Shown one piece after another: positions 1-64,000 of a DNA stretch of 64,000 nt. The notes under the pieces are model-generated. The model did no database searches and was not told the origin of the DNA. It saw only the letters and a program-made list of their open reading frames with translations. The DNA lies in NCBI RefSeq assembly GCF_014526325.1, contig NZ_JACNMJ010000003.1:1-64000 (forward strand). The letters are read 5' to 3'. Source of the DNA: Psychroserpens algicola. GTDB taxonomy: Bacteria; Bacteroidota; Bacteroidia; Flavobacteriales; Flavobacteriaceae. The position numbers were made by a program, and so were the translations under genes. Every line of letters starts with the position of its first letter. The stretch's first letter is position 1.

Positions 1-1
1 T

Positions 2-127
2 TGGAATGGTACCTATAATGGTAATGAGATGCCAACCAGCGATTATTGGTTTGTTGTAGAGTACAATGATCCTAATAATTTAGAAAATCGTAAAGAATTT
101 AAAGCCCATTTTACCCTGAAAAGATAA
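2..127 (+). CDS. 3' end of a T9SS-secreted protein (gliding-motility-associated / type B sorting domain)
   Basis: Only the last 41 codons are in the window; the open frame enters at base 2 and stops with TAA at 125-127. The translation contains GTYNGNEMPTSDYWFVVEY and ends KAHFTLKR. This is the signature end of the C-terminal type B sorting (CTD) domain that directs large surface proteins through the type IX secretion system of Bacteroidota. The rest of the protein, and therefore its function, lies outside the window. A rho-independent terminator follows directly. Confidence 0.85.
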   Translation, partial: WNGTYNGNEMPTSDYWFVVEYNDPNNLENRKEFKAHFTLKR

Positions 128-150
128 GTTTGAAATTTTATAAGATATTA

Positions 151-184
151 AAAAGCTATACAGAAATGTATAGCTTTTTTTATC
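151..184 (+). terminator. Rho-independent terminator
   Basis: An 11-bp stem (AAAAGCTATAC at 151-161, GTATAGCTTTT at 168-178) with a 6-nt loop is followed by a T-run. It lies 24 nt behind the stop of the preceding T9SS protein gene. Confidence 0.85.
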
Positions 185-431
185 CTTTTCATGAATTAAT
201 AAGGTCTTTTAAATTAGTAATTCTGAGTGAAATTTCTTTTACTAATAATTGTTTGCATCAATTGAGTTTCTTGAACAATTGAATATTTATAAGTTTTATA
301 TAATTAAAAATCACAATAAATATTTTAAAATATTATAATTTACTTAACTAGGTAGTAATTATACATAAATTATATTAGCGCTTGTATAAAATTAGGCTAT
401 TAGTCATTTAACTTTATACATACAACCAAGA
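185..431. other. AT-rich intergenic region, presumed promoter region of the AraC-type gene
   Basis: No open frame of note occurs here. A weak promoter-like arrangement can be seen: TTG at 382-384 and TAACTTTA at 409-416, one base off the Bacteroidota -7 consensus TAnnTTTG. The 24-nt spacing is slightly long, so this is only a suggestion. I see nothing else. Confidence 0.35.
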
Positions 432-1520
432 ATGAATCAAGCCATACTAGACATTGCAATGATAGCAAGTGTAATTATAGGATACTTTATAAGTATCTCA
501 TTAATTACAACTTCTTTTTATAAAAGTCGTGCCAATAACTACTTGTCGCTATCACTATTTTTAATATCTAGTTTGACTTTATTAGAATGGCTTAGTAGTA
601 CGTCATACTTTATTTTTGAAATCATAAGTAATTTAAAGTTTGAGTTTTTATTTGCGGCTACTTTATTTACTTATTTTTTAATTCAGCTTAAGCACAATCT
701 TCTTAATCATCGTCGATATAAATGGATATATTTTCCTTTTATTATTTCTGTTATTCTTGAAGTATCTATGCTAATCTTAGATCTTTATGGCTCTGTTTAT
801 GATGCTCTAATATGGTTGTTCAAAGATTTTGTTGCCATTGGATTTAATGTATTTTTAATTTTTTGGGGTAGATATTTAATTCGGAATTCTAATACAATTT
901 CAGATGATAAAAGGCGCTGGTTGGTAAGATTGAACTTTTTTATTTTGTGCATTATAATGATTTGGGTTCTTACTAGGATAGAGTTTTATATATTCAACTC
1001 ATTATATAGCTTGTACGTCTTATGGATACTAATGTCTTTATTCTTATGGTGGATTTTGTATTATGGTATATTTAAGTTGCAAGTCATTGTTCAAAAAGAA
1101 GAAATACATGAGTATTTAGTGTCTAAAAAGACACATCATACTACTCAAATTAAAAAGAAAGTTAAAAGTACAACAACTTCTAAAATTATTACTCAATTAT
1201 ATAATTTAATGGAAGATGAGGAATTATACAAAAATCCGCTTTTGAGTAGATTAGATTTAGCAACTCGATTAGAGACAAGCGAAGGGTATTTATCCCAAAT
1301 TATAAATCAGGAAATTAATAAAAGCGTTATCCAGTTTGTGAACGAATATCGAATCGAGACTGCCAAAAAACTATTGCATGATTCTGTATTTAATAAGTAT
1401 TCAATTGAAGCTATAGGGATGGAAGCTGGTTTTAAATCTAAAAGCGCTTTTTATAACGCATTCAATGCTAGTTTAAAAATGTCTCCTGGAGCCTATAGAA
1501 AACTTCAAAAAACGTCCTGA
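432..1520 (+). CDS. Membrane-anchored AraC-family transcriptional regulator
   Basis: This 362-residue protein has an N-terminal half made of about six to seven hydrophobic helices (residues ~8-220), a basic linker (~230-250), and a C-terminal AraC-type double helix-turn-helix (~258-358). The HTH part includes LATRLETSEGYLSQIINQE and IGMEAGFKSKSAFYNAF, with the usual end SPGAYRKLQ. This architecture is common in flavobacteria. It presumably senses a signal at the cytoplasmic membrane and acts on nearby promoters; the ligand cannot be told from sequence. Its last codons overlap the start of a control module (1511-1621) that recurs upstream of 3962, which makes these two downstream genes its likely targets. 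A paralogue lies at 30889-32013. Confidence 0.85.
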   Translation: MNQAILDIAMIASVIIGYFISISLITTSFYKSRANNYLSLSLFLISSLTLLEWLSSTSYFIFEIISNLKFEFLFAATLFTYFLIQLKHNLLNHRRYKWIYFPFIISVILEVSMLILDLYGSVYDALIWLFKDFVAIGFNVFLIFWGRYLIRNSNTISDDKRRWLVRLNFFILCIIMIWVLTRIEFYIFNSLYSLYVLWILMSLFLWWILYYGIFKLQVIVQKEEIHEYLVSKKTHHTTQIKKKVKSTTTSKIITQLYNLMEDEELYKNPLLSRLDLATRLETSEGYLSQIINQEINKSVIQFVNEYRIETAKKLLHDSVFNKYSIEAIGMEAGFKSKSAFYNAFNASLKMSPGAYRKLQKTS

Positions 1521-1621
1521 TTCGTATAATCCTATTGTTTTAGAACGTCTTCAGCACTAAAATAACTCTTTTATTTTTTTGACAACTATACTTTTGCATG
1601 GTATAAATCAAAAAACAAAAA
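1511..1621 (+). promoter_or_regulatory. Control module A (probable AraC-type operator plus promoter)
   Basis: This stretch aligns nearly without gaps with 3850-3961. The first 15 bases (AACGTCCTGATTCGT) are identical. The next ~28 bases differ mainly by transitions and keep a CGT-N19-ACG inverted pair. A -7 element TACTTTTG lies at 1589-1596, exactly 78 nt after the module start, as in copy B. The downstream ATAAATCAAAAAA is also shared. The module begins inside the last codons of the AraC gene. Regulation by that AraC protein is inference; the sequence similarity is directly visible. Confidence 0.7.
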
Positions 1622-2521
1622 ATGATGAAAAGAGTATCCCACAAGATGATAATAATCAATTATTATCGTTCAATTTCAAAATTAATTCTAATTACTTTTC
1701 TTACAATTACTACATTCTCCTGTAGTAATGATGATGATCAACCACCTCATACAGATGGCATATCTCAAGAAATTAAAGACTTAATTTACTTCAGAGGAGA
1801 TGAAAAAGCAGAGACAGTAATGATACTTATACCAGGTGGTCCTAGTACCGAATTTGCTACAGACTTTGTAGACGATTTTGCATCAGATCCTAATCAGGAA
1901 GGCATTATAACTGTAACTGTACATCAGGCACAAACATTAAACCCTGATATAGTAGTAGGAAATGATATCACATTAACACAGGCGAATTCATTGAATACAG
2001 AAAGTATAGAAATGCTTTCTGAAGTTATTACTTATTTTAAAGATGAAGGTAGAACTGTATATGTACTTGGATACTCGTTTGGTGCCTTTGTAACTCAAGA
2101 CCTTATTGCAAAAAAAGGGATTAATAGCGCCGATAAATACCTTATTATCTCTGGTAGATTAGATATGAATGATATTATTTGGCAAGCTGCCGCAGAGGGA
2201 AAAAAGGGATATTTTGAAAACGGTGTTACTCCAGTTGTAGAACCTGAGCCAGATGTTAAAGAAAGAAACTTCAATAGAATATCTGCTGGTTTTGCAATGA
2301 ATAAGTATACCCAACTTTTTAATACCATAGAGGATCTATCTAACATAACATATATCTATGGAGAAAATGACGAGGCGGTTGGTCGTCTTACCACTGACGA
2401 AGTACAGTTTCTGCAATCAAAAAACACAAATATAATTTCTGGACCTGGAAACCATACTACCACTTTCGAAGCTTTTATATTTCAAGGTTTAGAAGAAGCT
2501 TTCGGAATAGTATTACAATAA
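1622..2521 (+). CDS. Alpha/beta-hydrolase-like lipoprotein
   Basis: This 299-residue protein has a long N-terminal signal ending in a lipobox-like TTFSC (Cys34), followed by an acidic NDDD tether typical of flavobacterial surface lipoproteins. Hydrolase features in order are an oxyanion-type loop IPGGPSTE, a nucleophile elbow GYSFG, a candidate acid in GENDEAVGR, and a candidate base in GPGNHTTTF near the C-terminus. The fold is therefore probably a serine hydrolase (esterase- or peptidase-like), but no substrate can be assigned. It is the first gene under control module A. The gene at 2550 follows after 28 nt and may be cotranscribed. Confidence 0.7.
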   Translation: MMKRVSHKMIIINYYRSISKLILITFLTITTFSCSNDDDQPPHTDGISQEIKDLIYFRGDEKAETVMILIPGGPSTEFATDFVDDFASDPNQEGIITVTVHQAQTLNPDIVVGNDITLTQANSLNTESIEMLSEVITYFKDEGRTVYVLGYSFGAFVTQDLIAKKGINSADKYLIISGRLDMNDIIWQAAAEGKKGYFENGVTPVVEPEPDVKERNFNRISAGFAMNKYTQLFNTIEDLSNITYIYGENDEAVGRLTTDEVQFLQSKNTNIISGPGNHTTTFEAFIFQGLEEAFGIVLQ

Positions 2522-2549
2522 CAAATAATAGCACTACAATTAAAAAAAA

Positions 2550-3026
2550 ATGATAAAAATTAAATTAACAACACTACTCGTGTTTACATTTTTAGCAACT
2601 ACTGTTTTTGCACAAGAAGAATTAAAGCAGCAGGAATTCGAGGTAAAAGTAATTACAAGCGTAGAATCTATTGTACCTGATGGTTTAGGTCGATCGCGTT
2701 TAATTTCTGCAAATGAAAAAAGAGACTATAAAAAATTTACGTCGACTCAGACAGAAGATGACAATACGAGAAATAAGTCTAAAAGAAAAGATATTAGGGT
2801 AAAGGATTTTGAAGAAACAAAACTATTAAACTTCTATAATGTCGCTGGCATACGATTCCAGAATATCGCAGCAAATGATGCTGTAATTTCCTCAAAATTA
2901 ACTGCAATGATTTCTGAAGGCTGGGATTTACTATTCATAACAAGTGCTGTTGAAAGTGATGCAGGCGCAAATGACGGAAACGGTATTTTTATTACACGTT
3001 ACATATTTAAAAGAAAATTGAATTAA
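2550..3026 (+). CDS. Hypothetical exported protein
   Basis: This 158-residue protein has a clear Sec signal peptide (hydrophobic core LLVFTFLATTVFA, cleavage before QEEL). The mature part is polar with no recognised domain. It contains a charged, Lys/Arg-rich central segment and a C-terminal SEGWDLLFITSAVE followed by IFITRYIFKRK. It sits 28 nt behind the hydrolase-like lipoprotein and ahead of a strong terminator, so it is probably the second gene of a two-gene unit. Periplasmic location is inferred from the signal peptide. Confidence 0.6.
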   Translation: MIKIKLTTLLVFTFLATTVFAQEELKQQEFEVKVITSVESIVPDGLGRSRLISANEKRDYKKFTSTQTEDDNTRNKSKRKDIRVKDFEETKLLNFYNVAGIRFQNIAANDAVISSKLTAMISEGWDLLFITSAVESDAGANDGNGIFITRYIFKRKLN

Positions 3027-3054
3027 ACGCCCTCTATAATAACTCTGTGTGTTA

Positions 3055-3135
3055 GATAGCGGTTTTTATTACCAAAATGAAGGTCAATAGTTGTATTGAT
3101 CTTTATGACTGGTTTGTAAAACCGCTATTTTTTTT
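3055..3135 (+). terminator. Branched terminator
   Basis: An outer 10-bp stem (TAGCGGTTTT at 3057-3066, AAAACCGCTA at 3118-3127) encloses a second hairpin (AGGTCAATA / TATTGATCT around 3081-3102). An eight-T run follows the outer stem. The outer loop is unusually long for a simple terminator. Confidence 0.7.
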
Positions 3136-3188
3136 CTTTACGCATTAGCTGTTAACTATATAGTTTTAGTGTTATAAACCTTATAAGA

Positions 3189-3821
3189 ATGACCACAAAC
3201 TTTAAATTAAAACTTCTACACGAGCTAAAAAGCAAGCCAAGGCATTTCTTACTCTTATTTGCATTTGTATTGACATTACAGTTTATACACGCTCAAGATA
3301 CATTCATGGAAGTAGGTGTAGGAATTGGGAATGTTATTGGAAATAAAAACACTCGTGGGAAAGGTGAATTTCATCTCAATATCATGAAATCTTATCCATT
3401 TGGACAAATAGGATTAGACTTTTTAACTGGCGGAAATTTTATTCCAGGTTCAACAAATACAGGAGATGAAAATATTGAAATACTATCTTCAAATGACTTT
3501 AAATTTGGAGCCATTACATTTTTCTATAGACTGCCCATAAAAAAACACCTGTTCGTTGAACCAAGGTTTGGCTATTCATCATTATTTTCATTTGTGCATA
3601 CAGATGATGAAACCAAAATAAATCAATCAAATTTTACCGCTGGAATTGGTATTGGTGGACACATCAATAACTTCACCTTATCCTTAAGATATCAATACCT
3701 AGGTGTTACTCCCAATTACGAAGGAACGGATAATACAATAACAGTCAAATCAAATTCTGAGTCTTTAGGATTATTGCTGTTCAGAATATCATATCGTTTC
3801 AATCTTAAAAAAATATTTTAA
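3189..3821 (+). CDS. Outer-membrane beta-barrel-like protein
   Basis: This 210-residue protein has a basic N-terminus followed by a hydrophobic signal (FLLLFAFVLTLQFIHA, cleavage near AQDTF). The rest alternates Gly-rich and aromatic strands, for example MEVGVGIGNVIGNK, FKFGAITFFYRLP and LLFRISYRFNLKK. It ends in Phe like other autonomous outer-membrane barrels. It has the size expected of an 8-stranded barrel. No specific function is visible. No -7 element is obvious directly upstream; the gene lies between a terminator and control module B. Confidence 0.6.
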   Translation: MTTNFKLKLLHELKSKPRHFLLLFAFVLTLQFIHAQDTFMEVGVGIGNVIGNKNTRGKGEFHLNIMKSYPFGQIGLDFLTGGNFIPGSTNTGDENIEILSSNDFKFGAITFFYRLPIKKHLFVEPRFGYSSLFSFVHTDDETKINQSNFTAGIGIGGHINNFTLSLRYQYLGVTPNYEGTDNTITVKSNSESLGLLLFRISYRFNLKKIF

Positions 3822-3849
3822 ACGGAATGCCTATAAAAGGAATTAATAA

Positions 3850-3961
3850 AACGTCCTGATTCGTGTAATTCCACTGTTTCAGTACGTTTCCAATCTCAAA
3901 TTTAACTTTTCGTTTTGTTTTGAAAATTACGTTTGCACCAATAAATCAAAAAATATAAAAC
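3850..3961 (+). promoter_or_regulatory. Control module B (copy of the module upstream of 1622)
   Basis: AACGTCCTGATTCGT at 3850-3864 is identical to copy A, and the following bases match at about 70%. The pair CGT...ACG is kept at N19 spacing. The -7 element TACGTTTG is at 3928-3935, 78 nt from the module start in both copies. The ATG lies 112 nt from the module start, against 111 in copy A. A duplicated operator/promoter is the simplest reading. Confidence 0.7.
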
Positions 3962-4522
3962 ATGAAAAAATTATTATTAGTTACTGTTATTACAGTTTTA
4001 GGATTAACAACCGTCAATGCTCAAGATATTAAATTTGGAGCGAAAGCAGGTTTAAACTTTGCCTTTATTACAGGAGACAATACAGAAGACCTTAAGCCCA
4101 ATACAGATTTCCACATTGGTGTCATGGCAGAATGGAAAATCACAAACAAATTTTCCTTGCAACCCGAGATTATATATTCCGGACAAGGAGCTGATATAAA
4201 CGTCGGATCTGAGGGCAGAGTTTCGCTCAACTATTTAAATGTTCCATTAATTGGAAAGTACTATGTTACAGAAAAATTGAGTTTAGAAGCAGGACCTCAA
4301 ATAGGTTTTTTATTGTCTACTAAAGGCGGTACCTTAGATTATAAAGAACTATTAAAGCCAATAGATTATGGTGTTAATTTTGGATTAGGCTATAAGTTAG
4401 ATAATGGCCTCAATTTTAACTTAAGATATAATCTAGGACTCTCTAATATTAACGATGTAGATGGTTTTACAGATAAAAATAGAAATGGAGTAGTTCAATT
4501 ATCTGTTGGCTTCTTTTTCTAA
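3962..4522 (+). CDS. Porin-family outer-membrane beta-barrel protein
   Basis: This 186-residue protein has the signal peptide MKKLLLVTVITVLGLTTVNA followed by QDIKFGAKAGLNFAFITGD. It matches the outer-membrane beta-barrel family widespread in Bacteroidota (GAKAGLNF start, repeated SLEAGPQIGFLLS-type strands, C-terminal VQLSVGFFF ending in Phe). It probably folds as an 8-stranded barrel in the outer membrane. Function is unknown. It is monocistronic, with control module B in front and a perfect palindromic terminator behind. This suggests it is a regulated target of the AraC-type protein at 432. Confidence 0.75.
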   Translation: MKKLLLVTVITVLGLTTVNAQDIKFGAKAGLNFAFITGDNTEDLKPNTDFHIGVMAEWKITNKFSLQPEIIYSGQGADINVGSEGRVSLNYLNVPLIGKYYVTEKLSLEAGPQIGFLLSTKGGTLDYKELLKPIDYGVNFGLGYKLDNGLNFNLRYNLGLSNINDVDGFTDKNRNGVVQLSVGFFF

Positions 4523-4535
4523 AACTCAATATTCT

Positions 4536-4572
4536 AAAGCCCAAGTGAATTCACTTGGGTTTCTATTTTTTA
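4536..4572 (+). terminator. Rho-independent terminator (perfect palindrome)
   Basis: A 20-base perfect palindrome at 4540-4559 (CCCAAGTGAA and its complement) is followed by T-rich sequence 17 nt behind the porin gene. Confidence 0.75.
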
Positions 4573-4615
4573 AATATTCAAACTTTTACTTTAATCAATT
4601 AACAATATAAAAATC

Positions 4616-5695
4616 ATGAAAAAAACGAATACAATCTTATTACTTCTAATAATGTCATTTACATTAATGACTCTTAGTTGTACTAATAGTGATGACGATG
4701 TAATAATTGATGATTTTTCTTCCCTTGATGTAGAACTTATGGCAAGAGACTTTTCAGGTGTTGTTTTAGTCGCTCAAAATGACGAGATCTTATTTAACAA
4801 AGCATATGGAAGAAAAAATAGTCAAGAAAATGGATTTAATGATATCAATACTGTTTTTGATATGTGTTCTATTACAAAACAATTGACTGCGGCTGGGATT
4901 TTAAAATTAGAGATGCAAAATGAGCTTACAGTTAATGATAGTTTATCAAAATACTTTGACGCTGTTCCTAACGACAAAGAGGACATAACAATACATCAGT
5001 TGCTCACACACTCTTCTGGTTTATTAAATGGAATAGGTGGAGATTATGACACTATTACAGAGGAAGAATTTTTAGAGCAAGTTTTTAATAGCGCATTAAT
5101 TAGTCCAGTAGGTGAACAGTTTAACTATTCTAATGTAGGCTATAGCTTACTTGGTTTAATCATTGAAAAAGTTAGTGAAATGGATTATGAAAGCTTTTTA
5201 AATTCACAGATTTTTCAACCTTCAAACATGTACCATACTGGTTATGTAATTCCAGATTGGCAAGAAGATGAAGTGGCTAACGGTTATTTGAATAGCGTTG
5301 AAAATAATAAGCCAAATGAAGAGAATTGGAGTGACAACGGTCCATATCTCAATCTTAAAGCTAATGGAGGTATTCTAACACGAGCAAATGATTTATTACT
5401 CTGGAGCCAATCAATAATGAACAATACAGTACTAGATGAAGCAACTACATCTAAATATCTTTTTCCGCATTTTCAACCTACAAATATATATGATAGCTAT
5501 GGATATGGCTGGGGAATTGAAAATCATGACTCCGAGAATAAGTTAGTGCTTCATGGAGGCGCGAGTGATTTGTTTTCATCAGATATGTGGATCTACCCAA
5601 ACAAGGGAATTACAATAATCGTACTCAGTAATGAATTTGATCAATCTGTATACACAATTGCAAGAGAGATATCAAATTTTTTACTAGCGCAGTAA
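4616..5695 (+). CDS. Serine beta-lactamase-like hydrolase, lipoprotein
   Basis: This 359-residue protein has an N-terminal lipoprotein signal with lipobox LMTLSC (Cys22). It carries the class C beta-lactamase/penicillin-binding fold motifs: SxxK at Ser85-Ile-Thr-Lys88, YSN at Tyr171-Asn173, and HGG at His313. The family contains carboxypeptidases, esterases and D-amino-acid peptidases, so lactam hydrolysis should not be assumed. The acidic stretch after Cys22 favours surface or outer-membrane anchoring. It is the first of a tandem pair with the gene at 5759, from which it differs by lacking an N-terminal accessory domain. Confidence 0.85.
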   Translation: MKKTNTILLLLIMSFTLMTLSCTNSDDDVIIDDFSSLDVELMARDFSGVVLVAQNDEILFNKAYGRKNSQENGFNDINTVFDMCSITKQLTAAGILKLEMQNELTVNDSLSKYFDAVPNDKEDITIHQLLTHSSGLLNGIGGDYDTITEEEFLEQVFNSALISPVGEQFNYSNVGYSLLGLIIEKVSEMDYESFLNSQIFQPSNMYHTGYVIPDWQEDEVANGYLNSVENNKPNEENWSDNGPYLNLKANGGILTRANDLLLWSQSIMNNTVLDEATTSKYLFPHFQPTNIYDSYGYGWGIENHDSENKLVLHGGASDLFSSDMWIYPNKGITIIVLSNEFDQSVYTIAREISNFLLAQ

Positions 5696-5758
5696 AAGTA
5701 TCACCACCAGAAATGCTTAAATAAAGTAATAAAATCATATTTAAAATTTAAAAATAAA

Positions 5759-7129
5759 ATGAAAACAACAAACACAATCATATTACTTCTAATGATGTCA
5801 TTTTCATCTATGGCCTTTAGTTATACAAATAGCAGTGAACAAGAAACTGCTGATAAAAATACTCGTGATTCTTTAAAACAATATGTAGGTGAATATGTGC
5901 TTGAAGAAACAGGAATGATAATAGACATTTACACAAAAGTTAATGATACTAAATTATTTTTATTTGTAGACGGACAACCAGAATATGAATTAGTTGCAAC
6001 TGGTGAACATAAATTTTCTTTTGAGGTATCAGACGATTATAAAATAGAATTTAAAAATCCTGAAAATGGTGTTTTTAATGAATTAGTTGCAACACAACCA
6101 GAAGGAATTTACACAGCGATTCGTAATGGTGAGTTGAAAATTTATGATTTAACTACCATTGATAAAAAACTTATGTCGAAAGGTTTTTCAGGAGTTATTT
6201 TAGTTGCTCAAAATGACAGCATTATATTTAATAAGGCCTATGGAAAAAAGAATAGTCAAGAAAATGGGCTTAATGACATAAATACCGTTTTTGATATTTG
6301 TTCAATTACAAAACAATTTACCGCAGCAGGAATACTAAAATTGTCCATGCAAAATAAAGTAGCTGTTAATGATAAAATATCAAAATACTTTGAAGGAGTT
6401 CCTGACGATAAAAAGAATATAACTATTCATCAGTTGCTTACACATTCTTCTGGTTTAACAGATGGAATAGGTGATGATTATGATGCTATTACAGAAGAAA
6501 AATTTCTAAAGAAAGTATTCAGAAGCAAACTGATAAGTCCAGTTGGTGAACAGTTTAATTATTCTAATATGGGATATAGCTTACTTGGCTTAATCATCGA
6601 AAAAGTTAGCGGAATGGATTATGAAACCTACTTAAATGAAACCATTTTTAAACCTTCAAAAATGTACCATACGGGTTATGTCATTCCTGATTGGAAAACT
6701 AATGAAGTCGCTAACGGTTTTTTAGATGGTACTGAAGCTAAAAAACCTAATGAAGAGAATTGGAGCGAAAAAGGTCCGTATCTCAATCTCAAAGGCAATG
6801 GAGGTCTTTTAACAAGGGCAAGTGACTTATTACTCTGGAGCCAAGCGATACAAGATCAAACAGTGCTTGATGAAGCAACAACCGATAAATATCTCTATCC
6901 TCATTTTGAATTCAATGATTTATATACGCACTATGGATATGGTTGGGGAATTGAAAATAATGATTCAGAGAATAAATTAGTGGTCCACGGTGGAGCAAGT
7001 AATCTCTTTGCTTCAGACCTATGGATCTATCCAAATAAAGGAATTACAATAATTATACTCAGTAATACGCAAGAGGAATATGTCTATTCTATTGCAAGAA
7101 GATTCTCAGATTTTTTACTCGCAAAATAA
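5759..7129 (+). CDS. Serine beta-lactamase-like hydrolase with extra N-terminal domain
   Basis: This 456-residue protein is a tandem paralogue of the preceding gene. Its signal region is nearly the same, but position 22, the lipobox Cys of the paralogue, is Tyr here (FSYTNSS), so it cannot be lipidated at that site. Residues ~35-130 form an added beta-rich domain resembling the DUF3471-type domain usually found C-terminal in this family (YVGEYVLEETGMIIDIY...). The catalytic part follows with Ser182-Ile-Thr-Lys185, YSN and HGG. Active-site residues are intact, so it is probably an active, secreted or periplasmic hydrolase. Confidence 0.83.
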   Translation: MKTTNTIILLLMMSFSSMAFSYTNSSEQETADKNTRDSLKQYVGEYVLEETGMIIDIYTKVNDTKLFLFVDGQPEYELVATGEHKFSFEVSDDYKIEFKNPENGVFNELVATQPEGIYTAIRNGELKIYDLTTIDKKLMSKGFSGVILVAQNDSIIFNKAYGKKNSQENGLNDINTVFDICSITKQFTAAGILKLSMQNKVAVNDKISKYFEGVPDDKKNITIHQLLTHSSGLTDGIGDDYDAITEEKFLKKVFRSKLISPVGEQFNYSNMGYSLLGLIIEKVSGMDYETYLNETIFKPSKMYHTGYVIPDWKTNEVANGFLDGTEAKKPNEENWSEKGPYLNLKGNGGLLTRASDLLLWSQAIQDQTVLDEATTDKYLYPHFEFNDLYTHYGYGWGIENNDSENKLVVHGGASNLFASDLWIYPNKGITIIILSNTQEEYVYSIARRFSDFLLAK

Positions 7130-7285
7130 AGCTACACATAATACAATTATAAAAAGATAACTAAGTGACTTTTAAGTCTTGTGGTTGCTTGCAGAGTCAT
7201 CAAAAAGCTCAGTAAGCTATAAATAGATTAACATTAAAGCAAAAAATTATTTTAAAATTGATTTTAATGGTATTATGGTATCAAA

Positions 7286-7318
7286 AAAAAATGCTGAACA
7301 ATTTGTTCAGCATTTTTT
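7286..7318. terminator. Bidirectional terminator between convergent genes
   Basis: A 16-bp inverted repeat, AAAAAATGCTGAACAA (7286-7301) and its complement (7303-7318), has A- and T-runs on both flanks. It lies between the plus-strand hydrolase gene and the minus-strand FadL-like gene and can serve both. Confidence 0.85.
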
Positions 7319-7333
7319 GATGTGTAATAGGTG

Positions 7334-8854
7334 TTATAAATTAAAACCTAAGGTCAATGTAATGTTAGAGTTTCTTGTGTCTAATGTAGCGGCATCTGTA
7401 AGACCTACAGAAAATAGCTCATTATTAACAGTTCTTTCAGCTTGATCATAAGTTAAATCTAATCTGGTATTACCAAAGTCATAACCTAAACCTAGAGAAT
7501 ATCCTGTTAAATCTCCATAAAAAGAATCATCTTTATAAGGGCTTTCTTCAAATCTGTAACCACCTCTAAAGCTGAATTGTTTGTATTTATATTCTCCTCC
7601 AAATCTGTAAGTGTTTGCAATTTTAAAAAGGTCGTCCATTATGGCGTTTTGAGATGCAAAGAAGGCATCAGAAGTTGGGCGAAATTTCGTGTTTTTATAG
7701 TTTCTTCTCGAATAATCAAAACTTAATAAACCTCGATCACTAAATACATAAGCTAAACTTCCTGTAATCTTACCAGGAGATTGTAATCTGTATTCAGGAA
7801 AAATATTAATTACCTCCGGATTAACAAAGGTGTTGAATGAGCCATCATCATCAGTAGCAGATGTTGCAATATTTTGAGAGGTTTCTTCAAATATGGTGAA
7901 CCAAGTTGGAGAATTATAAGTAAAACCAGCTCTAAACTCTTTAGTCAGTTTTAAAATTGCTCCTAGTTGAAAAGAGAAACCGTTACCAGTAGTAAGCAGG
8001 TTGTTTTCAAAGGCAACATCTGTAACAAGTGAGCCAGCATTAGAATTTGATTCTGTAAAGCGTGTAAAACGCTCATAATTTATAAAGTGACCATTTAAAT
8101 TAAGTCCTAAATATAATTTGTCATTATATTGTGCAGCGGCATTAAATGTAAATTTTCCATTGTAACCTCTAGCGATATAATCATATTCCTGATTAAAAGT
8201 ACCAGGTGCTATATTAGATGTGTATGTGGTGTTCTCATCTGTGTTATTTGTAGGTTCTAAAATAAATGATTCATAACCTAAGAAAGCCTGTTGGTTTCCA
8301 AAACCATAAAAACGTCCTATTTCTGCATATGCTTCAGATATTGATTCACCTGGAAAAGCAGATATTTCATCTAATCGTTGCCCTTGTGCATAAGCTAAAA
8401 AGTAATTGTCAATAGAGTTCGTGTTAGTTCCAGTTGCAAACCACTGATCGTCATAATTAGCGGTTTTGTCATAAGCAATACTCAAAACTAACTTTTTCCA
8501 TGAAGAATTTTCATTGTTATTGGCAAATACAAAAGCTGCTCCACCTTGATGTAGGTCAACTTTCGAATCTGATGATGAACTCAAACCATTGAAATAAGAA
8601 ATATCGTTATCAGTATTTAAACTCGATAAAGAAATAGAAGCATGACTTCTACTAAATACAGCAGATCCGGCGGGATTTATACTAACAGCCGACATATCGC
8701 CTCCAAGAGCTCCAAAAGCACCACTTAATGCTCTAAATCGAGCAGATCCTTGAATTTCATCTTGTGAAAACCTTAGGGCATCTGAAATGTCCTGAGCCAT
8801 AATATTAGACATAGAGAGTACTGCTATGGCTAACAGCATAGTTAATTTTTTCAT
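7334..8854 (-). CDS. OmpP1/FadL-family outer-membrane protein
   Basis: This 506-residue protein has a signal peptide (MKKLTMLLAIAVLSMSNIMA). After it comes the hallmark start of the OmpP1/FadL/TodX family in Bacteroidota: ALRFSQDEIQGSARFRAL, then GGDMSAVSINPAGSAVF (the NPAG turn). Long alternating strands and the C-terminal ITLTLGFNL ending fit a 14-stranded barrel for uptake of hydrophobic compounds. The ligand is unknown. It lies 32 nt downstream of the lipoprotein gene at 8887-9936 and is probably cotranscribed with it. Confidence 0.85.
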   Translation of the reverse strand: MKKLTMLLAIAVLSMSNIMAQDISDALRFSQDEIQGSARFRALSGAFGALGGDMSAVSINPAGSAVFSRSHASISLSSLNTDNDISYFNGLSSSSDSKVDLHQGGAAFVFANNNENSSWKKLVLSIAYDKTANYDDQWFATGTNTNSIDNYFLAYAQGQRLDEISAFPGESISEAYAEIGRFYGFGNQQAFLGYESFILEPTNNTDENTTYTSNIAPGTFNQEYDYIARGYNGKFTFNAAAQYNDKLYLGLNLNGHFINYERFTRFTESNSNAGSLVTDVAFENNLLTTGNGFSFQLGAILKLTKEFRAGFTYNSPTWFTIFEETSQNIATSATDDDGSFNTFVNPEVINIFPEYRLQSPGKITGSLAYVFSDRGLLSFDYSRRNYKNTKFRPTSDAFFASQNAIMDDLFKIANTYRFGGEYKYKQFSFRGGYRFEESPYKDDSFYGDLTGYSLGLGYDFGNTRLDLTYDQAERTVNNELFSVGLTDAATLDTRNSNITLTLGFNL

Positions 8855-8886
8855 ATTAATTTTTTTTGACTTAAACTGAATTTAGA

Positions 8887-9936
8887 TTATCCTCTACCTC
8901 CTGAACGACGACTACCGCTTGATGATCTAGATCCTGACGACCTAGAACTTCCACTAGAACTTCTTACAGAAGAAGAACTTCTGCTAGAGCTACTAGAACT
9001 TCGTGCGGAAGAAGAGCTTCTACTTGATCTATTAGAACTTCTCATTGAAGATGAACTTGAGTTTCTTCGGCTTGTAGAAGGTCTAGAGAATGATGAATTA
9101 TTTCTAGTTCTTGATCTGGTTGTTGTTGAACGAGATCTTGTTGTAGTTCTCGGTCTAGAAATAGTTGCATTATTTCTTCCAGATCTGAATGTAGAACTAT
9201 TTCTGTTTCGTATAGATGTAGCACTTCTTCTTGAGCTAGATACATTACTACGTCTTGATGTCATAGAACTCCTGTTATAAGCAGCATTTGAAGCACCTCG
9301 TCGTCCATAATTATAAGCTAAAGTATTTCGGCTTCTGTTCCAATAATTAGCACCTCTGTAGAAATTATTATATCCATAACCATATCCGTAACCTGGAGGG
9401 CACCAAAAGCCAGTATTCCAGCCCCAGCCACCATAGCCCCAGCCAACATTCCATCCCCAATTGTTATAGCCCCAACCCCAAGGTCGGTTCCATCCCCAAT
9501 TGTTCCAACCCCAATAAGCGTTGTACCATCCTACACCATAACCTCCCCAGCCACGATTAAACCAGCTGTTATCATATACATTGATTGTGATATTTTCATT
9601 GGAAGCTCCCCAACCAGCATAACCAGTATAGGCTTCTTCATCACTAATTTCATCATCATAAGCTCCTTCATAAGCATCAATATCTGTAAATATTGCATCC
9701 TCCTCATCAGAAATGCTACTGTATTGTAAAGATTTTTCAGTGAAATAATCTTTATAAACACTTTGATCTTCAGAAGGGGCGTTAGTTGCTTCTACATTGA
9801 CAATAGCTTCATCGCTATAAATACCATCACTGTCATAACCAACATATTGGTATGATCCACAAGAAGCAAACAGAAATGTTAAGCTTAGTGCAACAAAAAA
9901 TGGAAATTTCTTTTGTATGTAATTGTTTAATTGCAT
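8887..9936 (-). CDS. Low-complexity lipoprotein (Trp/Gly/Tyr-rich, then Ser/Arg-rich)
   Basis: This 349-residue protein has a lipoprotein signal with lipobox LFASC followed by GSYQYVGYDSDG. Residues ~50-110 are acidic. Residues ~130-190 are extremely rich in Trp, Gly, Asn and Tyr (GWNNWGWNRPWGWGYNNW-type repeats). The last ~140 residues are mostly Ser and Arg. No enzymatic motif is seen. Similar proteins sit next to proS in other flavobacteria as I recall, and automatic annotation has given them unrelated animal names. It is the likely first gene of a unit with the FadL-like porin. A minus-strand -7 element lies at 9965-9972. Confidence 0.75.
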   Translation of the reverse strand: MQLNNYIQKKFPFFVALSLTFLFASCGSYQYVGYDSDGIYSDEAIVNVEATNAPSEDQSVYKDYFTEKSLQYSSISDEEDAIFTDIDAYEGAYDDEISDEEAYTGYAGWGASNENITINVYDNSWFNRGWGGYGVGWYNAYWGWNNWGWNRPWGWGYNNWGWNVGWGYGGWGWNTGFWCPPGYGYGYGYNNFYRGANYWNRSRNTLAYNYGRRGASNAAYNRSSMTSRRSNVSSSRRSATSIRNRNSSTFRSGRNNATISRPRTTTRSRSTTTRSRTRNNSSFSRPSTSRRNSSSSSMRSSNRSSRSSSSARSSSSSSRSSSSVRSSSGSSRSSGSRSSSGSRRSGGRG

Positions 9937-9964
9937 ATCTCTTGATTTTTATTGTTGAACGTTA

Positions 9965-9972
9965 CAAAAATA
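9965..9972 (-). promoter_or_regulatory. -7 promoter element for the 9936 minus-strand gene
   Basis: On the minus strand this reads TATTTTTG, a perfect TAnnTTTG match, 29 nt ahead of the start codon. No clear -33 TTG is seen at the expected distance. Confidence 0.5.
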
Positions 9973-10036
9973 GTTAGTTTTGCTGAACTATTTTTTTATT
10001 TAACATAATCACAATTTTTGTGCCAAAACACTGAAA

Positions 10037-11515
10037 ATGAGTAAAAATCTTACAACAAGAGCAGAAGACTATTCAAAATGGTATAATGAATTGGTCGTAA
10101 AGGCTGATTTAGCTGAGAATTCAGCAGTTAGAGGGTGTATGGTCATTAAACCGTATGGTTATGCGATTTGGGAAAAAATGCAAGCAGAATTAGATAGAAT
10201 GTTTAAAGAATCTGGACATCAAAATGCATATTTTCCACTTTTTGTGCCTAAAAGTTTGTTTGAAGCCGAAGAAAAGAATGCTGAAGGTTTCGCTAAAGAA
10301 TGTGCAGTTGTAACACATTACAGACTTCAAAATGATCCTGATAATGAAGGAAAACTTAGAGTAGACCCTGAAGCAAAACTGGAAGAAGAACTTGTTGTAA
10401 GACCTACAAGTGAAGCTATTATCTGGAATACCTATAAAGGATGGATTCAAAGTTATAGAGATCTACCTATACTAATTAATCAATGGGCAAATGTGGTACG
10501 CTGGGAGATGAGAACACGTTTGTTTTTAAGAACTGCCGAATTTTTATGGCAAGAAGGACATACTGCTCATGCGACTGAAGCCGAAGCTATCGCTGAAGCT
10601 GAACAAATGAATGATATCTATGCTGAATTTGCAGAAAATTTTATGGCTATTCCAGTCATTAAAGGAATTAAAACTGAAAGTGAACGTTTTGCTGGAGCCG
10701 TTGAAACCTATTGTATTGAAGCCTTAATGCAAGATGGAAAAGCGCTTCAGGCAGGTACATCTCACTTTTTAGGGCAAAATTTCGCTAAGGCCTTTGATGT
10801 GAAGTTTACTAATAATGAAGGTAAATTAGATCATGTATGGGCTACTTCTTGGGGCGTTTCTACACGTTTAATGGGAGCATTAATCATGACCCATAGTGAT
10901 GATAAGGGGTTGGTTTTACCTCCAAATCTAGCACCATCTCAAGTGGTTATTGTTCCTATATATAAAAATGACGAACAATTAGATTTGATTACTGAAAAAG
11001 CCAATACTATTATTAAGGACTTAAAAGCTTTGGGTGTATCTTGTAAGTTTGACTCAAGAACAACACATCGACCTGGAGCAAAATTTGCTCAGCATGAATT
11101 ACAAGGCGTACCTTTACGAATAGCAATTGGTCCAAAAGATTTAGAAAATGGAACCGTAGAATTAGCGCGACGAGATACTTTAACTAAAGAAGTGATTGTA
11201 ATGAGCGATTTGGTAGCTACTGTTAAAACGTTATTAGAGACGATTCAAAACGAATTATTTAGCAAAGCACTTAGCTATAGAGATGCACACATTACTGAAG
11301 TTAATGATTTTGAAACCTTTAAGACTGTTTTAGAAATAAAAACAGGTTTTATTTCTGCGCATTGGGATGGCACTGCTGAAACGGAACAAAAAATAAAAGA
11401 GCTTACAAAAGCAACAATTAGGTGTATTCCTATGGATGTTAAAAAAGAGGCTGGAACCTGCGTATTCTCTGGAAAACCTTCAGAAAAAAGAGTTTTATTT
11501 GCTAAAGCCTATTAA
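10037..11515 (+). CDS. proS: Proline--tRNA ligase
   Basis: This 492-residue protein charges tRNA-Pro with proline. It is the short archaeal/eukaryote-like form without the bacterial editing insertion (bacterial-type ProRS is about 570 residues). Class II motifs are visible: motif 2 with [21 protein letters not shown], the [10 protein letters not shown] segment, and motif 3 region [19 protein letters not shown]. The anticodon-binding domain follows (~300-400), then a C-terminal zinc-type domain ending in KAY as expected (…[18 protein letters not shown]). It is transcribed divergently from the low-complexity lipoprotein. Confidence 0.96.
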
Positions 11516-11543
11516 ATTTTTTTTAAAAAAGTTTATCTAGGTG

Positions 11544-11573
11544 TTGCAACATTTAAAAATAGTTGTATTTTTG
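11544..11573 (+). promoter_or_regulatory. Canonical Bacteroidota promoter for tRNA-Glu/rpsT
   Basis: TTG at 11544-11546, a 19-nt spacer and TATTTTTG at 11566-11573 fit the TTG-N17-23-TAnnTTTG consensus. The tRNA-Glu gene starts 76 nt downstream. Confidence 0.75.
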
Positions 11574-11648
11574 CATCCGCAATGAGTAATTGCATGTTCA
11601 TTTGAAAAGCGGTTTAAATTTTTAATCTGCGACTGAAATAACTCAAAT

Positions 11649-11720
11649 GGCCCGTTCGTCTATCGGCTAGGACGCCAGGTTTTCATCCTGGTAAGAGGGG
11701 TTCGATTCCCCTACGGGCTA
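11649..11720 (+). tRNA. tRNA-Glu (anticodon UUC)
   Basis: The 72-nt gene folds into a full cloverleaf: acceptor GGCCCGT/ACGGGCT (first pair G-U), anticodon stem CCAGG/CCTGG with loop TTTTCAT giving anticodon TTC, and T-arm GAGGGGTTCGATTCCCCT. CCA is not encoded. It lies just ahead of rpsT and probably shares its promoter. Confidence 0.95.
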
Positions 11721-11748
11721 CAATTTTTTAAATAAGAAATAAAATACA

Positions 11749-12003
11749 ATGGCAAATCATAAGTCAGCATTAAAAAGAATAAGAAGTAACGAATCTAAGC
11801 GTTTACGTAACAGATACCAGCACAAAACAACTCGTGGTGCTATCAAAAGATTACGTGACATGGAAAAAGCTAAAGAAGCAAGTGAATACTTACCTTCAGT
11901 TATTTCAATGATTGATAAGTTAGCTAAAAACAATATTATCCATGATAATAAAGCATCTAACTTAAAGTCTAGCTTAACTAAGCACGTTGCTTCACTAAGC
12001 TAA
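11749..12003 (+). CDS. rpsT: 30S ribosomal protein S20
   Basis: This 84-residue, strongly basic helical protein begins MANHKSALKRIRSNESKRLRN, which is diagnostic of S20. It binds 16S rRNA in the body of the small subunit early in assembly. Length is normal. It lies 28 nt behind tRNA-Glu and is followed by a good terminator. Confidence 0.97.
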   Translation: MANHKSALKRIRSNESKRLRNRYQHKTTRGAIKRLRDMEKAKEASEYLPSVISMIDKLAKNNIIHDNKASNLKSSLTKHVASLS

Positions 12004-12028
12004 CTAGAACTTATAACTTAAAATTATT

Positions 12029-12058
12029 AAGCTTCTCTTATGAGAAGCTTTTTTTTTA
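12029..12058 (+). terminator. Rho-independent terminator of rpsT
   Basis: AAGCTTCTC (12029-12037) pairs with GAGAAGCTT (12042-12050) around a TTAT loop, and eight or more T follow. Confidence 0.85.
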
Positions 12059-12093
12059 TTTTATATTTTTTTAGTTGTTTTAAAAATGAATAA

Positions 12094-12128
12094 TAAAAAA
12101 AGCTCTCAATTAATATTGAGAGCTTTTT
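12094..12128 (-). terminator. Rho-independent terminator of rho
   Basis: AAAAAGCTCTCAAT (12097-12110) pairs with ATTGAGAGCTTTTT (12115-12128) around a 4-nt loop. Read on the minus strand a T-run follows. It lies just behind the rho stop codon. Confidence 0.8.
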
Positions 12129-12149
12129 ATGTAAACTTATAAGTTTTAG

Positions 12150-13823
12150 TTATCCGTTCATAGATACTAAAAACTCTTCATTATTTCTTGTTTGTTTGAA
12201 TCGGTCGTTAATAAACTCCATCGCTTCAACTGGATTCATATCCGCAAGGTATTTACGCATCACCCACATTCTCTGAATTGTAGTTTCATCTAATAAGATG
12301 TCATCACGACGTGTACTCGAAGATGTCAAGTCAATAGCAGGGAAAATTCTACGGTTAGAAATCTTACGATCTAATTGCAGTTCCATATTACCTGTTCCTT
12401 TAAACTCTTCAAAGATCACTTCATCCATTTTTGAGCCTGTTTCAGTTAAAGCAGTAGCAATTATAGTTAGTGAACCTCCATTTTCAATATTACGTGCAGC
12501 TCCGAAGAAACGTTTTGGCTTATGTAATGCATTCGCATCAACACCACCACTCAATATTTTACCAGAAGCGGGTTGTACGGTGTTATAAGCTCTAGCTAAA
12601 CGTGTAATAGAATCTAATAAGATTACAACATCGTGACCGCATTCAACTAAGCGTTTTGCTTTTTCTAAAACGATATTAGCAATTTTAACATGCTCATGTG
12701 CTTCTTTATCAAAAGTAGAAGCGATAACTTCTCCACGAACATTACGTTGCATATCTGTAACTTCTTCAGGACGCTCATCAATGAGTAAAATCATTTGATA
12801 AACTTCAGGATGATTGGCAGCAATGGCGTTTGCAACATCTTTCAATAACATCGTTTTACCTGTTTTAGGTTGTGATACAATCATACCACGTTGCCCTTTT
12901 CCGATAGGAGAAAACAAGTCCATTATACGAGTAGAAATTGTGCTTTGCTTCTCTGCGATATTAAATTTTTCCTGCGGAAATAAAGGCGTTAAGTGTTCAA
13001 AAGAAACACGGTCTCTAACAACCTCTGGCTTTTGACCATTAATTTTGCTCACCTTTATTAAAGGGAAATATTTTTCTCCTTCCTTTGGAGGTCTTACATG
13101 ACCGAGTACAGTATCTCCGGTTTTTAATCCGAATAAACGGATTTGCGATTGTGATACATAAATATCATCAGGTGATGATAAATAGTTATAATCTGAAGAC
13201 CTTAAAAAGCCATAACCATCCTGCATGATATCTAAAACACCTTCACTTTCAATGATAGCGTCAAATTCAAAATCAGGCTCTCTATAGCGGTTACGGTTAT
13301 CCTTGTTGCCGTTATTTTTGTGTTGGTTACCATTATTATCTTTAGAACGCTGATTATTCTGCTTATTATCATTCTTCTGACGATTGTTTTGTTTATTGTC
13401 ATTAGAATTTTTTGAACGATTATCAGTGTTCTGATTACTGTTTCTTTGATTACTTCTGGTATCCTTTTTTTCTTTTGATGCAGTATTAGAAGTTTTATCT
13501 TCAGCTTTTACATCTTTTTTTGAATCCTTCTGGTCATCCAATTCCATTTTCTGTTGCGAAGGATTTTTTACGTCTTTCTTTTCAACACGAGCTCTAGGTT
13601 TACGTTGCTGAGCAGGTTTTTTAGGTTCAGGTTTAGATGTTGGAGTAGATGCAGGCTCAATAACCTCTTTTTTTACAGCATCTGGATTGCTTGCTTGTAA
13701 ATCTAAGATTTGGTAAACAAGATCTAATTTTTTTAATGTACGGTATTTAGGTACGTTTAATTTTTGAGCTATATCCTGAAGTTCAGGAAGCTTCTTTGCT
13801 TTTAATTCGGAAATTTCGAACAT
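12150..13823 (-). CDS. rho: Transcription termination factor Rho
   Basis: This 557-residue hexameric RNA helicase terminates transcription at Rho-dependent sites. Domains in order are an N-terminal Rho-N helical segment ([19 protein letters not shown]), a Lys/Asn/Gln-rich disordered insert (~55-185) typical of Bacteroidota Rho, an RNA-binding OB fold (~190-270, [15 protein letters not shown]), and the RecA-like motor. The motor has Walker [20 protein letters not shown], Walker [18 protein letters not shown], and the [11 protein letters not shown] and RIFPAIDL segments. The long insert makes it larger than the ~420-residue E. coli protein. Confidence 0.97.
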
Positions 13824-14019
13824 GTATGTATATACTAATTAAGTTTATTCTTTGAAATGGATTTAGTTCTTACTTTTCTTTTTCTGTAAAATAAAATAAT
13901 GGGAAAAATTTGAAAAAAATCTGAAGATTAATCAATTGTTACTCTGAATGTAACAGATTGTTACTGCAATAATACAATTTTATTTTTAAAATTTAATACA
14001 TCTTTTAAAAAGAAACTAT

Positions 14020-14027
14020 TAATTTTG
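14020..14027 (+). promoter_or_regulatory. -7 promoter element for the DUF4293 gene
   Basis: TAATTTTG matches TAnnTTTG and lies 24 nt ahead of the ATG at 14051. No convincing -33 TTG is seen. Confidence 0.5.
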
Positions 14028-14050
14028 TGCCTCGTTAAAGATATTGATAA

Positions 14051-14461
14051 ATGATTCAACGTATACAAACTATATATCTATTATTATCAGCTGCTGTTTC
14101 TGCTGGTTTGATTTTTGTATTCCATTTATGGACTAATAGTGATGACATACCAGTTTATGCTAAGGACGAATATTTGTATTTAGGTTTGTTTTTAGGATCG
14201 GCTTTATTATCTTTAATTTCAATTTTGAATTTTAAAAACAGGAAGTTTCAATTTGTTTTGGGACGACTTAATATCATATTAAACTTTATTTTATTAGGAT
14301 TTTTTGTGTATCAATTGCTAATACCACCTGGAGAGAGTCATATCTCTGAGAAAGGTGTTGGGATATTCATACCTATTTTATCTATCGTATTATTGGTTTT
14401 AGCCAATAAAGCCATAAAAAAGGATGAAGATCTTGTAAAATCTGTCGATCGATTACGATAA
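14051..14461 (+). CDS. DUF4293-family membrane protein
   Basis: This 136-residue protein has four hydrophobic helices (~5-27, 43-60, 70-92, 105-122). It starts MIQRIQTIYLLLSAAVSAG, which is characteristic of the DUF4293 family of Bacteroidota inner-membrane proteins. It commonly sits beside rho in flavobacteria, as here, where it is divergent from rho. No biochemical role is known. Confidence 0.85.
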   Translation: MIQRIQTIYLLLSAAVSAGLIFVFHLWTNSDDIPVYAKDEYLYLGLFLGSALLSLISILNFKNRKFQFVLGRLNIILNFILLGFFVYQLLIPPGESHISEKGVGIFIPILSIVLLVLANKAIKKDEDLVKSVDRLR

Positions 14462-14490
14462 ACCCTATTATCTTAATTATTTTAGTGCGT

Positions 14491-14521
14491 AAACCCAAGG
14501 TGAAGATCTTGGGTTTTTTTA
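14491..14521 (+). terminator. Rho-independent terminator
   Basis: AAACCCAAG (14491-14499) pairs with CTTGGGTTT (14509-14517), followed by T. It lies between the convergent DUF4293 and phosphoesterase genes. Confidence 0.8.
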
Positions 14522-14537
14522 TGCAAAAAATATTGAA

Positions 14538-15032
14538 CTAGCGCTTTGGAAATTCAATAACTTCTAGATTATCAATTTTTTTGCCATCAATAGTAAAACG
14601 TAGCATGGTTCTTATTTTATGAAACCCATGTTTTCCAACAGCACCCGGATTCATATGAATTAAATTATAACGTTTATCTGGCATCACTTTTAAAATATGT
14701 GAATGTCCGCAGATAAAAATACGTGGCGGATTCGCTTTTATCACATCTCGTGTTCGCATATTATATTTAGGAGGATAACCTCCAATATGTGTTATCCATA
14801 CATCGACATCTTCACACATAAACCGATTATTCTCAGGAAATTCAACACGTGCTTTAGCATCATCAATATTACCATAAACAGCTCGTAAAGGTTTTATCGC
14901 CTTAATAGCATCAGTAACCTCTAGGTTTCCTATATCACCAGCATGCCAAACTTCATCAGCTTGCTTGACATACTTTAAAATGTCATCGTCTATATAGCTG
15001 TGCGTATCAGAAAGTAAGAGGATTTTAGTCAT
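14538..15032 (-). CDS. YfcE/MJ0936-family metallophosphoesterase
   Basis: This 164-residue protein has all five calcineurin-like metal-binding motifs: LLSDTHS (D-x-H), HAGDIGN (GD), YGNIDD (GN-D), THIGG (H) and CGHSH (GH-H). Length is typical of YfcE-type phosphodiesterases with two metal ions. The natural substrate cannot be told. It is convergent with the DUF4293 gene and divergent from truA. Confidence 0.9.
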   Translation of the reverse strand: MTKILLLSDTHSYIDDDILKYVKQADEVWHAGDIGNLEVTDAIKAIKPLRAVYGNIDDAKARVEFPENNRFMCEDVDVWITHIGGYPPKYNMRTRDVIKANPPRIFICGHSHILKVMPDKRYNLIHMNPGAVGKHGFHKIRTMLRFTIDGKKIDNLEVIEFPKR

Positions 15033-15152
15033 ATAAGGATTAAGTATTAATGCCGAGAGGCTTTTCAGCTCAAAATATTTTAATTATGTTAATGTAAGAT
15101 GATAACCATCAAAACTAATTATCTTTGTGCTTTTACAAAAGTAAGGTTTCTA

Positions 15153-15893
15153 TTGCGTTTTTTTATCGAATTATCATATAACGGAAAAGCATATCATGGT
15201 TGGCAAAATCAACCAGATGCTATATCTGTACAAGAAGTTTTAGAAAACGCTTTATCGACACTTTTAAAAACAGACATAGCTGTAGTTGGAGCAGGTAGAA
15301 CAGATGCAGGAGTTCACGCAACACAGTTTTTTGCACATTTTGATTATGATTTAGAGCTCCCAGAAAATCTCATATTTAAGCTCAATTCTTTTCTTCCTAA
15401 AGCTATTGCTGTACGTGATGTTTTTAAAGTTAAACCAGATGCACATGCGAGATTTCACGCTATAAGCAGAACGTATCATTATAGAATTTCGACACAAAAA
15501 AATGTGTTTAACTTCGCTTTTGCTTACGCTTTGCAAAAAACCTTAGATATTGATGCGATGAATAAAGCTTGTGATATTCTATTGCAGTATAATGATTTTC
15601 AATGTTTTTCTAAGGTGAATACAGATGTAAAAACGTATCATTGTAAATTGATGAAAGCCAGTTGGCGATTTGAAAATGATGAATTAATTTTTACAATTAA
15701 AGCTGATCGTTTTTTAAGAAATATGGTACGAGCCATAGTAGGAACTCTTGTTAATATTGGTTTAGGTAAACTTCAATTAGAAAGTTTGCATGATATCATC
15801 AAGTCTAAAGATAGAAGAGAGGCAGGGTTTTCGGTACCAGCTCATGGTTTGTATCTCGTAAATATAGAATACCCAGAAATTATAAAACAGTAA
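15153..15893 (+). CDS. truA: tRNA pseudouridine(38-40) synthase TruA (TTG start preferred)
   Basis: The enzyme isomerises uridines 38-40 in the tRNA anticodon arm. The catalytic motif is VVGAGRTDAGVHATQ with the essential Asp, and DRFLRNMVRAIVGTLV is the conserved C-terminal segment. An ATG at 15099 gives a 264-residue version, but its first 18 residues do not resemble TruA. A -7 element TATCTTTG at 15120-15127 would place the transcript start downstream of that ATG. The TTG at 15153 gives MRFFIELSYNGKAYHGWQ, the normal TruA start, 246 residues long. I therefore prefer the TTG. Confidence 0.9.
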   Translation: MRFFIELSYNGKAYHGWQNQPDAISVQEVLENALSTLLKTDIAVVGAGRTDAGVHATQFFAHFDYDLELPENLIFKLNSFLPKAIAVRDVFKVKPDAHARFHAISRTYHYRISTQKNVFNFAFAYALQKTLDIDAMNKACDILLQYNDFQCFSKVNTDVKTYHCKLMKASWRFENDELIFTIKADRFLRNMVRAIVGTLVNIGLGKLQLESLHDIIKSKDRREAGFSVPAHGLYLVNIEYPEIIKQ

Positions 15894-15901
15894 ATAGCTA
15901 A

Positions 15902-17668
15902 ATGGAAAACAAAAAGACTAAAGCTTTTGATCTCGAATTGTTCAAGCGATTACTTCAATACATTAAGCCATACAGGTTGGTGTTTTTTGGTTCTTTACTG
16001 TGCGTGATTGGTCTTGCTGTATTTGGTGTGTTAAGACCTTTAGTTTTACAGGAAGCCATAGATAATCATGTGAAAGTTCAGGATTATAACGGATTTGTTA
16101 TGTATATCATAGCCATGCTGGTTTTACTTATACTCGAAGTGGTAAGTCAGTTACTGTTTATCTACTATGCGAGTTGGTTAGGCCAGTCGGTTGTTAAAGA
16201 TATTCGTGTCAAACTCTATAACCATGTATTGAGGTTTAGAATGAAATATTACGACACATCATCTGTAGGAGTTTTAATAACCAGAACTGTAACAGATATG
16301 GAACGTATTGCAGATATTTTTGGTCAAGGCTTATTTATGATATTTAGTGATCTCCTTAAAATGCTGGTGGTTGCTGGTGCGATGGTTTATATCAATTGGA
16401 AATTAAGTCTTATTGCGTTTGTGACCATGCCAATTGTATTATTTGCTACGAAAATATTTCAGAAGTATATGAAACGTGCTTTTGAAGAAGTGAGGACAGA
16501 AGTGTCTAATCTAAATTCTTTTGTTCAAGAACGTGTCACTGGGATGAAGATTCTTCAATTATTTACAAGAGAAGATACTGAATTCAAAAAATTCAAAGAC
16601 ATTAATGAACGTCATAAAAAAGGCTGGTTAAAAACAGTTTGGTATAACTCTATCTTTTTTCCTATTGCAGATTTATTATCATCTATTACCTTAGGAAGTA
16701 TTATCTGGGTTGGAGGCTTGATGGTTGTTATTCAAGGTACAGCAACTGAAGGAAATTTATTTGCTTTTATCATGTTTGTACCAATGTTATTCAGACCGTT
16801 AAATCAAATTGCCAACAAATTTAATACACTACAAATGGGAATGGTCGCAGCAGACCGTGTTTTTAAAGTATTAGATACAACATCGCAAATCGATGATTCG
16901 GGTTCTGAAGTTGCTACAGAGTTTAAAGGTGATATTTCATTTAAGAATGTACATTTTTCTTATGTTCAAGATGAAGAAGTTCTCAAAGGTATTTCGCTGG
17001 ATGTCAAAGCTGGTCAGACCGTTGCTATTGTTGGAGCAACAGGAGCAGGAAAGTCTACGATTATAAACCTCTTAAATCGTTTTTATGATATCAATGACGG
17101 AACTATATGTATTGACGGCACAGATATTAAAAATTTGACCTTGCAGTCACTTAGGTCACAAATAGCAGTAGTACTCCAGGATGTGTTTTTATTTGCTGAT
17201 ACCATACTTAATAATATCACGCTCAAAAATGATGATATTTCCGAAGAACAAGTTGTTCAAGCTGCCAAAGATATAGGGATTCATAATTTTATTTCTAGTT
17301 TGCCTAACGGGTATCACTATAATGTAAAAGAACGTGGTGCTATGTTATCTTCTGGTCAGCGTCAGCTTATTTCATTTTTAAGAGCTTATGTTACTAACCC
17401 AAGTATTTTAATTTTAGATGAAGCAACGTCTTCAGTCGACTCCTATTCTGAGCAATTGATGCAGGATGCAACCGATAAAATTACTCAGGGTAGAACTTCA
17501 ATTGTTATTGCACATCGCTTGGCGACGATTCAACAAGCCGATCAGATTATTGTGATGGATGCAGGTGAAATAGTAGAAAAAGGCACGCATGACGAACTTC
17601 TTAAAGTTGAGAATGGCTATTATAGAAACCTGTATGAAGTTCAGTTTTTAAAAGCCGAAGCGGTTTAG
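15902..17668 (+). CDS. ABC exporter, MsbA/multidrug type (fused permease-ATPase)
   Basis: This 588-residue half-transporter has an N-terminal six-helix membrane domain (~20-330). The nucleotide-binding domain has Walker A VGATGAGKST, Q-loop VVLQDVFLF, signature LSSGQRQ, Walker B ILILDEATSSVD and the H-loop AHRLAT. It would work as a homodimer exporting a lipid or drug-like substrate. It starts 8 nt behind truA and is probably cotranscribed. The C-motif Ser-Ser-Gly-Gln is slightly atypical for LSGGQ but common in this subgroup. Confidence 0.92.
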   Translation: MENKKTKAFDLELFKRLLQYIKPYRLVFFGSLLCVIGLAVFGVLRPLVLQEAIDNHVKVQDYNGFVMYIIAMLVLLILEVVSQLLFIYYASWLGQSVVKDIRVKLYNHVLRFRMKYYDTSSVGVLITRTVTDMERIADIFGQGLFMIFSDLLKMLVVAGAMVYINWKLSLIAFVTMPIVLFATKIFQKYMKRAFEEVRTEVSNLNSFVQERVTGMKILQLFTREDTEFKKFKDINERHKKGWLKTVWYNSIFFPIADLLSSITLGSIIWVGGLMVVIQGTATEGNLFAFIMFVPMLFRPLNQIANKFNTLQMGMVAADRVFKVLDTTSQIDDSGSEVATEFKGDISFKNVHFSYVQDEEVLKGISLDVKAGQTVAIVGATGAGKSTIINLLNRFYDINDGTICIDGTDIKNLTLQSLRSQIAVVLQDVFLFADTILNNITLKNDDISEEQVVQAAKDIGIHNFISSLPNGYHYNVKERGAMLSSGQRQLISFLRAYVTNPSILILDEATSSVDSYSEQLMQDATDKITQGRTSIVIAHRLATIQQADQIIVMDAGEIVEKGTHDELLKVENGYYRNLYEVQFLKAEAV

Positions 17669-17669
17669 T

Positions 17670-18470
17670 TTATGAACCTGCAGCTTCTCTGGCTGCTCTT
17701 TGCGCTTCAATCATCTGTTGAAAATCTCCTGTGATTAACATAATTACAACCATTATAATGGTAATGATGACGAAGACAACTCCTAAAACCACAAAAAATA
17801 ACAGTGTGCGCAATGCCATTTGCCCTAAACTGAGCTTATAGAGTCGTTGTAAAATGTATACGCCATAAATAAACATTATTGGTATAAAGAACATGCTTAG
17901 GATGCCATTTGTGATACCAAAAATTGCTCCAATAATAATAGCAACTGCAGATACAAGAGAGAACTGAGATTGCCAATACATAAAAACAACTATTAATTCG
18001 GTATAATTGAATTTCCTTGTTCCAATAAAGGTGATATAGGCAATGAATGCATAAACAGGAACATAGAGCATCATAAATATTGACATGTATTCTTGGATGA
18101 ACGACATGTTTTTTTGCTGAAATTCCTCTTGACCTTTAACTGCAAAATTTGAATAATCTAAGGATTCGGGGAAAAATTTATTGAGAAATAGTAAATATAA
18201 ACCGCTAACTGTAATTGCTAGTCCGAAGTAACTAATAGGATTCACATAGCGTTTTCGCACACCATCAATATAACCACCTATGACTACTTCAGGTTTTTTA
18301 ATTAAATCAATAAAGGTTCGTAAAAGTTTATTGTCATAATTAAAAAACGTTTCACTTAAATGCTCAAAAAGATTTCTGAAGGTTAAGCGATTTCTTATAA
18401 CTTTTCCGCCACATTGATTGCAAAAGTCGCTTTTTGGTGCGAGTTCAATATTACAGTTTTTACAGTTCAT
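17670..18470 (-). CDS. DUF3667 membrane protein with N-terminal zinc ribbon (copy 1)
   Basis: This 266-residue protein begins with a CxxC...CxxC zinc ribbon (Cys3, Cys6, Cys17, Cys20: NCKNC and FCNQCG). The DUF3667 core follows (LLRTFIDLIKKPEVVIGGYI, then RKRYVNPISYFGLAI) and four to five transmembrane helices. Function is unknown. It lies 2 nt behind a paralogue of identical length, which in turn abuts cdaA, suggesting one operon. Its stop lies only 1 nt from the stop of the convergent ABC exporter, with no terminator between. Confidence 0.8.
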   Translation of the reverse strand: MNCKNCNIELAPKSDFCNQCGGKVIRNRLTFRNLFEHLSETFFNYDNKLLRTFIDLIKKPEVVIGGYIDGVRKRYVNPISYFGLAITVSGLYLLFLNKFFPESLDYSNFAVKGQEEFQQKNMSFIQEYMSIFMMLYVPVYAFIAYITFIGTRKFNYTELIVVFMYWQSQFSLVSAVAIIIGAIFGITNGILSMFFIPIMFIYGVYILQRLYKLSLGQMALRTLLFFVVLGVVFVIITIIMVVIMLITGDFQQMIEAQRAAREAAGS

Positions 18471-18472
18471 AA

Positions 18473-19273
18473 TTAATGCATATCTATTGGTGTAATTTGC
18501 CCTGTTGCTCCTAAGTATATACCGTATACTATTCCGAATATAATAAGAATTATTATCATCACCACAAATACCATGATGTAGTATAATACAACTCTGGCAA
18601 ACGCATCAACAGTTTTGATAGAATACAATCTCTTAAAAACATGGGTCATATATACTAACATTGGAAGCAGAGCTAATTGCGATAATATATTATAATTGAT
18701 ATTTAACGGTAGGGTCAGGAGGGTTACAAAGAACCAAAAGATAAAAAAATGTGCATTAGCGTATATATTAATAACAAAATGCTCAGCAAGATTATACTTT
18801 TTTGAATCAAAAAAAAGGAGTTTCGATGCTATGGCGTATAAGGGAATAAACACTATTGTTAATAAGCCCTGGTATTCATAAAATGAATCTACAATAGAGT
18901 TATAATCAAAGGTCTCGTTATTAACTTTTATCGGGTTGGTAGGTGAAATGATATCAGCAGATAACAATTCTGGAAAAAAACGGCGTAAGATAAAGAATTG
19001 TAAACCAATTAAGGTTATTGCAAGTCCTAAGTAACTAATGACATTGACATATTTTTTTCTGAAGCCATGAACATAATTGTCGATAACAATTTCTGGTTTG
19101 ACGGTAAGCTCTCTAAAAGTTCGTGCAAATTTGTTGTCGTAACTTAAGAAGTTAGAAAAAAACAATCCAATAATAGATGTTAACTGTAAACGTTTTGCGT
19201 TGATGATTTCGCCACAATTTGAACAAAATTTTTGTTCTGGAGTTAGAGATGTTTCACAGTTGTTACAAGTCAT
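18473..19273 (-). CDS. DUF3667 membrane protein with N-terminal zinc ribbon (copy 2)
   Basis: This 266-residue paralogue of the gene at 17670 has zinc ribbon Cys residues in TCNNCE and FCSNCGE. The core motif FARTFRELTVKPEIVIDNYV then RKKYVNVISYLGLAI precedes several membrane helices. The pair is a tandem duplication that has diverged strongly outside these motifs. The start codon at 19273 directly abuts the cdaA stop at 19274, so translation coupling is likely. No function is known for the family. The link to c-di-AMP is only contextual. Confidence 0.8.
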   Translation of the reverse strand: MTCNNCETSLTPEQKFCSNCGEIINAKRLQLTSIIGLFFSNFLSYDNKFARTFRELTVKPEIVIDNYVHGFRKKYVNVISYLGLAITLIGLQFFILRRFFPELLSADIISPTNPIKVNNETFDYNSIVDSFYEYQGLLTIVFIPLYAIASKLLFFDSKKYNLAEHFVINIYANAHFFIFWFFVTLLTLPLNINYNILSQLALLPMLVYMTHVFKRLYSIKTVDAFARVVLYYIMVFVVMIIILIIFGIVYGIYLGATGQITPIDMH

Positions 19274-20056
19274 CTAAGTTAAATCTTTATAGAGTAAAGT
19301 TGTTAATTCTTGCAGGTCTTCAAATATGATAAATTCACCATTTTTTAAATAGGAAATTTGACCTGTTTCTTCACTTACCACCAAGGCAATTGCATCTGTT
19401 TTTTCAGTTATACCAACAGCTGCGCGATGGCGTAGCCCAAAGCGTTGCGGAATGTTTTTTTCGTTATTCACCGGAAGAATCACGCGAGTAGCTTTTACGA
19501 TGTTATTCTCTATAATGACAGCACCATCATGAAGCGGACTATTTTTAAAGAATATACTTTCGATGATAGGCTGTGTGACTTTAATATTCATTTCATCACC
19601 AGTATTGGTCAAAAAATCCAGATTATTATTACGTTCTAAAACGATTAAAGCACCAGTTCTGGACTGACTCATTCTATCACATGCATTCACCAGTGCATTG
19701 ATATCGGTTTCAGTTTCTGCTTCCGTTTTTAAGAATTTCATTTTTTTGAAAAACTTACCACGACCACTCAGGTTTGTAGATCCTACCATAAGCAGGAATT
19801 TTCTGATTTCTGGCTGAAACACTACGATAAGCGCTATAATTCCTACTTTAATGAATCCGTCAAAAATACGATGTAACATGTACATGTCCAGAAAATCGGT
19901 CACTCTCCATACCAAATAGATGATGATAATGCCAATAAAAATATTAACAGCAACGGTACCTTTAACCAGCTTATAGACGTAATAGAGTAGAATAGCGACA
20001 AGAAAGACGTCGATAAAATCTATAATTCCAAAATCCCAAAATTTGAATTTTTCCAA
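19274..20056 (-). CDS. cdaA: Diadenylate cyclase CdaA
   Basis: This 260-residue enzyme condenses two ATP into the second messenger c-di-AMP. Three N-terminal membrane helices (~10-75) are followed by the DAC (DisA_N) domain with the catalytic motifs DGAVII and RHRAA (GLRHRAAVGITE). The FQPEIRKFL segment before the domain is typical of CdaA. Length is normal. Upstream on the same strand, 36 nt away, is a lipoprotein gene and then folP. This folP-cdaA linkage is usual in flavobacteria. Confidence 0.93.
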   Translation of the reverse strand: MEKFKFWDFGIIDFIDVFLVAILLYYVYKLVKGTVAVNIFIGIIIIYLVWRVTDFLDMYMLHRIFDGFIKVGIIALIVVFQPEIRKFLLMVGSTNLSGRGKFFKKMKFLKTEAETETDINALVNACDRMSQSRTGALIVLERNNNLDFLTNTGDEMNIKVTQPIIESIFFKNSPLHDGAVIIENNIVKATRVILPVNNEKNIPQRFGLRHRAAVGITEKTDAIALVVSEETGQISYLKNGEFIIFEDLQELTTLLYKDLT

Positions 20057-20092
20057 GTTAAAGTGGTTTAGCGTAAATGTAATAATTATTGG

Positions 20093-20782
20093 TTAATAAA
20101 TGAATTCGTTACTGTCTATAACCAAACTGCTAATTTTGTTGGTGTCAACAGAACATTTAAATTTGATATAATCCTGAAACGATAGTTTAGTATTAATCAT
20201 AAGAATAATTTTACTGTAATAACCAGAAGTTAGGTTTTTAAATCGATTATTGCTTAAATCATCCAAGCTATAATCTCCTCTATTGGTTAGTTGTCCTCCA
20301 AAAATATCAGAAGCTGTAATTTTTGAATCTTCATTCATTTTTAAAAGTAAAATTGGTTCTTTTTTGATTTGAATTTTGAGAATATCATCGTCGGTTTCTA
20401 CTGAGTTGTAGACGACATCAGTAAACTCCAAAAAGCCTAAATTTTGAATGCTCGTGTCATTGCAGGTATAGTAATTTTTAGCGTTTTCATTTTTATGCAT
20501 TTTGGCATTGCGTTTTTTGTCTTGTAAAAACTTGATCTTCGGAATTGCTTGTGCTAAGGTGAGTCGCTTATCGACATTTATGAGCCAGTTGGTAGTTCCG
20601 ATCAGGTTTTTTCGATTGAGTTCAACACTATCTGTTTGTGTTTCATCATAAAATAAATAGGCATGAGACACATCTGAAACTTCGGTAACTGGAGCGCCAT
20701 GAACTTCAGGAAGCAATAGTATTTTTTCATTTCCGCAGGACGATAAAATTATAACAGTTAATAGTAAATAAAAGTGTTTCAT
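20093..20782 (-). CDS. Hypothetical lipoprotein, coupled to folP
   Basis: The frame is open from 20815, but the first 11 residues are implausible. The ATG at 20782 gives MKHFYLLLTVIILSSCGNE, a clean lipoprotein signal (lipobox LSSC). That ATG overlaps the folP stop as ATGA, supporting translational coupling. The mature 213 residues carry no recognised domain. The mid part includes YTCNDTSIQNLGFLEF and the end KFKCSVDTNKISSLVIDSN, with two Cys that could form a disulfide. Function is unknown. Confidence 0.65.
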   Translation of the reverse strand: MKHFYLLLTVIILSSCGNEKILLLPEVHGAPVTEVSDVSHAYLFYDETQTDSVELNRKNLIGTTNWLINVDKRLTLAQAIPKIKFLQDKKRNAKMHKNENAKNYYTCNDTSIQNLGFLEFTDVVYNSVETDDDILKIQIKKEPILLLKMNEDSKITASDIFGGQLTNRGDYSLDDLSNNRFKNLTSGYYSKIILMINTKLSFQDYIKFKCSVDTNKISSLVIDSNEFIY

Positions 20783-21612
20783 GTAGCTCGTAATTGTTGG
20801 GTTAACTTGATACACTCTATAGCTTCTTTAACATCATGAACTCGTAATATGCTTGCTCCTTTTTGAAGGGCAATAGTATTAAGAATAGTAGTTCCGTTAA
20901 GCGCATTATTTGCCGTCGTTTCAAGCGGTTTATAAATCATAGATTTTCTGGAAAGACCTGCTAAAATCGGTAAATCAGTTCTGTTTAAATGCTCTAATTT
21001 GTTGAGCAGCTCGTAATTTTGCGCTGTCGTTTTAGCAAACCCAAACCCTGGATCTACAATCAAATCGATGATGCCTAGAGCTCTGGCTTTAGCAATACGT
21101 TCAGAAAAGTACAAGAGGATATCCTTGACCAAAACCTTATAGTTGGTAAGTTGTTGCATTGTTTTTGGATTACCTCTCATATGCATCATAATGTACGGAA
21201 CTTGTAAACCCGCAACCGTTTTTAGCATTTTTTTATCTAAATGTCCTGCCGATATATCATTAACCATACAGGCGCCTGCTTCAACACATGCTTTTGCGAC
21301 CTCGCTTCTAAAGGTGTCTATCGATAGCAAAACTTCAGGGAAATTTTTGGTAATAAATTCAACTATTGGAAGACTACGCTGCAATTCTTCATCTACAGAA
21401 ATGTCTTCAGCATCAGGTCGGGAGCTATAGGCACCTAAATCAATAAAAGTAGCACCTTCGTTAAGCATTGTTTCTACTTGACGTATAACTAACGACTTGT
21501 TTTTAAAACGTCCGCCATCATAAAATGAATCTGGTGTTACGTTTAAAATCCCCATAACTTTAGGTTCGCTGAGGTCTATTAATTGCCCTTTACAATTGAT
21601 GGTTTTACTCAA
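20779..21612 (-). CDS. folP: Dihydropteroate synthase
   Basis: This 277-residue TIM barrel joins p-aminobenzoate to the pterin pyrophosphate in folate synthesis and is the sulfonamide target. Family signatures are MGILNVTPDSFYDGG, LGAYSSRPDA, LSIDTFRSEVA, VNDISAG, MHMRGNP, DPGFGFAKT, LAGLSRKSM and the C-terminal RVHDVKEA. Length is normal. It is transcribed divergently from DUF1599. Confidence 0.96.
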   Translation of the reverse strand: MSKTINCKGQLIDLSEPKVMGILNVTPDSFYDGGRFKNKSLVIRQVETMLNEGATFIDLGAYSSRPDAEDISVDEELQRSLPIVEFITKNFPEVLLSIDTFRSEVAKACVEAGACMVNDISAGHLDKKMLKTVAGLQVPYIMMHMRGNPKTMQQLTNYKVLVKDILLYFSERIAKARALGIIDLIVDPGFGFAKTTAQNYELLNKLEHLNRTDLPILAGLSRKSMIYKPLETTANNALNGTTILNTIALQKGASILRVHDVKEAIECIKLTQQLRAT

Positions 21613-21685
21613 AACTATATAGTGAGGTTAAAGTTTTTTAATCTGATTAATTTATGCGAAATTTACGGAAAATTAAATGTTTTAA

Positions 21686-22222
21686 ATGCAAGATACTTCA
21701 AAACAATATGATGAGGTAATTTCGCAATGCCGAAGTCTTTTTATCAATAAAATGAAAGACTACGGAAGTGCATGGCGAATTCTAAGATTACCATCCTTAA
21801 CAGATCAAATATTTATAAAGGCACAGCGTATAAGAGGTTTACAGCAAAATAGTGAACGCAAAGTTGATGAAGGAGAAGTTAGTGAGTTTATTGGTATTAT
21901 AAATTACTGTACTATGGCTTTAGTACAATTAGATAAAGGCGTGGTAGAGCAACCCGATTTGTCTTTAGAAGAAGCGACAACATTATATGACGAAAAAATT
22001 GCCATCACAAAACAACTCATGATGGATAAAAATCATGATTACGGAGAAGCATGGCGTGATATGCGTGTTAGCAGTTTAACCGATTTGATTTTACAAAAGT
22101 TATTACGTGTTAAGCAAATTGAAGATAATGCAGGAAAAACTATAGTAAGCGAAGGTATTGATGCCAACTATCAGGATATGATTAATTATTCGGTATTTGC
22201 TTTGATTCATTTAAGTAATTAA
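21686..22222 (+). CDS. DUF1599-family protein with two internal repeats
   Basis: This 178-residue protein consists of two homologous halves, each with the pattern K-x-x-DYG-x-AWR...SLTD-x-I...K-x-x-R...IINY-x-x-x-AL-x-x-L. The first spans ~15-85 (MKDYGSAWRILRLPSLTD) and the second ~108-178 (NHDYGEAWRDMRVSSLTD). It belongs to the DUF1599 family, conserved beside folP and tpiA in Bacteroidota. The function is unknown. The conserved acidic and aromatic residues suggest a nucleotide- or metal-binding helical fold, but this is a guess. Confidence 0.85.
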   Translation: MQDTSKQYDEVISQCRSLFINKMKDYGSAWRILRLPSLTDQIFIKAQRIRGLQQNSERKVDEGEVSEFIGIINYCTMALVQLDKGVVEQPDLSLEEATTLYDEKIAITKQLMMDKNHDYGEAWRDMRVSSLTDLILQKLLRVKQIEDNAGKTIVSEGIDANYQDMINYSVFALIHLSN

Positions 22223-22241
22223 TGATATTTTTAAATATCAT
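22222..22241 (+). terminator. Small hairpin behind DUF1599, possible terminator
   Basis: ATGATATTT (22222-22230) pairs with AAATATCAT (22233-22241). There is no long T-run, so it may instead be a weak attenuating or mRNA-stability hairpin. Confidence 0.3.
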
Positions 22242-22273
22242 ATTTGTGTTGTATTAAAACTATCTCATTCCAT

Positions 22274-23554
22274 ATGAAAATATTTATCACCATATCAAGA
22301 CTCATTGTCGGAAGTTTATTTATCGTTTCTGGTTTAATTAAATGTAATGATACTATAGGGTTTTCATATAAACTAAATGACTATTTTGCTCATGATGTTT
22401 TAAACCTTGAGTTTTTAATTCCGTATTCACTGTTACTTGCAGTATGTATTTGTGTGGTTGAAATTGTGCTTGGAGTTGCAGTACTATTCGGCTTAAAAAG
22501 TAAACTCTCAACGACATTAATTCTACTCATGATGCTGTTCTTTACCTGGCTCACATGGTATACATCCAGCTGTTTAGAGGCACAAGATGCAGCAGGTAGA
22601 CTAGGAGAGGAGTTCACAAAAAACTGTGTATCAGATTGTGGATGTTTTGGTGATGCATTAAAATTAAAGCCTAAAGAGTCATTTTATAAAGATCTGTTTT
22701 TACTCATATTTACTATACCATTATTCTTTTTTGGTATTAAAAATAAGATACCAAAAAACACTAAAAAGGAAGATTGGTTCTATATGATAACGTCTCTAAT
22801 ATTAATCTTTGCCTTTGGAGTTTTAGTTATAGGATGGTGGTTTACTGTAATATTCTCAATTGCTTTATTCGCCTTAGTATATGTAATAAAAAATAATGTC
22901 AAAGGCGATTGGCTGGCACTATTAGGAGCCTATCTGATTTCTCTGGCGTTTACCTACTATTGTTTACAAAATTTACCTCTTAAAGATTTTAGGGCTTATA
23001 AAATTGGAGATAATTTTCAGGAAAATATGAAATTACCAGCTGATGCTCAAAAAGCGGTAACCGATTATATATGGACTTATAAATTAAACGGTGAAGAAAA
23101 GACATTTACCGACAGAGGTCGTGGGCCAGCTGAATATGATGAAATTATAAGTGTAGAAACTCATGTTATTGAAGAAGGCGATGTGCCTAAAATTCAGGAT
23201 TTCACCATTGAGTCTGAAGATGAAGATTTAACACAACAATTTTTAGAAACCGATAAATTAGTAATGATTGTGTCTTACAGTTTAGAAAAATCTGAAGCTG
23301 AAGGTATGGAGCAATTAAAAGCACTTGCCGATAAAGCAAAAGCGCAAGGGTATACTGTGATAGGTTTAACAGCTTCTGGAGAAGCTAAGAAACAAGAAGT
23401 AAAAGCGACTTATAACTTAGATTTCGATTTCTATTTGTGTGATGAAAAAGTCTTAAAAACTGTTGTTAGAGCAAACCCAGGAGTGGTCGTTTTAGAAAAA
23501 GGAACTGTTACTCAAAAGGAACACTGGAATAATATTGACGATTTAGAGTTTTAA
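22274..23554 (+). CDS. DoxX-like membrane protein with C-terminal thioredoxin-like domain (BT_3928 type)
   Basis: Starting from the ATG at 22274 (MKIFITISRLIVGSLFIVSG) the protein has 426 residues. An upstream TTG in the same frame adds an unlikely ten. The N-terminal half has a DoxX-type four-helix membrane domain with a Cys-containing SDCGCFGDAL loop, then further helices. The soluble C-terminal third (~325-426, LVMIVSYSLEKSEAEG...) resembles a thioredoxin-like fold without an obvious CxxC. A role in redox or cofactor metabolism is plausible but unproven. It is conserved in this position in flavobacteria. Confidence 0.8.
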   Translation: MKIFITISRLIVGSLFIVSGLIKCNDTIGFSYKLNDYFAHDVLNLEFLIPYSLLLAVCICVVEIVLGVAVLFGLKSKLSTTLILLMMLFFTWLTWYTSSCLEAQDAAGRLGEEFTKNCVSDCGCFGDALKLKPKESFYKDLFLLIFTIPLFFFGIKNKIPKNTKKEDWFYMITSLILIFAFGVLVIGWWFTVIFSIALFALVYVIKNNVKGDWLALLGAYLISLAFTYYCLQNLPLKDFRAYKIGDNFQENMKLPADAQKAVTDYIWTYKLNGEEKTFTDRGRGPAEYDEIISVETHVIEEGDVPKIQDFTIESEDEDLTQQFLETDKLVMIVSYSLEKSEAEGMEQLKALADKAKAQGYTVIGLTASGEAKKQEVKATYNLDFDFYLCDEKVLKTVVRANPGVVVLEKGTVTQKEHWNNIDDLEF

Positions 23555-23571
23555 TTTTTAACAATTGACAT

Positions 23572-24648
23572 CTGATAAATTACATTTTAAATAAAGCCTT
23601 TTATGCCTTACTCACTCTTTTTGGTGTAGTAACCGTCATCTTCTTCTTATTTAATGTACTGCCAGGAGATCCTGCACAAATGATGTTAGGACAAAATGAA
23701 GACAGTGAACAAATCGCTGCTGTTAAAGCAAAATACGGATTTGATAAACCCTTATCAACTCAATATTTATATTATCTTAACGATGTATCTCCAATCTCAT
23801 TTCACTCTACTAACAGTGAAGATTACACCTTTTTAAGCGAAGGTAAATATAGTGCGATGTCCTTATTCACTCTTGGAAATACGACAATCGTTATCAAAAG
23901 TCCTTACCTAAGAGAATCATTTACAAAACAAGGGAAAAAAGTATCTCAGGTCATAGGTGAAACTCTGCCTAATACAGCTGTGTTAGCTGTTTCTGCAATA
24001 GTTATAGCGATCATACTCGGCATTATCTTTGGAATCATTTCAGCATTATACAAAGACAAATGGATAGATAAAACCATTCAGGTTTTCAGCACACTTGGGA
24101 TGAGTGTGCCGTCTTTTTTTAGCGCAATCCTGTTTGCCTGGTTTTTTGGTTTTGTTTTACATGAATACACAAATCTGGAAATGACAGGAAGTTTATATGA
24201 ACTTGACGATTTTGGTGAGCAAACCCATATCAAATGGAAAAATTTAATTTTACCAGCAATTGTATTAGGTATTCGTCCCTTGGCTGTCGTCATTCAGTTG
24301 ATGCGAAATTCTTTATTAGAAGTGTTTAATCAAGACTACATTAGAACAGCCAGAGCTAAAGGCTTGAGCGAATTTCAGATTATAAAAAAACACGCGGTTA
24401 AAAATGCCTTAAATCCGGTTGTTACTGCAATTTCTGGCTGGTTTGCGTCAATGCTTGCAGGTGCTGTTTTTGTAGAATATATTTTTGGATGGAATGGCCT
24501 TGGAAAAGAAATTGTAAATGCCTTAAATACTTTAGATTTACCTGTGATTATGGGTTCGGTTCTCGTGATTGCTTTATTATTTATTATGATTAATATAGCT
24601 GTAGATATCATCTACGGATGGCTTGATCCAAAGGTAAAATTAGAATGA
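23572..24648 (+). CDS. DppB-type ABC transporter permease (probable CTG start)
   Basis: The first ATG in frame is at 23680, but upstream codons continue the family's N-terminus without a stop back to 23566: INYILNKAFYALLTLFGVV then FFLFNVLPGDPAQMM. This first membrane helix and the LPGDPA motif are essential to the fold. The only reasonable initiator is CTG at 23572, giving 358 residues. The EAA loop is DYIRTARAKGLSEFQIIKKH. It would form half of an oligopeptide/nickel-type import channel, but no partner permease, ATPase or binding protein is in the window. It overlaps the next gene as ATGA. Confidence 0.8.
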   Translation: MINYILNKAFYALLTLFGVVTVIFFLFNVLPGDPAQMMLGQNEDSEQIAAVKAKYGFDKPLSTQYLYYLNDVSPISFHSTNSEDYTFLSEGKYSAMSLFTLGNTTIVIKSPYLRESFTKQGKKVSQVIGETLPNTAVLAVSAIVIAIILGIIFGIISALYKDKWIDKTIQVFSTLGMSVPSFFSAILFAWFFGFVLHEYTNLEMTGSLYELDDFGEQTHIKWKNLILPAIVLGIRPLAVVIQLMRNSLLEVFNQDYIRTARAKGLSEFQIIKKHAVKNALNPVVTAISGWFASMLAGAVFVEYIFGWNGLGKEIVNALNTLDLPVIMGSVLVIALLFIMINIAVDIIYGWLDPKVKLE

Positions 24649-25142
24649 GCATGAAAAACAGTATCATAGTTTTATTAATAGCTATTTTTATGTTGAGTTG
24701 TAAAGCGCAGCCAGATCCAACACGCTTTTCAGAAGATGCATTAAATGATACTTTTGTCAATTTAGAAGGTGAGTCTGTGAGCTTAAAAACAATCTTAAAT
24801 AAACATAAAGGAGAAACTATTGTAATTGATATTTGGGCGAGCTGGTGTAGAGATTGTATTGTTGGTATGCCAAATTTAAAAGCTTTACAAAATGAATATG
24901 CAGATGCCACATATCTGTTTATATCTATGGATAAATCTCAAAAAAGCTGGAAGAATGGTATTGAAAAGTATAATATTACAGGAGAACATTATTTTATGCC
25001 TAAAGGCTGGAAAAGTCAGTTTAGTAAATCTATCGATCTAGATTGGGTTCCGCGATATATGGTAATAAACGCAGAAGGCCAAATTGCCTTATTTAGAGCT
25101 ATTAAAGCAGAAGATTCAACATTAAAGAACCATTTAAAATAA
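24645..25142 (+). CDS. Thioredoxin-like (TlpA/redoxin) lipoprotein
   Basis: This 165-residue protein has a lipoprotein signal (lipobox FMLSC) and a thioredoxin fold of the TlpA/AhpC type. The active site is WASWCRDC (CxxC) and the cis-Pro region is DWVPRYMVI. It probably reduces or maintains thiols in periplasmic or membrane proteins. Start codon and permease stop overlap (ATGA), so it is coupled to the permease. Start at 24645 gives MSMKNS; the second Met is equally possible. Confidence 0.88.
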   Translation: MSMKNSIIVLLIAIFMLSCKAQPDPTRFSEDALNDTFVNLEGESVSLKTILNKHKGETIVIDIWASWCRDCIVGMPNLKALQNEYADATYLFISMDKSQKSWKNGIEKYNITGEHYFMPKGWKSQFSKSIDLDWVPRYMVINAEGQIALFRAIKAEDSTLKNHLK

Positions 25143-25181
25143 AAAATTTAGTTTCTTCGGAAACGTTAAAACACAACACAA

Positions 25182-25931
25182 ATGAGAAAACACATCGTAG
25201 CAGGAAACTGGAAAATGAATAATGATTTAGCACAAACATCATCTTTAATTTCAGAGTTAAAAAGACAAAGCAAAACCTCAGATGCTGAGGTTATGATTGC
25301 ACCATCGTTTACAAATCTCTGGCATGCATTTGAATCCACACGAGAAGATGATATTGAAGTGATTGCTCAAAATATGCACTTTGCTGAAAACGGAGCCTAT
25401 ACAGGAGAGGTGAGTGCTAGTATGTTAAAAAGTATTGGAGTTAAAACTGTGATTTTAGGACACTCTGAAAGACGTGCGTACTATAATGAAACCGATGAAT
25501 CTCTTGCTAAAAAAGTAGATGCTGCTCTAGCAAATGACTTAAGAGTAATTTTCTGTTTCGGAGAAGAATTAGCAGATCGTAAAGCTGGTAATGAAGAAAC
25601 GGTAGTTGAACGTCAGATAAAAAATGCGTTATTTCACTTAGAAGCATTAGCATTCAAAAACATTGTATTAGCTTATGAGCCAGTTTGGGCTATTGGTACA
25701 GGAGAAACTGCCAGCCCTGAGCAAGCTCAGGATATGCATGCGTTTATCAGAAAAACTCTAGAGAGTACTTATGGTAATGCTATCGCTGATGACATGACTA
25801 TTTTATACGGAGGCAGTGTGAAACCAAACAATGCTAAAGAAATTTTTGGGAAACCTGATGTTGATGGCGGACTTATTGGTGGAGCTTCTTTAAAAGCTGA
25901 AGATTTTTATGCTATTGTAAATGCGTTTTAA
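25182..25931 (+). CDS. tpiA: Triose-phosphate isomerase
   Basis: This 249-residue glycolytic enzyme interconverts dihydroxyacetone phosphate and glyceraldehyde 3-phosphate. Catalytic signatures are GNWKMN (Lys), LGHSERR (His), AYEPVWAIGTGETAS (Glu and loop 6) and LYGGSVKPNN. Length is standard. It lies 39 nt behind the thioredoxin-like gene. Confidence 0.97.
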   Translation: MRKHIVAGNWKMNNDLAQTSSLISELKRQSKTSDAEVMIAPSFTNLWHAFESTREDDIEVIAQNMHFAENGAYTGEVSASMLKSIGVKTVILGHSERRAYYNETDESLAKKVDAALANDLRVIFCFGEELADRKAGNEETVVERQIKNALFHLEALAFKNIVLAYEPVWAIGTGETASPEQAQDMHAFIRKTLESTYGNAIADDMTILYGGSVKPNNAKEIFGKPDVDGGLIGGASLKAEDFYAIVNAF

Positions 25932-25957
25932 ATAGTATAACCTTGTTCATGGTAACT

Positions 25958-25978
25958 AAGGGTATTCCCTTAATTTTT
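25958..25978 (+). terminator. Weak terminator behind tpiA
   Basis: AAGGG-TATT-CCCTT (25958-25971) is followed by AATTTTT. A related GAATGCCCT at 25988-25996 could pair alternatively with AGGGTATTC, so the exact structure is uncertain. Confidence 0.45.
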
Positions 25979-26060
25979 AAATCTAGAGAATGCCCTAATA
26001 GATTTGATTTTAATTGTAATTAGCTTGCAATGAGTTAATTATTAATTAAAATCAACGCTT

Positions 26061-28226
26061 ATGGTACCTTCAAAACTACTATCGTTTTTATTCTTTTTAT
26101 CTTGTATGTTGGGTTTTGCCCAAGTCCCAACCAATAATGAGTGTGCAAATGCTGAAATCATTACAGTAACCACGTCTTCAATACTTACTATTTCTGCAGA
26201 TTTTACAAACGCTACCGAAAGTTTAGACGCTTCTTGTAACACAGTTTCTACCAATAATAAGGATTTGTGGTATCAATTTACGATGCCTGTGGATGGTATT
26301 CTACATATAGATGGTCCCTCGTCATTAAATTATTTTACACTATATGAGATCTGTGGTGGAGCAGAAATTGCCTGCAGTAAGGATGATGCAGTTTTTGGAA
26401 ATTTAATAGCAGGAAATTCATACCTCCTCAGAACATCATATCAGTTTAATGGTTCGGTAAATATTGGCTTTCAGGTTTTTGAGCCAGCAGCTAATGATGA
26501 CTGTGCTAATCGGGAGATATTAACTGTTACTACAGATGATTTTATACAGCCCAATCCAGATTCAAGAAGCGCAAGTTTTAGTTCTAATTCTAGCTGTGAT
26601 GTTTCTAATATAAATTATGCTGATTTATGGTATGAATTTGAAATGCCAGTTGATGGAAATTTAGAAATATCTTCTAGTCAATCTTCGCAAATATTCTCGC
26701 TTTATGATGCATGCTCAGGAACAGAACTCCAATGTTTTTCTGGCAATGGATTATTTCAAAATTTAAGTTCAAATACCTCTTATGTGCTGCGAGTTGCAGA
26801 AAGAGTAACCGATGTTGGTATAATGAATTTTAGACTTAAGGCTTATGCTTATGCGGTCAATAATAATTGTAATGCTTCTCAAACTATAATAGTCGAAACC
26901 TCAAATGCCAATGCCTATACAGCCGATTTGAGAACAGCTAGTGAAAGTTTGGTGTCTTCTTGTGAAACGACGAGTACTACTAATTTCGACTTATGGTTTA
27001 ATTTTACCATGCCTGTAACTGGAAACTTAAAAATTGATCAATTAATAGGATTAGATACCATAACCATTTATGATACATGTGGTGGTGTTGAATTATCCTG
27101 TCAAAAAGGCTTACAATTTATTTCCGGATTAGTAGAGAATACAAATTATATAGTTAGAATCTCCTCTGTTAGTCAAGTCAATAAAGTGCCCAGATTTCAG
27201 GCATTTGAACAGGCTTTGAATGATGAGTGCGCAAATAGTGAAACGATTTCGGTTGCCACAGAAAATGCATTGTCTTACCAGGCAGATACTAGAAAAGCTA
27301 GTCAGAGTTTACTGTCGTCCTGCGATAATACTAATGATAATAGTCTAGATTTATGGTATGATTTCGTAATGCCAGTCACAGGAAATATCCAGATTTCAGG
27401 TGTGAGTTTCACATTTAGAACATCTTTATATGATGCCTGCTCTGGAGTGGAGTTGGATTGTATTAATGGAAATGGTACGTATTTTAATCTGGGTATAAAC
27501 ACTAATTATAAACTTCGAGTTTCACAACTCACAACTTCAGCAGCTGCAGTTAATTTTAATATTCAAGCCTTTGAAAATTTATTTAATGATGAATGTGTTA
27601 CACCGCTTGATTTGACATTAATTGAGAATGAATTTACGACATATACTACTAATAATGCTGCAGCAACTAATAGTACGCTTTCGGCATGTGAACCTTCTAG
27701 TGAGAATATAACTATTCAAGATGTTTGGTATCGCTTTACTATGCCAAGTGATACTGATGTTGAAATAGATCATTTGACTTCAAGTATAAATGGATACTAT
27801 GCCTTGTATGATTCCTGCGGAAATAATGAATTACAATGCTTTACAAATGATGGTTATTTTAATGATTTGATCGGTGGAAATGAGTACTACTTGAAAGTTG
27901 GGAAATTATCATCTCAAGCGGGAATTTTGAGTTTTAATATTTCAGCAAAATCTAAAACCTTATCTGTTGAAGAATCTTTAACAGAAGGACTTTCGGTATA
28001 TCCAAATCCGGTTGAAAATGTGGTGCATATTTCTACAGGTAATGATCAGATAATTGATCGTGTTTCAATTTATGATATCACAGGACAATTAATTAAGAGC
28101 GTCTTATATACCCAATTAAGCAACCCTATTGATGTTGATATTAGTGATTTGGCAAGTGCGCATTACTTTATGATTATAAGCTTAAACGATCATAAACAAA
28201 TGATACATAGAATGATAAAGAAATAA
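26061..28226 (+). CDS. T9SS-secreted protein with five Cys-containing beta-sandwich repeats
   Basis: This 721-residue protein has a signal peptide (cleavage near GFAQ). Five repeats of about 121 residues begin near positions 25, 145, 267, 387 and 509. Each starts N(N/D)xC, contains LWY-F-MP in the middle and four Cys in most copies, which suggests disulfides. The repeats resemble pre-peptidase C-terminal-type beta-sandwich domains. A type A T9SS sorting domain closes the protein (LSVYPNPVENVVHI ... DISDLASAHYF). It is probably exported to the cell surface as an adhesin or binding protein. No enzyme motif is seen. Confidence 0.82.
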   Translation: MVPSKLLSFLFFLSCMLGFAQVPTNNECANAEIITVTTSSILTISADFTNATESLDASCNTVSTNNKDLWYQFTMPVDGILHIDGPSSLNYFTLYEICGGAEIACSKDDAVFGNLIAGNSYLLRTSYQFNGSVNIGFQVFEPAANDDCANREILTVTTDDFIQPNPDSRSASFSSNSSCDVSNINYADLWYEFEMPVDGNLEISSSQSSQIFSLYDACSGTELQCFSGNGLFQNLSSNTSYVLRVAERVTDVGIMNFRLKAYAYAVNNNCNASQTIIVETSNANAYTADLRTASESLVSSCETTSTTNFDLWFNFTMPVTGNLKIDQLIGLDTITIYDTCGGVELSCQKGLQFISGLVENTNYIVRISSVSQVNKVPRFQAFEQALNDECANSETISVATENALSYQADTRKASQSLLSSCDNTNDNSLDLWYDFVMPVTGNIQISGVSFTFRTSLYDACSGVELDCINGNGTYFNLGINTNYKLRVSQLTTSAAAVNFNIQAFENLFNDECVTPLDLTLIENEFTTYTTNNAAATNSTLSACEPSSENITIQDVWYRFTMPSDTDVEIDHLTSSINGYYALYDSCGNNELQCFTNDGYFNDLIGGNEYYLKVGKLSSQAGILSFNISAKSKTLSVEESLTEGLSVYPNPVENVVHISTGNDQIIDRVSIYDITGQLIKSVLYTQLSNPIDVDISDLASAHYFMIISLNDHKQMIHRMIKK

Positions 28227-28244
28227 ACAGATTTGTATCTTTAG

Positions 28245-30215
28245 ATGATGAAGTATCACATGGCACATTATAAACATATTTGGTTTGCTTTTATTCTGAT
28301 GTCTCAAATGCTCTTTGCGTTTCAAAAAGATGCTGTAGTTCAATTTAAGGATAGCATACGTGTTGAGGTTGCACAATTATCAGATAGCTTAAGAGCGCAG
28401 CGCTATTATAATGCCTCATTTTATGCATTGCGACACCTTAATGATTTAAGTTTAAGTCGGTCCTATGCTGATAGTGCTATGTTTTATGCCAGAACATCTG
28501 GATTTAAAGATTCTGAAGCTAAATCTCATTTTCAATATGGCCTCCTTGACCGCATTGAAGGACATTATGATTCTGCCCTTGAGCATTTAGATACAAACAT
28601 TCAATATTTCAAAACCGATTCAACTCTGGTCGCTTATTCATTGTTTCAAATAGGAGTTATTCATCGTGCTTTAGGGAACTATGATAAAAGCTTAGAGACG
28701 TATCTGGACATTCTGAATATTTTCGAAAAAAAGAAGGATTCTTTTGCTATTGCTTCAACTTTAAACAGTATTGGAAATATTTACGGTGAAATGAAGAAAC
28801 CCGACGAAGCCATTAGTAATTTTTCGGATGCTTTAACAATTTTTGAATCTAAAAAATCACTACGTGATATTGGTAATGCACATGAAAATATTTCAAAAAT
28901 GTATCTCTTAAAAAATGATACACTGGCTGCCAAAATGCATGTAGATAAAGCACTAGAGATTGCAAGAACTTCTCAGGAAGACTATCAGATTGCTCGTGTT
29001 TTATCTACTTTAGGAAAGCTTAATCTCAGTTCAGATATCGAGGCGGCATATCAATATCTTCTTGAAGCAAAACAAATTTTCGAGGATAAAGATTTCCGAA
29101 GAGATTTAATTCCTATTTACAGAGATTTAGGAACATATTATCAGAAAAAAGCGAATTATAAACAGGCTTTTGAGGCCTATCAAACATCCTTGAATATCGC
29201 TGAAGATTACAATGAGCAACCTTATTTGAGGGATGTGTATTTCAGGCTATCAGAGTTACACCATGCTTTAGGAGATTACAAACAGGCATTTGACTATCAA
29301 AAGCAATATGTGGTCATTAAGGATTCGTTGTTTAATTCTGAAAGTTTAGAAACGATAAATCGCCTTCAAAAGCAGTTTGAAGTGAAAAAAAAAGATAATG
29401 AGATATATAAACAGCAATTGCTTTTAGAAACTCAAAAAAATGAAATCCAAAAGAAGAATATGTGGTTTAATTACACATTAGGACTCGTATTTTTATTAGT
29501 ATTAATCTCTGTATCAATTTGGCTGGTTTATAAACAAAGGCAAAAGCGGAAAGACCAAGAATTAGTAATGCTAAAGAATGAAGCGCAAATTAATTCGTTA
29601 GAATCACTAATCGAAGGTGAAGAAAAAGAGCGTCTCAGAATAGCTAAAGAATTGCATGATGGCGTTAATGGAGATCTTTCGGCAATCAAACACAAGCTTA
29701 ATACGCTTTTAGAACTCAATAATACAACCATTAAAGAGGCTGTTGTTATGATCGATAAATCCTGTGAACAGGTACGAGCCATTTCACATAATCTGGTGCC
29801 ACCTGCTCTTGAAAATTTTGATTTGCAATCGGCAATTTCAGATTATTGTACAAATATGAATAACATTCATAAGCCACTAATACAGTTTGATTATTTGGGA
29901 GATGATGTCACTCTGCCCAAGTTAATGGAAGTTAATATTTACAGAATTACTCAAGAACTGGTAATTAATAGTATAAAACATGCAGAAGCAAGTGAGATAA
30001 ATGTACAATTAAGTGTTAGAAATAATACTGTTCAATTAGCGGTTGATGATGATGGGAAAGGCTTTGATACGGCTCATGTTCAAACTGATGGAATCGGAAT
30101 TTCTAATATAAAAAGTAGAGTTGCATTCTTAAATGGAGAGATTGATTTTGTATCTTCGGAAAAAGGCACATCAGTTAATATTTTTATAGATAAATCTAAA
30201 TATAATCATGATTAA
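28245..30215 (+). CDS. TPR-containing sensor histidine kinase (NarL-partner type)
   Basis: This 656-residue protein has an N-terminal signal-like helix, an array of tetratricopeptide repeats (~50-370, e.g. YSLFQIGVIHRALGNYDKSL), a coiled coil, and one membrane helix (~405-430). The HisKA_3 dimerisation domain follows with the phospho-acceptor His471 in KELHDG. The HATPase_c domain has the N-box QELVINSIKHA and the G-box DDDGKGFD with GIGISNIKSR. The TPR region lies on the periplasmic side and probably senses a protein or peptide. The response regulator gene overlaps its end by 8 nt, so they form a two-component pair. Confidence 0.92.
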   Translation: MMKYHMAHYKHIWFAFILMSQMLFAFQKDAVVQFKDSIRVEVAQLSDSLRAQRYYNASFYALRHLNDLSLSRSYADSAMFYARTSGFKDSEAKSHFQYGLLDRIEGHYDSALEHLDTNIQYFKTDSTLVAYSLFQIGVIHRALGNYDKSLETYLDILNIFEKKKDSFAIASTLNSIGNIYGEMKKPDEAISNFSDALTIFESKKSLRDIGNAHENISKMYLLKNDTLAAKMHVDKALEIARTSQEDYQIARVLSTLGKLNLSSDIEAAYQYLLEAKQIFEDKDFRRDLIPIYRDLGTYYQKKANYKQAFEAYQTSLNIAEDYNEQPYLRDVYFRLSELHHALGDYKQAFDYQKQYVVIKDSLFNSESLETINRLQKQFEVKKKDNEIYKQQLLLETQKNEIQKKNMWFNYTLGLVFLLVLISVSIWLVYKQRQKRKDQELVMLKNEAQINSLESLIEGEEKERLRIAKELHDGVNGDLSAIKHKLNTLLELNNTTIKEAVVMIDKSCEQVRAISHNLVPPALENFDLQSAISDYCTNMNNIHKPLIQFDYLGDDVTLPKLMEVNIYRITQELVINSIKHAEASEINVQLSVRNNTVQLAVDDDGKGFDTAHVQTDGIGISNIKSRVAFLNGEIDFVSSEKGTSVNIFIDKSKYNHD

Positions 30216-30840
30216 GGTTGCAATAACAGATGATCACTATGTTGTACTTAAAGGTATTGAATCACTTTTAAAAGACGAAAAGCACATTCGTGTGATATCT
30301 ATTCATGAGAATAGTCAGCAAACTCTCGAATCCTTAAAAAAAGAGCAGCCAGATATATTATTCTTAGATATTAATTTGCCCGATATTAATGGGATCGTAC
30401 TTACAAAAACGATTACCAAATCCTTTCCTGAAGTCCGTGTCATTGCCTTAACCAATCACGAGGATGTCTCTTTTGTTAAGCGTATTTTAGATAATGGTGC
30501 ATATGGATATTTGCTTAAAAATGCACATAAAGAAGAGTTGCTTGAAGCTATAAGTGTAGTTGCTAAAGGTGAAAAATATTTGCAAAAGGATATCGAGAAA
30601 AAAATACTGAATCAGTCGTTAGGACGAACAAAAGTCAGTGCTTTTCAGCCTAAGTTAACACGACGAGAAACAGAAGTCTTACATGCTATTTTTGAAGAAT
30701 TAACTACTCAGGAAATTTCAGATAAGCTTTTTATTAGCCCGAAAACAGTAGAAGCTCACCGCACAAATATTATGAGCAAACTTGGTGCTAAAAATAGTGT
30801 TGGAATGATTAAAATAGCCATTGAGAAGCAATTATTGTAA
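30208..30840 (+). CDS. LuxR/NarL-family response regulator
   Basis: This 210-residue protein has a receiver domain with acidic pocket DDHYVV and phospho-acceptor Asp54 (ILFLDINLPD), plus the conserved Thr/Lys region (ALTNHED, YLLKNA). The C-terminal LuxR helix-turn-helix is LTRRETEVL...ISPKTVEAHRTNIMSKLGA. It overlaps the histidine kinase gene and is its evident partner. Targets are unknown. Neighbouring secreted-protein genes are candidates. Confidence 0.93.
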   Translation: MIKVAITDDHYVVLKGIESLLKDEKHIRVISIHENSQQTLESLKKEQPDILFLDINLPDINGIVLTKTITKSFPEVRVIALTNHEDVSFVKRILDNGAYGYLLKNAHKEELLEAISVVAKGEKYLQKDIEKKILNQSLGRTKVSAFQPKLTRRETEVLHAIFEELTTQEISDKLFISPKTVEAHRTNIMSKLGAKNSVGMIKIAIEKQLL

Positions 30841-30888
30841 CTGTATTTTTAAATTTTACTTATCTTTTATTTTCAAAATAGAAGTTTT

Positions 30889-32013
30889 TTGAATTTCAAT
30901 ATATATAATAGTATCATCTTAGCAGGCGTTATTCAAGGCTTCATTTTTGGTGCTGTTGTATTACTGTCAAAAAAATATAGAAGTCGGAGTGTTTTTTTTC
31001 TCGCTTTGCTTATAGTGGTTTACTCGCTAAGCAATTTTCAGTTTTATCTTCAGGATATTGGCCTAATCACCTATGAGGAATTGTTTAGTACGATTTATAT
31101 GCCTTGGGCAGATATAACACCAGCGTTATTATTTCTATATGTTACCCTTTATTTATATCCAGATTATAAGATAAAGCGAAAAACATATTTGGTAATTGTT
31201 CCATTTGTTTTTACTCTAATCCTGAGTATACTGTATAAGGTTTTTGTACGACTGGAACTTAAAAACGATTTTCTAATTAATCTAACCAGCTTTATAAGAG
31301 ATTATATTGCTTATTACACCGATTTAATCGCTGCATTACTTTATATCGTTGTCTTGATTGTACTATTTAAAAAAATCAAGAATTACAGTCAAAGTCATAA
31401 CAAATTTGAGGTCAATCATATTAAACTTCAAATACAATGGCTTAAAATAACGCTCTTAATACTCTTTTTTCTTGTATTGATTTGGATAACACTTGTGGTC
31501 TTAGATATCTATATTGAAGGCATTTCATTTTACCCAATCTGGTTGGGTGTTGCGTTCTTAATTTACTGGTTAGGTCACATAGGTGTCTATAAATTTGGTG
31601 TCGATAAGGAACGAAAACAAATTAGATTAAAACGTCAGCAAAAGGAAATTGTAGTTATTGAAAGTAAGTCGAAACATCTAATTATCGAAAGATTAAAACA
31701 ATACCTTATTAATGATAAACGGTTTTTAGATCCTAGTTTAACATTAGAAAAAACTGCTGAAGATTTAGATTTAAGCCGAGGGCATTTATCAAAAACAATT
31801 AATACTGAATTAGGTTTGAGTTTTAAAGATTTTCTCAATGCATTGCGTGTAGAAGAAGCAAAATCATATTTGCTTGATGACGATTTCTCTAATTATACCT
31901 TAGTGGCTATTGGTCTAGAAGCTGGGTTTAATTCTAAATCTACTTTTAATGCGTCCTTTAAAAAAATCACAGGTGAAACACCTTCACAGTTTAAACAACG
32001 CCGTATAAATTAG
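30889..32013 (+). CDS. Membrane-anchored AraC-family transcriptional regulator (TTG start)
   Basis: This 374-residue protein initiates at TTG, since no suitable ATG precedes the first membrane helix (NSIILAGVIQGFIFGAVVLL). Seven hydrophobic helices (~8-245) are followed by a basic linker and an AraC double HTH (LEKTAEDLDLSRGHLSKTIN and IGLEAGFNSKSTFNASFK, ending ETPSQFKQRR). It is a paralogue of the regulator at 432. Directly at its stop codon starts a sequence resembling the control modules behind the other copy, ahead of a T9SS protein gene that may be its target. Confidence 0.83.
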   Translation: MNFNIYNSIILAGVIQGFIFGAVVLLSKKYRSRSVFFLALLIVVYSLSNFQFYLQDIGLITYEELFSTIYMPWADITPALLFLYVTLYLYPDYKIKRKTYLVIVPFVFTLILSILYKVFVRLELKNDFLINLTSFIRDYIAYYTDLIAALLYIVVLIVLFKKIKNYSQSHNKFEVNHIKLQIQWLKITLLILFFLVLIWITLVVLDIYIEGISFYPIWLGVAFLIYWLGHIGVYKFGVDKERKQIRLKRQQKEIVVIESKSKHLIIERLKQYLINDKRFLDPSLTLEKTAEDLDLSRGHLSKTINTELGLSFKDFLNALRVEEAKSYLLDDDFSNYTLVAIGLEAGFNSKSTFNASFKKITGETPSQFKQRRIN

Positions 32014-32103
32014 TCCAGTTTTGTCATAATCTTACAAAATGACACATCTAAATTAGGTGTATTGATAGCTTTGATTACTTATTAATCAATATATCAAATC
32101 ACC
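32013..32103 (+). promoter_or_regulatory. Control module C (degenerate relative of modules A and B)
   Basis: GTCCAGTTTTGTCATAATC at 32013-32031 matches GTCCTGATTCGT-ATAATC of module A with one gap and few changes. It is followed by an inverted pair TGTCA (32022-32026) and TGACA (32039-32043). A -7 element TAGCTTTG lies at 32066-32073, 53 nt after the GTCC against 75 in modules A and B. The module sits directly behind an AraC gene, as module A does. Function as operator is inferred. Confidence 0.5.
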
Positions 32104-33702
32104 ATGAATAGAATATTACTCGTCATACTTTCATTACTTTTTATAAATACAGGAGCTGCACAAGGTTGGGGACAGACTCAAAAAATTGTCGCAAGTGACC
32201 GAGCTTCTGCAGATGTGTTTGGCTGGGCAGTCGCTATCCAAGGCGATATTGCCATCGTTAGTGCCAGAGATGAGGAAGAACAAGCAAGTGATGGTGGAGC
32301 CGTTTACATTTACTTTAAAGACAATTCAGGTAATTGGAATCAAACACAAAAGCTATTTAGTTTAAACCAAAATCAGTTTGATAGATTTGGACAATCTCTT
32401 GCTATTGACGGAAACTACTTAATTGTAGGAGCAAGAGGTCAAGATTACGATGAAAATAATGCCAATTTTCAAAATGCAGCTGGAGCGGCTTATATTTTTG
32501 AAAAAGATGGTTCGGGAAATTGGAGCCAAATTCAGAAGATAGTCGCATCAGACAGAGGTGAAACATTTCAGCCTGTTTTTGGTGAAACCGTTGCTATAAG
32601 CGGTAACTACATTGTCGTTAATAAGCCCACTGAAATGACAGGGCTTGAGGGGCAACCAAATTTAGCTGGAGCTGGTGCTTGTTATGTTTTTGAGCGAAAC
32701 ACAATTGGTAGTTGGGAAGAAGTACAAAAACTAGTATCTCCAGATAGAGATCAAGGCGAGCGTTGGGGCGATTTTTCTACTGCAATTTCTGGTAATACTA
32801 TAGTTGTTGGTTGTAGTTTAGAAACTTTAGATGCTTCTGGCGGAAATGAATTAGCATCTGCTGGAGCAGCTTATATTTTCGAACGTAATAGCAATGGAGT
32901 ATGGAACGAAGTTCAAAAGCTGGTCGCATCAGATAGAGAGGTTGGAGATACCTTTGGAAGGTCTGTTGCTATCGATGGCGATTATTTAGTTGTTGGTGCC
33001 GATTTCGAAGATGCAATTGCAAATGCAGCTGGAGCAGCTTATGTGTTTAAAAGGGATTCGAATGGCAATTGGAATGAAATGCAAAAAATTACGGCATCTA
33101 ATGGTGCAACTTCAGATCGGTTTGGGTTTTCTATTGATATAGAAGGAAACAGAATTATTGTAGGATGCCCTTTCAGGAGTTTCATGGTTGGAAGTACTAA
33201 CGTTCCTTCTGGTGGTGGTGCTTATATATTTGAAAGAAATGACGCTGACGTATGGAATGAAGTACAATATAATTATGCAATGGATAGAGCACAGGGTGAT
33301 AAATTCGGAAATTCGGTAGCCATAAGTAACGGATTTGCTTTGGTAGGAGCTTTTGAGGAAGATGAAGATGAAAATGGTGAAAACACTTTGAACCAAGCAG
33401 GTTCAGCTTATATTTTTGATGCCAATGAACCTAATACTTTAAGTGTTACAAGCCTTAATTCTAAGTCTAGGATACAAGCCTACCCAAATCCCGTGGATAA
33501 TATGCTGTATATCAATTTAGGTCTACTTGCAGAGACTACAACAGTAACTGTCCAATCCATCTTAGGTCAGAAAATAAACTCTCATGACTATCAAAATGTT
33601 GAGGTCATTGCATTACCATTTCATTTGTCAAAAGGGATGTATTTGGTCGAAATAAAAATTAATCATGAAATCACTTCAGTTTTAAAACTAGTAAAGCAGT
33701 AA
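32104..33702 (+). CDS. T9SS-secreted FG-GAP-like beta-propeller protein
   Basis: This 532-residue protein has signal peptide MNRILLVILSLLFINTGAAQ. It contains about seven repeats of ~60-65 residues with the pattern QKI-x-ASDR...D-x-FG-x-(S/A)-V-A-I-x-G-x-x-x-(I/V)-V-G-A...GAAYIF. This is the FG-GAP repeat expected to form a seven-bladed propeller. A type A sorting domain is present at the C-terminus (IQAYPNPVDNMLYINL ... LSKGMYLVEI). It is likely exported to the cell surface and may bind ligands or cells. Its position behind an AraC regulator and module C suggests regulated expression. Confidence 0.85.
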   Translation: MNRILLVILSLLFINTGAAQGWGQTQKIVASDRASADVFGWAVAIQGDIAIVSARDEEEQASDGGAVYIYFKDNSGNWNQTQKLFSLNQNQFDRFGQSLAIDGNYLIVGARGQDYDENNANFQNAAGAAYIFEKDGSGNWSQIQKIVASDRGETFQPVFGETVAISGNYIVVNKPTEMTGLEGQPNLAGAGACYVFERNTIGSWEEVQKLVSPDRDQGERWGDFSTAISGNTIVVGCSLETLDASGGNELASAGAAYIFERNSNGVWNEVQKLVASDREVGDTFGRSVAIDGDYLVVGADFEDAIANAAGAAYVFKRDSNGNWNEMQKITASNGATSDRFGFSIDIEGNRIIVGCPFRSFMVGSTNVPSGGGAYIFERNDADVWNEVQYNYAMDRAQGDKFGNSVAISNGFALVGAFEEDEDENGENTLNQAGSAYIFDANEPNTLSVTSLNSKSRIQAYPNPVDNMLYINLGLLAETTTVTVQSILGQKINSHDYQNVEVIALPFHLSKGMYLVEIKINHEITSVLKLVKQ

Positions 33703-33718
33703 ATCACCAAATATCACG

Positions 33719-33726
33719 TAACTTTG
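33719..33726 (+). promoter_or_regulatory. -7 promoter element for prmA
   Basis: TAACTTTG is a perfect TAnnTTTG match 17 nt ahead of the prmA ATG. No -33 TTG stands out. Confidence 0.55.
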
Positions 33727-33743
33727 TAGTCTAAATAAGTGAC

Positions 33744-34580
33744 ATGTCAAACACGATTTATATAGGCTACTATTTCAAGGTGCAGCCGTTACAACCTGCT
33801 GTAGAAATCCTCATTGCAGAATTAGGTTACGCAGGTTTTGAGAGTTTTGTTGAAACCGAAGATGGTGTGACAGCCTATATTCAGAAAGACGAATGGCATG
33901 ATGCTATACTCGAAGATGTTCAAATATTGAAGTCAGATGAATTTGAAATCACCTACACTTCCGAAGAGATTGAACAAACCAATTGGAATGCCGAATGGGA
34001 GAAAAATTTTAACCCTATTGTTGTAAATGACCGATGTTCGGTTCGAGCACCTTTCCACGAAAAACCAGATACGCAATACGATATTATTATTGAACCCAAA
34101 ATGAGTTTTGGCACAGGACATCATGAAACAACACATATGATGATTGCGTATATTCTGAAAAATGAGTTTACAAATAAATCGGTTCTGGATATGGGTTGCG
34201 GTACAGGTGTTCTCGCTATTTTAGCTGAAATGAAAGGTGCACAGCCAATAGATGCCATCGATTATGATAATTGGTGTTACCTCAATAGTCTTGAAAATGT
34301 CGAACGTAATAATTGTAAGCATATTACAGTTTTAGAAGGCGATGCGAGTTTGCTACCTGGCAGACACTACGATGTTGTTATTGCAAATATCAATAGGAAT
34401 ATTTTACTGAATGATTTGGAAACGTATAATGCTGCGCTGAAGGCTGGCGGACAATTATTCTTAAGCGGATTTTATAATGATGATATTCCTGTTATTGTAG
34501 CCGAATGTAATAAACACCACCTTAAGCACGTTGAAACTTTAGAAAGAAACCAATGGGTCGCTTTAAAGTTTCAGAAATAA
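33744..34580 (+). CDS. prmA: Ribosomal protein L11 methyltransferase
   Basis: This 278-residue SAM-dependent enzyme trimethylates ribosomal protein L11. Signatures are EPKMSFGTGHHETTHMM just ahead of the SAM-binding motif I VLDMGCGTGVLAILA, the acidic DAIDYDNW of motif II, and ANINRNILL as the NPPY-like catalytic segment. It is slightly shorter at the N-terminus than the E. coli enzyme (293). It is followed by clpS, a common flavobacterial arrangement. Confidence 0.95.
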   Translation: MSNTIYIGYYFKVQPLQPAVEILIAELGYAGFESFVETEDGVTAYIQKDEWHDAILEDVQILKSDEFEITYTSEEIEQTNWNAEWEKNFNPIVVNDRCSVRAPFHEKPDTQYDIIIEPKMSFGTGHHETTHMMIAYILKNEFTNKSVLDMGCGTGVLAILAEMKGAQPIDAIDYDNWCYLNSLENVERNNCKHITVLEGDASLLPGRHYDVVIANINRNILLNDLETYNAALKAGGQLFLSGFYNDDIPVIVAECNKHHLKHVETLERNQWVALKFQK

Positions 34581-34643
34581 TTTTTAAATTTATACTAACA
34601 GAATACAACCAACCTCATTAAGTTAATTGCTATGCACCAAATA

Positions 34644-34919
34644 ATGAGCACCAAAGAAAAAGTAAAAGAAGAACTTCTCGTTGATACCTTAGAGCAGCCT
34701 CTAAATGAGATTGTATTGTATAATGATGAGGTCAATACCTTTGATCATGTTATAGATACCTTAATCTATGCTTGTGATCACACTCCTGAACAAGCTGAAC
34801 AGTGTTCTATAATTGTTCACTACAAAGGACAATGTACTGTAAAAACAGGGGAGTACAAAGAGCTAGAGCCACGTTGTACCATGCTTTTAGAGGCAGGTTT
34901 AAGTGCCGAAATTATCTAA
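34644..34919 (+). CDS. clpS: ATP-dependent Clp protease adaptor ClpS
   Basis: ClpS delivers N-degron substrates to ClpA/ClpP. The core LYNDEVNTFDHVIDTL carries the conserved Asn-Asp and downstream His. ACDHTPEQAEQCSIIVHYKGQC and the Met/Leu-lined pocket are also conserved. The frame is open from an ATG at 34632, but the ATG at 34644 (MSTKEKVKEE) gives the usual 91-residue length. The difference is only four residues. It lies 63 nt behind prmA. Confidence 0.92.
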   Translation: MSTKEKVKEELLVDTLEQPLNEIVLYNDEVNTFDHVIDTLIYACDHTPEQAEQCSIIVHYKGQCTVKTGEYKELEPRCTMLLEAGLSAEII

Positions 34920-34937
34920 AAACAGTTCTGTTTTTTA
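34918..34937. terminator. Terminator between convergent clpS and the persulfide-metabolism gene
   Basis: AAAAACAG (34918-34925) pairs with CTGTTTTT (34928-34935) across TT. A- and T-runs on both flanks let it act in either direction. The tight loop makes it modest. Confidence 0.55.
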
Positions 34938-34959
34938 TTCTAGAAAGTAAGTCTGAGTT

Positions 34960-36366
34960 TTATAAGGTTGTTGGGCACACAAAATCGGTCATTGGTAAAT
35001 CCGTCTTTTTAATAGCTCCAAAACCACCAGCAATATCTACCAGATTATGAAATCCACGTGCTTTTAAAATGGAAGCAGCAATCACACTTCGGTAGCCGCC
35101 AGCACAATGAATATGATACGTTTTGTCTTTAGAAATCGCATTCATATTTTCATTGATATAATCTAAGGCAAAATGTTGCGCGTCTTCTAAATGCATGCTT
35201 GCATATTCGCCATCTTTTCTTACATCTAAGATGTTAACGTTTCCATTTTCAACGCGATTTGCAAATGTTTCTGCTGAAATAGACTCCAGTGTGTCAATCT
35301 CTTTTCCTGCTGAAATCCAGGCATCAATTCCACCTTTTAAATACCCTAAAGTATTGTCGTAACCAACACGCGATAAACGCGTCACAGCTTCTTTACTTTT
35401 ACCTTCAGGAACGACCAGTAAAATAGGTTGTTTGATATCAGTGATTAAAGCACCAACCCAAGGGGCAAATCCGCCATTCAATCCTATAAAAATCGAATTA
35501 GGAATATGGCCTTTTATATAATCGCTTTGTGGTCTTACATCTAATACCAAAGCGTCTTCACTATTCGCCATAGCTTCAAAATCTTCGGGAGACAACGGAA
35601 TGTCACCAGTTTCTAAAACCGTTTCAAAATTGTCATAGCCCATTTTGTTAAGCATCGCATTTTTTGCAAAATACTGAGGTGGAGGTGCAATACCATCTAG
35701 AACTTCTTTTACAAATTCATCTTTAGACATATCAGCTCGAAGTGCATAGTTGGTCTTTTTTTGGTCGCCAATCGTACCGACTGTTTCTTTGCTGAGGTTT
35801 TTTCCACAAGCCGATCCAGCACCATGAGCAGGATAAACAATAACATCGTCGGCTAAAGTCATGATTTTAGTTCTTAAGGACTCAAAAAGCATTTTTGCTA
35901 AATCTTCTTTCGTTAAATCCGATTTTATTGCTAAGTCTGGTCGACCAACATCGCCTAAAAACAAAGTGTCACCAGAGAATATAGCATGATCTTTTCCATT
36001 TTCATCAATCAGTAAATAGGTAGTTGATTCTAAAGTATGACCAGGTGTATGCAATGCTTTAATGGTTAAATTTCCTATTTTAAATTCTTCATTGTCACTT
36101 GCTGAGTAAATGTCATATGAGGTTTCAGCTCCAGGTCCGTAAACAATTGTAGCGCCTGTTTTCTTAGCTAAATCCACATGACCAGAAACAAAATCGGCAT
36201 GAAAATGCGTTTCAAAAATGTACTTGATTTTTGCCTTGTTTTTATTGGCTTTATCAATATAAGGTTGTGTTTCGCGAAGTGGATCAATAATTGCAACTTC
36301 GCCTTGAGATTCTATATAATAAGCACCTTGTGCTAAGCAGTTTGTATATATTTGTTCGATAATCAT
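34960..36366 (-). CDS. Persulfide dioxygenase-like MBL-fold protein fused to two rhodanese domains
   Basis: This 468-residue protein has an N-terminal metallo-beta-lactamase domain (~1-235) with ETHFHADFVSGH, HTPGHT and SGDTLFLGDVGRPDL. These match the ETHE1/BLH persulfide dioxygenase group. Two rhodanese domains follow. The middle one (~265-355) has lost the catalytic Cys (LLVVPEGKSKEA). The C-terminal one keeps it (YHIHCAGGYRS). It would oxidise glutathione or low-molecular-weight persulfide and handle sulfane sulfur. The neighbouring sulfur transporters and regulator support this. Confidence 0.88.
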   Translation of the reverse strand: MIIEQIYTNCLAQGAYYIESQGEVAIIDPLRETQPYIDKANKNKAKIKYIFETHFHADFVSGHVDLAKKTGATIVYGPGAETSYDIYSASDNEEFKIGNLTIKALHTPGHTLESTTYLLIDENGKDHAIFSGDTLFLGDVGRPDLAIKSDLTKEDLAKMLFESLRTKIMTLADDVIVYPAHGAGSACGKNLSKETVGTIGDQKKTNYALRADMSKDEFVKEVLDGIAPPPQYFAKNAMLNKMGYDNFETVLETGDIPLSPEDFEAMANSEDALVLDVRPQSDYIKGHIPNSIFIGLNGGFAPWVGALITDIKQPILLVVPEGKSKEAVTRLSRVGYDNTLGYLKGGIDAWISAGKEIDTLESISAETFANRVENGNVNILDVRKDGEYASMHLEDAQHFALDYINENMNAISKDKTYHIHCAGGYRSVIAASILKARGFHNLVDIAGGFGAIKKTDLPMTDFVCPTTL

Positions 36367-36451
36367 AACATGAATATTTTAATTTATTCTCTTTTCATTT
36401 GTATATAAAGATACAGAATATTGGATTTTTGATTTGTGATTTTTGTTACAT

Positions 36452-37258
36452 TTAACTTAGTACTTCTTTGTAGATGATGTAAAATGCCATTATTAAAGTG
36501 AAGTAGCCAAACCATTTTTTTAGCCTTTTATCACTCACTAATTTTGAGGCATAAACACCAATTATAATTCCTACAATTGAAAACGTGGTAAAAGTAATCA
36601 GGAATGACCAATCTACCGTTATATTTTGAAGATCTCCTAAAAAACCTATTAATGATTTTATTGCAATAATTAGTAAAGATGTACCTACAGCTCGTTTCAT
36701 GGGTAGTTTTGCCAAAAGAACAAGAGCAGGAATAATTAAAAACCCTCCACCTGCACCAACAAGTCCTGTTAAAACTCCAACGACAATACCTTCTATAGCA
36801 ATAAGAGGGTAATTGTAGTTAATGAGTTTATTTTCAATAATATCTACCTCCTTCTTCTTAGAAATAATCATGGAAAAACTTGCTAGAAGCATGATTATTG
36901 CAAATAGCATCATGATAAAGACATTGTTAGTCACCTCAAAATTATTGATCTTAAAAAGTACTTCTGGAATTTTTGGTACTATAAAAAGGCGTGTTAGGTA
37001 AACCGCAATTAATGCAGGCGTAGCAAATATTACAGCAGTTTTAAAATCGATTAAGCCTTTTCTAAAATTTTGAAATGCTCCAATGATAGATGTTATTCCA
37101 ACAACAAAAAGCGAATAACCAGTTGCTATAATTGGATTGATACCCAAAATATAAACTAAAATAGGTACCGTTAATATAGAACCGCCTCCACCAATAAGAC
37201 CTAAGATTACACCAACAAGTAGTGCGCCTATGTATCCTAATATTTCGATAGTGTCCAT
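36452..37258 (-). CDS. TauE/SafE-family sulfite/organosulfonate exporter
   Basis: This 268-residue membrane protein has about eight helices. It contains two copies of the family's Gly-rich motif: GVILGLIGGGGSILTVPIL near the N-terminus and GVLTGLVGAGGGFLIIPAL in the second half. It probably exports sulfite or a related sulfur anion formed by the adjacent persulfide dioxygenase. Its start abuts the stop of the YeeE-like gene at 37259 with no gap, indicating one operon. Confidence 0.88.
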   Translation of the reverse strand: MDTIEILGYIGALLVGVILGLIGGGGSILTVPILVYILGINPIIATGYSLFVVGITSIIGAFQNFRKGLIDFKTAVIFATPALIAVYLTRLFIVPKIPEVLFKINNFEVTNNVFIMMLFAIIMLLASFSMIISKKKEVDIIENKLINYNYPLIAIEGIVVGVLTGLVGAGGGFLIIPALVLLAKLPMKRAVGTSLLIIAIKSLIGFLGDLQNITVDWSFLITFTTFSIVGIIIGVYASKLVSDKRLKKWFGYFTLIMAFYIIYKEVLS

Positions 37259-37678
37259 TTAATGTGGTAATTTGTCTTTAAGAATACCATATACGTAGGT
37301 TCCTAAAATTGCAGCAAGAATAACTATGAGCATTGAAAATACACCTGTTCCAACCAATATATACATTGGTCCTGGGCAAGCTCCAGATAAAGCCCAACCT
37401 AAGCCAAAAATAGTGCCGCCAATAATATAGCGTTTAAACCCTTGGTCTTTTTTTGGGACTGTCATAAGTCCACCATTGATATTCTTAAAATTCTTACTCA
37501 ATAAAAGTAAAATGACTCCGGTAGCAATAGCCGTTCCTATGATGCCATACATATGAAAGGATTCAAATTTGAACATCTCGTAAATACGATACCAGGAAAC
37601 CGCTTCAGATTTTACAAGGACAATTCCGAAGATTATTCCAACCACTAAAAATTTTAAATACTTTATCATCTTAACCAA
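37259..37678 (-). CDS. YeeE/YedE-type sulfur transport protein, second half (DUF6691-like)
   Basis: This 139-residue protein has four hydrophobic segments and the motif GWALSGACPGPMY, whose Cys matches the conserved thiosulfate-path Cys of YeeE. With the preceding gene it forms a split YeeE. It overlaps that gene by 8 nt and abuts the TauE-like gene. The likely role is uptake or export of thiosulfate or sulfane-sulfur species. Confidence 0.85.
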   Translation of the reverse strand: MVKMIKYLKFLVVGIIFGIVLVKSEAVSWYRIYEMFKFESFHMYGIIGTAIATGVILLLLSKNFKNINGGLMTVPKKDQGFKRYIIGGTIFGLGWALSGACPGPMYILVGTGVFSMLIVILAAILGTYVYGILKDKLPH

Positions 37679-38231
37679 AAATTAAAGGGAATAGTAAATG
37701 AATCATAATTAAACCACCTAAAAAGAAACCAATTACTGCAATTAAAGATGGTAGTTGTAAGCTACTTAAACCAGTAATAGCATGGCCTGAAGTGCAACCT
37801 CCAGCATATCGTGTTCCAAATCCGACGAGAAATCCGCCAATAATCAAGATGGCTAAGCCTTTGAATGTGAAAACATATTCCCAACTATATAATTCGGCTG
37901 GTAATAAGGTTTGTCCGGCATTTTCAAACCCCAAGGTATTGAGGTCTTGAACTGTTTGCGGATTTAAATCAATATTTGTAGGTACCGATAAATAATGATG
38001 CGCTATAAATCCACCAATAATAGCTCCTAAAACAACAGTTAGGTTCCAGCGTTGGGATTTCCAATCGAAATCAAAGAATTTTACTTTTTTTCCTGCGCCA
38101 CTAATAGCACAAAGTGTTCTTAGATTAGAGGACATGCCAAATGTTTTGCCAAAATAGATAAGGAGAAACATGATTATGGCAATAAGCGGACCAGAAACAT
38201 ACCATGGCCAAGGTTGTAAAATGTATTCCAT
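37671..38231 (-). CDS. YeeE/YedE-type sulfur transport protein, first half
   Basis: This 186-residue membrane protein has the motif RYAGGCTSGHAITGLSSLQ, the YeeE signature with its essential Cys. It forms the first half of a split transporter with the overlapping gene at 37259. The operon order on the minus strand is Crp/Fnr regulator, YeeE-1, YeeE-2, TauE, MBL-rhodanese. A -7 promoter element lies at 38249-38256. Confidence 0.87.
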   Translation of the reverse strand: MEYILQPWPWYVSGPLIAIIMFLLIYFGKTFGMSSNLRTLCAISGAGKKVKFFDFDWKSQRWNLTVVLGAIIGGFIAHHYLSVPTNIDLNPQTVQDLNTLGFENAGQTLLPAELYSWEYVFTFKGLAILIIGGFLVGFGTRYAGGCTSGHAITGLSSLQLPSLIAVIGFFLGGLIMIHLLFPLIFG

Positions 38232-38248
38232 GTGGTAGTAATTTATTA

Positions 38249-38256
38249 CAAATGTA
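38249..38256 (-). promoter_or_regulatory. -7 promoter element of the sulfur operon
   Basis: On the minus strand this reads TACATTTG, matching TAnnTTTG, 17 nt ahead of the YeeE-1 start codon. It lies between the regulator gene and its likely targets. Confidence 0.5.
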
Positions 38257-38292
38257 AACCGACTAAATGAATCTGAATGTGATAATTGTTAC

Positions 38293-38928
38293 TTAAAACT
38301 GTAAGACTTCAATTTTATTCCTCATCAGTTTAATTTTATCCTCATTTTCTAATTGCTTTAAAATGCGAGATACCACGACTCTGGAGGTGTTTAAATCTTC
38401 TGCAATATTTTGATGCGTTTTACTAATTGTAGTCGAAGCATTTAATTTAACATGATCAATTAAATATTTGTAGAGCCGTTCGTCCATTTTCATAAACGCT
38501 AAAGTATCTATGGTATCGAGCATTTCGTCAAAACGAATCTGATAGCTTTGAAGAATGAAATTGCGCCAGCTTTTATTATTGTCAAACCATTCGACCATTT
38601 TATGGTTAGGAATCATTAAAACGGTAGAATCCTTATCGGCAACAGCTCTGATTTTACTTTTCAATTTTGAAATGCAACATGTTAAGGACATTGAGCAGGT
38701 GTCTCCACTCTCTAAGACATATAACAGTAATTCGCTGTCATCGTGATTCAGTCTTAATACTTTGATGTTACCTTTTAAAAGTAGAGGGATATGGGAGAGT
38801 TCTTGTCCGATATCAATAATGATATCATTTGCTTTAAATGTTTTAAGAATACCGTTTTTAGCAATGTCATTGATAATAACATCATCAAATTGAGAATAAA
38901 ATTGACTGAGTAGTTCTTTAATTATCAT
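38293..38928 (-). CDS. Crp/Fnr-family regulator with a Cys cluster
   Basis: This 211-residue protein has a cyclic-nucleotide-binding-like beta-roll (~25-120) and a winged HTH at the C-terminus (THQNIAEDLNTSRVVVSRILKQLE). In the roll lies DTCSMSLTCCISKLK, with three Cys, in the place where CRP binds cAMP. This suggests redox, sulfur or metal sensing rather than cAMP. It is 61 nt upstream of, and on the same strand as, the sulfur transport operon, making it the likely regulator. The Cys role is inferred. Confidence 0.87.
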   Translation of the reverse strand: MIIKELLSQFYSQFDDVIINDIAKNGILKTFKANDIIIDIGQELSHIPLLLKGNIKVLRLNHDDSELLLYVLESGDTCSMSLTCCISKLKSKIRAVADKDSTVLMIPNHKMVEWFDNNKSWRNFILQSYQIRFDEMLDTIDTLAFMKMDERLYKYLIDHVKLNASTTISKTHQNIAEDLNTSRVVVSRILKQLENEDKIKLMRNKIEVLQF

Positions 38929-38967
38929 GCTTCAAAAATAAACATTTACAATTTTGAATTAAATTGT

Positions 38968-38999
38968 TTGGTAGTTTTTTAATTAATGTAGTATATTTG
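38968..38999 (+). promoter_or_regulatory. Canonical promoter of tRNA-Arg
   Basis: TTG at 38968-38970, a 21-nt spacer and TATATTTG at 38992-38999 fit the Bacteroidota consensus. The tRNA starts 15 nt downstream. Confidence 0.75.
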
Positions 39000-39013
39000 C
39001 ATCCCAATTAAAA

Positions 39014-39087
39014 GGCCTCGTGGCGCAACTGAATAGCGCACTTGATTACGGCTCAAGAGGTTACAGGTTTGAATCCTGTCGAGGTCA
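39014..39087 (+). tRNA. tRNA-Arg (anticodon ACG), integration target
   Basis: The 74-nt gene folds into a cloverleaf: acceptor GGCCTCG/CGAGGTC, anticodon stem CTTGA/TCAAG with loop TTACGGC (anticodon ACG), and T-arm ACAGGTTTGAATCCTGT. CCA is not encoded. Its last 15 nt and the following bases recur at 59952-59972, the other end of the island, so the element restored the tRNA end on insertion. Confidence 0.95.
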
Positions 39088-39093
39088 CGAATA
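39073..39093 (+). repeat. attL: left 21-bp direct repeat of the island
   Basis: The 21 bases from 39073, beginning ATCCTGTCGAGGTCACGAAT, are identical to 59952-59972. They cover the T-arm 3' half, the acceptor 3' strand and 6 nt beyond the tRNA-Arg gene. This is the standard crossover location for tyrosine integrases. Confidence 0.92.
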
Positions 39094-39098
39094 TAATT

Positions 39099-39133
39099 CC
39101 CAGCTAATTGATATACAGTTAGTTGGGTTTTTT
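39099..39133 (+). terminator. Terminator behind tRNA-Arg, inside the island
   Basis: CCCAGCTAA (39099-39107) pairs with TTAGTTGGG (39119-39127, one G-U pair), followed by six T. The island supplies a new terminator for the tRNA it occupies. Confidence 0.75.
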
Positions 39134-39141
39134 GTTTGGAT

Positions 39142-39167
39142 ATTTGTGTCACTTTACGTGTCTCTTT
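39142..39167 (+). repeat. Paired GTGTC repeats, left arm-site candidates
   Basis: ATTTGTGTCACTTT (39142-39155) is identical to 59802-59815 at the right end. A second copy GTGTCTCTTT begins 12 nt later (39158). The same 12-nt spacing occurs at the right end. The pattern fits arm-type binding sites of a tyrosine integrase. Confidence 0.5.
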
Positions 39168-39375
39168 TTTACAAGACTGCTTATCCAATAGCACCATTCT
39201 ACCTGAGGACTTCTTAAAAACTTAATCGTATTGTTTAAAAAAGTTATTCGTTTGAAAAGTTCATTTTTGCGACATGGGCGTATCCGAAAATATTGAAAGT
39301 AACCCATCTTCTTACACGGGGGTACTTCGAGAATCTGATAAATGAAGATTAAAGCAAGTTGACATAGAAAAAAAA

Positions 39376-39615
39376 TCATTTTATTTTTTTGAAATCAATT
39401 ATTTCTGAGATATCAACTTCTAGTGCTTTGGCAATTTTAATAATGGAAATAATATTAGGTATATGTTCCCCTCTTTCAATCCTTCCTATTTGGTTTTTTG
39501 CTACGTCAGCATCTACCTGCAACTGAAATTGGCTTAAATGTCTTTCAAGTCTTAGTTTGCGAATATTGTCGCCTATTTGCTTGATTATTTTCTTTTCAGA
39601 CATTTCCATGTCCAA
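39376..39615 (-). CDS. XRE-family helix-turn-helix regulator
   Basis: This 79-residue protein is a single Cro/C1-type HTH: IGDNIRKLRLERHLSQFQLQ then AKNQIGRIERGEHIPNIISI, ending ALEVDISEIIDF. It is the first gene inside the left end of the island and is divergent from the hypothetical gene at 39707. It may repress the divergent promoter or island functions. The 288 nt between the tRNA and this gene hold the terminator and GTGTC repeats and nothing else that I can see. Confidence 0.85.
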   Translation of the reverse strand: MDMEMSEKKIIKQIGDNIRKLRLERHLSQFQLQVDADVAKNQIGRIERGEHIPNIISIIKIAKALEVDISEIIDFKKIK

Positions 39616-39650
39616 AAGTCCATCTATCTCATAAAAATATTAACCCCATG

Positions 39651-39682
39651 TTTGTGGTATTTGATTTTAATTGTTATCTCTG
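39651..39682 (+). promoter_or_regulatory. Promoter of the 39707 gene
   Basis: TTTG at 39651-39654, a 20-nt spacer and TATCTCTG at 39675-39682 (one base off TAnnTTTG) lie 25 nt ahead of the ATG. It is divergent from the XRE gene, which may regulate it. Confidence 0.45.
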
Positions 39683-39706
39683 CAATTAATTCAAAAAGAG
39701 TATGGT

Positions 39707-40210
39707 ATGTTTTCGAATGATTTAGATATTCCAAGGGTTATTAATACATTTTACAAACAACCAAATTCATTTGCTACTCTCGAATTCGGGTTTGAGGAGC
39801 AAGCAATGCTAGTAAAGTCGGGGTTAGATAAAAATGAATCAACAAGTAAAGGGTTGTTTAGGTTGTTTATTCAGAAAGTTCCAAAGGATTATAATAACTC
39901 AAAATTGATATTTCACATTACAGATAATCCAATTGGCTACTTCTACTTTGAGCCTCTATATTATTCATCTCAATTAAATTTTAAAGAAAGGATACTTGAA
40001 CCAAAACCAAATTTAGTTACTAATGGTTTTATTGAAATTGGAATACCACATTCAATAGAACTTAATTTTATTAAGAATGCTCTACCCAATGAAAGTTCAA
40101 GACCTAAAATAGTTACTCTTAAATACAACAATCTGATTTCAGTAAAAAATCATGTAGACGATAGCTCTATATCTGGATTTAACCGAATAGCTTTAATAAT
40201 CAATAAATAA
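39707..40210 (+). CDS. Hypothetical island protein
   Basis: This is 167 residues from the ATG at 39707; an upstream TTG at 39671 is open but falls inside the apparent promoter. No recognised domain is seen. The protein looks soluble and mixed alpha/beta, with FATLEFGFEEQAMLVKSG, an IFHITDNPIGYFYFEPL strand pair, and ends SGFNRIALIINK. It has no signal peptide. The next gene follows after 6 nt. Function is unknown. Confidence 0.55.
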   Translation: MFSNDLDIPRVINTFYKQPNSFATLEFGFEEQAMLVKSGLDKNESTSKGLFRLFIQKVPKDYNNSKLIFHITDNPIGYFYFEPLYYSSQLNFKERILEPKPNLVTNGFIEIGIPHSIELNFIKNALPNESSRPKIVTLKYNNLISVKNHVDDSSISGFNRIALIINK

Positions 40211-40216
40211 AATCAT

Positions 40217-40766
40217 ATGAGAAAGTCAATTGTCTATAATTCAATATTATTGTTCATATTTTTTCTGTCCTTAAATTCGTATTCTCAAAAGAACAGCGAT
40301 TACTTAGATGTAAAAAATGGCTTCATAATATTTACGTTTGGAGATTTATATAGCACTTACAGTAACCGTTTAATTAAGGAGAAAAAAAGACTGAACATTA
40401 CTGGAACTACTTTTTATAAATACAATGGAGTTGAGCCGAGTGATTTATTTGGGGTGGCATGGGATAAAATTTCATTGGGATTCACAAAGAATAAATTGAC
40501 AGATGTAGAGGTGCGTTGGAATTATAACTCGAATCATTTCAAAACGATTAGGAATGATTTAGAAAATGTTTTTGGAAAACCACAGATTTCAGATACAGGA
40601 TACACAGTAACATACTTTTGGAAATCCAAAAAAAATTATTATGAAGTTCACAGGAAAAAGTTCAAGGTACCCTGAAGACTACGGTAAATATGAGTACTTT
40701 ACCTTGAAAATCGAAAGCATTTTTTTGAAGAATGAGCTGAAGTATAATAAGAAGAAGGATTTTTGA
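40217..40766 (+). pseudogene. Hypothetical exported protein, apparently frameshifted
   Basis: The first frame (40217-40675) encodes 152 residues with signal peptide (LLFIFFLSLNSYSQ) and a mature part ending KKNYYEVHRKKFKVP. Directly behind, in the +1 frame, reading continues without a stop as RYPEDYGKYEYFTLKIESIF...KKKDF to a TGA at 40764-40766. Its composition is coding-like, with no start of its own. An A8 run at 40628-40635 just upstream is a natural slippage site. Either the gene is broken, slips, or carries a sequencing error. The function is unknown. Confidence 0.5.
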
Positions 40767-40779
40767 GTTAATAAGCGAT

Positions 40780-41205
40780 ATGAATACAGAATTAATAAAG
40801 CTTAAAGTTAGACCAAAGTCAGATTCATCATATGTTAAAGAAATCTTCTTAAAAGCTTGTCAAAACCTCGATACATCTATATTTGAACCTCTTATTGATG
40901 AGAATGAGTATTTTGAGAGTCTTGACAAGTACAGGTTCCTGCAATCTATGAAGGAGCAGTTTGATTATCTCAAAGAAAATGGTGTCGAGAAAGTATATAT
41001 GGCTATAGGAACTTGTAAAATGTGCTATACTGGGGAGAAGGTCTATGAGTTTTATAAGGAACTCAAAAATGGTAAACCAGCTTTTGCATATAACATCCAA
41101 GAAGAAAACGGAAATATAAAGGACATTTTCAGGTGTAACTTTAGTGATGGTTATCAGAGAGCTTCCAGAGACAATAAGAACCCAGATATAACGTATCTAT
41201 TCTAA
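40780..41205 (+). CDS. Hypothetical island protein
   Basis: This 141-residue soluble protein has no recognised family. Visible features are an acidic helical middle (IDENEYFESLDKYRFLQSMK), a short IGTCKMCYTGEKVYEF segment with a CxxC pair, and an FRCNFSDGYQRASRD end. The CxxC could bind metal or be redox active, but the context gives no support. It lies 13 nt behind the frameshifted gene. Confidence 0.5.
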   Translation: MNTELIKLKVRPKSDSSYVKEIFLKACQNLDTSIFEPLIDENEYFESLDKYRFLQSMKEQFDYLKENGVEKVYMAIGTCKMCYTGEKVYEFYKELKNGKPAFAYNIQEENGNIKDIFRCNFSDGYQRASRDNKNPDITYLF

Positions 41206-41250
41206 GCGATTAACTAGAATTTAATCTATTTACTAATATTTAATAGTAGC

Positions 41251-41655
41251 TTGAGGAAAGTTGTTTTATACATGCTGTTATTTCTATTACCAATCTTAAT
41301 AATAGTTTTAGTCAATGAGGCATCAAGATATACTAGAACTGAAACTGGTGTTAAGGTTAAAGATGTGGTTGCTATTAATTCCGATTCTATATTGATAGAC
41401 AGATGTACTTGGGCATGTTACTATAATACTAAAAGCCATTGCAAGATAAACCACGCTAACTTTGCTAAACCCTATTTTAAATACATAGACCCATTATATT
41501 TTGGCATTATTGAATTTATGCATAAAGGCAATAATTATAAATTAATGAATGTTCTTTTTTTAGTATTACTGGTGCCTGTTCTTATGTATACACTTCTAAT
41601 AGCTAATATTGAGTTGTATTTAAGAATTAAAAAAAATCAAAAAGCAAGTAAATGA
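41251..41655 (+). CDS. Hypothetical membrane protein (TTG start)
   Basis: This 134-residue protein starts at TTG (MRKVVLYMLLFLLP...); an ATG at 41272 is an alternative. It has two membrane helices (~5-22 and ~103-125). The loop between contains CTWACYYNTKSHCKI with three Cys, probably facing the periplasm. The stop overlaps the next start as ATGA. No family is recognised. Confidence 0.5.
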   Translation: MRKVVLYMLLFLLPILIIVLVNEASRYTRTETGVKVKDVVAINSDSILIDRCTWACYYNTKSHCKINHANFAKPYFKYIDPLYFGIIEFMHKGNNYKLMNVLFLVLLVPVLMYTLLIANIELYLRIKKNQKASK

Positions 41656-41834
41656 AAGTCATAGATGAAATATTTGTTTACTGCACTGATTTTATAATCA
41701 ACTTAGCCAATTTATTCGAATTCTCATATTACGAAGTCAATACAATTATTTTTTGCATACTTTTTCCTTTAATCATAGTTATTCTTTCACTTAATTATTT
41801 TCGATTGAGGTTAATTTTGAAGAAATCAAATTAA
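41652..41834 (+). CDS. Small hypothetical membrane protein
   Basis: This 60-residue protein has one or two hydrophobic stretches (~12-25 weak, ~33-50 strong: IIFCILFPLIIVILSL) and a basic C-terminus. It overlaps the preceding membrane protein gene by 4 nt (ATGA), so the two are probably coexpressed. Function is unknown. Confidence 0.45.
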   Translation: MKVIDEIFVYCTDFIINLANLFEFSYYEVNTIIFCILFPLIIVILSLNYFRLRLILKKSN

Positions 41835-41945
41835 ATCGATTTTGTAATACGTGTATACTGTAAGGTATTTTTTCGGTGAAAATGAGTCAAAAATGAGGGG
41901 TTTGGAGGTAGGCTTTGTTTATTGTAAATAAAAAAATCAAATATT

Positions 41946-42545
41946 ATGAAAAGGCGATTTTCAATTAAACGAGCATTTTTGGATTTACTTTTTATTAAGG
42001 TTCAATTAAAAGATCTGTTTTCAAAGAATGATAAATACAAACAATTAATTGAGTTTATGTTGTCAAAAGACTTCATCGATTCAGATGAATATTTACCTTC
42101 TTTAAAACAAATAGGAATTGAGTTAAATATAAAACCCTATACATTGAGTAAGCTAATAAAGGATTTATATAATGAAGTATTTGATTTAGAAAAGGAGAAT
42201 TATCTAGAATTTAATAAGCCAGAAATTTATTTTGACTTGAACTATTTTGAAAATGATAGAGGCTATTTTCTGTGTAAGAACTTGGCTTATATTCCTAGGG
42301 TTGGAGAAAATATTGACATTCCATTTTTAAAAGCTCAAGTAGGAACTGATTATTTTTATGTAGATAGTATTCGTCATAGTCTTGATACAAATGTTCAAAG
42401 AATATTTATTAGCTTAAAATCTGGTTTATATAATAAGTATTTCCATTATGAGAAATATAAAGCCTATGAACAAGGAAGAATCGATAGTAGTGATTTGTTT
42501 TATAAGCACGATCTATCAATAAAAAAAAAGATGAAAACTAATTAA
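41946..42545 (+). CDS. Putative winged-HTH protein
   Basis: This 199-residue, strongly basic N-terminus is followed by a GntR-like winged-helix segment (~28-72: EYLPSLKQIGIELNIKPYTLSKLIKDL). The remaining ~130 residues are Tyr/Phe-rich with no match I recognise. It may be a DNA-binding regulator or replication-associated protein. The upstream 111 nt contain no clear promoter. Confidence in the HTH is moderate. Confidence 0.5.
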   Translation: MKRRFSIKRAFLDLLFIKVQLKDLFSKNDKYKQLIEFMLSKDFIDSDEYLPSLKQIGIELNIKPYTLSKLIKDLYNEVFDLEKENYLEFNKPEIYFDLNYFENDRGYFLCKNLAYIPRVGENIDIPFLKAQVGTDYFYVDSIRHSLDTNVQRIFISLKSGLYNKYFHYEKYKAYEQGRIDSSDLFYKHDLSIKKKMKTN

Positions 42546-42572
42546 ATATTATATCTTTAAACTAAATATACC

Positions 42573-42836
42573 GTGAAAAAAGAAGATTATAGACACATTA
42601 TTGTTGAAAGCTTTATCCCTGCCGATGCATCATCTAGACATGGTTTAGTTCACATTAAACCAGTTGCTAATCAAGAGCCATTTTTAGAATCTATGTTTGT
42701 GCAATGTTCCAAAGAACTCTCAACAGATTATCCAATAGGTACGAAGTTTAGAATTAAAGCTAAAATTACTAGTAGAGAAGGTGGTACTCCTTTTGTTTCT
42801 AGCCATTATACATGGAAATATGAAGTTTTGAAATGA
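42573..42836 (+). CDS. Small hypothetical protein (GTG start)
   Basis: This 87-residue protein uses GTG. No ATG lies near the N-terminus. The sequence alternates strands (YRHIIVESFIPA, GTKFRIKAKITSRE, PFVSSHYTWKYEVLK), suggesting a small beta fold, possibly OB-like. It overlaps the GNAT gene by 4 nt (ATGA). Function is unknown. Confidence 0.5.
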   Translation: MKKEDYRHIIVESFIPADASSRHGLVHIKPVANQEPFLESMFVQCSKELSTDYPIGTKFRIKAKITSREGGTPFVSSHYTWKYEVLK

Positions 42837-43234
42837 ACATAAAAGTAAAAAAAGTCAATTCTGAACTAATAATTAAATTAAAAAAGTGGTATCAACAATT
42901 TACTAATGAAGACAATAATAATTTGCGATTTAGGTTCGAAGAAGATACTTTTTATGTTGCCAAAATTGATGATGAAATAGTTGGAATATTAGGTTATGAA
43001 GATCATAATTCATTTTGTTGTGATTTCAAGAGGTTCGTTGTTCGTGAGTATAGAAATAAAAACATTGCTGAATTATTGCTAGATTTTTTAATTGTTGATG
43101 CAAGAATAAATAACAAAAGAGCTATTGATTGTACATTAAATTCTCATAACGAAAAAGGAATTAACTTCTTAACAAAAAAAGGATTTGATATTTCTAAAGG
43201 AGAGTTGAAGTGCTATGCTAAACTCAATCTTTAA
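42833..43234 (+). CDS. GNAT-family N-acetyltransferase
   Basis: This 133-residue protein has the GNAT fold: TFYVAKIDDEIVGILGYED (strands 2-3), then RFVVREYRNKNIAELLLDFL, which is motif A for acetyl-CoA binding (Q/RxxGxG/A is relaxed here to RNKNIA), and NEKGINFLTKKGF for motif B. The substrate is unknown. It is coupled to the preceding small gene. It ends 179 nt ahead of the defence operon. Confidence 0.75.
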   Translation: MNIKVKKVNSELIIKLKKWYQQFTNEDNNNLRFRFEEDTFYVAKIDDEIVGILGYEDHNSFCCDFKRFVVREYRNKNIAELLLDFLIVDARINNKRAIDCTLNSHNEKGINFLTKKGFDISKGELKCYAKLNL

Positions 43235-43327
43235 TTTTCCTAAATTGTATTAGGTCCAAAGCATGTGTTTTCTTAACTTTATTGACCCTAAGATTCCCCT
43301 TACTATTTTAATCAGCATTAATTGATA

Positions 43328-43355
43328 AGTTCACAACTTAATTACGGTGTGAATT
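43328..43355 (+). promoter_or_regulatory. Inverted repeat upstream of the defence operon, operator candidate
   Basis: AGTTCACA and TGTGAATT form an imperfect inverted repeat (core TTCACA at 43330-43335, TGTGAA at 43348-43353, 12-nt spacer) about 60 nt ahead of the first gene. It is the only such symmetry in the 179-nt gap. No strong TAnnTTTG is seen. A regulator for it cannot be named. Confidence 0.35.
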
Positions 43356-43413
43356 ATTATGATAATGAATGTTATTTATCGAAATTTGAGAATTATTTTA
43401 ATTAAATAAAACA

Positions 43414-46260
43414 ATGAACACCCAACAAGTAATAGATAAAATATTTAAGGACCCAGCAGTAAAATATGAGCTTTCAGAATTTGAAGGATTGGGTACTCCT
43501 ATACATGAAATGATTAATATCTATTCAAAGGATGGTACAGGAAGACAAACAGGAAAAAAGATTTATTACATCAAACCGTTAGCTCCCATGTATTCTGAAA
43601 AAGAAGAATTACAGGTTTATGTAGAAAACGGAAAATCTGCCCCAGAAGAAATTATTAGACAGTTATGGTTATTCAAACTTCTCAATTTCTATGGGTATAA
43701 TAAAGATCAGATAGTTTGTGAAATCCCTGTGCGATATGGAACTGAAGTAAATCCAAAAGGTGCTGATATTGCAGTTTATAGAGATAACTCTAAGGAGACA
43801 GTTAAGATTCTATTCGAAATTAAAAAACCTAAACGTAAAGATGGAATTGCTCAATTAAAGTCTTATTTGGGTGCTAATGGTAACCCAATTGGGGTTTGGT
43901 CTAATGGTACAGATCGTTTGATTCTATATAAGCCAAAAAATAAAGATTTTGATACACTTTCAGAAATACCTAAAGTTAATGAAGAAGAAAAAGATGTTTT
44001 AGAAATAAAAAGAACATTAACCCAACTTAAGACATCGTTCAATTTCAAAAAAATCATTCAAGATTTGGAAGAATTGGTTTTAGCTGATAGTGGTGTTGAT
44101 GAATTCAATGAAATTTTTAAAATCATTTTTGCCAAAATATGGGATGAAAAAGAAGCAAATGAAAATAAACGCACTAGACCGAATAAAGAGGTTGAGTTTA
44201 AGAAGTTTGAGGACCCAGAATTAACCTATGATAAAATAAATGGTTTATTTAAAAAAGCTTGTAATGAATGGCAAGGTGTATTTGAAGATAACGAAAATAT
44301 AAAATTAAGAAAAGACCACTTGCAAGTTTGTATTGGACCTGTTGAGCCTGTTCGATTAATGGGATCTAATTTAAGAATAATGGATGATGCTTTTGAGTAC
44401 TTATTACCAACAGAAGCGAAGAAAAAGAAAGGTCAGTTTTTTACACCAAGACATGTCATAGAAATGTGTGTTCGTATGCTTAACCCACAGGATGATGAAT
44501 ACGTAATGGATCCAAGTTGTGGTTCAGCAGGGTTCTTGCTTCATGCTATGGAATGGGCAGTTCCAGCAGATACAGTACAAGAGCAAGAGCTTCGCAAGCA
44601 TAGATATGCAGGCAAATACCTTTGGGGTATTGATTTCGAGGCGAGAGCAGCTAAAACTTCTCGTGCCTTAATGCTAATTGCTGGTGATGGACATACCAAT
44701 ATTTTCGGTCCTGATGTGAGCAGTATAGATCCGAGAACATGGTATACCACTAAATCAGGTCAATATTTAATGACTGAGTTAAGTAAAACTAAATTATTAA
44801 AAGCCAAAATTCCAGAAGGAGAAACTTTTAAAGATGATGATAAGGCTTGGGAATATTTTGGAGAAATGAATTTTGATGTCATTTTGGCAAATCCACCATT
44901 TGCTGGAGAAATGAAGAACAAAAAAATGCTCTCTCAATACGATTTGGCAAAACCTGCCATTAAAAGAGCAAAAGATAAGACCCCTAAAGAAGAACGAGAT
45001 GTTTTGTTTATTGAGCGTATTGTAAAAATGCTTCGTCCTGGTGGTAGAGCTGCAATTGTATTACCTCAAGGTAAATTTAACAACTCTTCTCTGGCATTTA
45101 TTAGAGAATGGATATTGCGCAAAGCACGGTTGTTAGGTGTAGTTGGTTTACATGGTAATTCTTTCAAGCCTCATACTGGAACAAAAACCTCAGTATTATT
45201 CATTCAGAAATATACAGATGAAGAATTAGCGGATATTATCAAGGTGCAAAAAGAAGTAGAAAGCAAATGCCCTGATTATGCTAAACAAATAGAAGATGTA
45301 TTAGCACAGTTTGAAGAAGAAATTGACATACCAGAAGATAAAATTGCAGAAGAGATTTTTGAATTGTTGCTGGAAGAATATCCAGAACCTGAAATTGAAG
45401 ACGAGACTACCGACGTTGATTCTGAAGAAGAGGAAGATGATGAAAGTAATGAGCCACTATCATTAGAGGATAAATTAGAAATCATTGATGAAAAAATAGA
45501 TGATTTAAAGAATGGTTTGCTCAAGGCAAAAACAAAATTAGCTGGTTTAGATGACGAGTTAGAAGCATTAAAACATACAAGAGATGCCGAATTAGAAATT
45601 GCTAAAGAGCGTTTTGATAAAGAAATAACATCACTTAATGAACAAAAGAAAAGTATTTCACTTTCTGGATTAAGTACAGACGAAAAAACTAAAGCGAAAG
45701 AATTTAAAGATAAGTTAACGGAAGATATTAAAACTCAAAGAGCAGCTAAAACACAAGAGCAAAAAGATATAAAAGCAAAGTATAAACTGAAAGAAAAAGA
45801 GCTAAAGGACAGCAGAATAAACCCTATTAAAAAGACTTTAAAAGCAGAAATAAAATTATTCGAAAAACAAATTCCTTTAGCAGAAGAAGAAAAACTATTG
45901 CTTACCAATAAGGGAAAATTACAACTGTTATTGAATAATGAGGATAGCATAGAAAAAATAAGAAACCGCTATATAGATGCAGAAGTAGCTAAACAATTAG
46001 ACTATCCTATTTTCATGGCAGTGAGCGAAAGAGGTGGTAAAAATAATAGTGGTGATTACGAATATATGCTAGATGATGATGGTAACCTCATAGAAGATGA
46101 TTTTGGTAACCCAGAAATAGACCAAGATTTAGTAAATCACAGCATTACAAGAGACGATTTATTAACCCCAGACTTTGATTTTGAAAAGGCAGACTTAAAC
46201 ATTGCGGAAGCGTTTGTACAGTTTTCTAAAGAGCAAGGTTTTGATTTTTGGAAAAATTAG
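43414..46260 (+). CDS. Type I-like DNA adenine methylase with N-terminal HsdR-type nuclease domain
   Basis: This 948-residue protein is about twice the size of a plain HsdM. Residues ~75-160 form an HsdR_N nuclease: Asp118 (GADIAVY), Glu135-Ile-Lys137 (FEIKKP) and the QxxxY motif Gln147-Tyr151, all intact. The HsdM helical domain follows, then the N6-adenine methylase with motif I MDPSCGSAGF (~366) and motif IV ANPPFAGE (~492). Residues ~640-860 are a very acidic then Lys/Glu-rich coiled coil. It starts the putative anti-phage operon and overlaps hsdS by 13 nt. It could both mark and cut DNA, with no separate HsdR motor present. Confidence 0.85.
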   Translation: MNTQQVIDKIFKDPAVKYELSEFEGLGTPIHEMINIYSKDGTGRQTGKKIYYIKPLAPMYSEKEELQVYVENGKSAPEEIIRQLWLFKLLNFYGYNKDQIVCEIPVRYGTEVNPKGADIAVYRDNSKETVKILFEIKKPKRKDGIAQLKSYLGANGNPIGVWSNGTDRLILYKPKNKDFDTLSEIPKVNEEEKDVLEIKRTLTQLKTSFNFKKIIQDLEELVLADSGVDEFNEIFKIIFAKIWDEKEANENKRTRPNKEVEFKKFEDPELTYDKINGLFKKACNEWQGVFEDNENIKLRKDHLQVCIGPVEPVRLMGSNLRIMDDAFEYLLPTEAKKKKGQFFTPRHVIEMCVRMLNPQDDEYVMDPSCGSAGFLLHAMEWAVPADTVQEQELRKHRYAGKYLWGIDFEARAAKTSRALMLIAGDGHTNIFGPDVSSIDPRTWYTTKSGQYLMTELSKTKLLKAKIPEGETFKDDDKAWEYFGEMNFDVILANPPFAGEMKNKKMLSQYDLAKPAIKRAKDKTPKEERDVLFIERIVKMLRPGGRAAIVLPQGKFNNSSLAFIREWILRKARLLGVVGLHGNSFKPHTGTKTSVLFIQKYTDEELADIIKVQKEVESKCPDYAKQIEDVLAQFEEEIDIPEDKIAEEIFELLLEEYPEPEIEDETTDVDSEEEEDDESNEPLSLEDKLEIIDEKIDDLKNGLLKAKTKLAGLDDELEALKHTRDAELEIAKERFDKEITSLNEQKKSISLSGLSTDEKTKAKEFKDKLTEDIKTQRAAKTQEQKDIKAKYKLKEKELKDSRINPIKKTLKAEIKLFEKQIPLAEEEKLLLTNKGKLQLLLNNEDSIEKIRNRYIDAEVAKQLDYPIFMAVSERGGKNNSGDYEYMLDDDGNLIEDDFGNPEIDQDLVNHSITRDDLLTPDFDFEKADLNIAEAFVQFSKEQGFDFWKN

Positions 46261-47630
46261 AAGAAGCTATGGCAGTTTGGAATACAGTAAATCTCACAGA
46301 AATTAAACCTGATAGGTTTGATGCAGAATATTTTAGAAAAGATTATCAGGATAATCTTTCATATCTAAATAAAACGGGTGGTACTTATAATTTAGGTCGT
46401 TTATTTAACCATATTAATAGAGGTTCTCAACCTTCATATGCTATTGATGGTACTATAAAAGCATTGCGTAGTGTTAATGTTGGATTTATGAACTTTAATG
46501 AAACCAGACAAGAATATGTAACTGATTCTTTTTTTGAAGCTAATAATAGAGGTCAAGTGCAAAGAGACGATGTTTTAATTACATCTACTGGAGTAGGAAC
46601 ATTAGGTAGAACAAGCGTTTGGTTTTATAATGATAAGGCATACTGTGATGGGCATATTACCATCTTGCGTAATGGAAGTGTTGATCCTTATTTTATTACA
46701 GCTTTTTTAAATTCTAAATATGGCTTACTTCAGTTCGACCAAAACTATAGAGGTTCAAGCGGGCAAATTGAAATCTATCCTTACGACATTTCCAAATTTG
46801 TAATACCTGAATGCTTATTCCCGTATCAACAAGAAACAGGAGATTATTTAAGAAAAGCATTTGAACTTCAACAAGAGTCTCAATCACTTTACCAAAAGGC
46901 TACAGAGTTACTAGAAACAGAATTGGGTTTGGATAAAATTACTTTTGAAAAGCCAAAAAGCTATACCGCAAGTTTTAGTGAGGTGGCATGTACAAGGCGT
47001 TTAGATTCTAATCACTTTCAACCTCAATTTAAACAATTGATTAATCATTTACAAGCAAATTTTGAATGTAAAAAAATTGGCTATATCACATCTTTAAATT
47101 CTAGAGGAGTTCAACCAACATATGTAGAAAATGGAGAATCTTTAGTCATTAATAGTAAACATCTTTCGGCTACCCATATAAAATATGATATTCTTGAAAG
47201 AACTTCAAAGGGTGAATTTGAGGCAAATTCTAAAGCACATATTTTCAAAGGAGATATTCTAATTTATACAACAGGAGCTTATGTAGGATTAACTAATGTT
47301 TATTTAGGTGAGGAAAAAGCTTTAGCAAGTAATCACGTTAATATTTTAAGACTCAACGATTATAGTATAGATACCACTTATCTAGCATTAGTATTGAATA
47401 CTACAATAGGTAAACTTCAAACCAGTCAACACATTAGAGGAAGTGCACAAGCAGAGTTGTACCCTAATGATATTGCGAAGTTTATTGTTCCAATTATTAG
47501 TGAAGATAAAATGGAAGCCATTGGAAATCTTGTTAGAAGTAGTTTAGAAAATAGTCAATCGGCTAAAATTCTTTTAAAGAAAGCCAAAAATAGAGTGGAA
47601 GAAATAATAGAAGAAGCTGCAAAAAAATAA
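46248..47630 (+). CDS. Type I-like specificity subunit (HsdS)
   Basis: This 460-residue protein contains two target-recognition domains. Both show the typical layout: xGTIKALRSVNVGF / GESLVINSKHLSA, then DVLITSTGVGTLGRTSVW / DILIYTTGAYVGLTNVY, and SSGQIEIYPYDI / GSAQAELYPNDI. Helical spacers (~200-225 and ~435-458) separate them. It would define a bipartite methylation target for the adjacent methylase. It starts inside the methylase gene; a second Met at 46269 is a possible start. Confidence 0.9.
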   Translation: MEKLEEAMAVWNTVNLTEIKPDRFDAEYFRKDYQDNLSYLNKTGGTYNLGRLFNHINRGSQPSYAIDGTIKALRSVNVGFMNFNETRQEYVTDSFFEANNRGQVQRDDVLITSTGVGTLGRTSVWFYNDKAYCDGHITILRNGSVDPYFITAFLNSKYGLLQFDQNYRGSSGQIEIYPYDISKFVIPECLFPYQQETGDYLRKAFELQQESQSLYQKATELLETELGLDKITFEKPKSYTASFSEVACTRRLDSNHFQPQFKQLINHLQANFECKKIGYITSLNSRGVQPTYVENGESLVINSKHLSATHIKYDILERTSKGEFEANSKAHIFKGDILIYTTGAYVGLTNVYLGEEKALASNHVNILRLNDYSIDTTYLALVLNTTIGKLQTSQHIRGSAQAELYPNDIAKFIVPIISEDKMEAIGNLVRSSLENSQSAKILLKKAKNRVEEIIEEAAKK

Positions 47631-47636
47631 AATGAT

Positions 47637-47822
47637 ATGGCACAAACAGACAAGGAGTTATTGCAAGAACTCTGCACTCAATATAATGTAGGGTTTGACA
47701 AGGTAGAAAAATTGTTAGCTACAGTTAAAGAGTATCAATTTAAAGACAACCGCAGAGGAGTTTATGATGCTTTAAAAGAAATTATTAAGTCAGACCTTAA
47801 AAAAGCAAGTAATGAAGTTTAA
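47637..47822 (+). CDS. Small operon protein of the defence system
   Basis: This 61-residue, charged, helical protein (LLQELCTQYNVGFDKVEKLL, then RRGVYDALKEIIKSDLKKAS) lies 6 nt behind hsdS. It overlaps the DndD-like gene by 11 nt, so it is translated as part of the operon. No family is recognised with certainty. A bridging or regulatory role between the methylase and the ATPase modules is possible. Confidence 0.7.
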   Translation: MAQTDKELLQELCTQYNVGFDKVEKLLATVKEYQFKDNRRGVYDALKEIIKSDLKKASNEV

Positions 47823-49800
47823 TAAACTAACCATTGAAAACTACAAGTCGTTTCAATACCCAACTTCTATTGAGTTTCCTCAAAGTAGTGAGGGTAAAAG
47901 TATCTTTTTAGTAGGTGGTATGAATGGGGCTGGGAAAACGTCTATTATGGAAGCCGTAAATATTTGTCTGTATGGTACTAAAACAGATTTTTTATACAAG
48001 TATATCAACCGAAAAGAATTAGCCAAAGGCAATGCTTTTGTTTCTTTTGAATTAGAATTAGAAACAGACGAGCAAGAAACTATATTAATCAATAGGTCTT
48101 GGAGTGCTGGTGCTACAGAAAATCCAAGGCATAAAGATTTATCCGAAAAATTAGTAGTTGTTAAAAATGGTAAACGTGTAAGTGTTCAAAACAAAGAAAT
48201 GTGGCAAGATTATATCAATGCTACAATACCGCAAGGCATTACACAATTCTTCTTTTTTGATGGAGAAAAAATACAAGAAATTGCAGCAGACGACCATTCA
48301 GAAGTACGTCTTAAATCGTCTTTAGAAGCAGCATTGGGTATTCAGTATATTTCTCGCTTATCAAGTGATGTATTGTACTTGAAACAAGAAGAACGCAAAG
48401 GATTTGTAGAGATTACAGATGAAGATATTACGTTTAAGGAAAGTGAGTTAAAAAAAGAACAACGTAAGCTCACTAACAAAAAACAAGAAAGAGATGACCT
48501 ATCGTTAGAATTAGAGCGTTTTAAAACAGATAAGGAAGAAGCACAAGCAAGGTTTAAAGCTATTTTTAACTTAGATCCTGAATCTTCAGAAGTAATAAAG
48601 CAAAAAGAAAAAAAACGCATTCAATTATCTAATAAAAGCAATCAGTTAGATAATCAAATAAAGATCCTCACAGAACGATATTTACCTTGGGCATTAGCAG
48701 GAAAACTATTTGATGATGTAAAAAAACAAATAAATATAGAAAGTCAAAGTAAAAAACAAGATGTTATTTCAGAGAATGCTGATGCATTGGCTCAAAAAAT
48801 TGTAGAGAACTTTGATGTACCAGAACCTATAACAGCAGAGCCACTTACCTCAAGTCAAAAAGAAAAATTACACCAAAGAGTTTTAAGTTTATTACAAGAA
48901 AATAAGTCGACAGATGAAGTGGTTAAAATATTGAACTTATCAGACAGAGACACCGCAAAGATTTTGAATAAGATAGAAGAGATAGAACAAAGTGATGTTT
49001 TATTACTAGAGGACTTAATAAAAGAGAAATCAGAATTAGATTTCGAAATTCGCTCTATTCAAGCCAGTTTAGAAACCTCTGGCACATCTGATAGTGAAAA
49101 AGAGTTGTTTGAAGAGTTACAAAGCACCATTGAAGGCTCTAATACCCAAATAGGAAGGCTATCTGTACGTTTGTCTAATTTAAATGAAGAATTAGTTCAG
49201 ATTGAGAATAAAATCAAGGAAATTGAATTAGAGATTGGTAAACTATATGAAAGACATAATTTCTCTAAAGAGAAGGTTGATTTCATTGAGGAATGTGATG
49301 CGATTGCAAATTTAATGATGAGCTATAAAGCAAAACTAAGAAGGCAGAAAGTAAAGTTGCTTGAAGAAAAAACTTTCGAAATGTACAAAATGCTTTCAAG
49401 TAAATCAGGTTTAATAAAGGACCTGGAAATTAACAACAAAACCTATGAAATTAAGATACGAGATAAGAGCGGTCACGAAATGAAAAAATCTGGTTTATCT
49501 GCAGGTGAAAAAGAAGTATTTGCTTTGTCTTTACTTTGGGGCTTAGCTCAAACGTCTCAACTTAATTTACCTATTGTTATAGATACACCATTATCCAGAT
49601 TAGATAGCGTTCATAGAGATAATATTGTAAATCATTACTTCCCTAATGCAGCAACCCAAGTGGTTATATTATCAACAGATACCGAAGTGGATAACAATTA
49701 CTTTAAGAATTTGGAGCCACATCTCACAGGTGCTGCACGTTTAGAGTTTAGTCAAAACAATGAATTAACCACCGTAAAAGAAGGTTACTTCTGGAATTAA
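47812..49800 (+). CDS. DndD-like SMC/RecN-type ATPase
   Basis: This 662-residue protein has an ABC-ATPase head split by a long coiled coil (~180-520). The Walker A is GGMNGAGKT (~35-43), the Q-loop region FFFFDGEKI, the signature LSAGEKE (~560), the Walker B LPIVIDTPLSRLD (~586) and the switch LSTDTEVD. Length and motif spacing (GMNGAGKTSIMEAVNICLYG) match DndD of phosphorothioation systems. None of the sulfur-inserting enzymes is encoded nearby. It probably binds DNA and couples ATP turnover to recognition of modified or foreign DNA. Confidence 0.85.
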   Translation: MKFNKLTIENYKSFQYPTSIEFPQSSEGKSIFLVGGMNGAGKTSIMEAVNICLYGTKTDFLYKYINRKELAKGNAFVSFELELETDEQETILINRSWSAGATENPRHKDLSEKLVVVKNGKRVSVQNKEMWQDYINATIPQGITQFFFFDGEKIQEIAADDHSEVRLKSSLEAALGIQYISRLSSDVLYLKQEERKGFVEITDEDITFKESELKKEQRKLTNKKQERDDLSLELERFKTDKEEAQARFKAIFNLDPESSEVIKQKEKKRIQLSNKSNQLDNQIKILTERYLPWALAGKLFDDVKKQINIESQSKKQDVISENADALAQKIVENFDVPEPITAEPLTSSQKEKLHQRVLSLLQENKSTDEVVKILNLSDRDTAKILNKIEEIEQSDVLLLEDLIKEKSELDFEIRSIQASLETSGTSDSEKELFEELQSTIEGSNTQIGRLSVRLSNLNEELVQIENKIKEIELEIGKLYERHNFSKEKVDFIEECDAIANLMMSYKAKLRRQKVKLLEEKTFEMYKMLSSKSGLIKDLEINNKTYEIKIRDKSGHEMKKSGLSAGEKEVFALSLLWGLAQTSQLNLPIVIDTPLSRLDSVHRDNIVNHYFPNAATQVVILSTDTEVDNNYFKNLEPHLTGAARLEFSQNNELTTVKEGYFWN

Positions 49801-49810
49801 AGAATAGATT

Positions 49811-51337
49811 ATGGCTGATAGATTATATACATCACTAAGAACAGACGAAATTATAAGTACACTCAGAGCAAACACCAAATTGGATAAAGCAATTTTGGCT
49901 CGTATGGCATTTTCCTATTCTTTGGTGAACACTGGTAAGAATGTTGCACGTAGCACAAATTTTTCAGGGGGTGAGATGAAAAGGTCAACGTTTGTAGCAT
50001 CAGATGAAGTTTTTTTGAAAGCATTGATAAATCAAGTTCATAGACCCGAAGACTTAGATGAGCCTCTTTTTTACAGTAATAAGAGTATAATCAAGAACCA
50101 TATAGACGATGGGGCTGAACTCTTATGGGATTTATTTAAGAAAAACGGGGAAGATGTCTCAAGATGGTACTCAGATGTTGTGTCTAGTATTAACCTGTCA
50201 GGAGCTAAAAAATTAAAAACAAAAGACTTAGATATATTTATTGGCAGAGATATTCTGCACAATAACGATTTGATTATGGCATTAAATGATACTGCTATTC
50301 ACGCTAATTCTCATTTGGCAATCATGGGAAAACCTGGTGTAGGAAAAACACAGTTTTTATTAAAAATTTTAGCGGATATTAGGGTCCAATCAGATTATCA
50401 AACCAATTTTATATTTTTTGATTACAAGGGCGATGTTGTTGATAATGAAGCTTTTATAGATGTCTCACGAGCAAGAACATATAAGCTATTGCAAAACAAT
50501 GAGTACTTACCTATTAGTCCTTTCATTCTATCAGATTACAATGAACAAGATATACAATTATCTGCAAGAGAAAAAGCAGAGAGCTTTGCTTCTATCAACT
50601 CAAAACTTGGTGTAGTACAAAAGGGAGCTTTGACAGAAGCTATTATAGGAGGCTATGCAGCGAGAGCATCATCCGATAGGTCTTTTCCTGACTTCAATGA
50701 TGTATTAGAATTAGCATTAGCAGCCTATGAAGAAGAAGGGAAGAGAGATGATTCATTAATTGAAGTATTGAGAGATTTAGCAAATTTCAATTTGTTCTGG
50801 TCTCACGGTTCTAGTTTGCCACCAATGGAAAAAATTAGTAATCGCACAATGATTATTGATGTCCATAAAATGCCTGTACTAAAAGAATTGATAGGGTATT
50901 TGGTAATTGAGCGTTTGTATAAAGAAATGGCTTCATTACCTGATAGTCCAATTAAAGATGGCAGAAGGACATTGAGAACTCTTCTAGTAATTGACGAGGC
51001 TCATAATTATTTGGGACAAAAAAATATCTTTTTGGAGAAAATTATACGTGAAGGTCGCTCAAAAGGAATCGTGGTATTCTTTGCTTCACAATCACCATCA
51101 GATTATCAGCAGAAGTTTTTCAACTTTCAAGAGCTTTTGGAGTTCTCATATATTTTCCAAAGTGAGGGAGCATCAGCAAAAGCTATTCAAGATATTTTAG
51201 GTTGTAGCAACAAAACAGCAAAGGATTTGCAGTCGGAAATTGCAAAACTCGAACCTTTTCAAGTAATAAGCAGAAGCAACATAAAAACAGATGAATTTAT
51301 GAAGTTTACAGCGGAACCATTTTATAAAAATTATTAA
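49811..51337 (+). CDS. DndE-like domain fused to a HerA/FtsK-type ATPase
   Basis: This 508-residue protein has an N-terminal domain (~1-110) that follows the DndE pattern: I-x-x-L-x-x-x-T-K-L then ARMAFSYSLV, a short loop, EVFLKALINQVH, then IIKNHIDDGAELLWDL. DndE binds nicked DNA and normally is a separate ~110-residue protein. The HerA-like motor has Walker A MGKPGVGKTQF (~172-182), Walker B LLVIDEAHNYLG (~392) and the sensor FFASQSPSDY. It lies 10 nt behind the DndD-like gene. The fusion is inferred from pattern, not from alignment. Confidence 0.78.
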   Translation: MADRLYTSLRTDEIISTLRANTKLDKAILARMAFSYSLVNTGKNVARSTNFSGGEMKRSTFVASDEVFLKALINQVHRPEDLDEPLFYSNKSIIKNHIDDGAELLWDLFKKNGEDVSRWYSDVVSSINLSGAKKLKTKDLDIFIGRDILHNNDLIMALNDTAIHANSHLAIMGKPGVGKTQFLLKILADIRVQSDYQTNFIFFDYKGDVVDNEAFIDVSRARTYKLLQNNEYLPISPFILSDYNEQDIQLSAREKAESFASINSKLGVVQKGALTEAIIGGYAARASSDRSFPDFNDVLELALAAYEEEGKRDDSLIEVLRDLANFNLFWSHGSSLPPMEKISNRTMIIDVHKMPVLKELIGYLVIERLYKEMASLPDSPIKDGRRTLRTLLVIDEAHNYLGQKNIFLEKIIREGRSKGIVVFFASQSPSDYQQKFFNFQELLEFSYIFQSEGASAKAIQDILGCSNKTAKDLQSEIAKLEPFQVISRSNIKTDEFMKFTAEPFYKNY

Positions 51338-51342
51338 AGCAT

Positions 51343-53097
51343 ATGTTAAGCGCAAATAAAGAAAAACTAAATTCATTTTTTACAGGAACAGCTCAATATC
51401 AAATACCTTACTTCCAAAGATCTTATGTTTGGAATATTGATAATTGGGTGCAGCTATGGGAAAACCTGAGAGAAGAATTAAAAGCTTACCAGGATGAGAA
51501 TATAGAAAACAGTGAGCATTTCATCGGCACTATCATAGTTAAGCAAAAAAACAGCGAAAGATTGGGAGCACTTGAATATGACCTAATTGATGGACAGCAA
51601 AGACTCACTACAATCTGTCTTGTTTTACGATCTATTCATGATGCTACAAAAGATGATAAATTAAGTAAATATATAAAGTCGCTGTTAAGTTTTCAAGATT
51701 CATATGGAGAGGACAACATACGGGTTGTTCATAGTAAAATAGACAAACAATATTTTCAAGAAATCTTACTATCATTAGATTCTAATAGCTCTCTTAATGA
51801 GCATTTTCAAGAGGAAAACTCAAACTTTGAAAAATTTAATAATATTGAAGGGTCATACCTCTTTTTTAAATCAAAAATAGAAGAAGAACTAGAGGAAAAA
51901 GACTTAAGAGACTTGGTAAATGTCGTTCTATCAAAGCTGCCAGTTATCCATATGGCTCTATCTAAAGATGATGATGTTCAACAAATATTTGATACAATCA
52001 ACTCTCTTGGTGTTAAGCTTACCACAGCTGAATTACTGAAAAATCATTTGTTTGCTTTTGAAGCGGTACAACCATATTATAAAGAGTATTGGGAAGATAT
52101 TTTTGAAGCGGATGAGGATGCTATTAGTTTTTGGAGTAGAGAAAGAACGGCAGGTCGAAATAGAAGAAGTGCAGTAGAGCTGTTTTTGTATAGTTACCTA
52201 GTTATTAAGACAGCTGGAGTAATTAGAATTGATTCATTATTTAAAGAATATAAATCCTATCTAAAAAACTTATCGGATAAAGAAAAAATTGCTTTTTCTA
52301 AAGATCTAAGTGAATATGCTGTTATCTATGCACTATTTCCAGATGGAGAAAACTTGTCTCAAATGAGTTATTCTGAAAATGAAAAACGTTTTATGCATAT
52401 TCTCAGGGAATTGGAAATTTCAACAGCTTTTCCTTTAATTTTATTCATATACAAAGAGGTAACGGATATAAAAGAAAGAATATCCATTTTAAAATTTTTA
52501 GAAAGCTATTTAGTACGCAGAACAATCTGTAGATTAACAACTAAAAATTATAACAATCTTTTTATATCATTACTTAGAGAATTAAAAAGTAAAGACTCAA
52601 TAACGTTATCTGTACTTAGAGATAAAGTAATGTCTTATGATGATGATTCATCTCGTTTCCCTAATAATCAAACATTAGAACACGCCTTAAATAACAAGTA
52701 CCTAATAAATAAGTTTAGTCGAGAAGTATTGTACTGTATAGCTTTATACCATTTGAATAATGATTTTCAAGATACTAATAAATTAAGTTTTGATGGATTT
52801 AGTGTTGAACACATTATGCCCAAAAAATGGAGAAATAATTGGAGTAATCCAGTCGGTTTATCAGATGAAGAAAGGGACTATAAACTTCTCACATTAGGAA
52901 ATCTTACATTACTTCAAGGGAAATTAAACAGCTCTCTTCGAGATGCTAATTGGACTATTAAAAAAGGGGCTCTACAAACCTATTCCACTCTTCGCATCAC
53001 TACTGATTATTTAAATAATGATGAATGGAATGAATCTATTATTACGGCAAGAACTAATGACTTGTATAAGGATATAATCAAAATATGGAATGATTAG
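51343..53097 (+). CDS. DUF262-DUF1524 nuclease (SspE/GmrSD-like)
   Basis: This 584-residue protein has an N-terminal DUF262 domain: PYFQRSYVWNIDNW, FIGTIIV and the nucleotidase motif DGQQR (Asp83-Arg87) with following LTT. A helical middle precedes a C-terminal DUF1524 HNH region with FSVEHIMPKKW (His490) and LLTLGNLTLLQGKLN. This is the architecture of the Ssp system effector SspE and of GmrSD type IV restriction enzymes, which sense modified DNA and nick or cut. It lies 5 nt behind the HerA-type gene and is the likely effector nuclease of the operon. Confidence 0.87.
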   Translation: MLSANKEKLNSFFTGTAQYQIPYFQRSYVWNIDNWVQLWENLREELKAYQDENIENSEHFIGTIIVKQKNSERLGALEYDLIDGQQRLTTICLVLRSIHDATKDDKLSKYIKSLLSFQDSYGEDNIRVVHSKIDKQYFQEILLSLDSNSSLNEHFQEENSNFEKFNNIEGSYLFFKSKIEEELEEKDLRDLVNVVLSKLPVIHMALSKDDDVQQIFDTINSLGVKLTTAELLKNHLFAFEAVQPYYKEYWEDIFEADEDAISFWSRERTAGRNRRSAVELFLYSYLVIKTAGVIRIDSLFKEYKSYLKNLSDKEKIAFSKDLSEYAVIYALFPDGENLSQMSYSENEKRFMHILRELEISTAFPLILFIYKEVTDIKERISILKFLESYLVRRTICRLTTKNYNNLFISLLRELKSKDSITLSVLRDKVMSYDDDSSRFPNNQTLEHALNNKYLINKFSREVLYCIALYHLNNDFQDTNKLSFDGFSVEHIMPKKWRNNWSNPVGLSDEERDYKLLTLGNLTLLQGKLNSSLRDANWTIKKGALQTYSTLRITTDYLNNDEWNESIITARTNDLYKDIIKIWND

Positions 53098-53115
53098 TAT
53101 ATGAGTTAAAAAAAT

Positions 53116-56100
53116 ATGAATGTAGGACTAATTAAATGGTTTGATAAAGAGAAAGGGTTCGGGATGATAGGAACCTTCAAAAGAAAGGAATGTTTTCTTC
53201 ATGTAAATAATTTTGAAGATGTTCTAGATAAATTATTAATAGGTACTGCAGTAATATTTAATGAAAGGTTTGATAAAAAAAAGAACAGAAGCTCAGCATC
53301 AAAATGCAGGATAATAAACACAATTGATGATTGGTACATTTTATTCGATAATATTAATTTATTTGATGTTGTTGAATATGAAGTGAAATACAAAAACACT
53401 TCTCGTTGGAAAACTTATTATACAAAAGAAAAAAGATCAAGAAATATTCTTAAGTCAGGTGCATACCAATTATTCTCTAAGCAGATCGAAATTGGTGATA
53501 AGGTAACAGATCTGTGGTTGGATTATTACGAGGGTAGGCTAAAAGAAAATCATTATTATAAATTTATTTCAATTATTGACTATGCCTTAGATTGTCTCAA
53601 GGATAAGGACTTAAGAGATGGTATAAAGACAAGGTTGTTTTTACAATTTGGCAGAAATAAAACCAATAAACTTATTCTTAACTGTTGGCAAAATAATAAT
53701 ATGCAATTCATAGGTCTGGATAATGATGATGAATTGAATGAAGCGTTTTTCTCAAAGGTATCTGATGATCTTAGTTTGGAAGATTTAAAAAAAATATATG
53801 AATTAAGTTTTGGACCTGAATTTTGCAAAGAATATTCTATTAATAAGATCAATAGTCTTAGCCATGACAATGACTTTGATTTGAAAGCTTTATTTTTTGA
53901 AAAAAACTATAATTATTTGGAATTTATTGGGGACGAGAAAAAAGGTGAATATAGGACTAAAATTGATGATATTTATTTTGACTTAAAAAGGGATCTCATT
54001 TTGTCCAATGCTGAAGAATTGAATGAAATCAATGACCTATCAGGCTATAATAAATATAGAGATCTTTTTTATTTGATACCTGACGAAATAAACAATATTA
54101 AGAAAACTGAATTAGAAAATATTGTCAAAAATATAATGTTAAAAAAATGTTCAAAATCTTTCTTACCTGAATTATGGTTTAAAGGAATGGTTGAAGACAT
54201 AACCTTTAACGAAATTGAAGAATTATTTTTTAAAAAAGAAAATTCATCAGCTAACAGAATAAAAATATTAAAAAGGCTTGATGAAGAAGAGGTTGAAAAT
54301 CTATTTTCAAGTTATATTCAAAATAATGATATTGAAAATTCATTTACTTTTTTAAAGAATCTTATTAAAGGGAGTAATTCCTTCCCATATGAATTTAATT
54401 ACGAAAATTCCTTTCATGAAAGTGAATTTTGGCTTGACAAAAAGTTTGGTTTTTTAATACCCATTTTAAAAAAATACATTTTTGAAACCACTAGTGAAAA
54501 TGAAAAGTATGAATTGTTTTTCAAGAATATCGTTAAAGATATTCCACAGCAAATCGTTTTAAAAAGAATAAAAGAATTAGAAATCAGTGATCTATATAAG
54601 ATATTAGATAGCTTAAATGACCAAGATCAAGAATTTATTCATAAAGTCATTTCTATAAAACATAGTGAAATGGATTTGTACGATTTGGATAGAATTTTAA
54701 AACACACTTGTGAAGAAGAGTTCATTTTAGATTTGATAATTAAAAAAATAGGATTATTAAATGATGATAAATATGAATATTTATATGATATCGCAATTAA
54801 ATATTTAGGAGATAGCAGATTCAAGAAATTTGATAAACAAGTTAAAATTGAAATAAATCCTGAAACCTATTTTAAATTATGGGAAGCTGGAAGAGGAAAA
54901 ATATATCCCTTAAATTATTTAAAGGGGATATTAGCAGATGATAAAATAATCTATGATCAAATTGAAATTTGGATAAAGGATGAAATAATATCACAAGAAG
55001 AGATTAATAAGTTCATAGAATCACTTTTAGTCGTACAAAAACCTATTACTGATAGAACGATATTCTACACCTACTATAACCAAATATCTTATTTACTGGG
55101 CGTTGATCACAACCATGTAAACATTATACGTGACTTTAAAAATGAATTTTATAATATCATTATATGGTTTTTAGGGTTTGAAGAAAAATTAAATTTTGAA
55201 TTACTTAAATCGAAGTTTGTTTATTTTTCACCACATGATCAGGTTATAATCATTAAAAGACTCTTTTATCTTAAGCGTAAAAATGAATTTGATCTTACAC
55301 TTGATAAATTAGATGATCTAACAAAAATCGATCTAGATCTATATAAGCTTAATTTTAAGTTTAATCCATCTATTCCACTAGATATTTCAACAGATGTTGT
55401 TATTCAATCATTAAAATCATTTAGAGATAAAAAAAGTTTCATTTTAGAGGGAGAAGTATTGAAAATCGTGCTTGAAGACATAAGCAATGCTAAAAAAACA
55501 AAATTTAAATTAGATAATTATTTTGAAAATTGTTTTGGTCGCACACAAGTGAAATATGATTGGAAAACTAACGGGAAAATTTCAAAACAGAAATATGATA
55601 ATAACCGTTTTTATTTTAAAATTCAATTTGAATATAGCGAGAGTTTAGTTGAAAAAATACGAAAACTACCTGGTAGAAAATGGAACGGAGATGAAAGTCA
55701 TTGGGGAGTTCCCTCTAAATACGAAAAAGAAGTTTTAGAATTCGCAAAAGAAAATAAATTCTTTCTAGATTTAGAAGGCAGCAACTATATCAATAATCCA
55801 CATTTAGCAGACTTTGAATTAGGCTCAATTCCAAATGGGATAAAATTTTGTGAAGGTAGATTAGCAAACAAAAAGGACAATTTATTTAATAAAGAGTTTT
55901 GGTGGTGCAAAGGAGATAAATGTTATGATAATTGTAAAAGCATTAACCCAATTACTGAAAATGAATTAACTCTATTAAACTTCTGTGAAATATTAGGATT
56001 TAATACAGATGAAGTAAATGGTATGGGAGATTTAATACCAAATGGATTTTATTATAGATTTTTAGGTCAAATAAATCGATTTAATAGACTTTTGGACAAA

Positions 56101-56625
56101 ATGTATTGTTCTGATTGTGATGAAATTTTGCATCCTGTAGAAACCTCTCATTTTGCCGCACATACTGTTGTTAGATTTTGCTGTATGAATGAGATGTGCA
56201 CTAAGCATGAAGAGCAAGTGTATTTAAATCATTGTTTAAATGGTAAGTGTAATAATGTTATAGATAGTCGTATTTCTAAAAAATGTAAGAATGGGTTATA
56301 TATATGTGATAACTGTGGAAGTTGTTGTTCTCACAATATGTTTCAAAGGAGGTTGTCTAGTTTAAAATCAACAGGAGGGTATATACATCCAAGCCTAGCA
56401 AAAATCATTGATAACAAATTAGGACACTTAGAAAGAGCTGAATATTTTTGTCATAAATGTAGTTTAGTAATGAAGGAGATCCAACATGATGTATTTCATT
56501 GTTCTGACTGCGATATAACTTATAATACTATTAAGTATAGATTAAAAAGACCCCATAGAGATTTAAGACGTCAAGGATCATCAAATATTGAAGAAATTGG
56601 AGATGATTTTGATTTACCATATTAA
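53116..56625 (+). CDS. Large cold-shock-domain, HARP-like, zinc-ribbon protein
   Basis: This 1169-residue protein has a cold-shock domain at ~1-67 (GLIKWFDKEKGFGMIG, RNP-like GFG and FLHV). The long middle (~80-800) is AT-rich-coded, helical and unrecognised. Residues ~830-880 resemble the HARP motif of SMARCAL1 (FEYSESLVEKIRKLPGRKWN ... WGVPSKYEKEVLEFAKE). Residues ~905-1140 contain many Cys in CxxC pairs (YCSDCDE, ICDNCGSCC, FCHKCS, HCSDCD), so several zinc ribbons. It is the last gene of the operon, 18 nt behind the DUF262 gene, and probably binds nucleic acid. No catalytic motif is seen. Confidence 0.7.
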   Translation: MNVGLIKWFDKEKGFGMIGTFKRKECFLHVNNFEDVLDKLLIGTAVIFNERFDKKKNRSSASKCRIINTIDDWYILFDNINLFDVVEYEVKYKNTSRWKTYYTKEKRSRNILKSGAYQLFSKQIEIGDKVTDLWLDYYEGRLKENHYYKFISIIDYALDCLKDKDLRDGIKTRLFLQFGRNKTNKLILNCWQNNNMQFIGLDNDDELNEAFFSKVSDDLSLEDLKKIYELSFGPEFCKEYSINKINSLSHDNDFDLKALFFEKNYNYLEFIGDEKKGEYRTKIDDIYFDLKRDLILSNAEELNEINDLSGYNKYRDLFYLIPDEINNIKKTELENIVKNIMLKKCSKSFLPELWFKGMVEDITFNEIEELFFKKENSSANRIKILKRLDEEEVENLFSSYIQNNDIENSFTFLKNLIKGSNSFPYEFNYENSFHESEFWLDKKFGFLIPILKKYIFETTSENEKYELFFKNIVKDIPQQIVLKRIKELEISDLYKILDSLNDQDQEFIHKVISIKHSEMDLYDLDRILKHTCEEEFILDLIIKKIGLLNDDKYEYLYDIAIKYLGDSRFKKFDKQVKIEINPETYFKLWEAGRGKIYPLNYLKGILADDKIIYDQIEIWIKDEIISQEEINKFIESLLVVQKPITDRTIFYTYYNQISYLLGVDHNHVNIIRDFKNEFYNIIIWFLGFEEKLNFELLKSKFVYFSPHDQVIIIKRLFYLKRKNEFDLTLDKLDDLTKIDLDLYKLNFKFNPSIPLDISTDVVIQSLKSFRDKKSFILEGEVLKIVLEDISNAKKTKFKLDNYFENCFGRTQVKYDWKTNGKISKQKYDNNRFYFKIQFEYSESLVEKIRKLPGRKWNGDESHWGVPSKYEKEVLEFAKENKFFLDLEGSNYINNPHLADFELGSIPNGIKFCEGRLANKKDNLFNKEFWWCKGDKCYDNCKSINPITENELTLLNFCEILGFNTDEVNGMGDLIPNGFYYRFLGQINRFNRLLDKMYCSDCDEILHPVETSHFAAHTVVRFCCMNEMCTKHEEQVYLNHCLNGKCNNVIDSRISKKCKNGLYICDNCGSCCSHNMFQRRLSSLKSTGGYIHPSLAKIIDNKLGHLERAEYFCHKCSLVMKEIQHDVFHCSDCDITYNTIKYRLKRPHRDLRRQGSSNIEEIGDDFDLPY

Positions 56626-56634
56626 TTCAAACAG

Positions 56635-57822
56635 CTAATATTTATTAGTAAATTCTATATTTAATCTTTGGATCTCTGATTTATAAAGATGATAGTATTT
56701 TTTTATAGTATTAAGGCTTTGATTTGTTATTGATTGAATGCCTTTTTGAGTAATTTTCCCCATAGTTTCAAAATCCCAATCATAAATTGTCCTTTCAATT
56801 ATCATTTTTGATTTCTCAATTCTACCCTTATTAATAAGCTTCATCATCTCACTCTTCCTCTGAGAAACACTTAGTTGGTAATCTTTACTATAAACATACC
56901 TTCGAGTTTTATTCATAATAGCAGGGATGTTTTTTATTTTCATGACACTTTCAGTTATTTTCCTTATTTTAAAATTATGCAGTGGTGGATGGCATTGTTC
57001 CTGATTTACAATCTTTAATAAATTGTATAGTGTCTTAAGATTTACTTTAGGGTTTAGTGCTCTTACTTGATAAGCATATCCGCACAAGCCATTATTTCTA
57101 TATCCCTCTTGGTAACCTCCAAATGGGATATACGCATCTGCATACTTAATTTTCTGTTTAAAATCATAAATGACCTCCCCATCAAATTCGACATTCTCGA
57201 TAAGCTCGTCTATATTGTCAAATCTTAGATTATGATATTCAGAGCCCATTACAGTCCCTATAGTATTTTTAGTTTTTTTAATACTGTAATGGTCTTTTTT
57301 TGAAATAGCTATAAATGTATCCGAATTATTATTTAAATACAGATAAGGGTCATAGGATAATACATTTACTTGAGTAGTTTTTCTCGCCCCCTTATCGCTA
57401 TTAATGTTTAATTCACTACTTATATCATTATAGGTATTAGAGAAATTAGCTTTATTCAATCCATCTACTTTTACCAGAACACCTCTCCCATGACCTGATA
57501 AGGATAACCAAGATGCAAATATCAAGGGGTTGCCTAATTCAATTTCTACGTTATCATCAATATCTATATAGATATAACCTGAAGCTCTTTTAATTGTATC
57601 ATTACTCCTGATTTTGTTAAAGGTGAAGTTTAAAGAGTAACAAGGAAGATTCGTTAACTTAAATGAGGTATAACCTTCTGAGTTTGTTTTATATATTTCC
57701 CTTGCAGCTAAGATTTTATTTGAATACTCACTACCGTCTTTAACTAAGCTAATAAACTGTTCGGGTGTAATGCTTCCTTGAACAAGGCTTGAAGATTTTA
57801 TGTTAGTAAAACAATTAAACAT
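56635..57822 (-). CDS. VirE-N / primase-like mobilisation protein
   Basis: This 395-residue protein resembles the BT4734/BF3469-type VirE N-terminal proteins of Bacteroidota elements. GYIYIDIDDN (acidic, palm-like) is followed by ASWLSLSGHGRGVLVKVD and SYDPYLYLN. A C-terminal helical part (KITQKGIQSITNQSLNTIKK) suggests a small HTH. It probably serves replication or transfer of the excised element. It overlaps the excisionase-like gene by 8 nt and is convergent with the defence operon, with only 9 nt between stops and no terminator. Confidence 0.75.
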   Translation of the reverse strand: MFNCFTNIKSSSLVQGSITPEQFISLVKDGSEYSNKILAAREIYKTNSEGYTSFKLTNLPCYSLNFTFNKIRSNDTIKRASGYIYIDIDDNVEIELGNPLIFASWLSLSGHGRGVLVKVDGLNKANFSNTYNDISSELNINSDKGARKTTQVNVLSYDPYLYLNNNSDTFIAISKKDHYSIKKTKNTIGTVMGSEYHNLRFDNIDELIENVEFDGEVIYDFKQKIKYADAYIPFGGYQEGYRNNGLCGYAYQVRALNPKVNLKTLYNLLKIVNQEQCHPPLHNFKIRKITESVMKIKNIPAIMNKTRRYVYSKDYQLSVSQRKSEMMKLINKGRIEKSKMIIERTIYDWDFETMGKITQKGIQSITNQSLNTIKKYYHLYKSEIQRLNIEFTNKY

Positions 57823-58093
57823 TTTTGCCTCCTTTCATGGAATTGAAAATATCTTCCTTACGATAATATACTCTTGTACCAATACTGTATGGAATTAAGA
57901 CTTTGTTTTTAGCCCAATTATTGAGTGTTACCTTGCTTACTTGTAGCATTTCAGCAACCTGATTTCTTGTTAATATATCAGGGATGTTAGATTCAAATTC
58001 TGGTTTTTGGAAATTGGTATTTTTAATTATTATTTCTTCAAACTTTTCAATAAGTTCCCTAATCGAGACTTGCTCAATTTCTACTTTTCTCAT
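57815..58093 (-). CDS. Excisionase-like helix-turn-helix protein
   Basis: This 92-residue protein has a MerR/excisionase-type HTH: LTRNQVAEMLQVSKVTLNNW, then the wing IGTRVYYRKEDIFNSM. Such proteins direct excision together with tyrosine integrases in Bacteroidota elements. It is the first gene of a two-gene unit with the VirE-N-like gene. The upstream 328 nt contain four 13-nt repeats that it may bind. Confidence 0.8.
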   Translation of the reverse strand: MRKVEIEQVSIRELIEKFEEIIIKNTNFQKPEFESNIPDILTRNQVAEMLQVSKVTLNNWAKNKVLIPYSIGTRVYYRKEDIFNSMKGGKNV

Positions 58094-58212
58094 ATCTAAA
58101 TGAATTTTTAAGTTTTAGTAAAAAGACCCTTAGGTCATTTCCTGTAAAGAGGGATAGCTATCTGTTTCTTTCATTACAAAGATATAAGTAACACAAACTA
58201 CACGCAAACGTA

Positions 58213-58326
58213 ATTAGCTGATTTAAAGTTGTTTAAATTGAATTAACTAATCTAAAAAGCTAAAAATTTGATTATGAGATATGTAAGTTTTGAATTAGTT
58301 TATTTAACTTTAGATTAGCTGATTTA
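58213..58326. repeat. Four 13-nt iteron-like repeats between integrase and excisionase
   Basis: ATTAGCTGATTTA occurs exactly at 58213-58225 and 58314-58326. Variants are ATTAACTAATCTA at 58242-58254 and ATTAGTTTATTTA at 58294-58306. All are in the same orientation in the 328-nt gap 58094-58421. The gap otherwise is AT-rich with no open frame. Likely a binding array for the excisionase or replication protein. Confidence 0.5.
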
Positions 58327-58421
58327 CGACTTTTTTTAACTCAACTTTAACGATTAGAGATGTTAAATTCTCTTAAAATGAAATGTATTTAGCCTCAATT
58401 TTACTGTAAAAGACTTTCATT

Positions 58422-59735
58422 TTAATTAAAAAAAGGATGAGTTGCCGTTTTAATTGCTCTTTGTAGGCTACTCGCTTTAACATAAAGTAAAAATGTTCGC
58501 TCATTTTTGTGTCCTGTTGTAAGCATTATGTCTTGAATGGGTACACCTGCTAAATATGCATTAGAACTGTAGCTTCTTCTAGCTGAATGATTTCCTATTA
58601 GTTCGTATTTCTTTTTCGATATTTGTTTTTTTATCCCTCCTTCTGTTCTCTCTAAGATTTCATCAGAATCGACTTTTGCTAAACGGGCTACTTCTTTAAT
58701 AGCATAATTTATGTGCTGCTCAGGCATTTTTTTTGGTGGGTGACCATTTCTTTTATTCAGAATGTTAATTACCATAGTTTTTAGAGGTACAGTTACTGGT
58801 TTTTGAGTCTTTTTTATAACAATTTGAATAAACTTTTTTCCTTCTGCTTCAATAATGTTGTTTTTCGCTAAACGATTAAAGTCACTAACTCTCAATCCAG
58901 TATTAGCAGATATTAAAAATAAATCTCTAGCAGTATCAAGTTGCTCTGGTGTAAGGTATAGAGATTTGCTTATTTTGATTGGTTTAATATTTTTAAGTTC
59001 CACATTGTATATGTTTTCCAATTCATCAGGAGTTAAATAAACGTGGTTGACTTCTTCATAAGGTTTTTTAAAGTACTTTTTTAGATGCTCTCTATTGTCG
59101 TGATGTTCAAGTTCTAGACTAGCATTTAAAATAGTTTTTAGATTTTTAATTTGAGTGCCTATATAGTTTGTTGAATAATCCTTTTCATGTAACCATTTTA
59201 AAAAATCTCTGTAAAACTTCTGTCCAATTTTCTCAAATGATATTCTATAGTTTTGTTCTTCGTTAAATCTTTTCAATATTTTGCGAGAATTCTTATATGT
59301 AGATGCAGTTCCTTTAGCAAGCACCTTTCCAGAAGACATTAAGGGGTTCTTTTGGTAAAAATCGATATACCATTTATAAAATTCTAGTAATTCCAATTTC
59401 TCAACTTCATCTTCAACTTGCTTTCTTCCAAGAACTTTGTCACATACATCCTTTAATAAATCATCAGTTAATTCTTTACCTTCCTTGATTACTCTATTTC
59501 CATAGAAACTGTTAATAGCTAATTGTAGTTGGTCAAGCTTACCATTTATCTCAACTCTATCGAGCTCTTCTATAACATTTTTGACACGTTCTGTATTGGC
59601 ATTCCAATTCTTTTTATTTTGAACACGATACTTAGTAGCGTATCTCAATCTCTTTTCCTTGCCATAGTTGTAAACAATAATAATTGAAGCTGCATTTCCT
59701 TTAGCGTGACGAAGTTTGAAAGATAATTTTGGCAT
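58422..59735 (-). CDS. Tyrosine-type integrase of the island
   Basis: The frame is open from 59765, but MPKLSFKLRHAKGNA at 59735 is the usual start of Bacteroidota phage-type integrases (437 residues). A -7 element lies at 59770-59763. N-terminal arm-binding and SAM-like core domains (~110-215, with TASTYKNSRKILKRF) precede the catalytic domain. Catalytic residues are Arg in NTGLRVSDF, a Lys in KTQKPVTVPL, HxxR in GNHSARRS, His in TTGHKNERTF and the nucleophile Tyr in LLYVKA. It lies next to attR and would insert the island into tRNA-Arg. Confidence 0.93.
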   Translation of the reverse strand: MPKLSFKLRHAKGNAASIIIVYNYGKEKRLRYATKYRVQNKKNWNANTERVKNVIEELDRVEINGKLDQLQLAINSFYGNRVIKEGKELTDDLLKDVCDKVLGRKQVEDEVEKLELLEFYKWYIDFYQKNPLMSSGKVLAKGTASTYKNSRKILKRFNEEQNYRISFEKIGQKFYRDFLKWLHEKDYSTNYIGTQIKNLKTILNASLELEHHDNREHLKKYFKKPYEEVNHVYLTPDELENIYNVELKNIKPIKISKSLYLTPEQLDTARDLFLISANTGLRVSDFNRLAKNNIIEAEGKKFIQIVIKKTQKPVTVPLKTMVINILNKRNGHPPKKMPEQHINYAIKEVARLAKVDSDEILERTEGGIKKQISKKKYELIGNHSARRSYSSNAYLAGVPIQDIMLTTGHKNERTFLLYVKASSLQRAIKTATHPFFN

Positions 59736-59762
59736 TACTATTAAATTTATGATACATAGATA

Positions 59763-59815
59763 CAAAAATAAAGTGACACATTTATGGTTTTTTGTGTCAT
59801 AATTTGTGTCACTTT
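59763..59815. promoter_or_regulatory. Integrase promoter with GTGTC inverted/direct repeats, right arm-site candidates
   Basis: The minus-strand -7 element TATTTTTG (59770-59763) overlaps AAAGTGACACA (59770-59780), an exact inverse of TGTGTCACTTT (59805-59815). A further direct half-copy TTGTGTCA lies at 59792-59799, 12 nt from the last. ATTTGTGTCACTTT (59802-59815) equals the left-end copy at 39142. It can serve both as integrase arm sites and as autoregulatory operator. Confidence 0.55.
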
Positions 59816-59951
59816 TAGCTTTATGCTTTATATATGTGAATACCCATTCTATCTACAATTTCAACGCATTGTTAACAATATTCAATGATTTTATAAAGGT
59901 TAAGGAATAAAGTTGGATAAAATAAAGATAAATAGAATAAATGTATTTGAC

Positions 59952-59972
59952 ATCCTGTCGAGGTCACGAATA
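59952..59972 (+). repeat. attR: right 21-bp direct repeat of the island
   Basis: This is identical over 21 bases to 39073-39093, the tRNA-Arg 3' end. It lies 186 nt from the integrase frame. The copy is a tRNA fragment only and is not preceded by the rest of a tRNA, so it marks the far end of the insertion. Confidence 0.92.
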
Positions 59973-60031
59973 AATAGTTTCAAAAGAAAAAACGCCAAGC
60001 TTGCTTGAGCGTTTTTTTGTTGAAACTATTT
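59972..60031 (+). terminator. Nested hairpin, probably the original tRNA-Arg terminator
   Basis: A 12-bp perfect outer stem (AAATAGTTTCAA 59972-59983, complement 60020-60031) encloses AACGCCAAGC (59991-60000), which pairs with GCTTGAGCGTT (60003-60013, one bulge) and is followed by seven T. It directly follows attR, so before insertion it lay right behind the tRNA gene. Confidence 0.7.
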
Positions 60032-60032
60032 T

Positions 60033-60080
60033 CAAATCGGAGTTTTAAGGATGCGTAGCAATCCTGAAAGGAGCGATTTG
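60033..60080. other. Structured intergenic element
   Basis: CAAATCG (60033-60039) pairs with CGATTTG (60074-60080), and AGGAT (60048-60052) pairs with ATCCT (60061-60065) inside it. No T-run follows and there is no open frame. It may be a structured RNA or repeat. The rest of the gap to 60237 shows nothing I can interpret. Confidence 0.35.
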
Positions 60081-60237
60081 TAGTAAATTCCATCAGTTTT
60101 TATTTTTTAATTATTTTCAAAGTTGAGCTTTATCTGAATGAGAAAAGCTAACTTAGCTATAGAGAAATAAAAAACGAACATTAAATAAAGCTTATTTGAA
60201 TTTAATATTCTGATTTTTTGTTTTATATGCACGATAT

Positions 60238-61035
60238 TTAGAACCTTTCAATTCTTATGTTATAATCTAGTATTTCAAAAGCTGTTATAGAACCTATGCA
60301 TGGAGATACAATGTTATATTTTTCTTTTTCAACCTTTCTAAAAACCTTTTCAGTCTCTGTTTTTGAATAATTTTTAGATTCTTGTACTATTTTTAGTTTA
60401 CGTGTATTATAATTTTTTTTAAAATTTGATTCTATCAAATAATAATTAGTAGTTTCTTCATTTAAGAAGTTAACATAATTCACTTTTACTAATTCATATC
60501 TTTTGTAGTTTAATTTTAGCCGGTTTCGTTCAAACCTTTTTATCATCAAATTATAACAGGTTTTTGCTTGATTTTCAAAGCTATCGTCAGAATGAGAAAT
60601 TACTATTCTATCATTATGCTTATCGTATTGACTAAACTCATTATATCTATGAAATATTTTATTTTCATATTTGGAGTTTTCATATTCAGTTTTATTAATT
60701 TTTGTTCCATTTATAAAAACATCAATAATTGTATCCACTGATGTTTCGAGAATGCTGACAATCTCAGCGTTCATGTTTTTAGCAATACCATCTATTTTTT
60801 CAATTATTATATCTGTGTTAAGTATGTCTCCAGTAGTAGAATCAATTCTAGTTTCACTGTAAACATTAAAATTTGGTAGCTTATCTGCTAAGTCGATAGT
60901 TACTTGTCTTTTGGTTTGATAATATGAATTTATAGATAAAATTATTGCCATCATCGAAAGAAAAACTGTTGCCAGAGTCGTAAAATAGATTTCATTCTCT
61001 TTTAAAAATGTTTTTGAAAATATTTTTTTTATCAT
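60238..61035 (-). CDS. Hypothetical membrane-anchored protein
   Basis: This is 265 residues from the ATG at 61035; an upstream ATG at 61095 adds 20 residues that look non-coding. One membrane helix lies at ~14-36 (YFTTLATVFLSMMAIILSIN). The rest is a charged, Lys/Asn-rich soluble domain with mixed beta strands (IVISHSDDSFENQAKTCYNL, RYELVKVNYVNFL). No family is recognised. It lies outside the island's right end. Confidence 0.55.
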   Translation of the reverse strand: MIKKIFSKTFLKENEIYFTTLATVFLSMMAIILSINSYYQTKRQVTIDLADKLPNFNVYSETRIDSTTGDILNTDIIIEKIDGIAKNMNAEIVSILETSVDTIIDVFINGTKINKTEYENSKYENKIFHRYNEFSQYDKHNDRIVISHSDDSFENQAKTCYNLMIKRFERNRLKLNYKRYELVKVNYVNFLNEETTNYYLIESNFKKNYNTRKLKIVQESKNYSKTETEKVFRKVEKEKYNIVSPCIGSITAFEILDYNIRIERF

Positions 61036-61095
61036 AGTGAATAGAAAATTAAACTTATCCCAAAGCACGCTTTGTAACATAAACTCGCCAGCCAA

Positions 61096-61819
61096 TTATG
61101 GCTAATTGAAGTTTTGTGGCTTTGCTAAGGTCTAACTGCTGTTTGGAAAAGCTAGGTAAGAGAAGTTTGTTTAGTTTGGCTAATGCCTTAAAGAAATTCT
61201 GTTTCATACACCAAAGGATTGTAGACTATTACCTTAGTGTAAAATTAAGCATTTTTAACGTAAATAACTTTTGTTTAAAAATGAAGTAAAACTTATTCTA
61301 GACTAAGTTTTACAATCATGGTTTGGTTTAGCTAATCGAGAAAATGATATCGATTAAAAGTTTTGCAAGTGTCATCATAATGTTTTGGTTTTAGGTTAAT
61401 ATTTAACTCATTTTTTTGATTGAGTTTTCAATATATAATTTTAGAAATCTAGTTTCCAAATACTTGTAGCTAAATCTGTGAAATTGAATATAATATTATA
61501 ACTAAAAAGATGAAATATGTTTCGATAAATATGTGACCTGCTTCATTGAAGTTTTAATATGTAATAATAAATACTAATTATTATTTCATTTTATAACTAT
61601 TCAAGGAGGTTTTTGTGGTATTTTTTTTCAAGCAAGGGGCTTTTCATTAAAAAACAACCAAATTTTGGTGATTTCATCTTTTTGAGATTTTGGTTTTTAA
61701 AAAAATAGGCTTGTCAGGTAATTCAAAAAAACAAAAGAATTTCTGTTAAAGTTCATGATTTAATAAGCTTATAATTCCGAATAGGACAATGTTATGTTTA
61801 CATTTGTAAAAAACATAAA
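61096..61819. other. Gene-poor intergenic stretch
   Basis: No coding frame is convincing on either strand. A palindrome AGCCA-ATTA-TGGCT lies at 61090-61102. A -7 element TACATTTG at 61799-61806 lies 13 nt ahead of the endonuclease gene. The middle is AT-rich; nothing else is visible. Confidence 0.45.
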
Positions 61820-63838
61820 ATGAAAAGACCGCTACTTTATTTCATGTCCATATGTTTTATGCAACTTAGTTTTGCACAGGTTGTGATCAACGAATTAGAT
61901 TGTGACACACCTGGAGTTGATAATATGGAATTCCTAGAACTTTTAAGTGATACACCAAATTTTCCACTAGATGGTTATGTCGTCGTTTTTTTTAACGGCT
62001 CAGAATCTGGAATGAACTCCAGTTACTTTACAGTAGATTTAGATGGTTATCAAACCGATGTCAATGGCCTATTACTTATTGGTAGTAACTCGGTGAGTCC
62101 TGTACCACAATTTCTCATTTCTGAAAATGTAATTCAAAATGGCGCAGATGCCGTTGCTATTTATCAGGCCGATGATACCGACTTCCCTGAAGGAACTGTC
62201 GCAACCATAGATAATTTAATCGATGTGTTGCTTTACGATACTACAGATGCCGATGATACCGATATGATTGCTATTTTTAGTCAGGATCCGCGTTTTGCCA
62301 CAATTCAGCAAATAAACGAAGGCTCGGGTAATAATACCAATTCAATTCAGCGTTTTGTAGATATGGATGATAATGTTACTTATACATCTACTACGCCTAC
62401 ACCTCGACAATTAAATGATGGTAGCGGAATTGTGCTTAACGGAATCAGCATAGGTATTGCTCAATCTCAGTACGATGAAGATGAGAGTTTTGAAATTACC
62501 TTTACTTCAGAAACTCCTGTAACTGAAAATTTGAACTTCAATATCTTATTAGATAATTTCGGATTTAATACCTCAGATTTTACTGGAAATACGTCACTAA
62601 CAATTCCTATAAATCAAACAACAACATCTACTACAATTACTTTGGTAGATGACAGTGATGATGAAGGAGATGAAGTCACCAGAATACGTTTTGAAAGCCT
62701 GCCTGCTGCATACCTAGCGCTAAATAACAATTTGCAAATTCGTATAGTGGATAACGATTTTACTATGGCAAATTTTGGAACGCCATTAAATCCTACCTTC
62801 GGAAATGTAACCAGTACACAGCCATCAGGCTATTATAATTCATTAGATGGATTGGCAGACGATGATTTGCGTCAGGCTTTACAGGATATTATTGCCAACC
62901 CAAATGTAGTAAGAGCTCAAACCTATGCCGATGTTTTAGATATTCTGGTTGAAGCCGATCAAAACCCTTTAAATAGTAATCAGGTCTGGTTGCTTTATAC
63001 CGAACAAGGTCGTGCAAAATTAGATTTACAAACAGGTTCTAATAACAACGGAAAATGGAATAGAGAACATACTTATCCAAGATCACGTGGCGGATTTTTT
63101 GATATTGAAGACGATGAAGTAGCCGATGGGAGAGACGTGTTCTGGACAACAAAAGCCGATTCATTACGTCATGGAAACTCTGATGCGCACGCACTTAGAG
63201 CTGCTGACGGACCAGAAAATAGTACACGAAACAATAAACATTACGGAGATCCGGCTTTAGGCGGCTATGATGGTTCTATGGCGTCAATGGAAGACCCGTT
63301 GCGACTGGGAGAAAGTTTCCGAGGTGATGTGGCGCGAAGTGTCCTGTATATGGAAATAAGATACAATGGCTTAGCAGTTGTTAATGGGTATCCTGAAAAT
63401 GGTCCAGGAGAATTAGGAGATTTGGCAACCTTACTGGATTGGCATAGAAATGATCCGCCAGACGATTATGAAATGAATCGTAATAATGTGGTGTACACAT
63501 GGCAGTTTAATAGAAATCCGTTTATTGATCAACCCGATTTGGTAGAATATATTTGGGGAACCGATGTAGGTAATGCCTGGGATCAAGAATTAAGTATTGC
63601 AGAGTTTGATGCAAATGCTATTCAGGTGCATCCTAATCCTACCAATGGAAGTGTGTCTATCAAGGGATTACAAAATGAAGCTGTAGTAGACGTTTTTTCT
63701 GTTGAAGGCAAATTGATACAATCGTTTGAGGTGAATTCAGCAAGTTCTGATGTACAACTTCATCTAGCGAAAGGGTTGTATTTGTTTCAAATTACGTCTG
63801 AACAACAATCAACAGTTAAAAAAATAATCGTTAATTAA
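61820..63838 (+). CDS. T9SS-secreted endonuclease I-family protein with lamin-tail-like domain
   Basis: This 672-residue protein has signal peptide MKRPLLYFMSICFMQLSFAQ. The N-terminal domain (~20-200) resembles a lamin-tail domain (VVINELDCDTPGVDNMEFLEL). A Calx-beta-like strand region follows (~205-310). The endonuclease I (EndA/NucM-type, beta-beta-alpha metal) domain has WNREHTYPRSRGG (~410) and DSLRHGNSDAHALRAAD, with FRGDVARSVLYMEIRY. A type A T9SS sorting domain ends it (IQVHPNPTNGSVSIKG). It is probably a secreted nuclease for scavenging extracellular DNA. Confidence 0.9.
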   Translation: MKRPLLYFMSICFMQLSFAQVVINELDCDTPGVDNMEFLELLSDTPNFPLDGYVVVFFNGSESGMNSSYFTVDLDGYQTDVNGLLLIGSNSVSPVPQFLISENVIQNGADAVAIYQADDTDFPEGTVATIDNLIDVLLYDTTDADDTDMIAIFSQDPRFATIQQINEGSGNNTNSIQRFVDMDDNVTYTSTTPTPRQLNDGSGIVLNGISIGIAQSQYDEDESFEITFTSETPVTENLNFNILLDNFGFNTSDFTGNTSLTIPINQTTTSTTITLVDDSDDEGDEVTRIRFESLPAAYLALNNNLQIRIVDNDFTMANFGTPLNPTFGNVTSTQPSGYYNSLDGLADDDLRQALQDIIANPNVVRAQTYADVLDILVEADQNPLNSNQVWLLYTEQGRAKLDLQTGSNNNGKWNREHTYPRSRGGFFDIEDDEVADGRDVFWTTKADSLRHGNSDAHALRAADGPENSTRNNKHYGDPALGGYDGSMASMEDPLRLGESFRGDVARSVLYMEIRYNGLAVVNGYPENGPGELGDLATLLDWHRNDPPDDYEMNRNNVVYTWQFNRNPFIDQPDLVEYIWGTDVGNAWDQELSIAEFDANAIQVHPNPTNGSVSIKGLQNEAVVDVFSVEGKLIQSFEVNSASSDVQLHLAKGLYLFQITSEQQSTVKKIIVN

Positions 63839-63854
63839 ACAATGTGTTCTAAAT

Positions 63855-63893
63855 TAAAAGAGCGTCCTGAAATGTATCAGGACGCTTTTTTTT
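63855..63893. terminator. Terminator between convergent genes
   Basis: GCGTCCTGA (63862-63870) pairs with TCAGGACGC (63877-63885), flanked by A-rich and T-rich runs, so it may act on both strands. Confidence 0.85.
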
Positions 63894-63908
63894 GGAGTTT
63901 GTTGATTA

Positions 63909-64000
63909 TTAATGACCAATTGCTCTAATAAATAATTTATCATTATTAGATTTTCCCATGACGATATTTGGAATCGCTTTTTCTTTCTCTTTCCAGCTTG
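63909..64000 (-). CDS. 3' end of an unidentified gene
   Basis: On the minus strand the last 29 codons are SWKEKEKAIPNIVMGKS followed by NNDKLFIRAIGH and a TAA at 63911-63909. The composition is coding-like and it is convergent with the endonuclease gene across a terminator. Too little is present to name the family. Confidence 0.55.
   Translation of the reverse strand, partial: SWKEKEKAIPNIVMGKSNNDKLFIRAIGH

Follow-up and report, generated by a model that had tools for sequence, protein, structure and literature searches.

A five-gene core of nuclease-methylase, specificity subunit, DndC-tail homologue, DndD and DndE-HerA in Psychroserpens algicola is probably a defence system

The window analysed here, a 64,000-nt stretch of contig NZ_JACNMJ010000003.1 from Psychroserpens algicola, contains seven consecutive + strand ORFs at positions 43414..56625, according to the ORF listing. 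They are tightly packed, the successive junctions being an overlap of 13 nt, a gap of 6 nt, an overlap of 11 nt, and gaps of 10, 5 and 18 nt, which confirms the seven closely spaced genes (gaps or overlaps of at most 18 nt) described in a first-pass annotation of this DNA. The operon is carried by a 20.9-kb tRNA-Arg element whose empty site is found in a congener, and the two sequences align again from 59946, by the right attachment site. The features are the following:

39014-39088: tRNA-Arg
39073..39093, + strand: left attachment site, at the tRNA-Arg 3' end (congener empty site)
43414..46260, + strand: M, N6-adenine methylase fused to a PD-(D/E)XK nuclease; the C-terminal helices are long (Pfam N6_Mtase and HSDR_N_2, BsaXI match, conserved residues)
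46248..47630, + strand: S, specificity subunit (Pfam Methylase_S)
47637..47822, + strand: sp, 61 residues, proposed adaptor homologous to the C-terminal tail of DndC (PF20306, DndC models, hhalign)
47812..49800, + strand: D, DndD ABC-type ATPase (TIGR03185)
49811..51337, + strand: EH, DndE fused to a HerA/FtsK translocase (PF08870, PDB matches, AF2/Foldseek)
51343..53097, + strand: G, GmrSD-type DUF262-DUF1524 protein, accessory here (Pfam GmrSD_N and GmrSD_C)
53116..56625, + strand: C, 1169 residues, cold-shock domain and cysteine-rich, accessory here (CSD match, Cys alignment)
56635..57822, - strand: primase-like gene of the mobile element (BT4734-like_N and PriCT_1, both under the curated cut-off; PADLOC RTasVirE-PriCT2, 68 bits)
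57815..58093, - strand: HTH/excisionase-like gene (HTH_17; PHROG excisionase and regulator, 7.5e-9)
58422..59765, - strand: tyrosine integrase (Phage_integrase; PHROG integrase, 1.8e-22)
59952..59972, + strand: right attachment site, exact 21-nt repeat

The first two genes carry the parts of a Type IIB enzyme. M matches Pfam N6_Mtase (123 bits) and HSDR_N_2 (63 bits), and its best PDB profile match is RM.BsaXI (7.3e-43). This match is confined to the methylase part (profile positions 231-664); the nuclease domain is called from Pfam and the conserved residues: in an alignment of 29 rows, D118 and K137 are kept in 28 and E135, Q147, Y151 and the NPPF motif in all. BsaXI is also the best Foldseek match of the M model, which is of moderate quality (pLDDT 73.9), with a whole-chain TM of about 0.3. 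S matches Pfam Methylase_S (35 bits) and is more variable, with a mean pairwise identity over 24 loci of 0.29 versus 0.70-0.73 for M, D and EH. BsaXI is made up of a nuclease-methylase polypeptide and a separate specificity subunit. The pair found here resembles it in that M is a nuclease-N6-methylase fusion with conserved catalytic residues and S is separate, but differs in being linked to DndD, DndE-HerA and sp. The difference from Type I systems is the HsdR motor subunit: a search of the entire genome of the strain (3.80 Mb, listed as 100% complete) with the HsdR model TIGR00348 gave nothing over the cut-off and two weak partial matches (31 and 24 bits). HsdR had already been noted as absent, and this is less puzzling because M has its own nuclease domain.

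D is a DndD (TIGR03185, 385 bits, cut-off 245.85). EH matches the DndE family PF08870 (39.6, cut-off 25), and TIGR03184 at 37.4, under its cut-off of 71.85, while the closest PADLOC model to its HerA domain is DndH. Both halves find counterparts in the PDB (DptH 7es4, 3.3e-36; DndE 7x4e, 1.7e-6), and 7es4 is again the best Foldseek match (1.6e-23) of the AF2 model (pLDDT 89.6). The Walker A motif GxGKT and the DEAH motif are kept in 30/30 aligned rows. No close relative of EH was found among 14 plasmid records (identity at most 34% among the matches listed) or three phage records (21-26%).

The small protein between S and D resembles part of a sulfur enzyme. It matches PF20306 (Sp-DndD) in Pfam with 46 bits (4.4e-12), and two DndC models at their very ends: the PADLOC model at positions 405-459 of 481 (5.8e-7) and TIGR03183 at positions 397-446 of 447 (2.6e-4). 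When the sp family was aligned to a DndC profile with hhalign, it fell on the DndC tail (Prob 95.4, E 6e-9). Judged by these profile matches, sp is homologous to the C-terminal tail of the sulfur enzyme DndC, which is missing here. In one relative (L130), DndC is split into a core and a separate tail gene of the sp type, upstream of DndD and DndE-HerA. In another (L132), DndC has no tail, and the sp position behind it is taken by an ORF of 70 residues, which was rejected as an sp since it gave no sp match. PF20306 did not match the one tailed DndC that was scanned with it, that of L101, whose tail was compared by eye.

We collected 64 relative loci by near-exact peptide words, a retrieval that samples close relatives; many of them are draft contigs with split genes, and one carrier (L007) is the cultured Methylotuvimicrobium buryatense 5G. 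Upstream DNA of 5 kb or more before DndD is available in 39 loci, and 30 of these show the order M-S-sp-DndD-DndE/HerA, several with split genes; this five-gene core spans eight phyla. In the other nine, M or S was undetected, and one of these (L042) also lacks sp. Among the loci with at least 1 kb upstream of DndD, sp is present in 46/49. A gene labelled c0 occurs in 24/39 loci, the window being without it; a scan of 14 c0 proteins gave a RAMA match in six and Mrr_N in seven. The split-slot labels c1 (RhuM) and c5/c7 (Macro, DarT) come from a Pfam scan of one member each. What is conserved is thus the block of the first five genes, probably a defence system.

Pairwise distances over 24 loci are strongly correlated between M and D (0.93), M and EH (0.93) and D and EH (0.95), values partly due to shared descent; those of S with M, D and EH are lower (0.39-0.46), and also exceed all 2000 permutations. 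In a DndD tree with hand-picked rows, the 20 methylase-type rows group as a single clade (100/99) flanked on several sides by rows of the DndC type, and 16 methylase-type rows are likewise grouped (99/99) in an EH tree with rows chosen in the same way. One row of both trees, L040, owes its methylase-type label to sp and c0 only, because only 1.8 kb of contig precedes DndD there. The DndD tree is rooted on two outgroup ATPases, which we take to be of the CxC type. Because the root relies on these two and several DndC-type branches are long, sp may be either a relic of DndC or a small protein later fused to DndC.

We propose, with moderate confidence, that the five core genes constitute a restriction-modification-like defence system, directed presumably against phage. 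M, a Type IIB-like nuclease-methylase, and S would mark self DNA at adenines, putatively as 6mA. The DndD ATPase and the DndE-HerA translocase would act as a Dnd-derived engine that scans or pumps DNA, and sp would probably serve to dock M-S on DndD, just as the tail of DndC would have done for the sulfur enzyme. Where the motor meets DNA without the mark, the PD-(D/E)XK nuclease of M would cut it, so that cleavage may depend on translocation. The likeliest history is that methylation took the place of sulfur on a Dnd scanning chassis, with the tail kept as an adaptor. That methylation stands in for sulfur on Dnd-type ATPases had been suggested at first pass for all seven genes; the sp-DndC tail homology, the co-inheritance of M, D and EH and the tree give the suggestion genomic support, though not its seven-gene scope.

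The M-S pair, carrying parts of a BsaXI-type enzyme, could also be self-sufficient and merely lie beside a DndD-DndE/HerA module of separate function. Six divergent loci with upstream DNA (L062, L063, L089, L090, L091 and L093), in which DndD-HerA occurs with no M or S detected, are consistent with two such independent neighbours. We nevertheless regard this as unlikely, given the gene order and correlated inheritance over eight phyla and the presence of sp between S and D in 30/30 five-gene loci.

The gaps of 5 and 18 nt before G and C invite the view that the seven genes work as a unit, in which the GmrSD protein would be the sensor-nuclease and the cold-shock protein another effector. One terminator site, inside D, came out of a scan of 42800-57000, with no site between 49800 and 56625; this is a weak point in favour of seven-gene unity because shuffled sequences give a mean of 4.4 sites. 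Against it, tblastn matched G and C in 0/64 relative loci, where at least 2 kb of DNA downstream of DndE-HerA is available in 51 and at least 5.3 kb in 42. A single seven-gene system, as first claimed, is thus improbable: the core comprises five genes, and G and C look accessory since no relative matches them. In the five-gene reading they would be extra genes added downstream in the window's strain. G matches Pfam GmrSD_N (129) and GmrSD_C (75). An SspE-like nuclease had been assigned to it, an identity no longer favoured as the PADLOC models Orf5 (282 bits) and HEC-06 (201) score well above SspE (75). In 146 genomes near that of the window, the search with G returned its own copy and then at most 28% identity among full-length matches. 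C has a cold-shock domain match just over the cut-off (CSD, 27.2 against 27) and many invariant cysteines in a five-row alignment; no relatives of it were found in viral contigs. Elsewhere, the genes downstream of EH include HamA with a helicase (L050) and a DUF4357/RAMA protein (L002), and among ten other first downstream genes scanned, four had no Pfam match and six were varied, with no nuclease. They make a weak case for a general effector slot at this position, a reading that was set aside.

Finally, that this is a phosphorothioation system with DndC encoded elsewhere and M-S adding a second mark is very improbable: DndD and DndE are phosphorothioation parts, and DndC exceeds the cut-off in 4/31 genomes with one more just under it (276 bits), but in 26/31 no DndC comes at or close to the cut-off, and the sole match of the DndC model in the strain's own complete-listed genome is the tail-like one at sp, in line with the original remark that DndC is absent. 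In 21 of the 31 genomes, the strain's own included, the DndC-model matches are restricted to the tail.

No name for the M-S-sp-DndD-DndE/HerA set was found in the literature searched, to which reference 24 cited in PMC10853773 does not belong. To that extent the earlier statement that no named system fits holds for the core. It needs qualifying, as one paper already describes a DndE-HerA fusion beside a DndD-related ATPase (Rakesh, Aravind and Krishnan, 2024; PMC10853773). The likeness to that arrangement is a DndD-type ABC ATPase adjoining DndE fused to a DndH-related HerA; the differences are the N6-adenine M-S in front and the DndC tail as a separate protein, whereas the accessible text has cytosine methylases on CxC-type systems. 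From Dnd phosphorothioation the locus differs in lacking DndC genome-wide, save for the tail match, and DndB in the operon. M, S and EH match PADLOC mad2, mad5 and mad8 (91, 99 and 72 bits), but DndD is present here, and membership in MADS was rejected (NCBIfam MAD2 250.8 against a cut-off of 720, MAD5 123.5 against 400). With Ssp (SspABCD-SspE) the likeness is the DUF262-DUF1524 plan of SspE in G. The difference is that SspB, SspC and SspD are the best match of no operon gene and are absent from the matches of the seven proteins (the best 25 in PADLOC for proteins 1, 2 and 4). PADLOC 'DMS other' is a bin of mixed DNA-modification systems; single proteins match models of such parts, whereas the core is ordered and co-inherited and the bin loose. 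PMC5608340 was rejected as a methylome of a DndD-plus-Type I strain, since its available text reports no Dnd genes.

A broader extension, which we offer tentatively and at a little short of even chances, is that the Dnd engine is a modification-agnostic chassis whose front ends, a sulfur enzyme or a Type IIB-like adenine restriction-modification pair, would be interchangeable via the DndC-tail adaptor. Candidate front ends in the loci are DndC with its tail (L091, L062), DndC with a separate tail (L130), and an HTH-type protein with a tail-like ORF (L063, L090, L093). If the proposal is true, the core would be related to Type II restriction but driven by an ATP motor, with a sulfur-marking ancestry of which a molecular fossil has been kept. 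The loose idea of a DndDE core serving non-sulfur modifications would gain a concrete example of five genes, a candidate adaptor among them. It would also hint at how DndC connects to DndD, show the swap of one self-mark for another, and place a compact motor-linked restriction-modification system in at least eight phyla.

The stretch 43414-56625 holds seven ORFs, all on the + strand and packed with the overlaps or gaps of at most 18 nt that the first-pass annotation had described. The domain content of all seven proteins was checked by HMM searches.

Genes of the operon, with domain content from Pfam, PADLOC and NCBIfam
43414-46260, + strand, M: N6-adenine methylase with HSDR_N nuclease domain
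46248-47630, + strand, S: specificity subunit
47637-47822, + strand, sp: 61-residue Sp-DndD protein
47812-49800, + strand, D: DndD, above the curated cut-off
49811-51337, + strand, EH: DndE-HerA fusion, the HerA domain being DndH-like
51343-53097, + strand, G: GmrSD_N-GmrSD_C protein
53116-56625, + strand, C: 1169 residues, cold-shock domain the sole domain recognised

A search with DndE-HerA as the query, keeping one genome per species, gave 64 relative loci, 58 of them with an identity of 61-88% over the best segment. G and C did not recur with the rest, with a tblastn match to either in 0 of the 64 loci. Since DNA downstream of DndE-HerA reaches at least 2 kb in 51 loci and at least 5.3 kb in 42, and is short elsewhere, such a neighbour may have been overlooked in some. 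The first five genes did recur: where DndD was preceded by 5 kb or more of sequence (39 loci), M was present in 33 loci, S in 31 and sp in 37; the complete core occurred in 30, which represent eight phyla and all share the order M-S-sp-D-EH. The observation is real, and the core is conserved. With at least 1 kb upstream of DndD, sp was present in 46 of 49 loci; the exceptions are L042, L062, which has a full DndC, and L063, where a 63-residue ORF scores best to a DndC model.

The five-gene system is rare and patchily distributed. Only the window's own genome, among 395 of its phylum (probably Bacteroidota, judging by L001, the closest relative), carries a close DndE-HerA (next best, 37% identical). 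Within the genus, 22 further genomes were examined and a close DndD turned up in none, the matches in two of them being at 27-28%. The operon lies within a mobile element.

Integrative element and its target
39014-39088, tRNA-Arg
39073-59972, integrative element of 20.9 kb inserted at the tRNA-Arg 3' end; carries an integrase gene, an HTH gene and a primase-like gene

An exact copy of the tRNA-Arg 3' end, adjoining the tyrosine integrase, stands at 59952-59972. Alignment to the congener genome G433 runs at 94% as far as 39093, resumes at 59946 (77%) and continues at 83% from 61055; the two matches overlap by 26 nt, which is the repeat. G433 has an empty site for the element. Apart from short overlaps, 60133-61054 has no G433 match. 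A 285-aa ORF lies at 60238-61095, just right of attR, in this largely unmatched stretch.

Across 24 loci with five full-length genes, drawn from 65 examined including the window, pairwise distances of M, D and EH correlated at 0.93-0.95, those of sp with these three at 0.75-0.81 and those of S at 0.39-0.46, values that in part reflect shared descent. None of 2000 permutations attained any observed correlation, S values included, and mean identity of S was 0.29. The machinery is inherited as a unit while the specificity subunit diversifies.

The nearest solved relative of M is the Type IIB enzyme RM.BsaXI (7.3e-43), with the match confined to the methylase part (profile positions 231-664). In structure comparison BsaXI was again top, at a whole-chain TM of ~0.3 with a model of moderate pLDDT (73.9). 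Two long helices in this model, 684-746 and 755-828, could form a coiled-coil arm. The nuclease assignment is based on Pfam HSDR_N_2 (63 bits, cut-off 25) and conserved residues: all 29 rows keep E135, Q147, Y151 and NPPF, and 28 keep D118 and K137, the exception being L009, where the gene is cut at the stretch start. In the window's genome no HsdR scored above cut-off. M may be its own nuclease.

The family PF20306 already ties sp, by name, to some Dnd systems as one of their small proteins. The sp protein matches three DndC-named models (two from PADLOC, and TIGR03183), each time at the C-terminal tail. A tail-only TIGR03183 match occurs in 21 of 31 genomes; for the window, L007 and L008 the coordinates of this match were compared with those of sp. 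An sp-family profile excluding L130 aligned with a 10-sequence DndC profile at the tail (Prob 95.4, E 6e-9); of 10 sliding windows just two, both spanning the tail, exceeded 1%. In L130 (6325-11258) a tail-less DndC of 374 residues is followed by a separate sp (65 residues), DndD and DndE-HerA, then by a 170-residue ORF and a 432-residue ORF taken as DndB by position; this arrangement is a possible intermediate form. Counting against the tail reading, the DndC of L132 also lacks the tail, yet the 70-residue ORF that comes next has no sp match. We consider sp probably an adaptor derived from, or akin to, the DndC tail, a relation not stated in the portions of the open-licence literature searched; sp could be either a relic of DndC or a module later fused to it.

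Divergent DndD-HerA pairs lie behind DndC in L062, L091 and L089, and behind proteins of 666-874 residues with HTH or repeats in L063, L090 and L093, where no modification enzyme was seen upstream of DndD and small tail-like ORFs precede it (18-28 bits to sp or DndC models). The domains of the upstream proteins in these three loci are HTH, helicase-associated or HNH-associated repeats. A DndD tree was built from 35 rows picked by hand; in it the 20 methylase-type rows formed a single clade (100/99), while the 10 DndC-type rows, several on long branches, grouped together in 0 of 200 bootstrap trees; the outgroup we take to be CxC-type ATPases. The EH tree united 16 methylase-type rows (99/99).

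Extra genes recur at the relative loci. One, c0, occurs in 24 of 39, mostly beside sp, and combines a shared N-terminal part with a variable C-terminal part; among 14 scanned of the 27 in its cluster, 6 matched RAMA and 7 matched Mrr_N, counted at E 0.01 with some under the curated cut-off. According to PMC11037411, RAMA is a proposed reader of 6mA for which the biochemical evidence is mixed. Of the 39 loci, 14 have RhuM-type genes, intact or fragmented, and 4 have DarT together with Macro genes. The DarT and Macro-domain (DarG-like) pair lies upstream of sp in L021 (5469-7160), L019, L026 and L046, between S and sp in L021 and L026. In L050 (11532-14980), HamA and a helicase gene lie immediately downstream of DndE-HerA. 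None of c0, RhuM-type or DarT/Macro genes is in the window, where G and C follow EH.

Relatives of C were found in six stretches, L095-L100: in a Wadjet-like setting behind JetD and an SbcC-like protein in L097 (3366-11262); as a partial relative amid PglZ and an Eco57I-type methylase, BREX-like, in L100 (5580-19396); and near an FRG protein in L095. In L096 and L098 one large neighbour each was scanned, neither of them a defence gene; in L099 the scan covered the relative itself, which had no Pfam match. Tentatively, C may be a defence-linked accessory.

PMC10853773 describes a DndE-HerA fusion encoded next to an ATPase related to DndD, a pairing shared with the window, as well as CxC-type systems with cytosine methylases, and suggests that DndC-less systems might employ a different modification. 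No name for the set M-S-sp-D-EH was found in the portions of the open-licence literature searched. The core, whose defence function and mechanism are putative, is best read as a Dnd-type chassis fitted with an adenine restriction-modification front end and, probably, with a DndC tail as adaptor.
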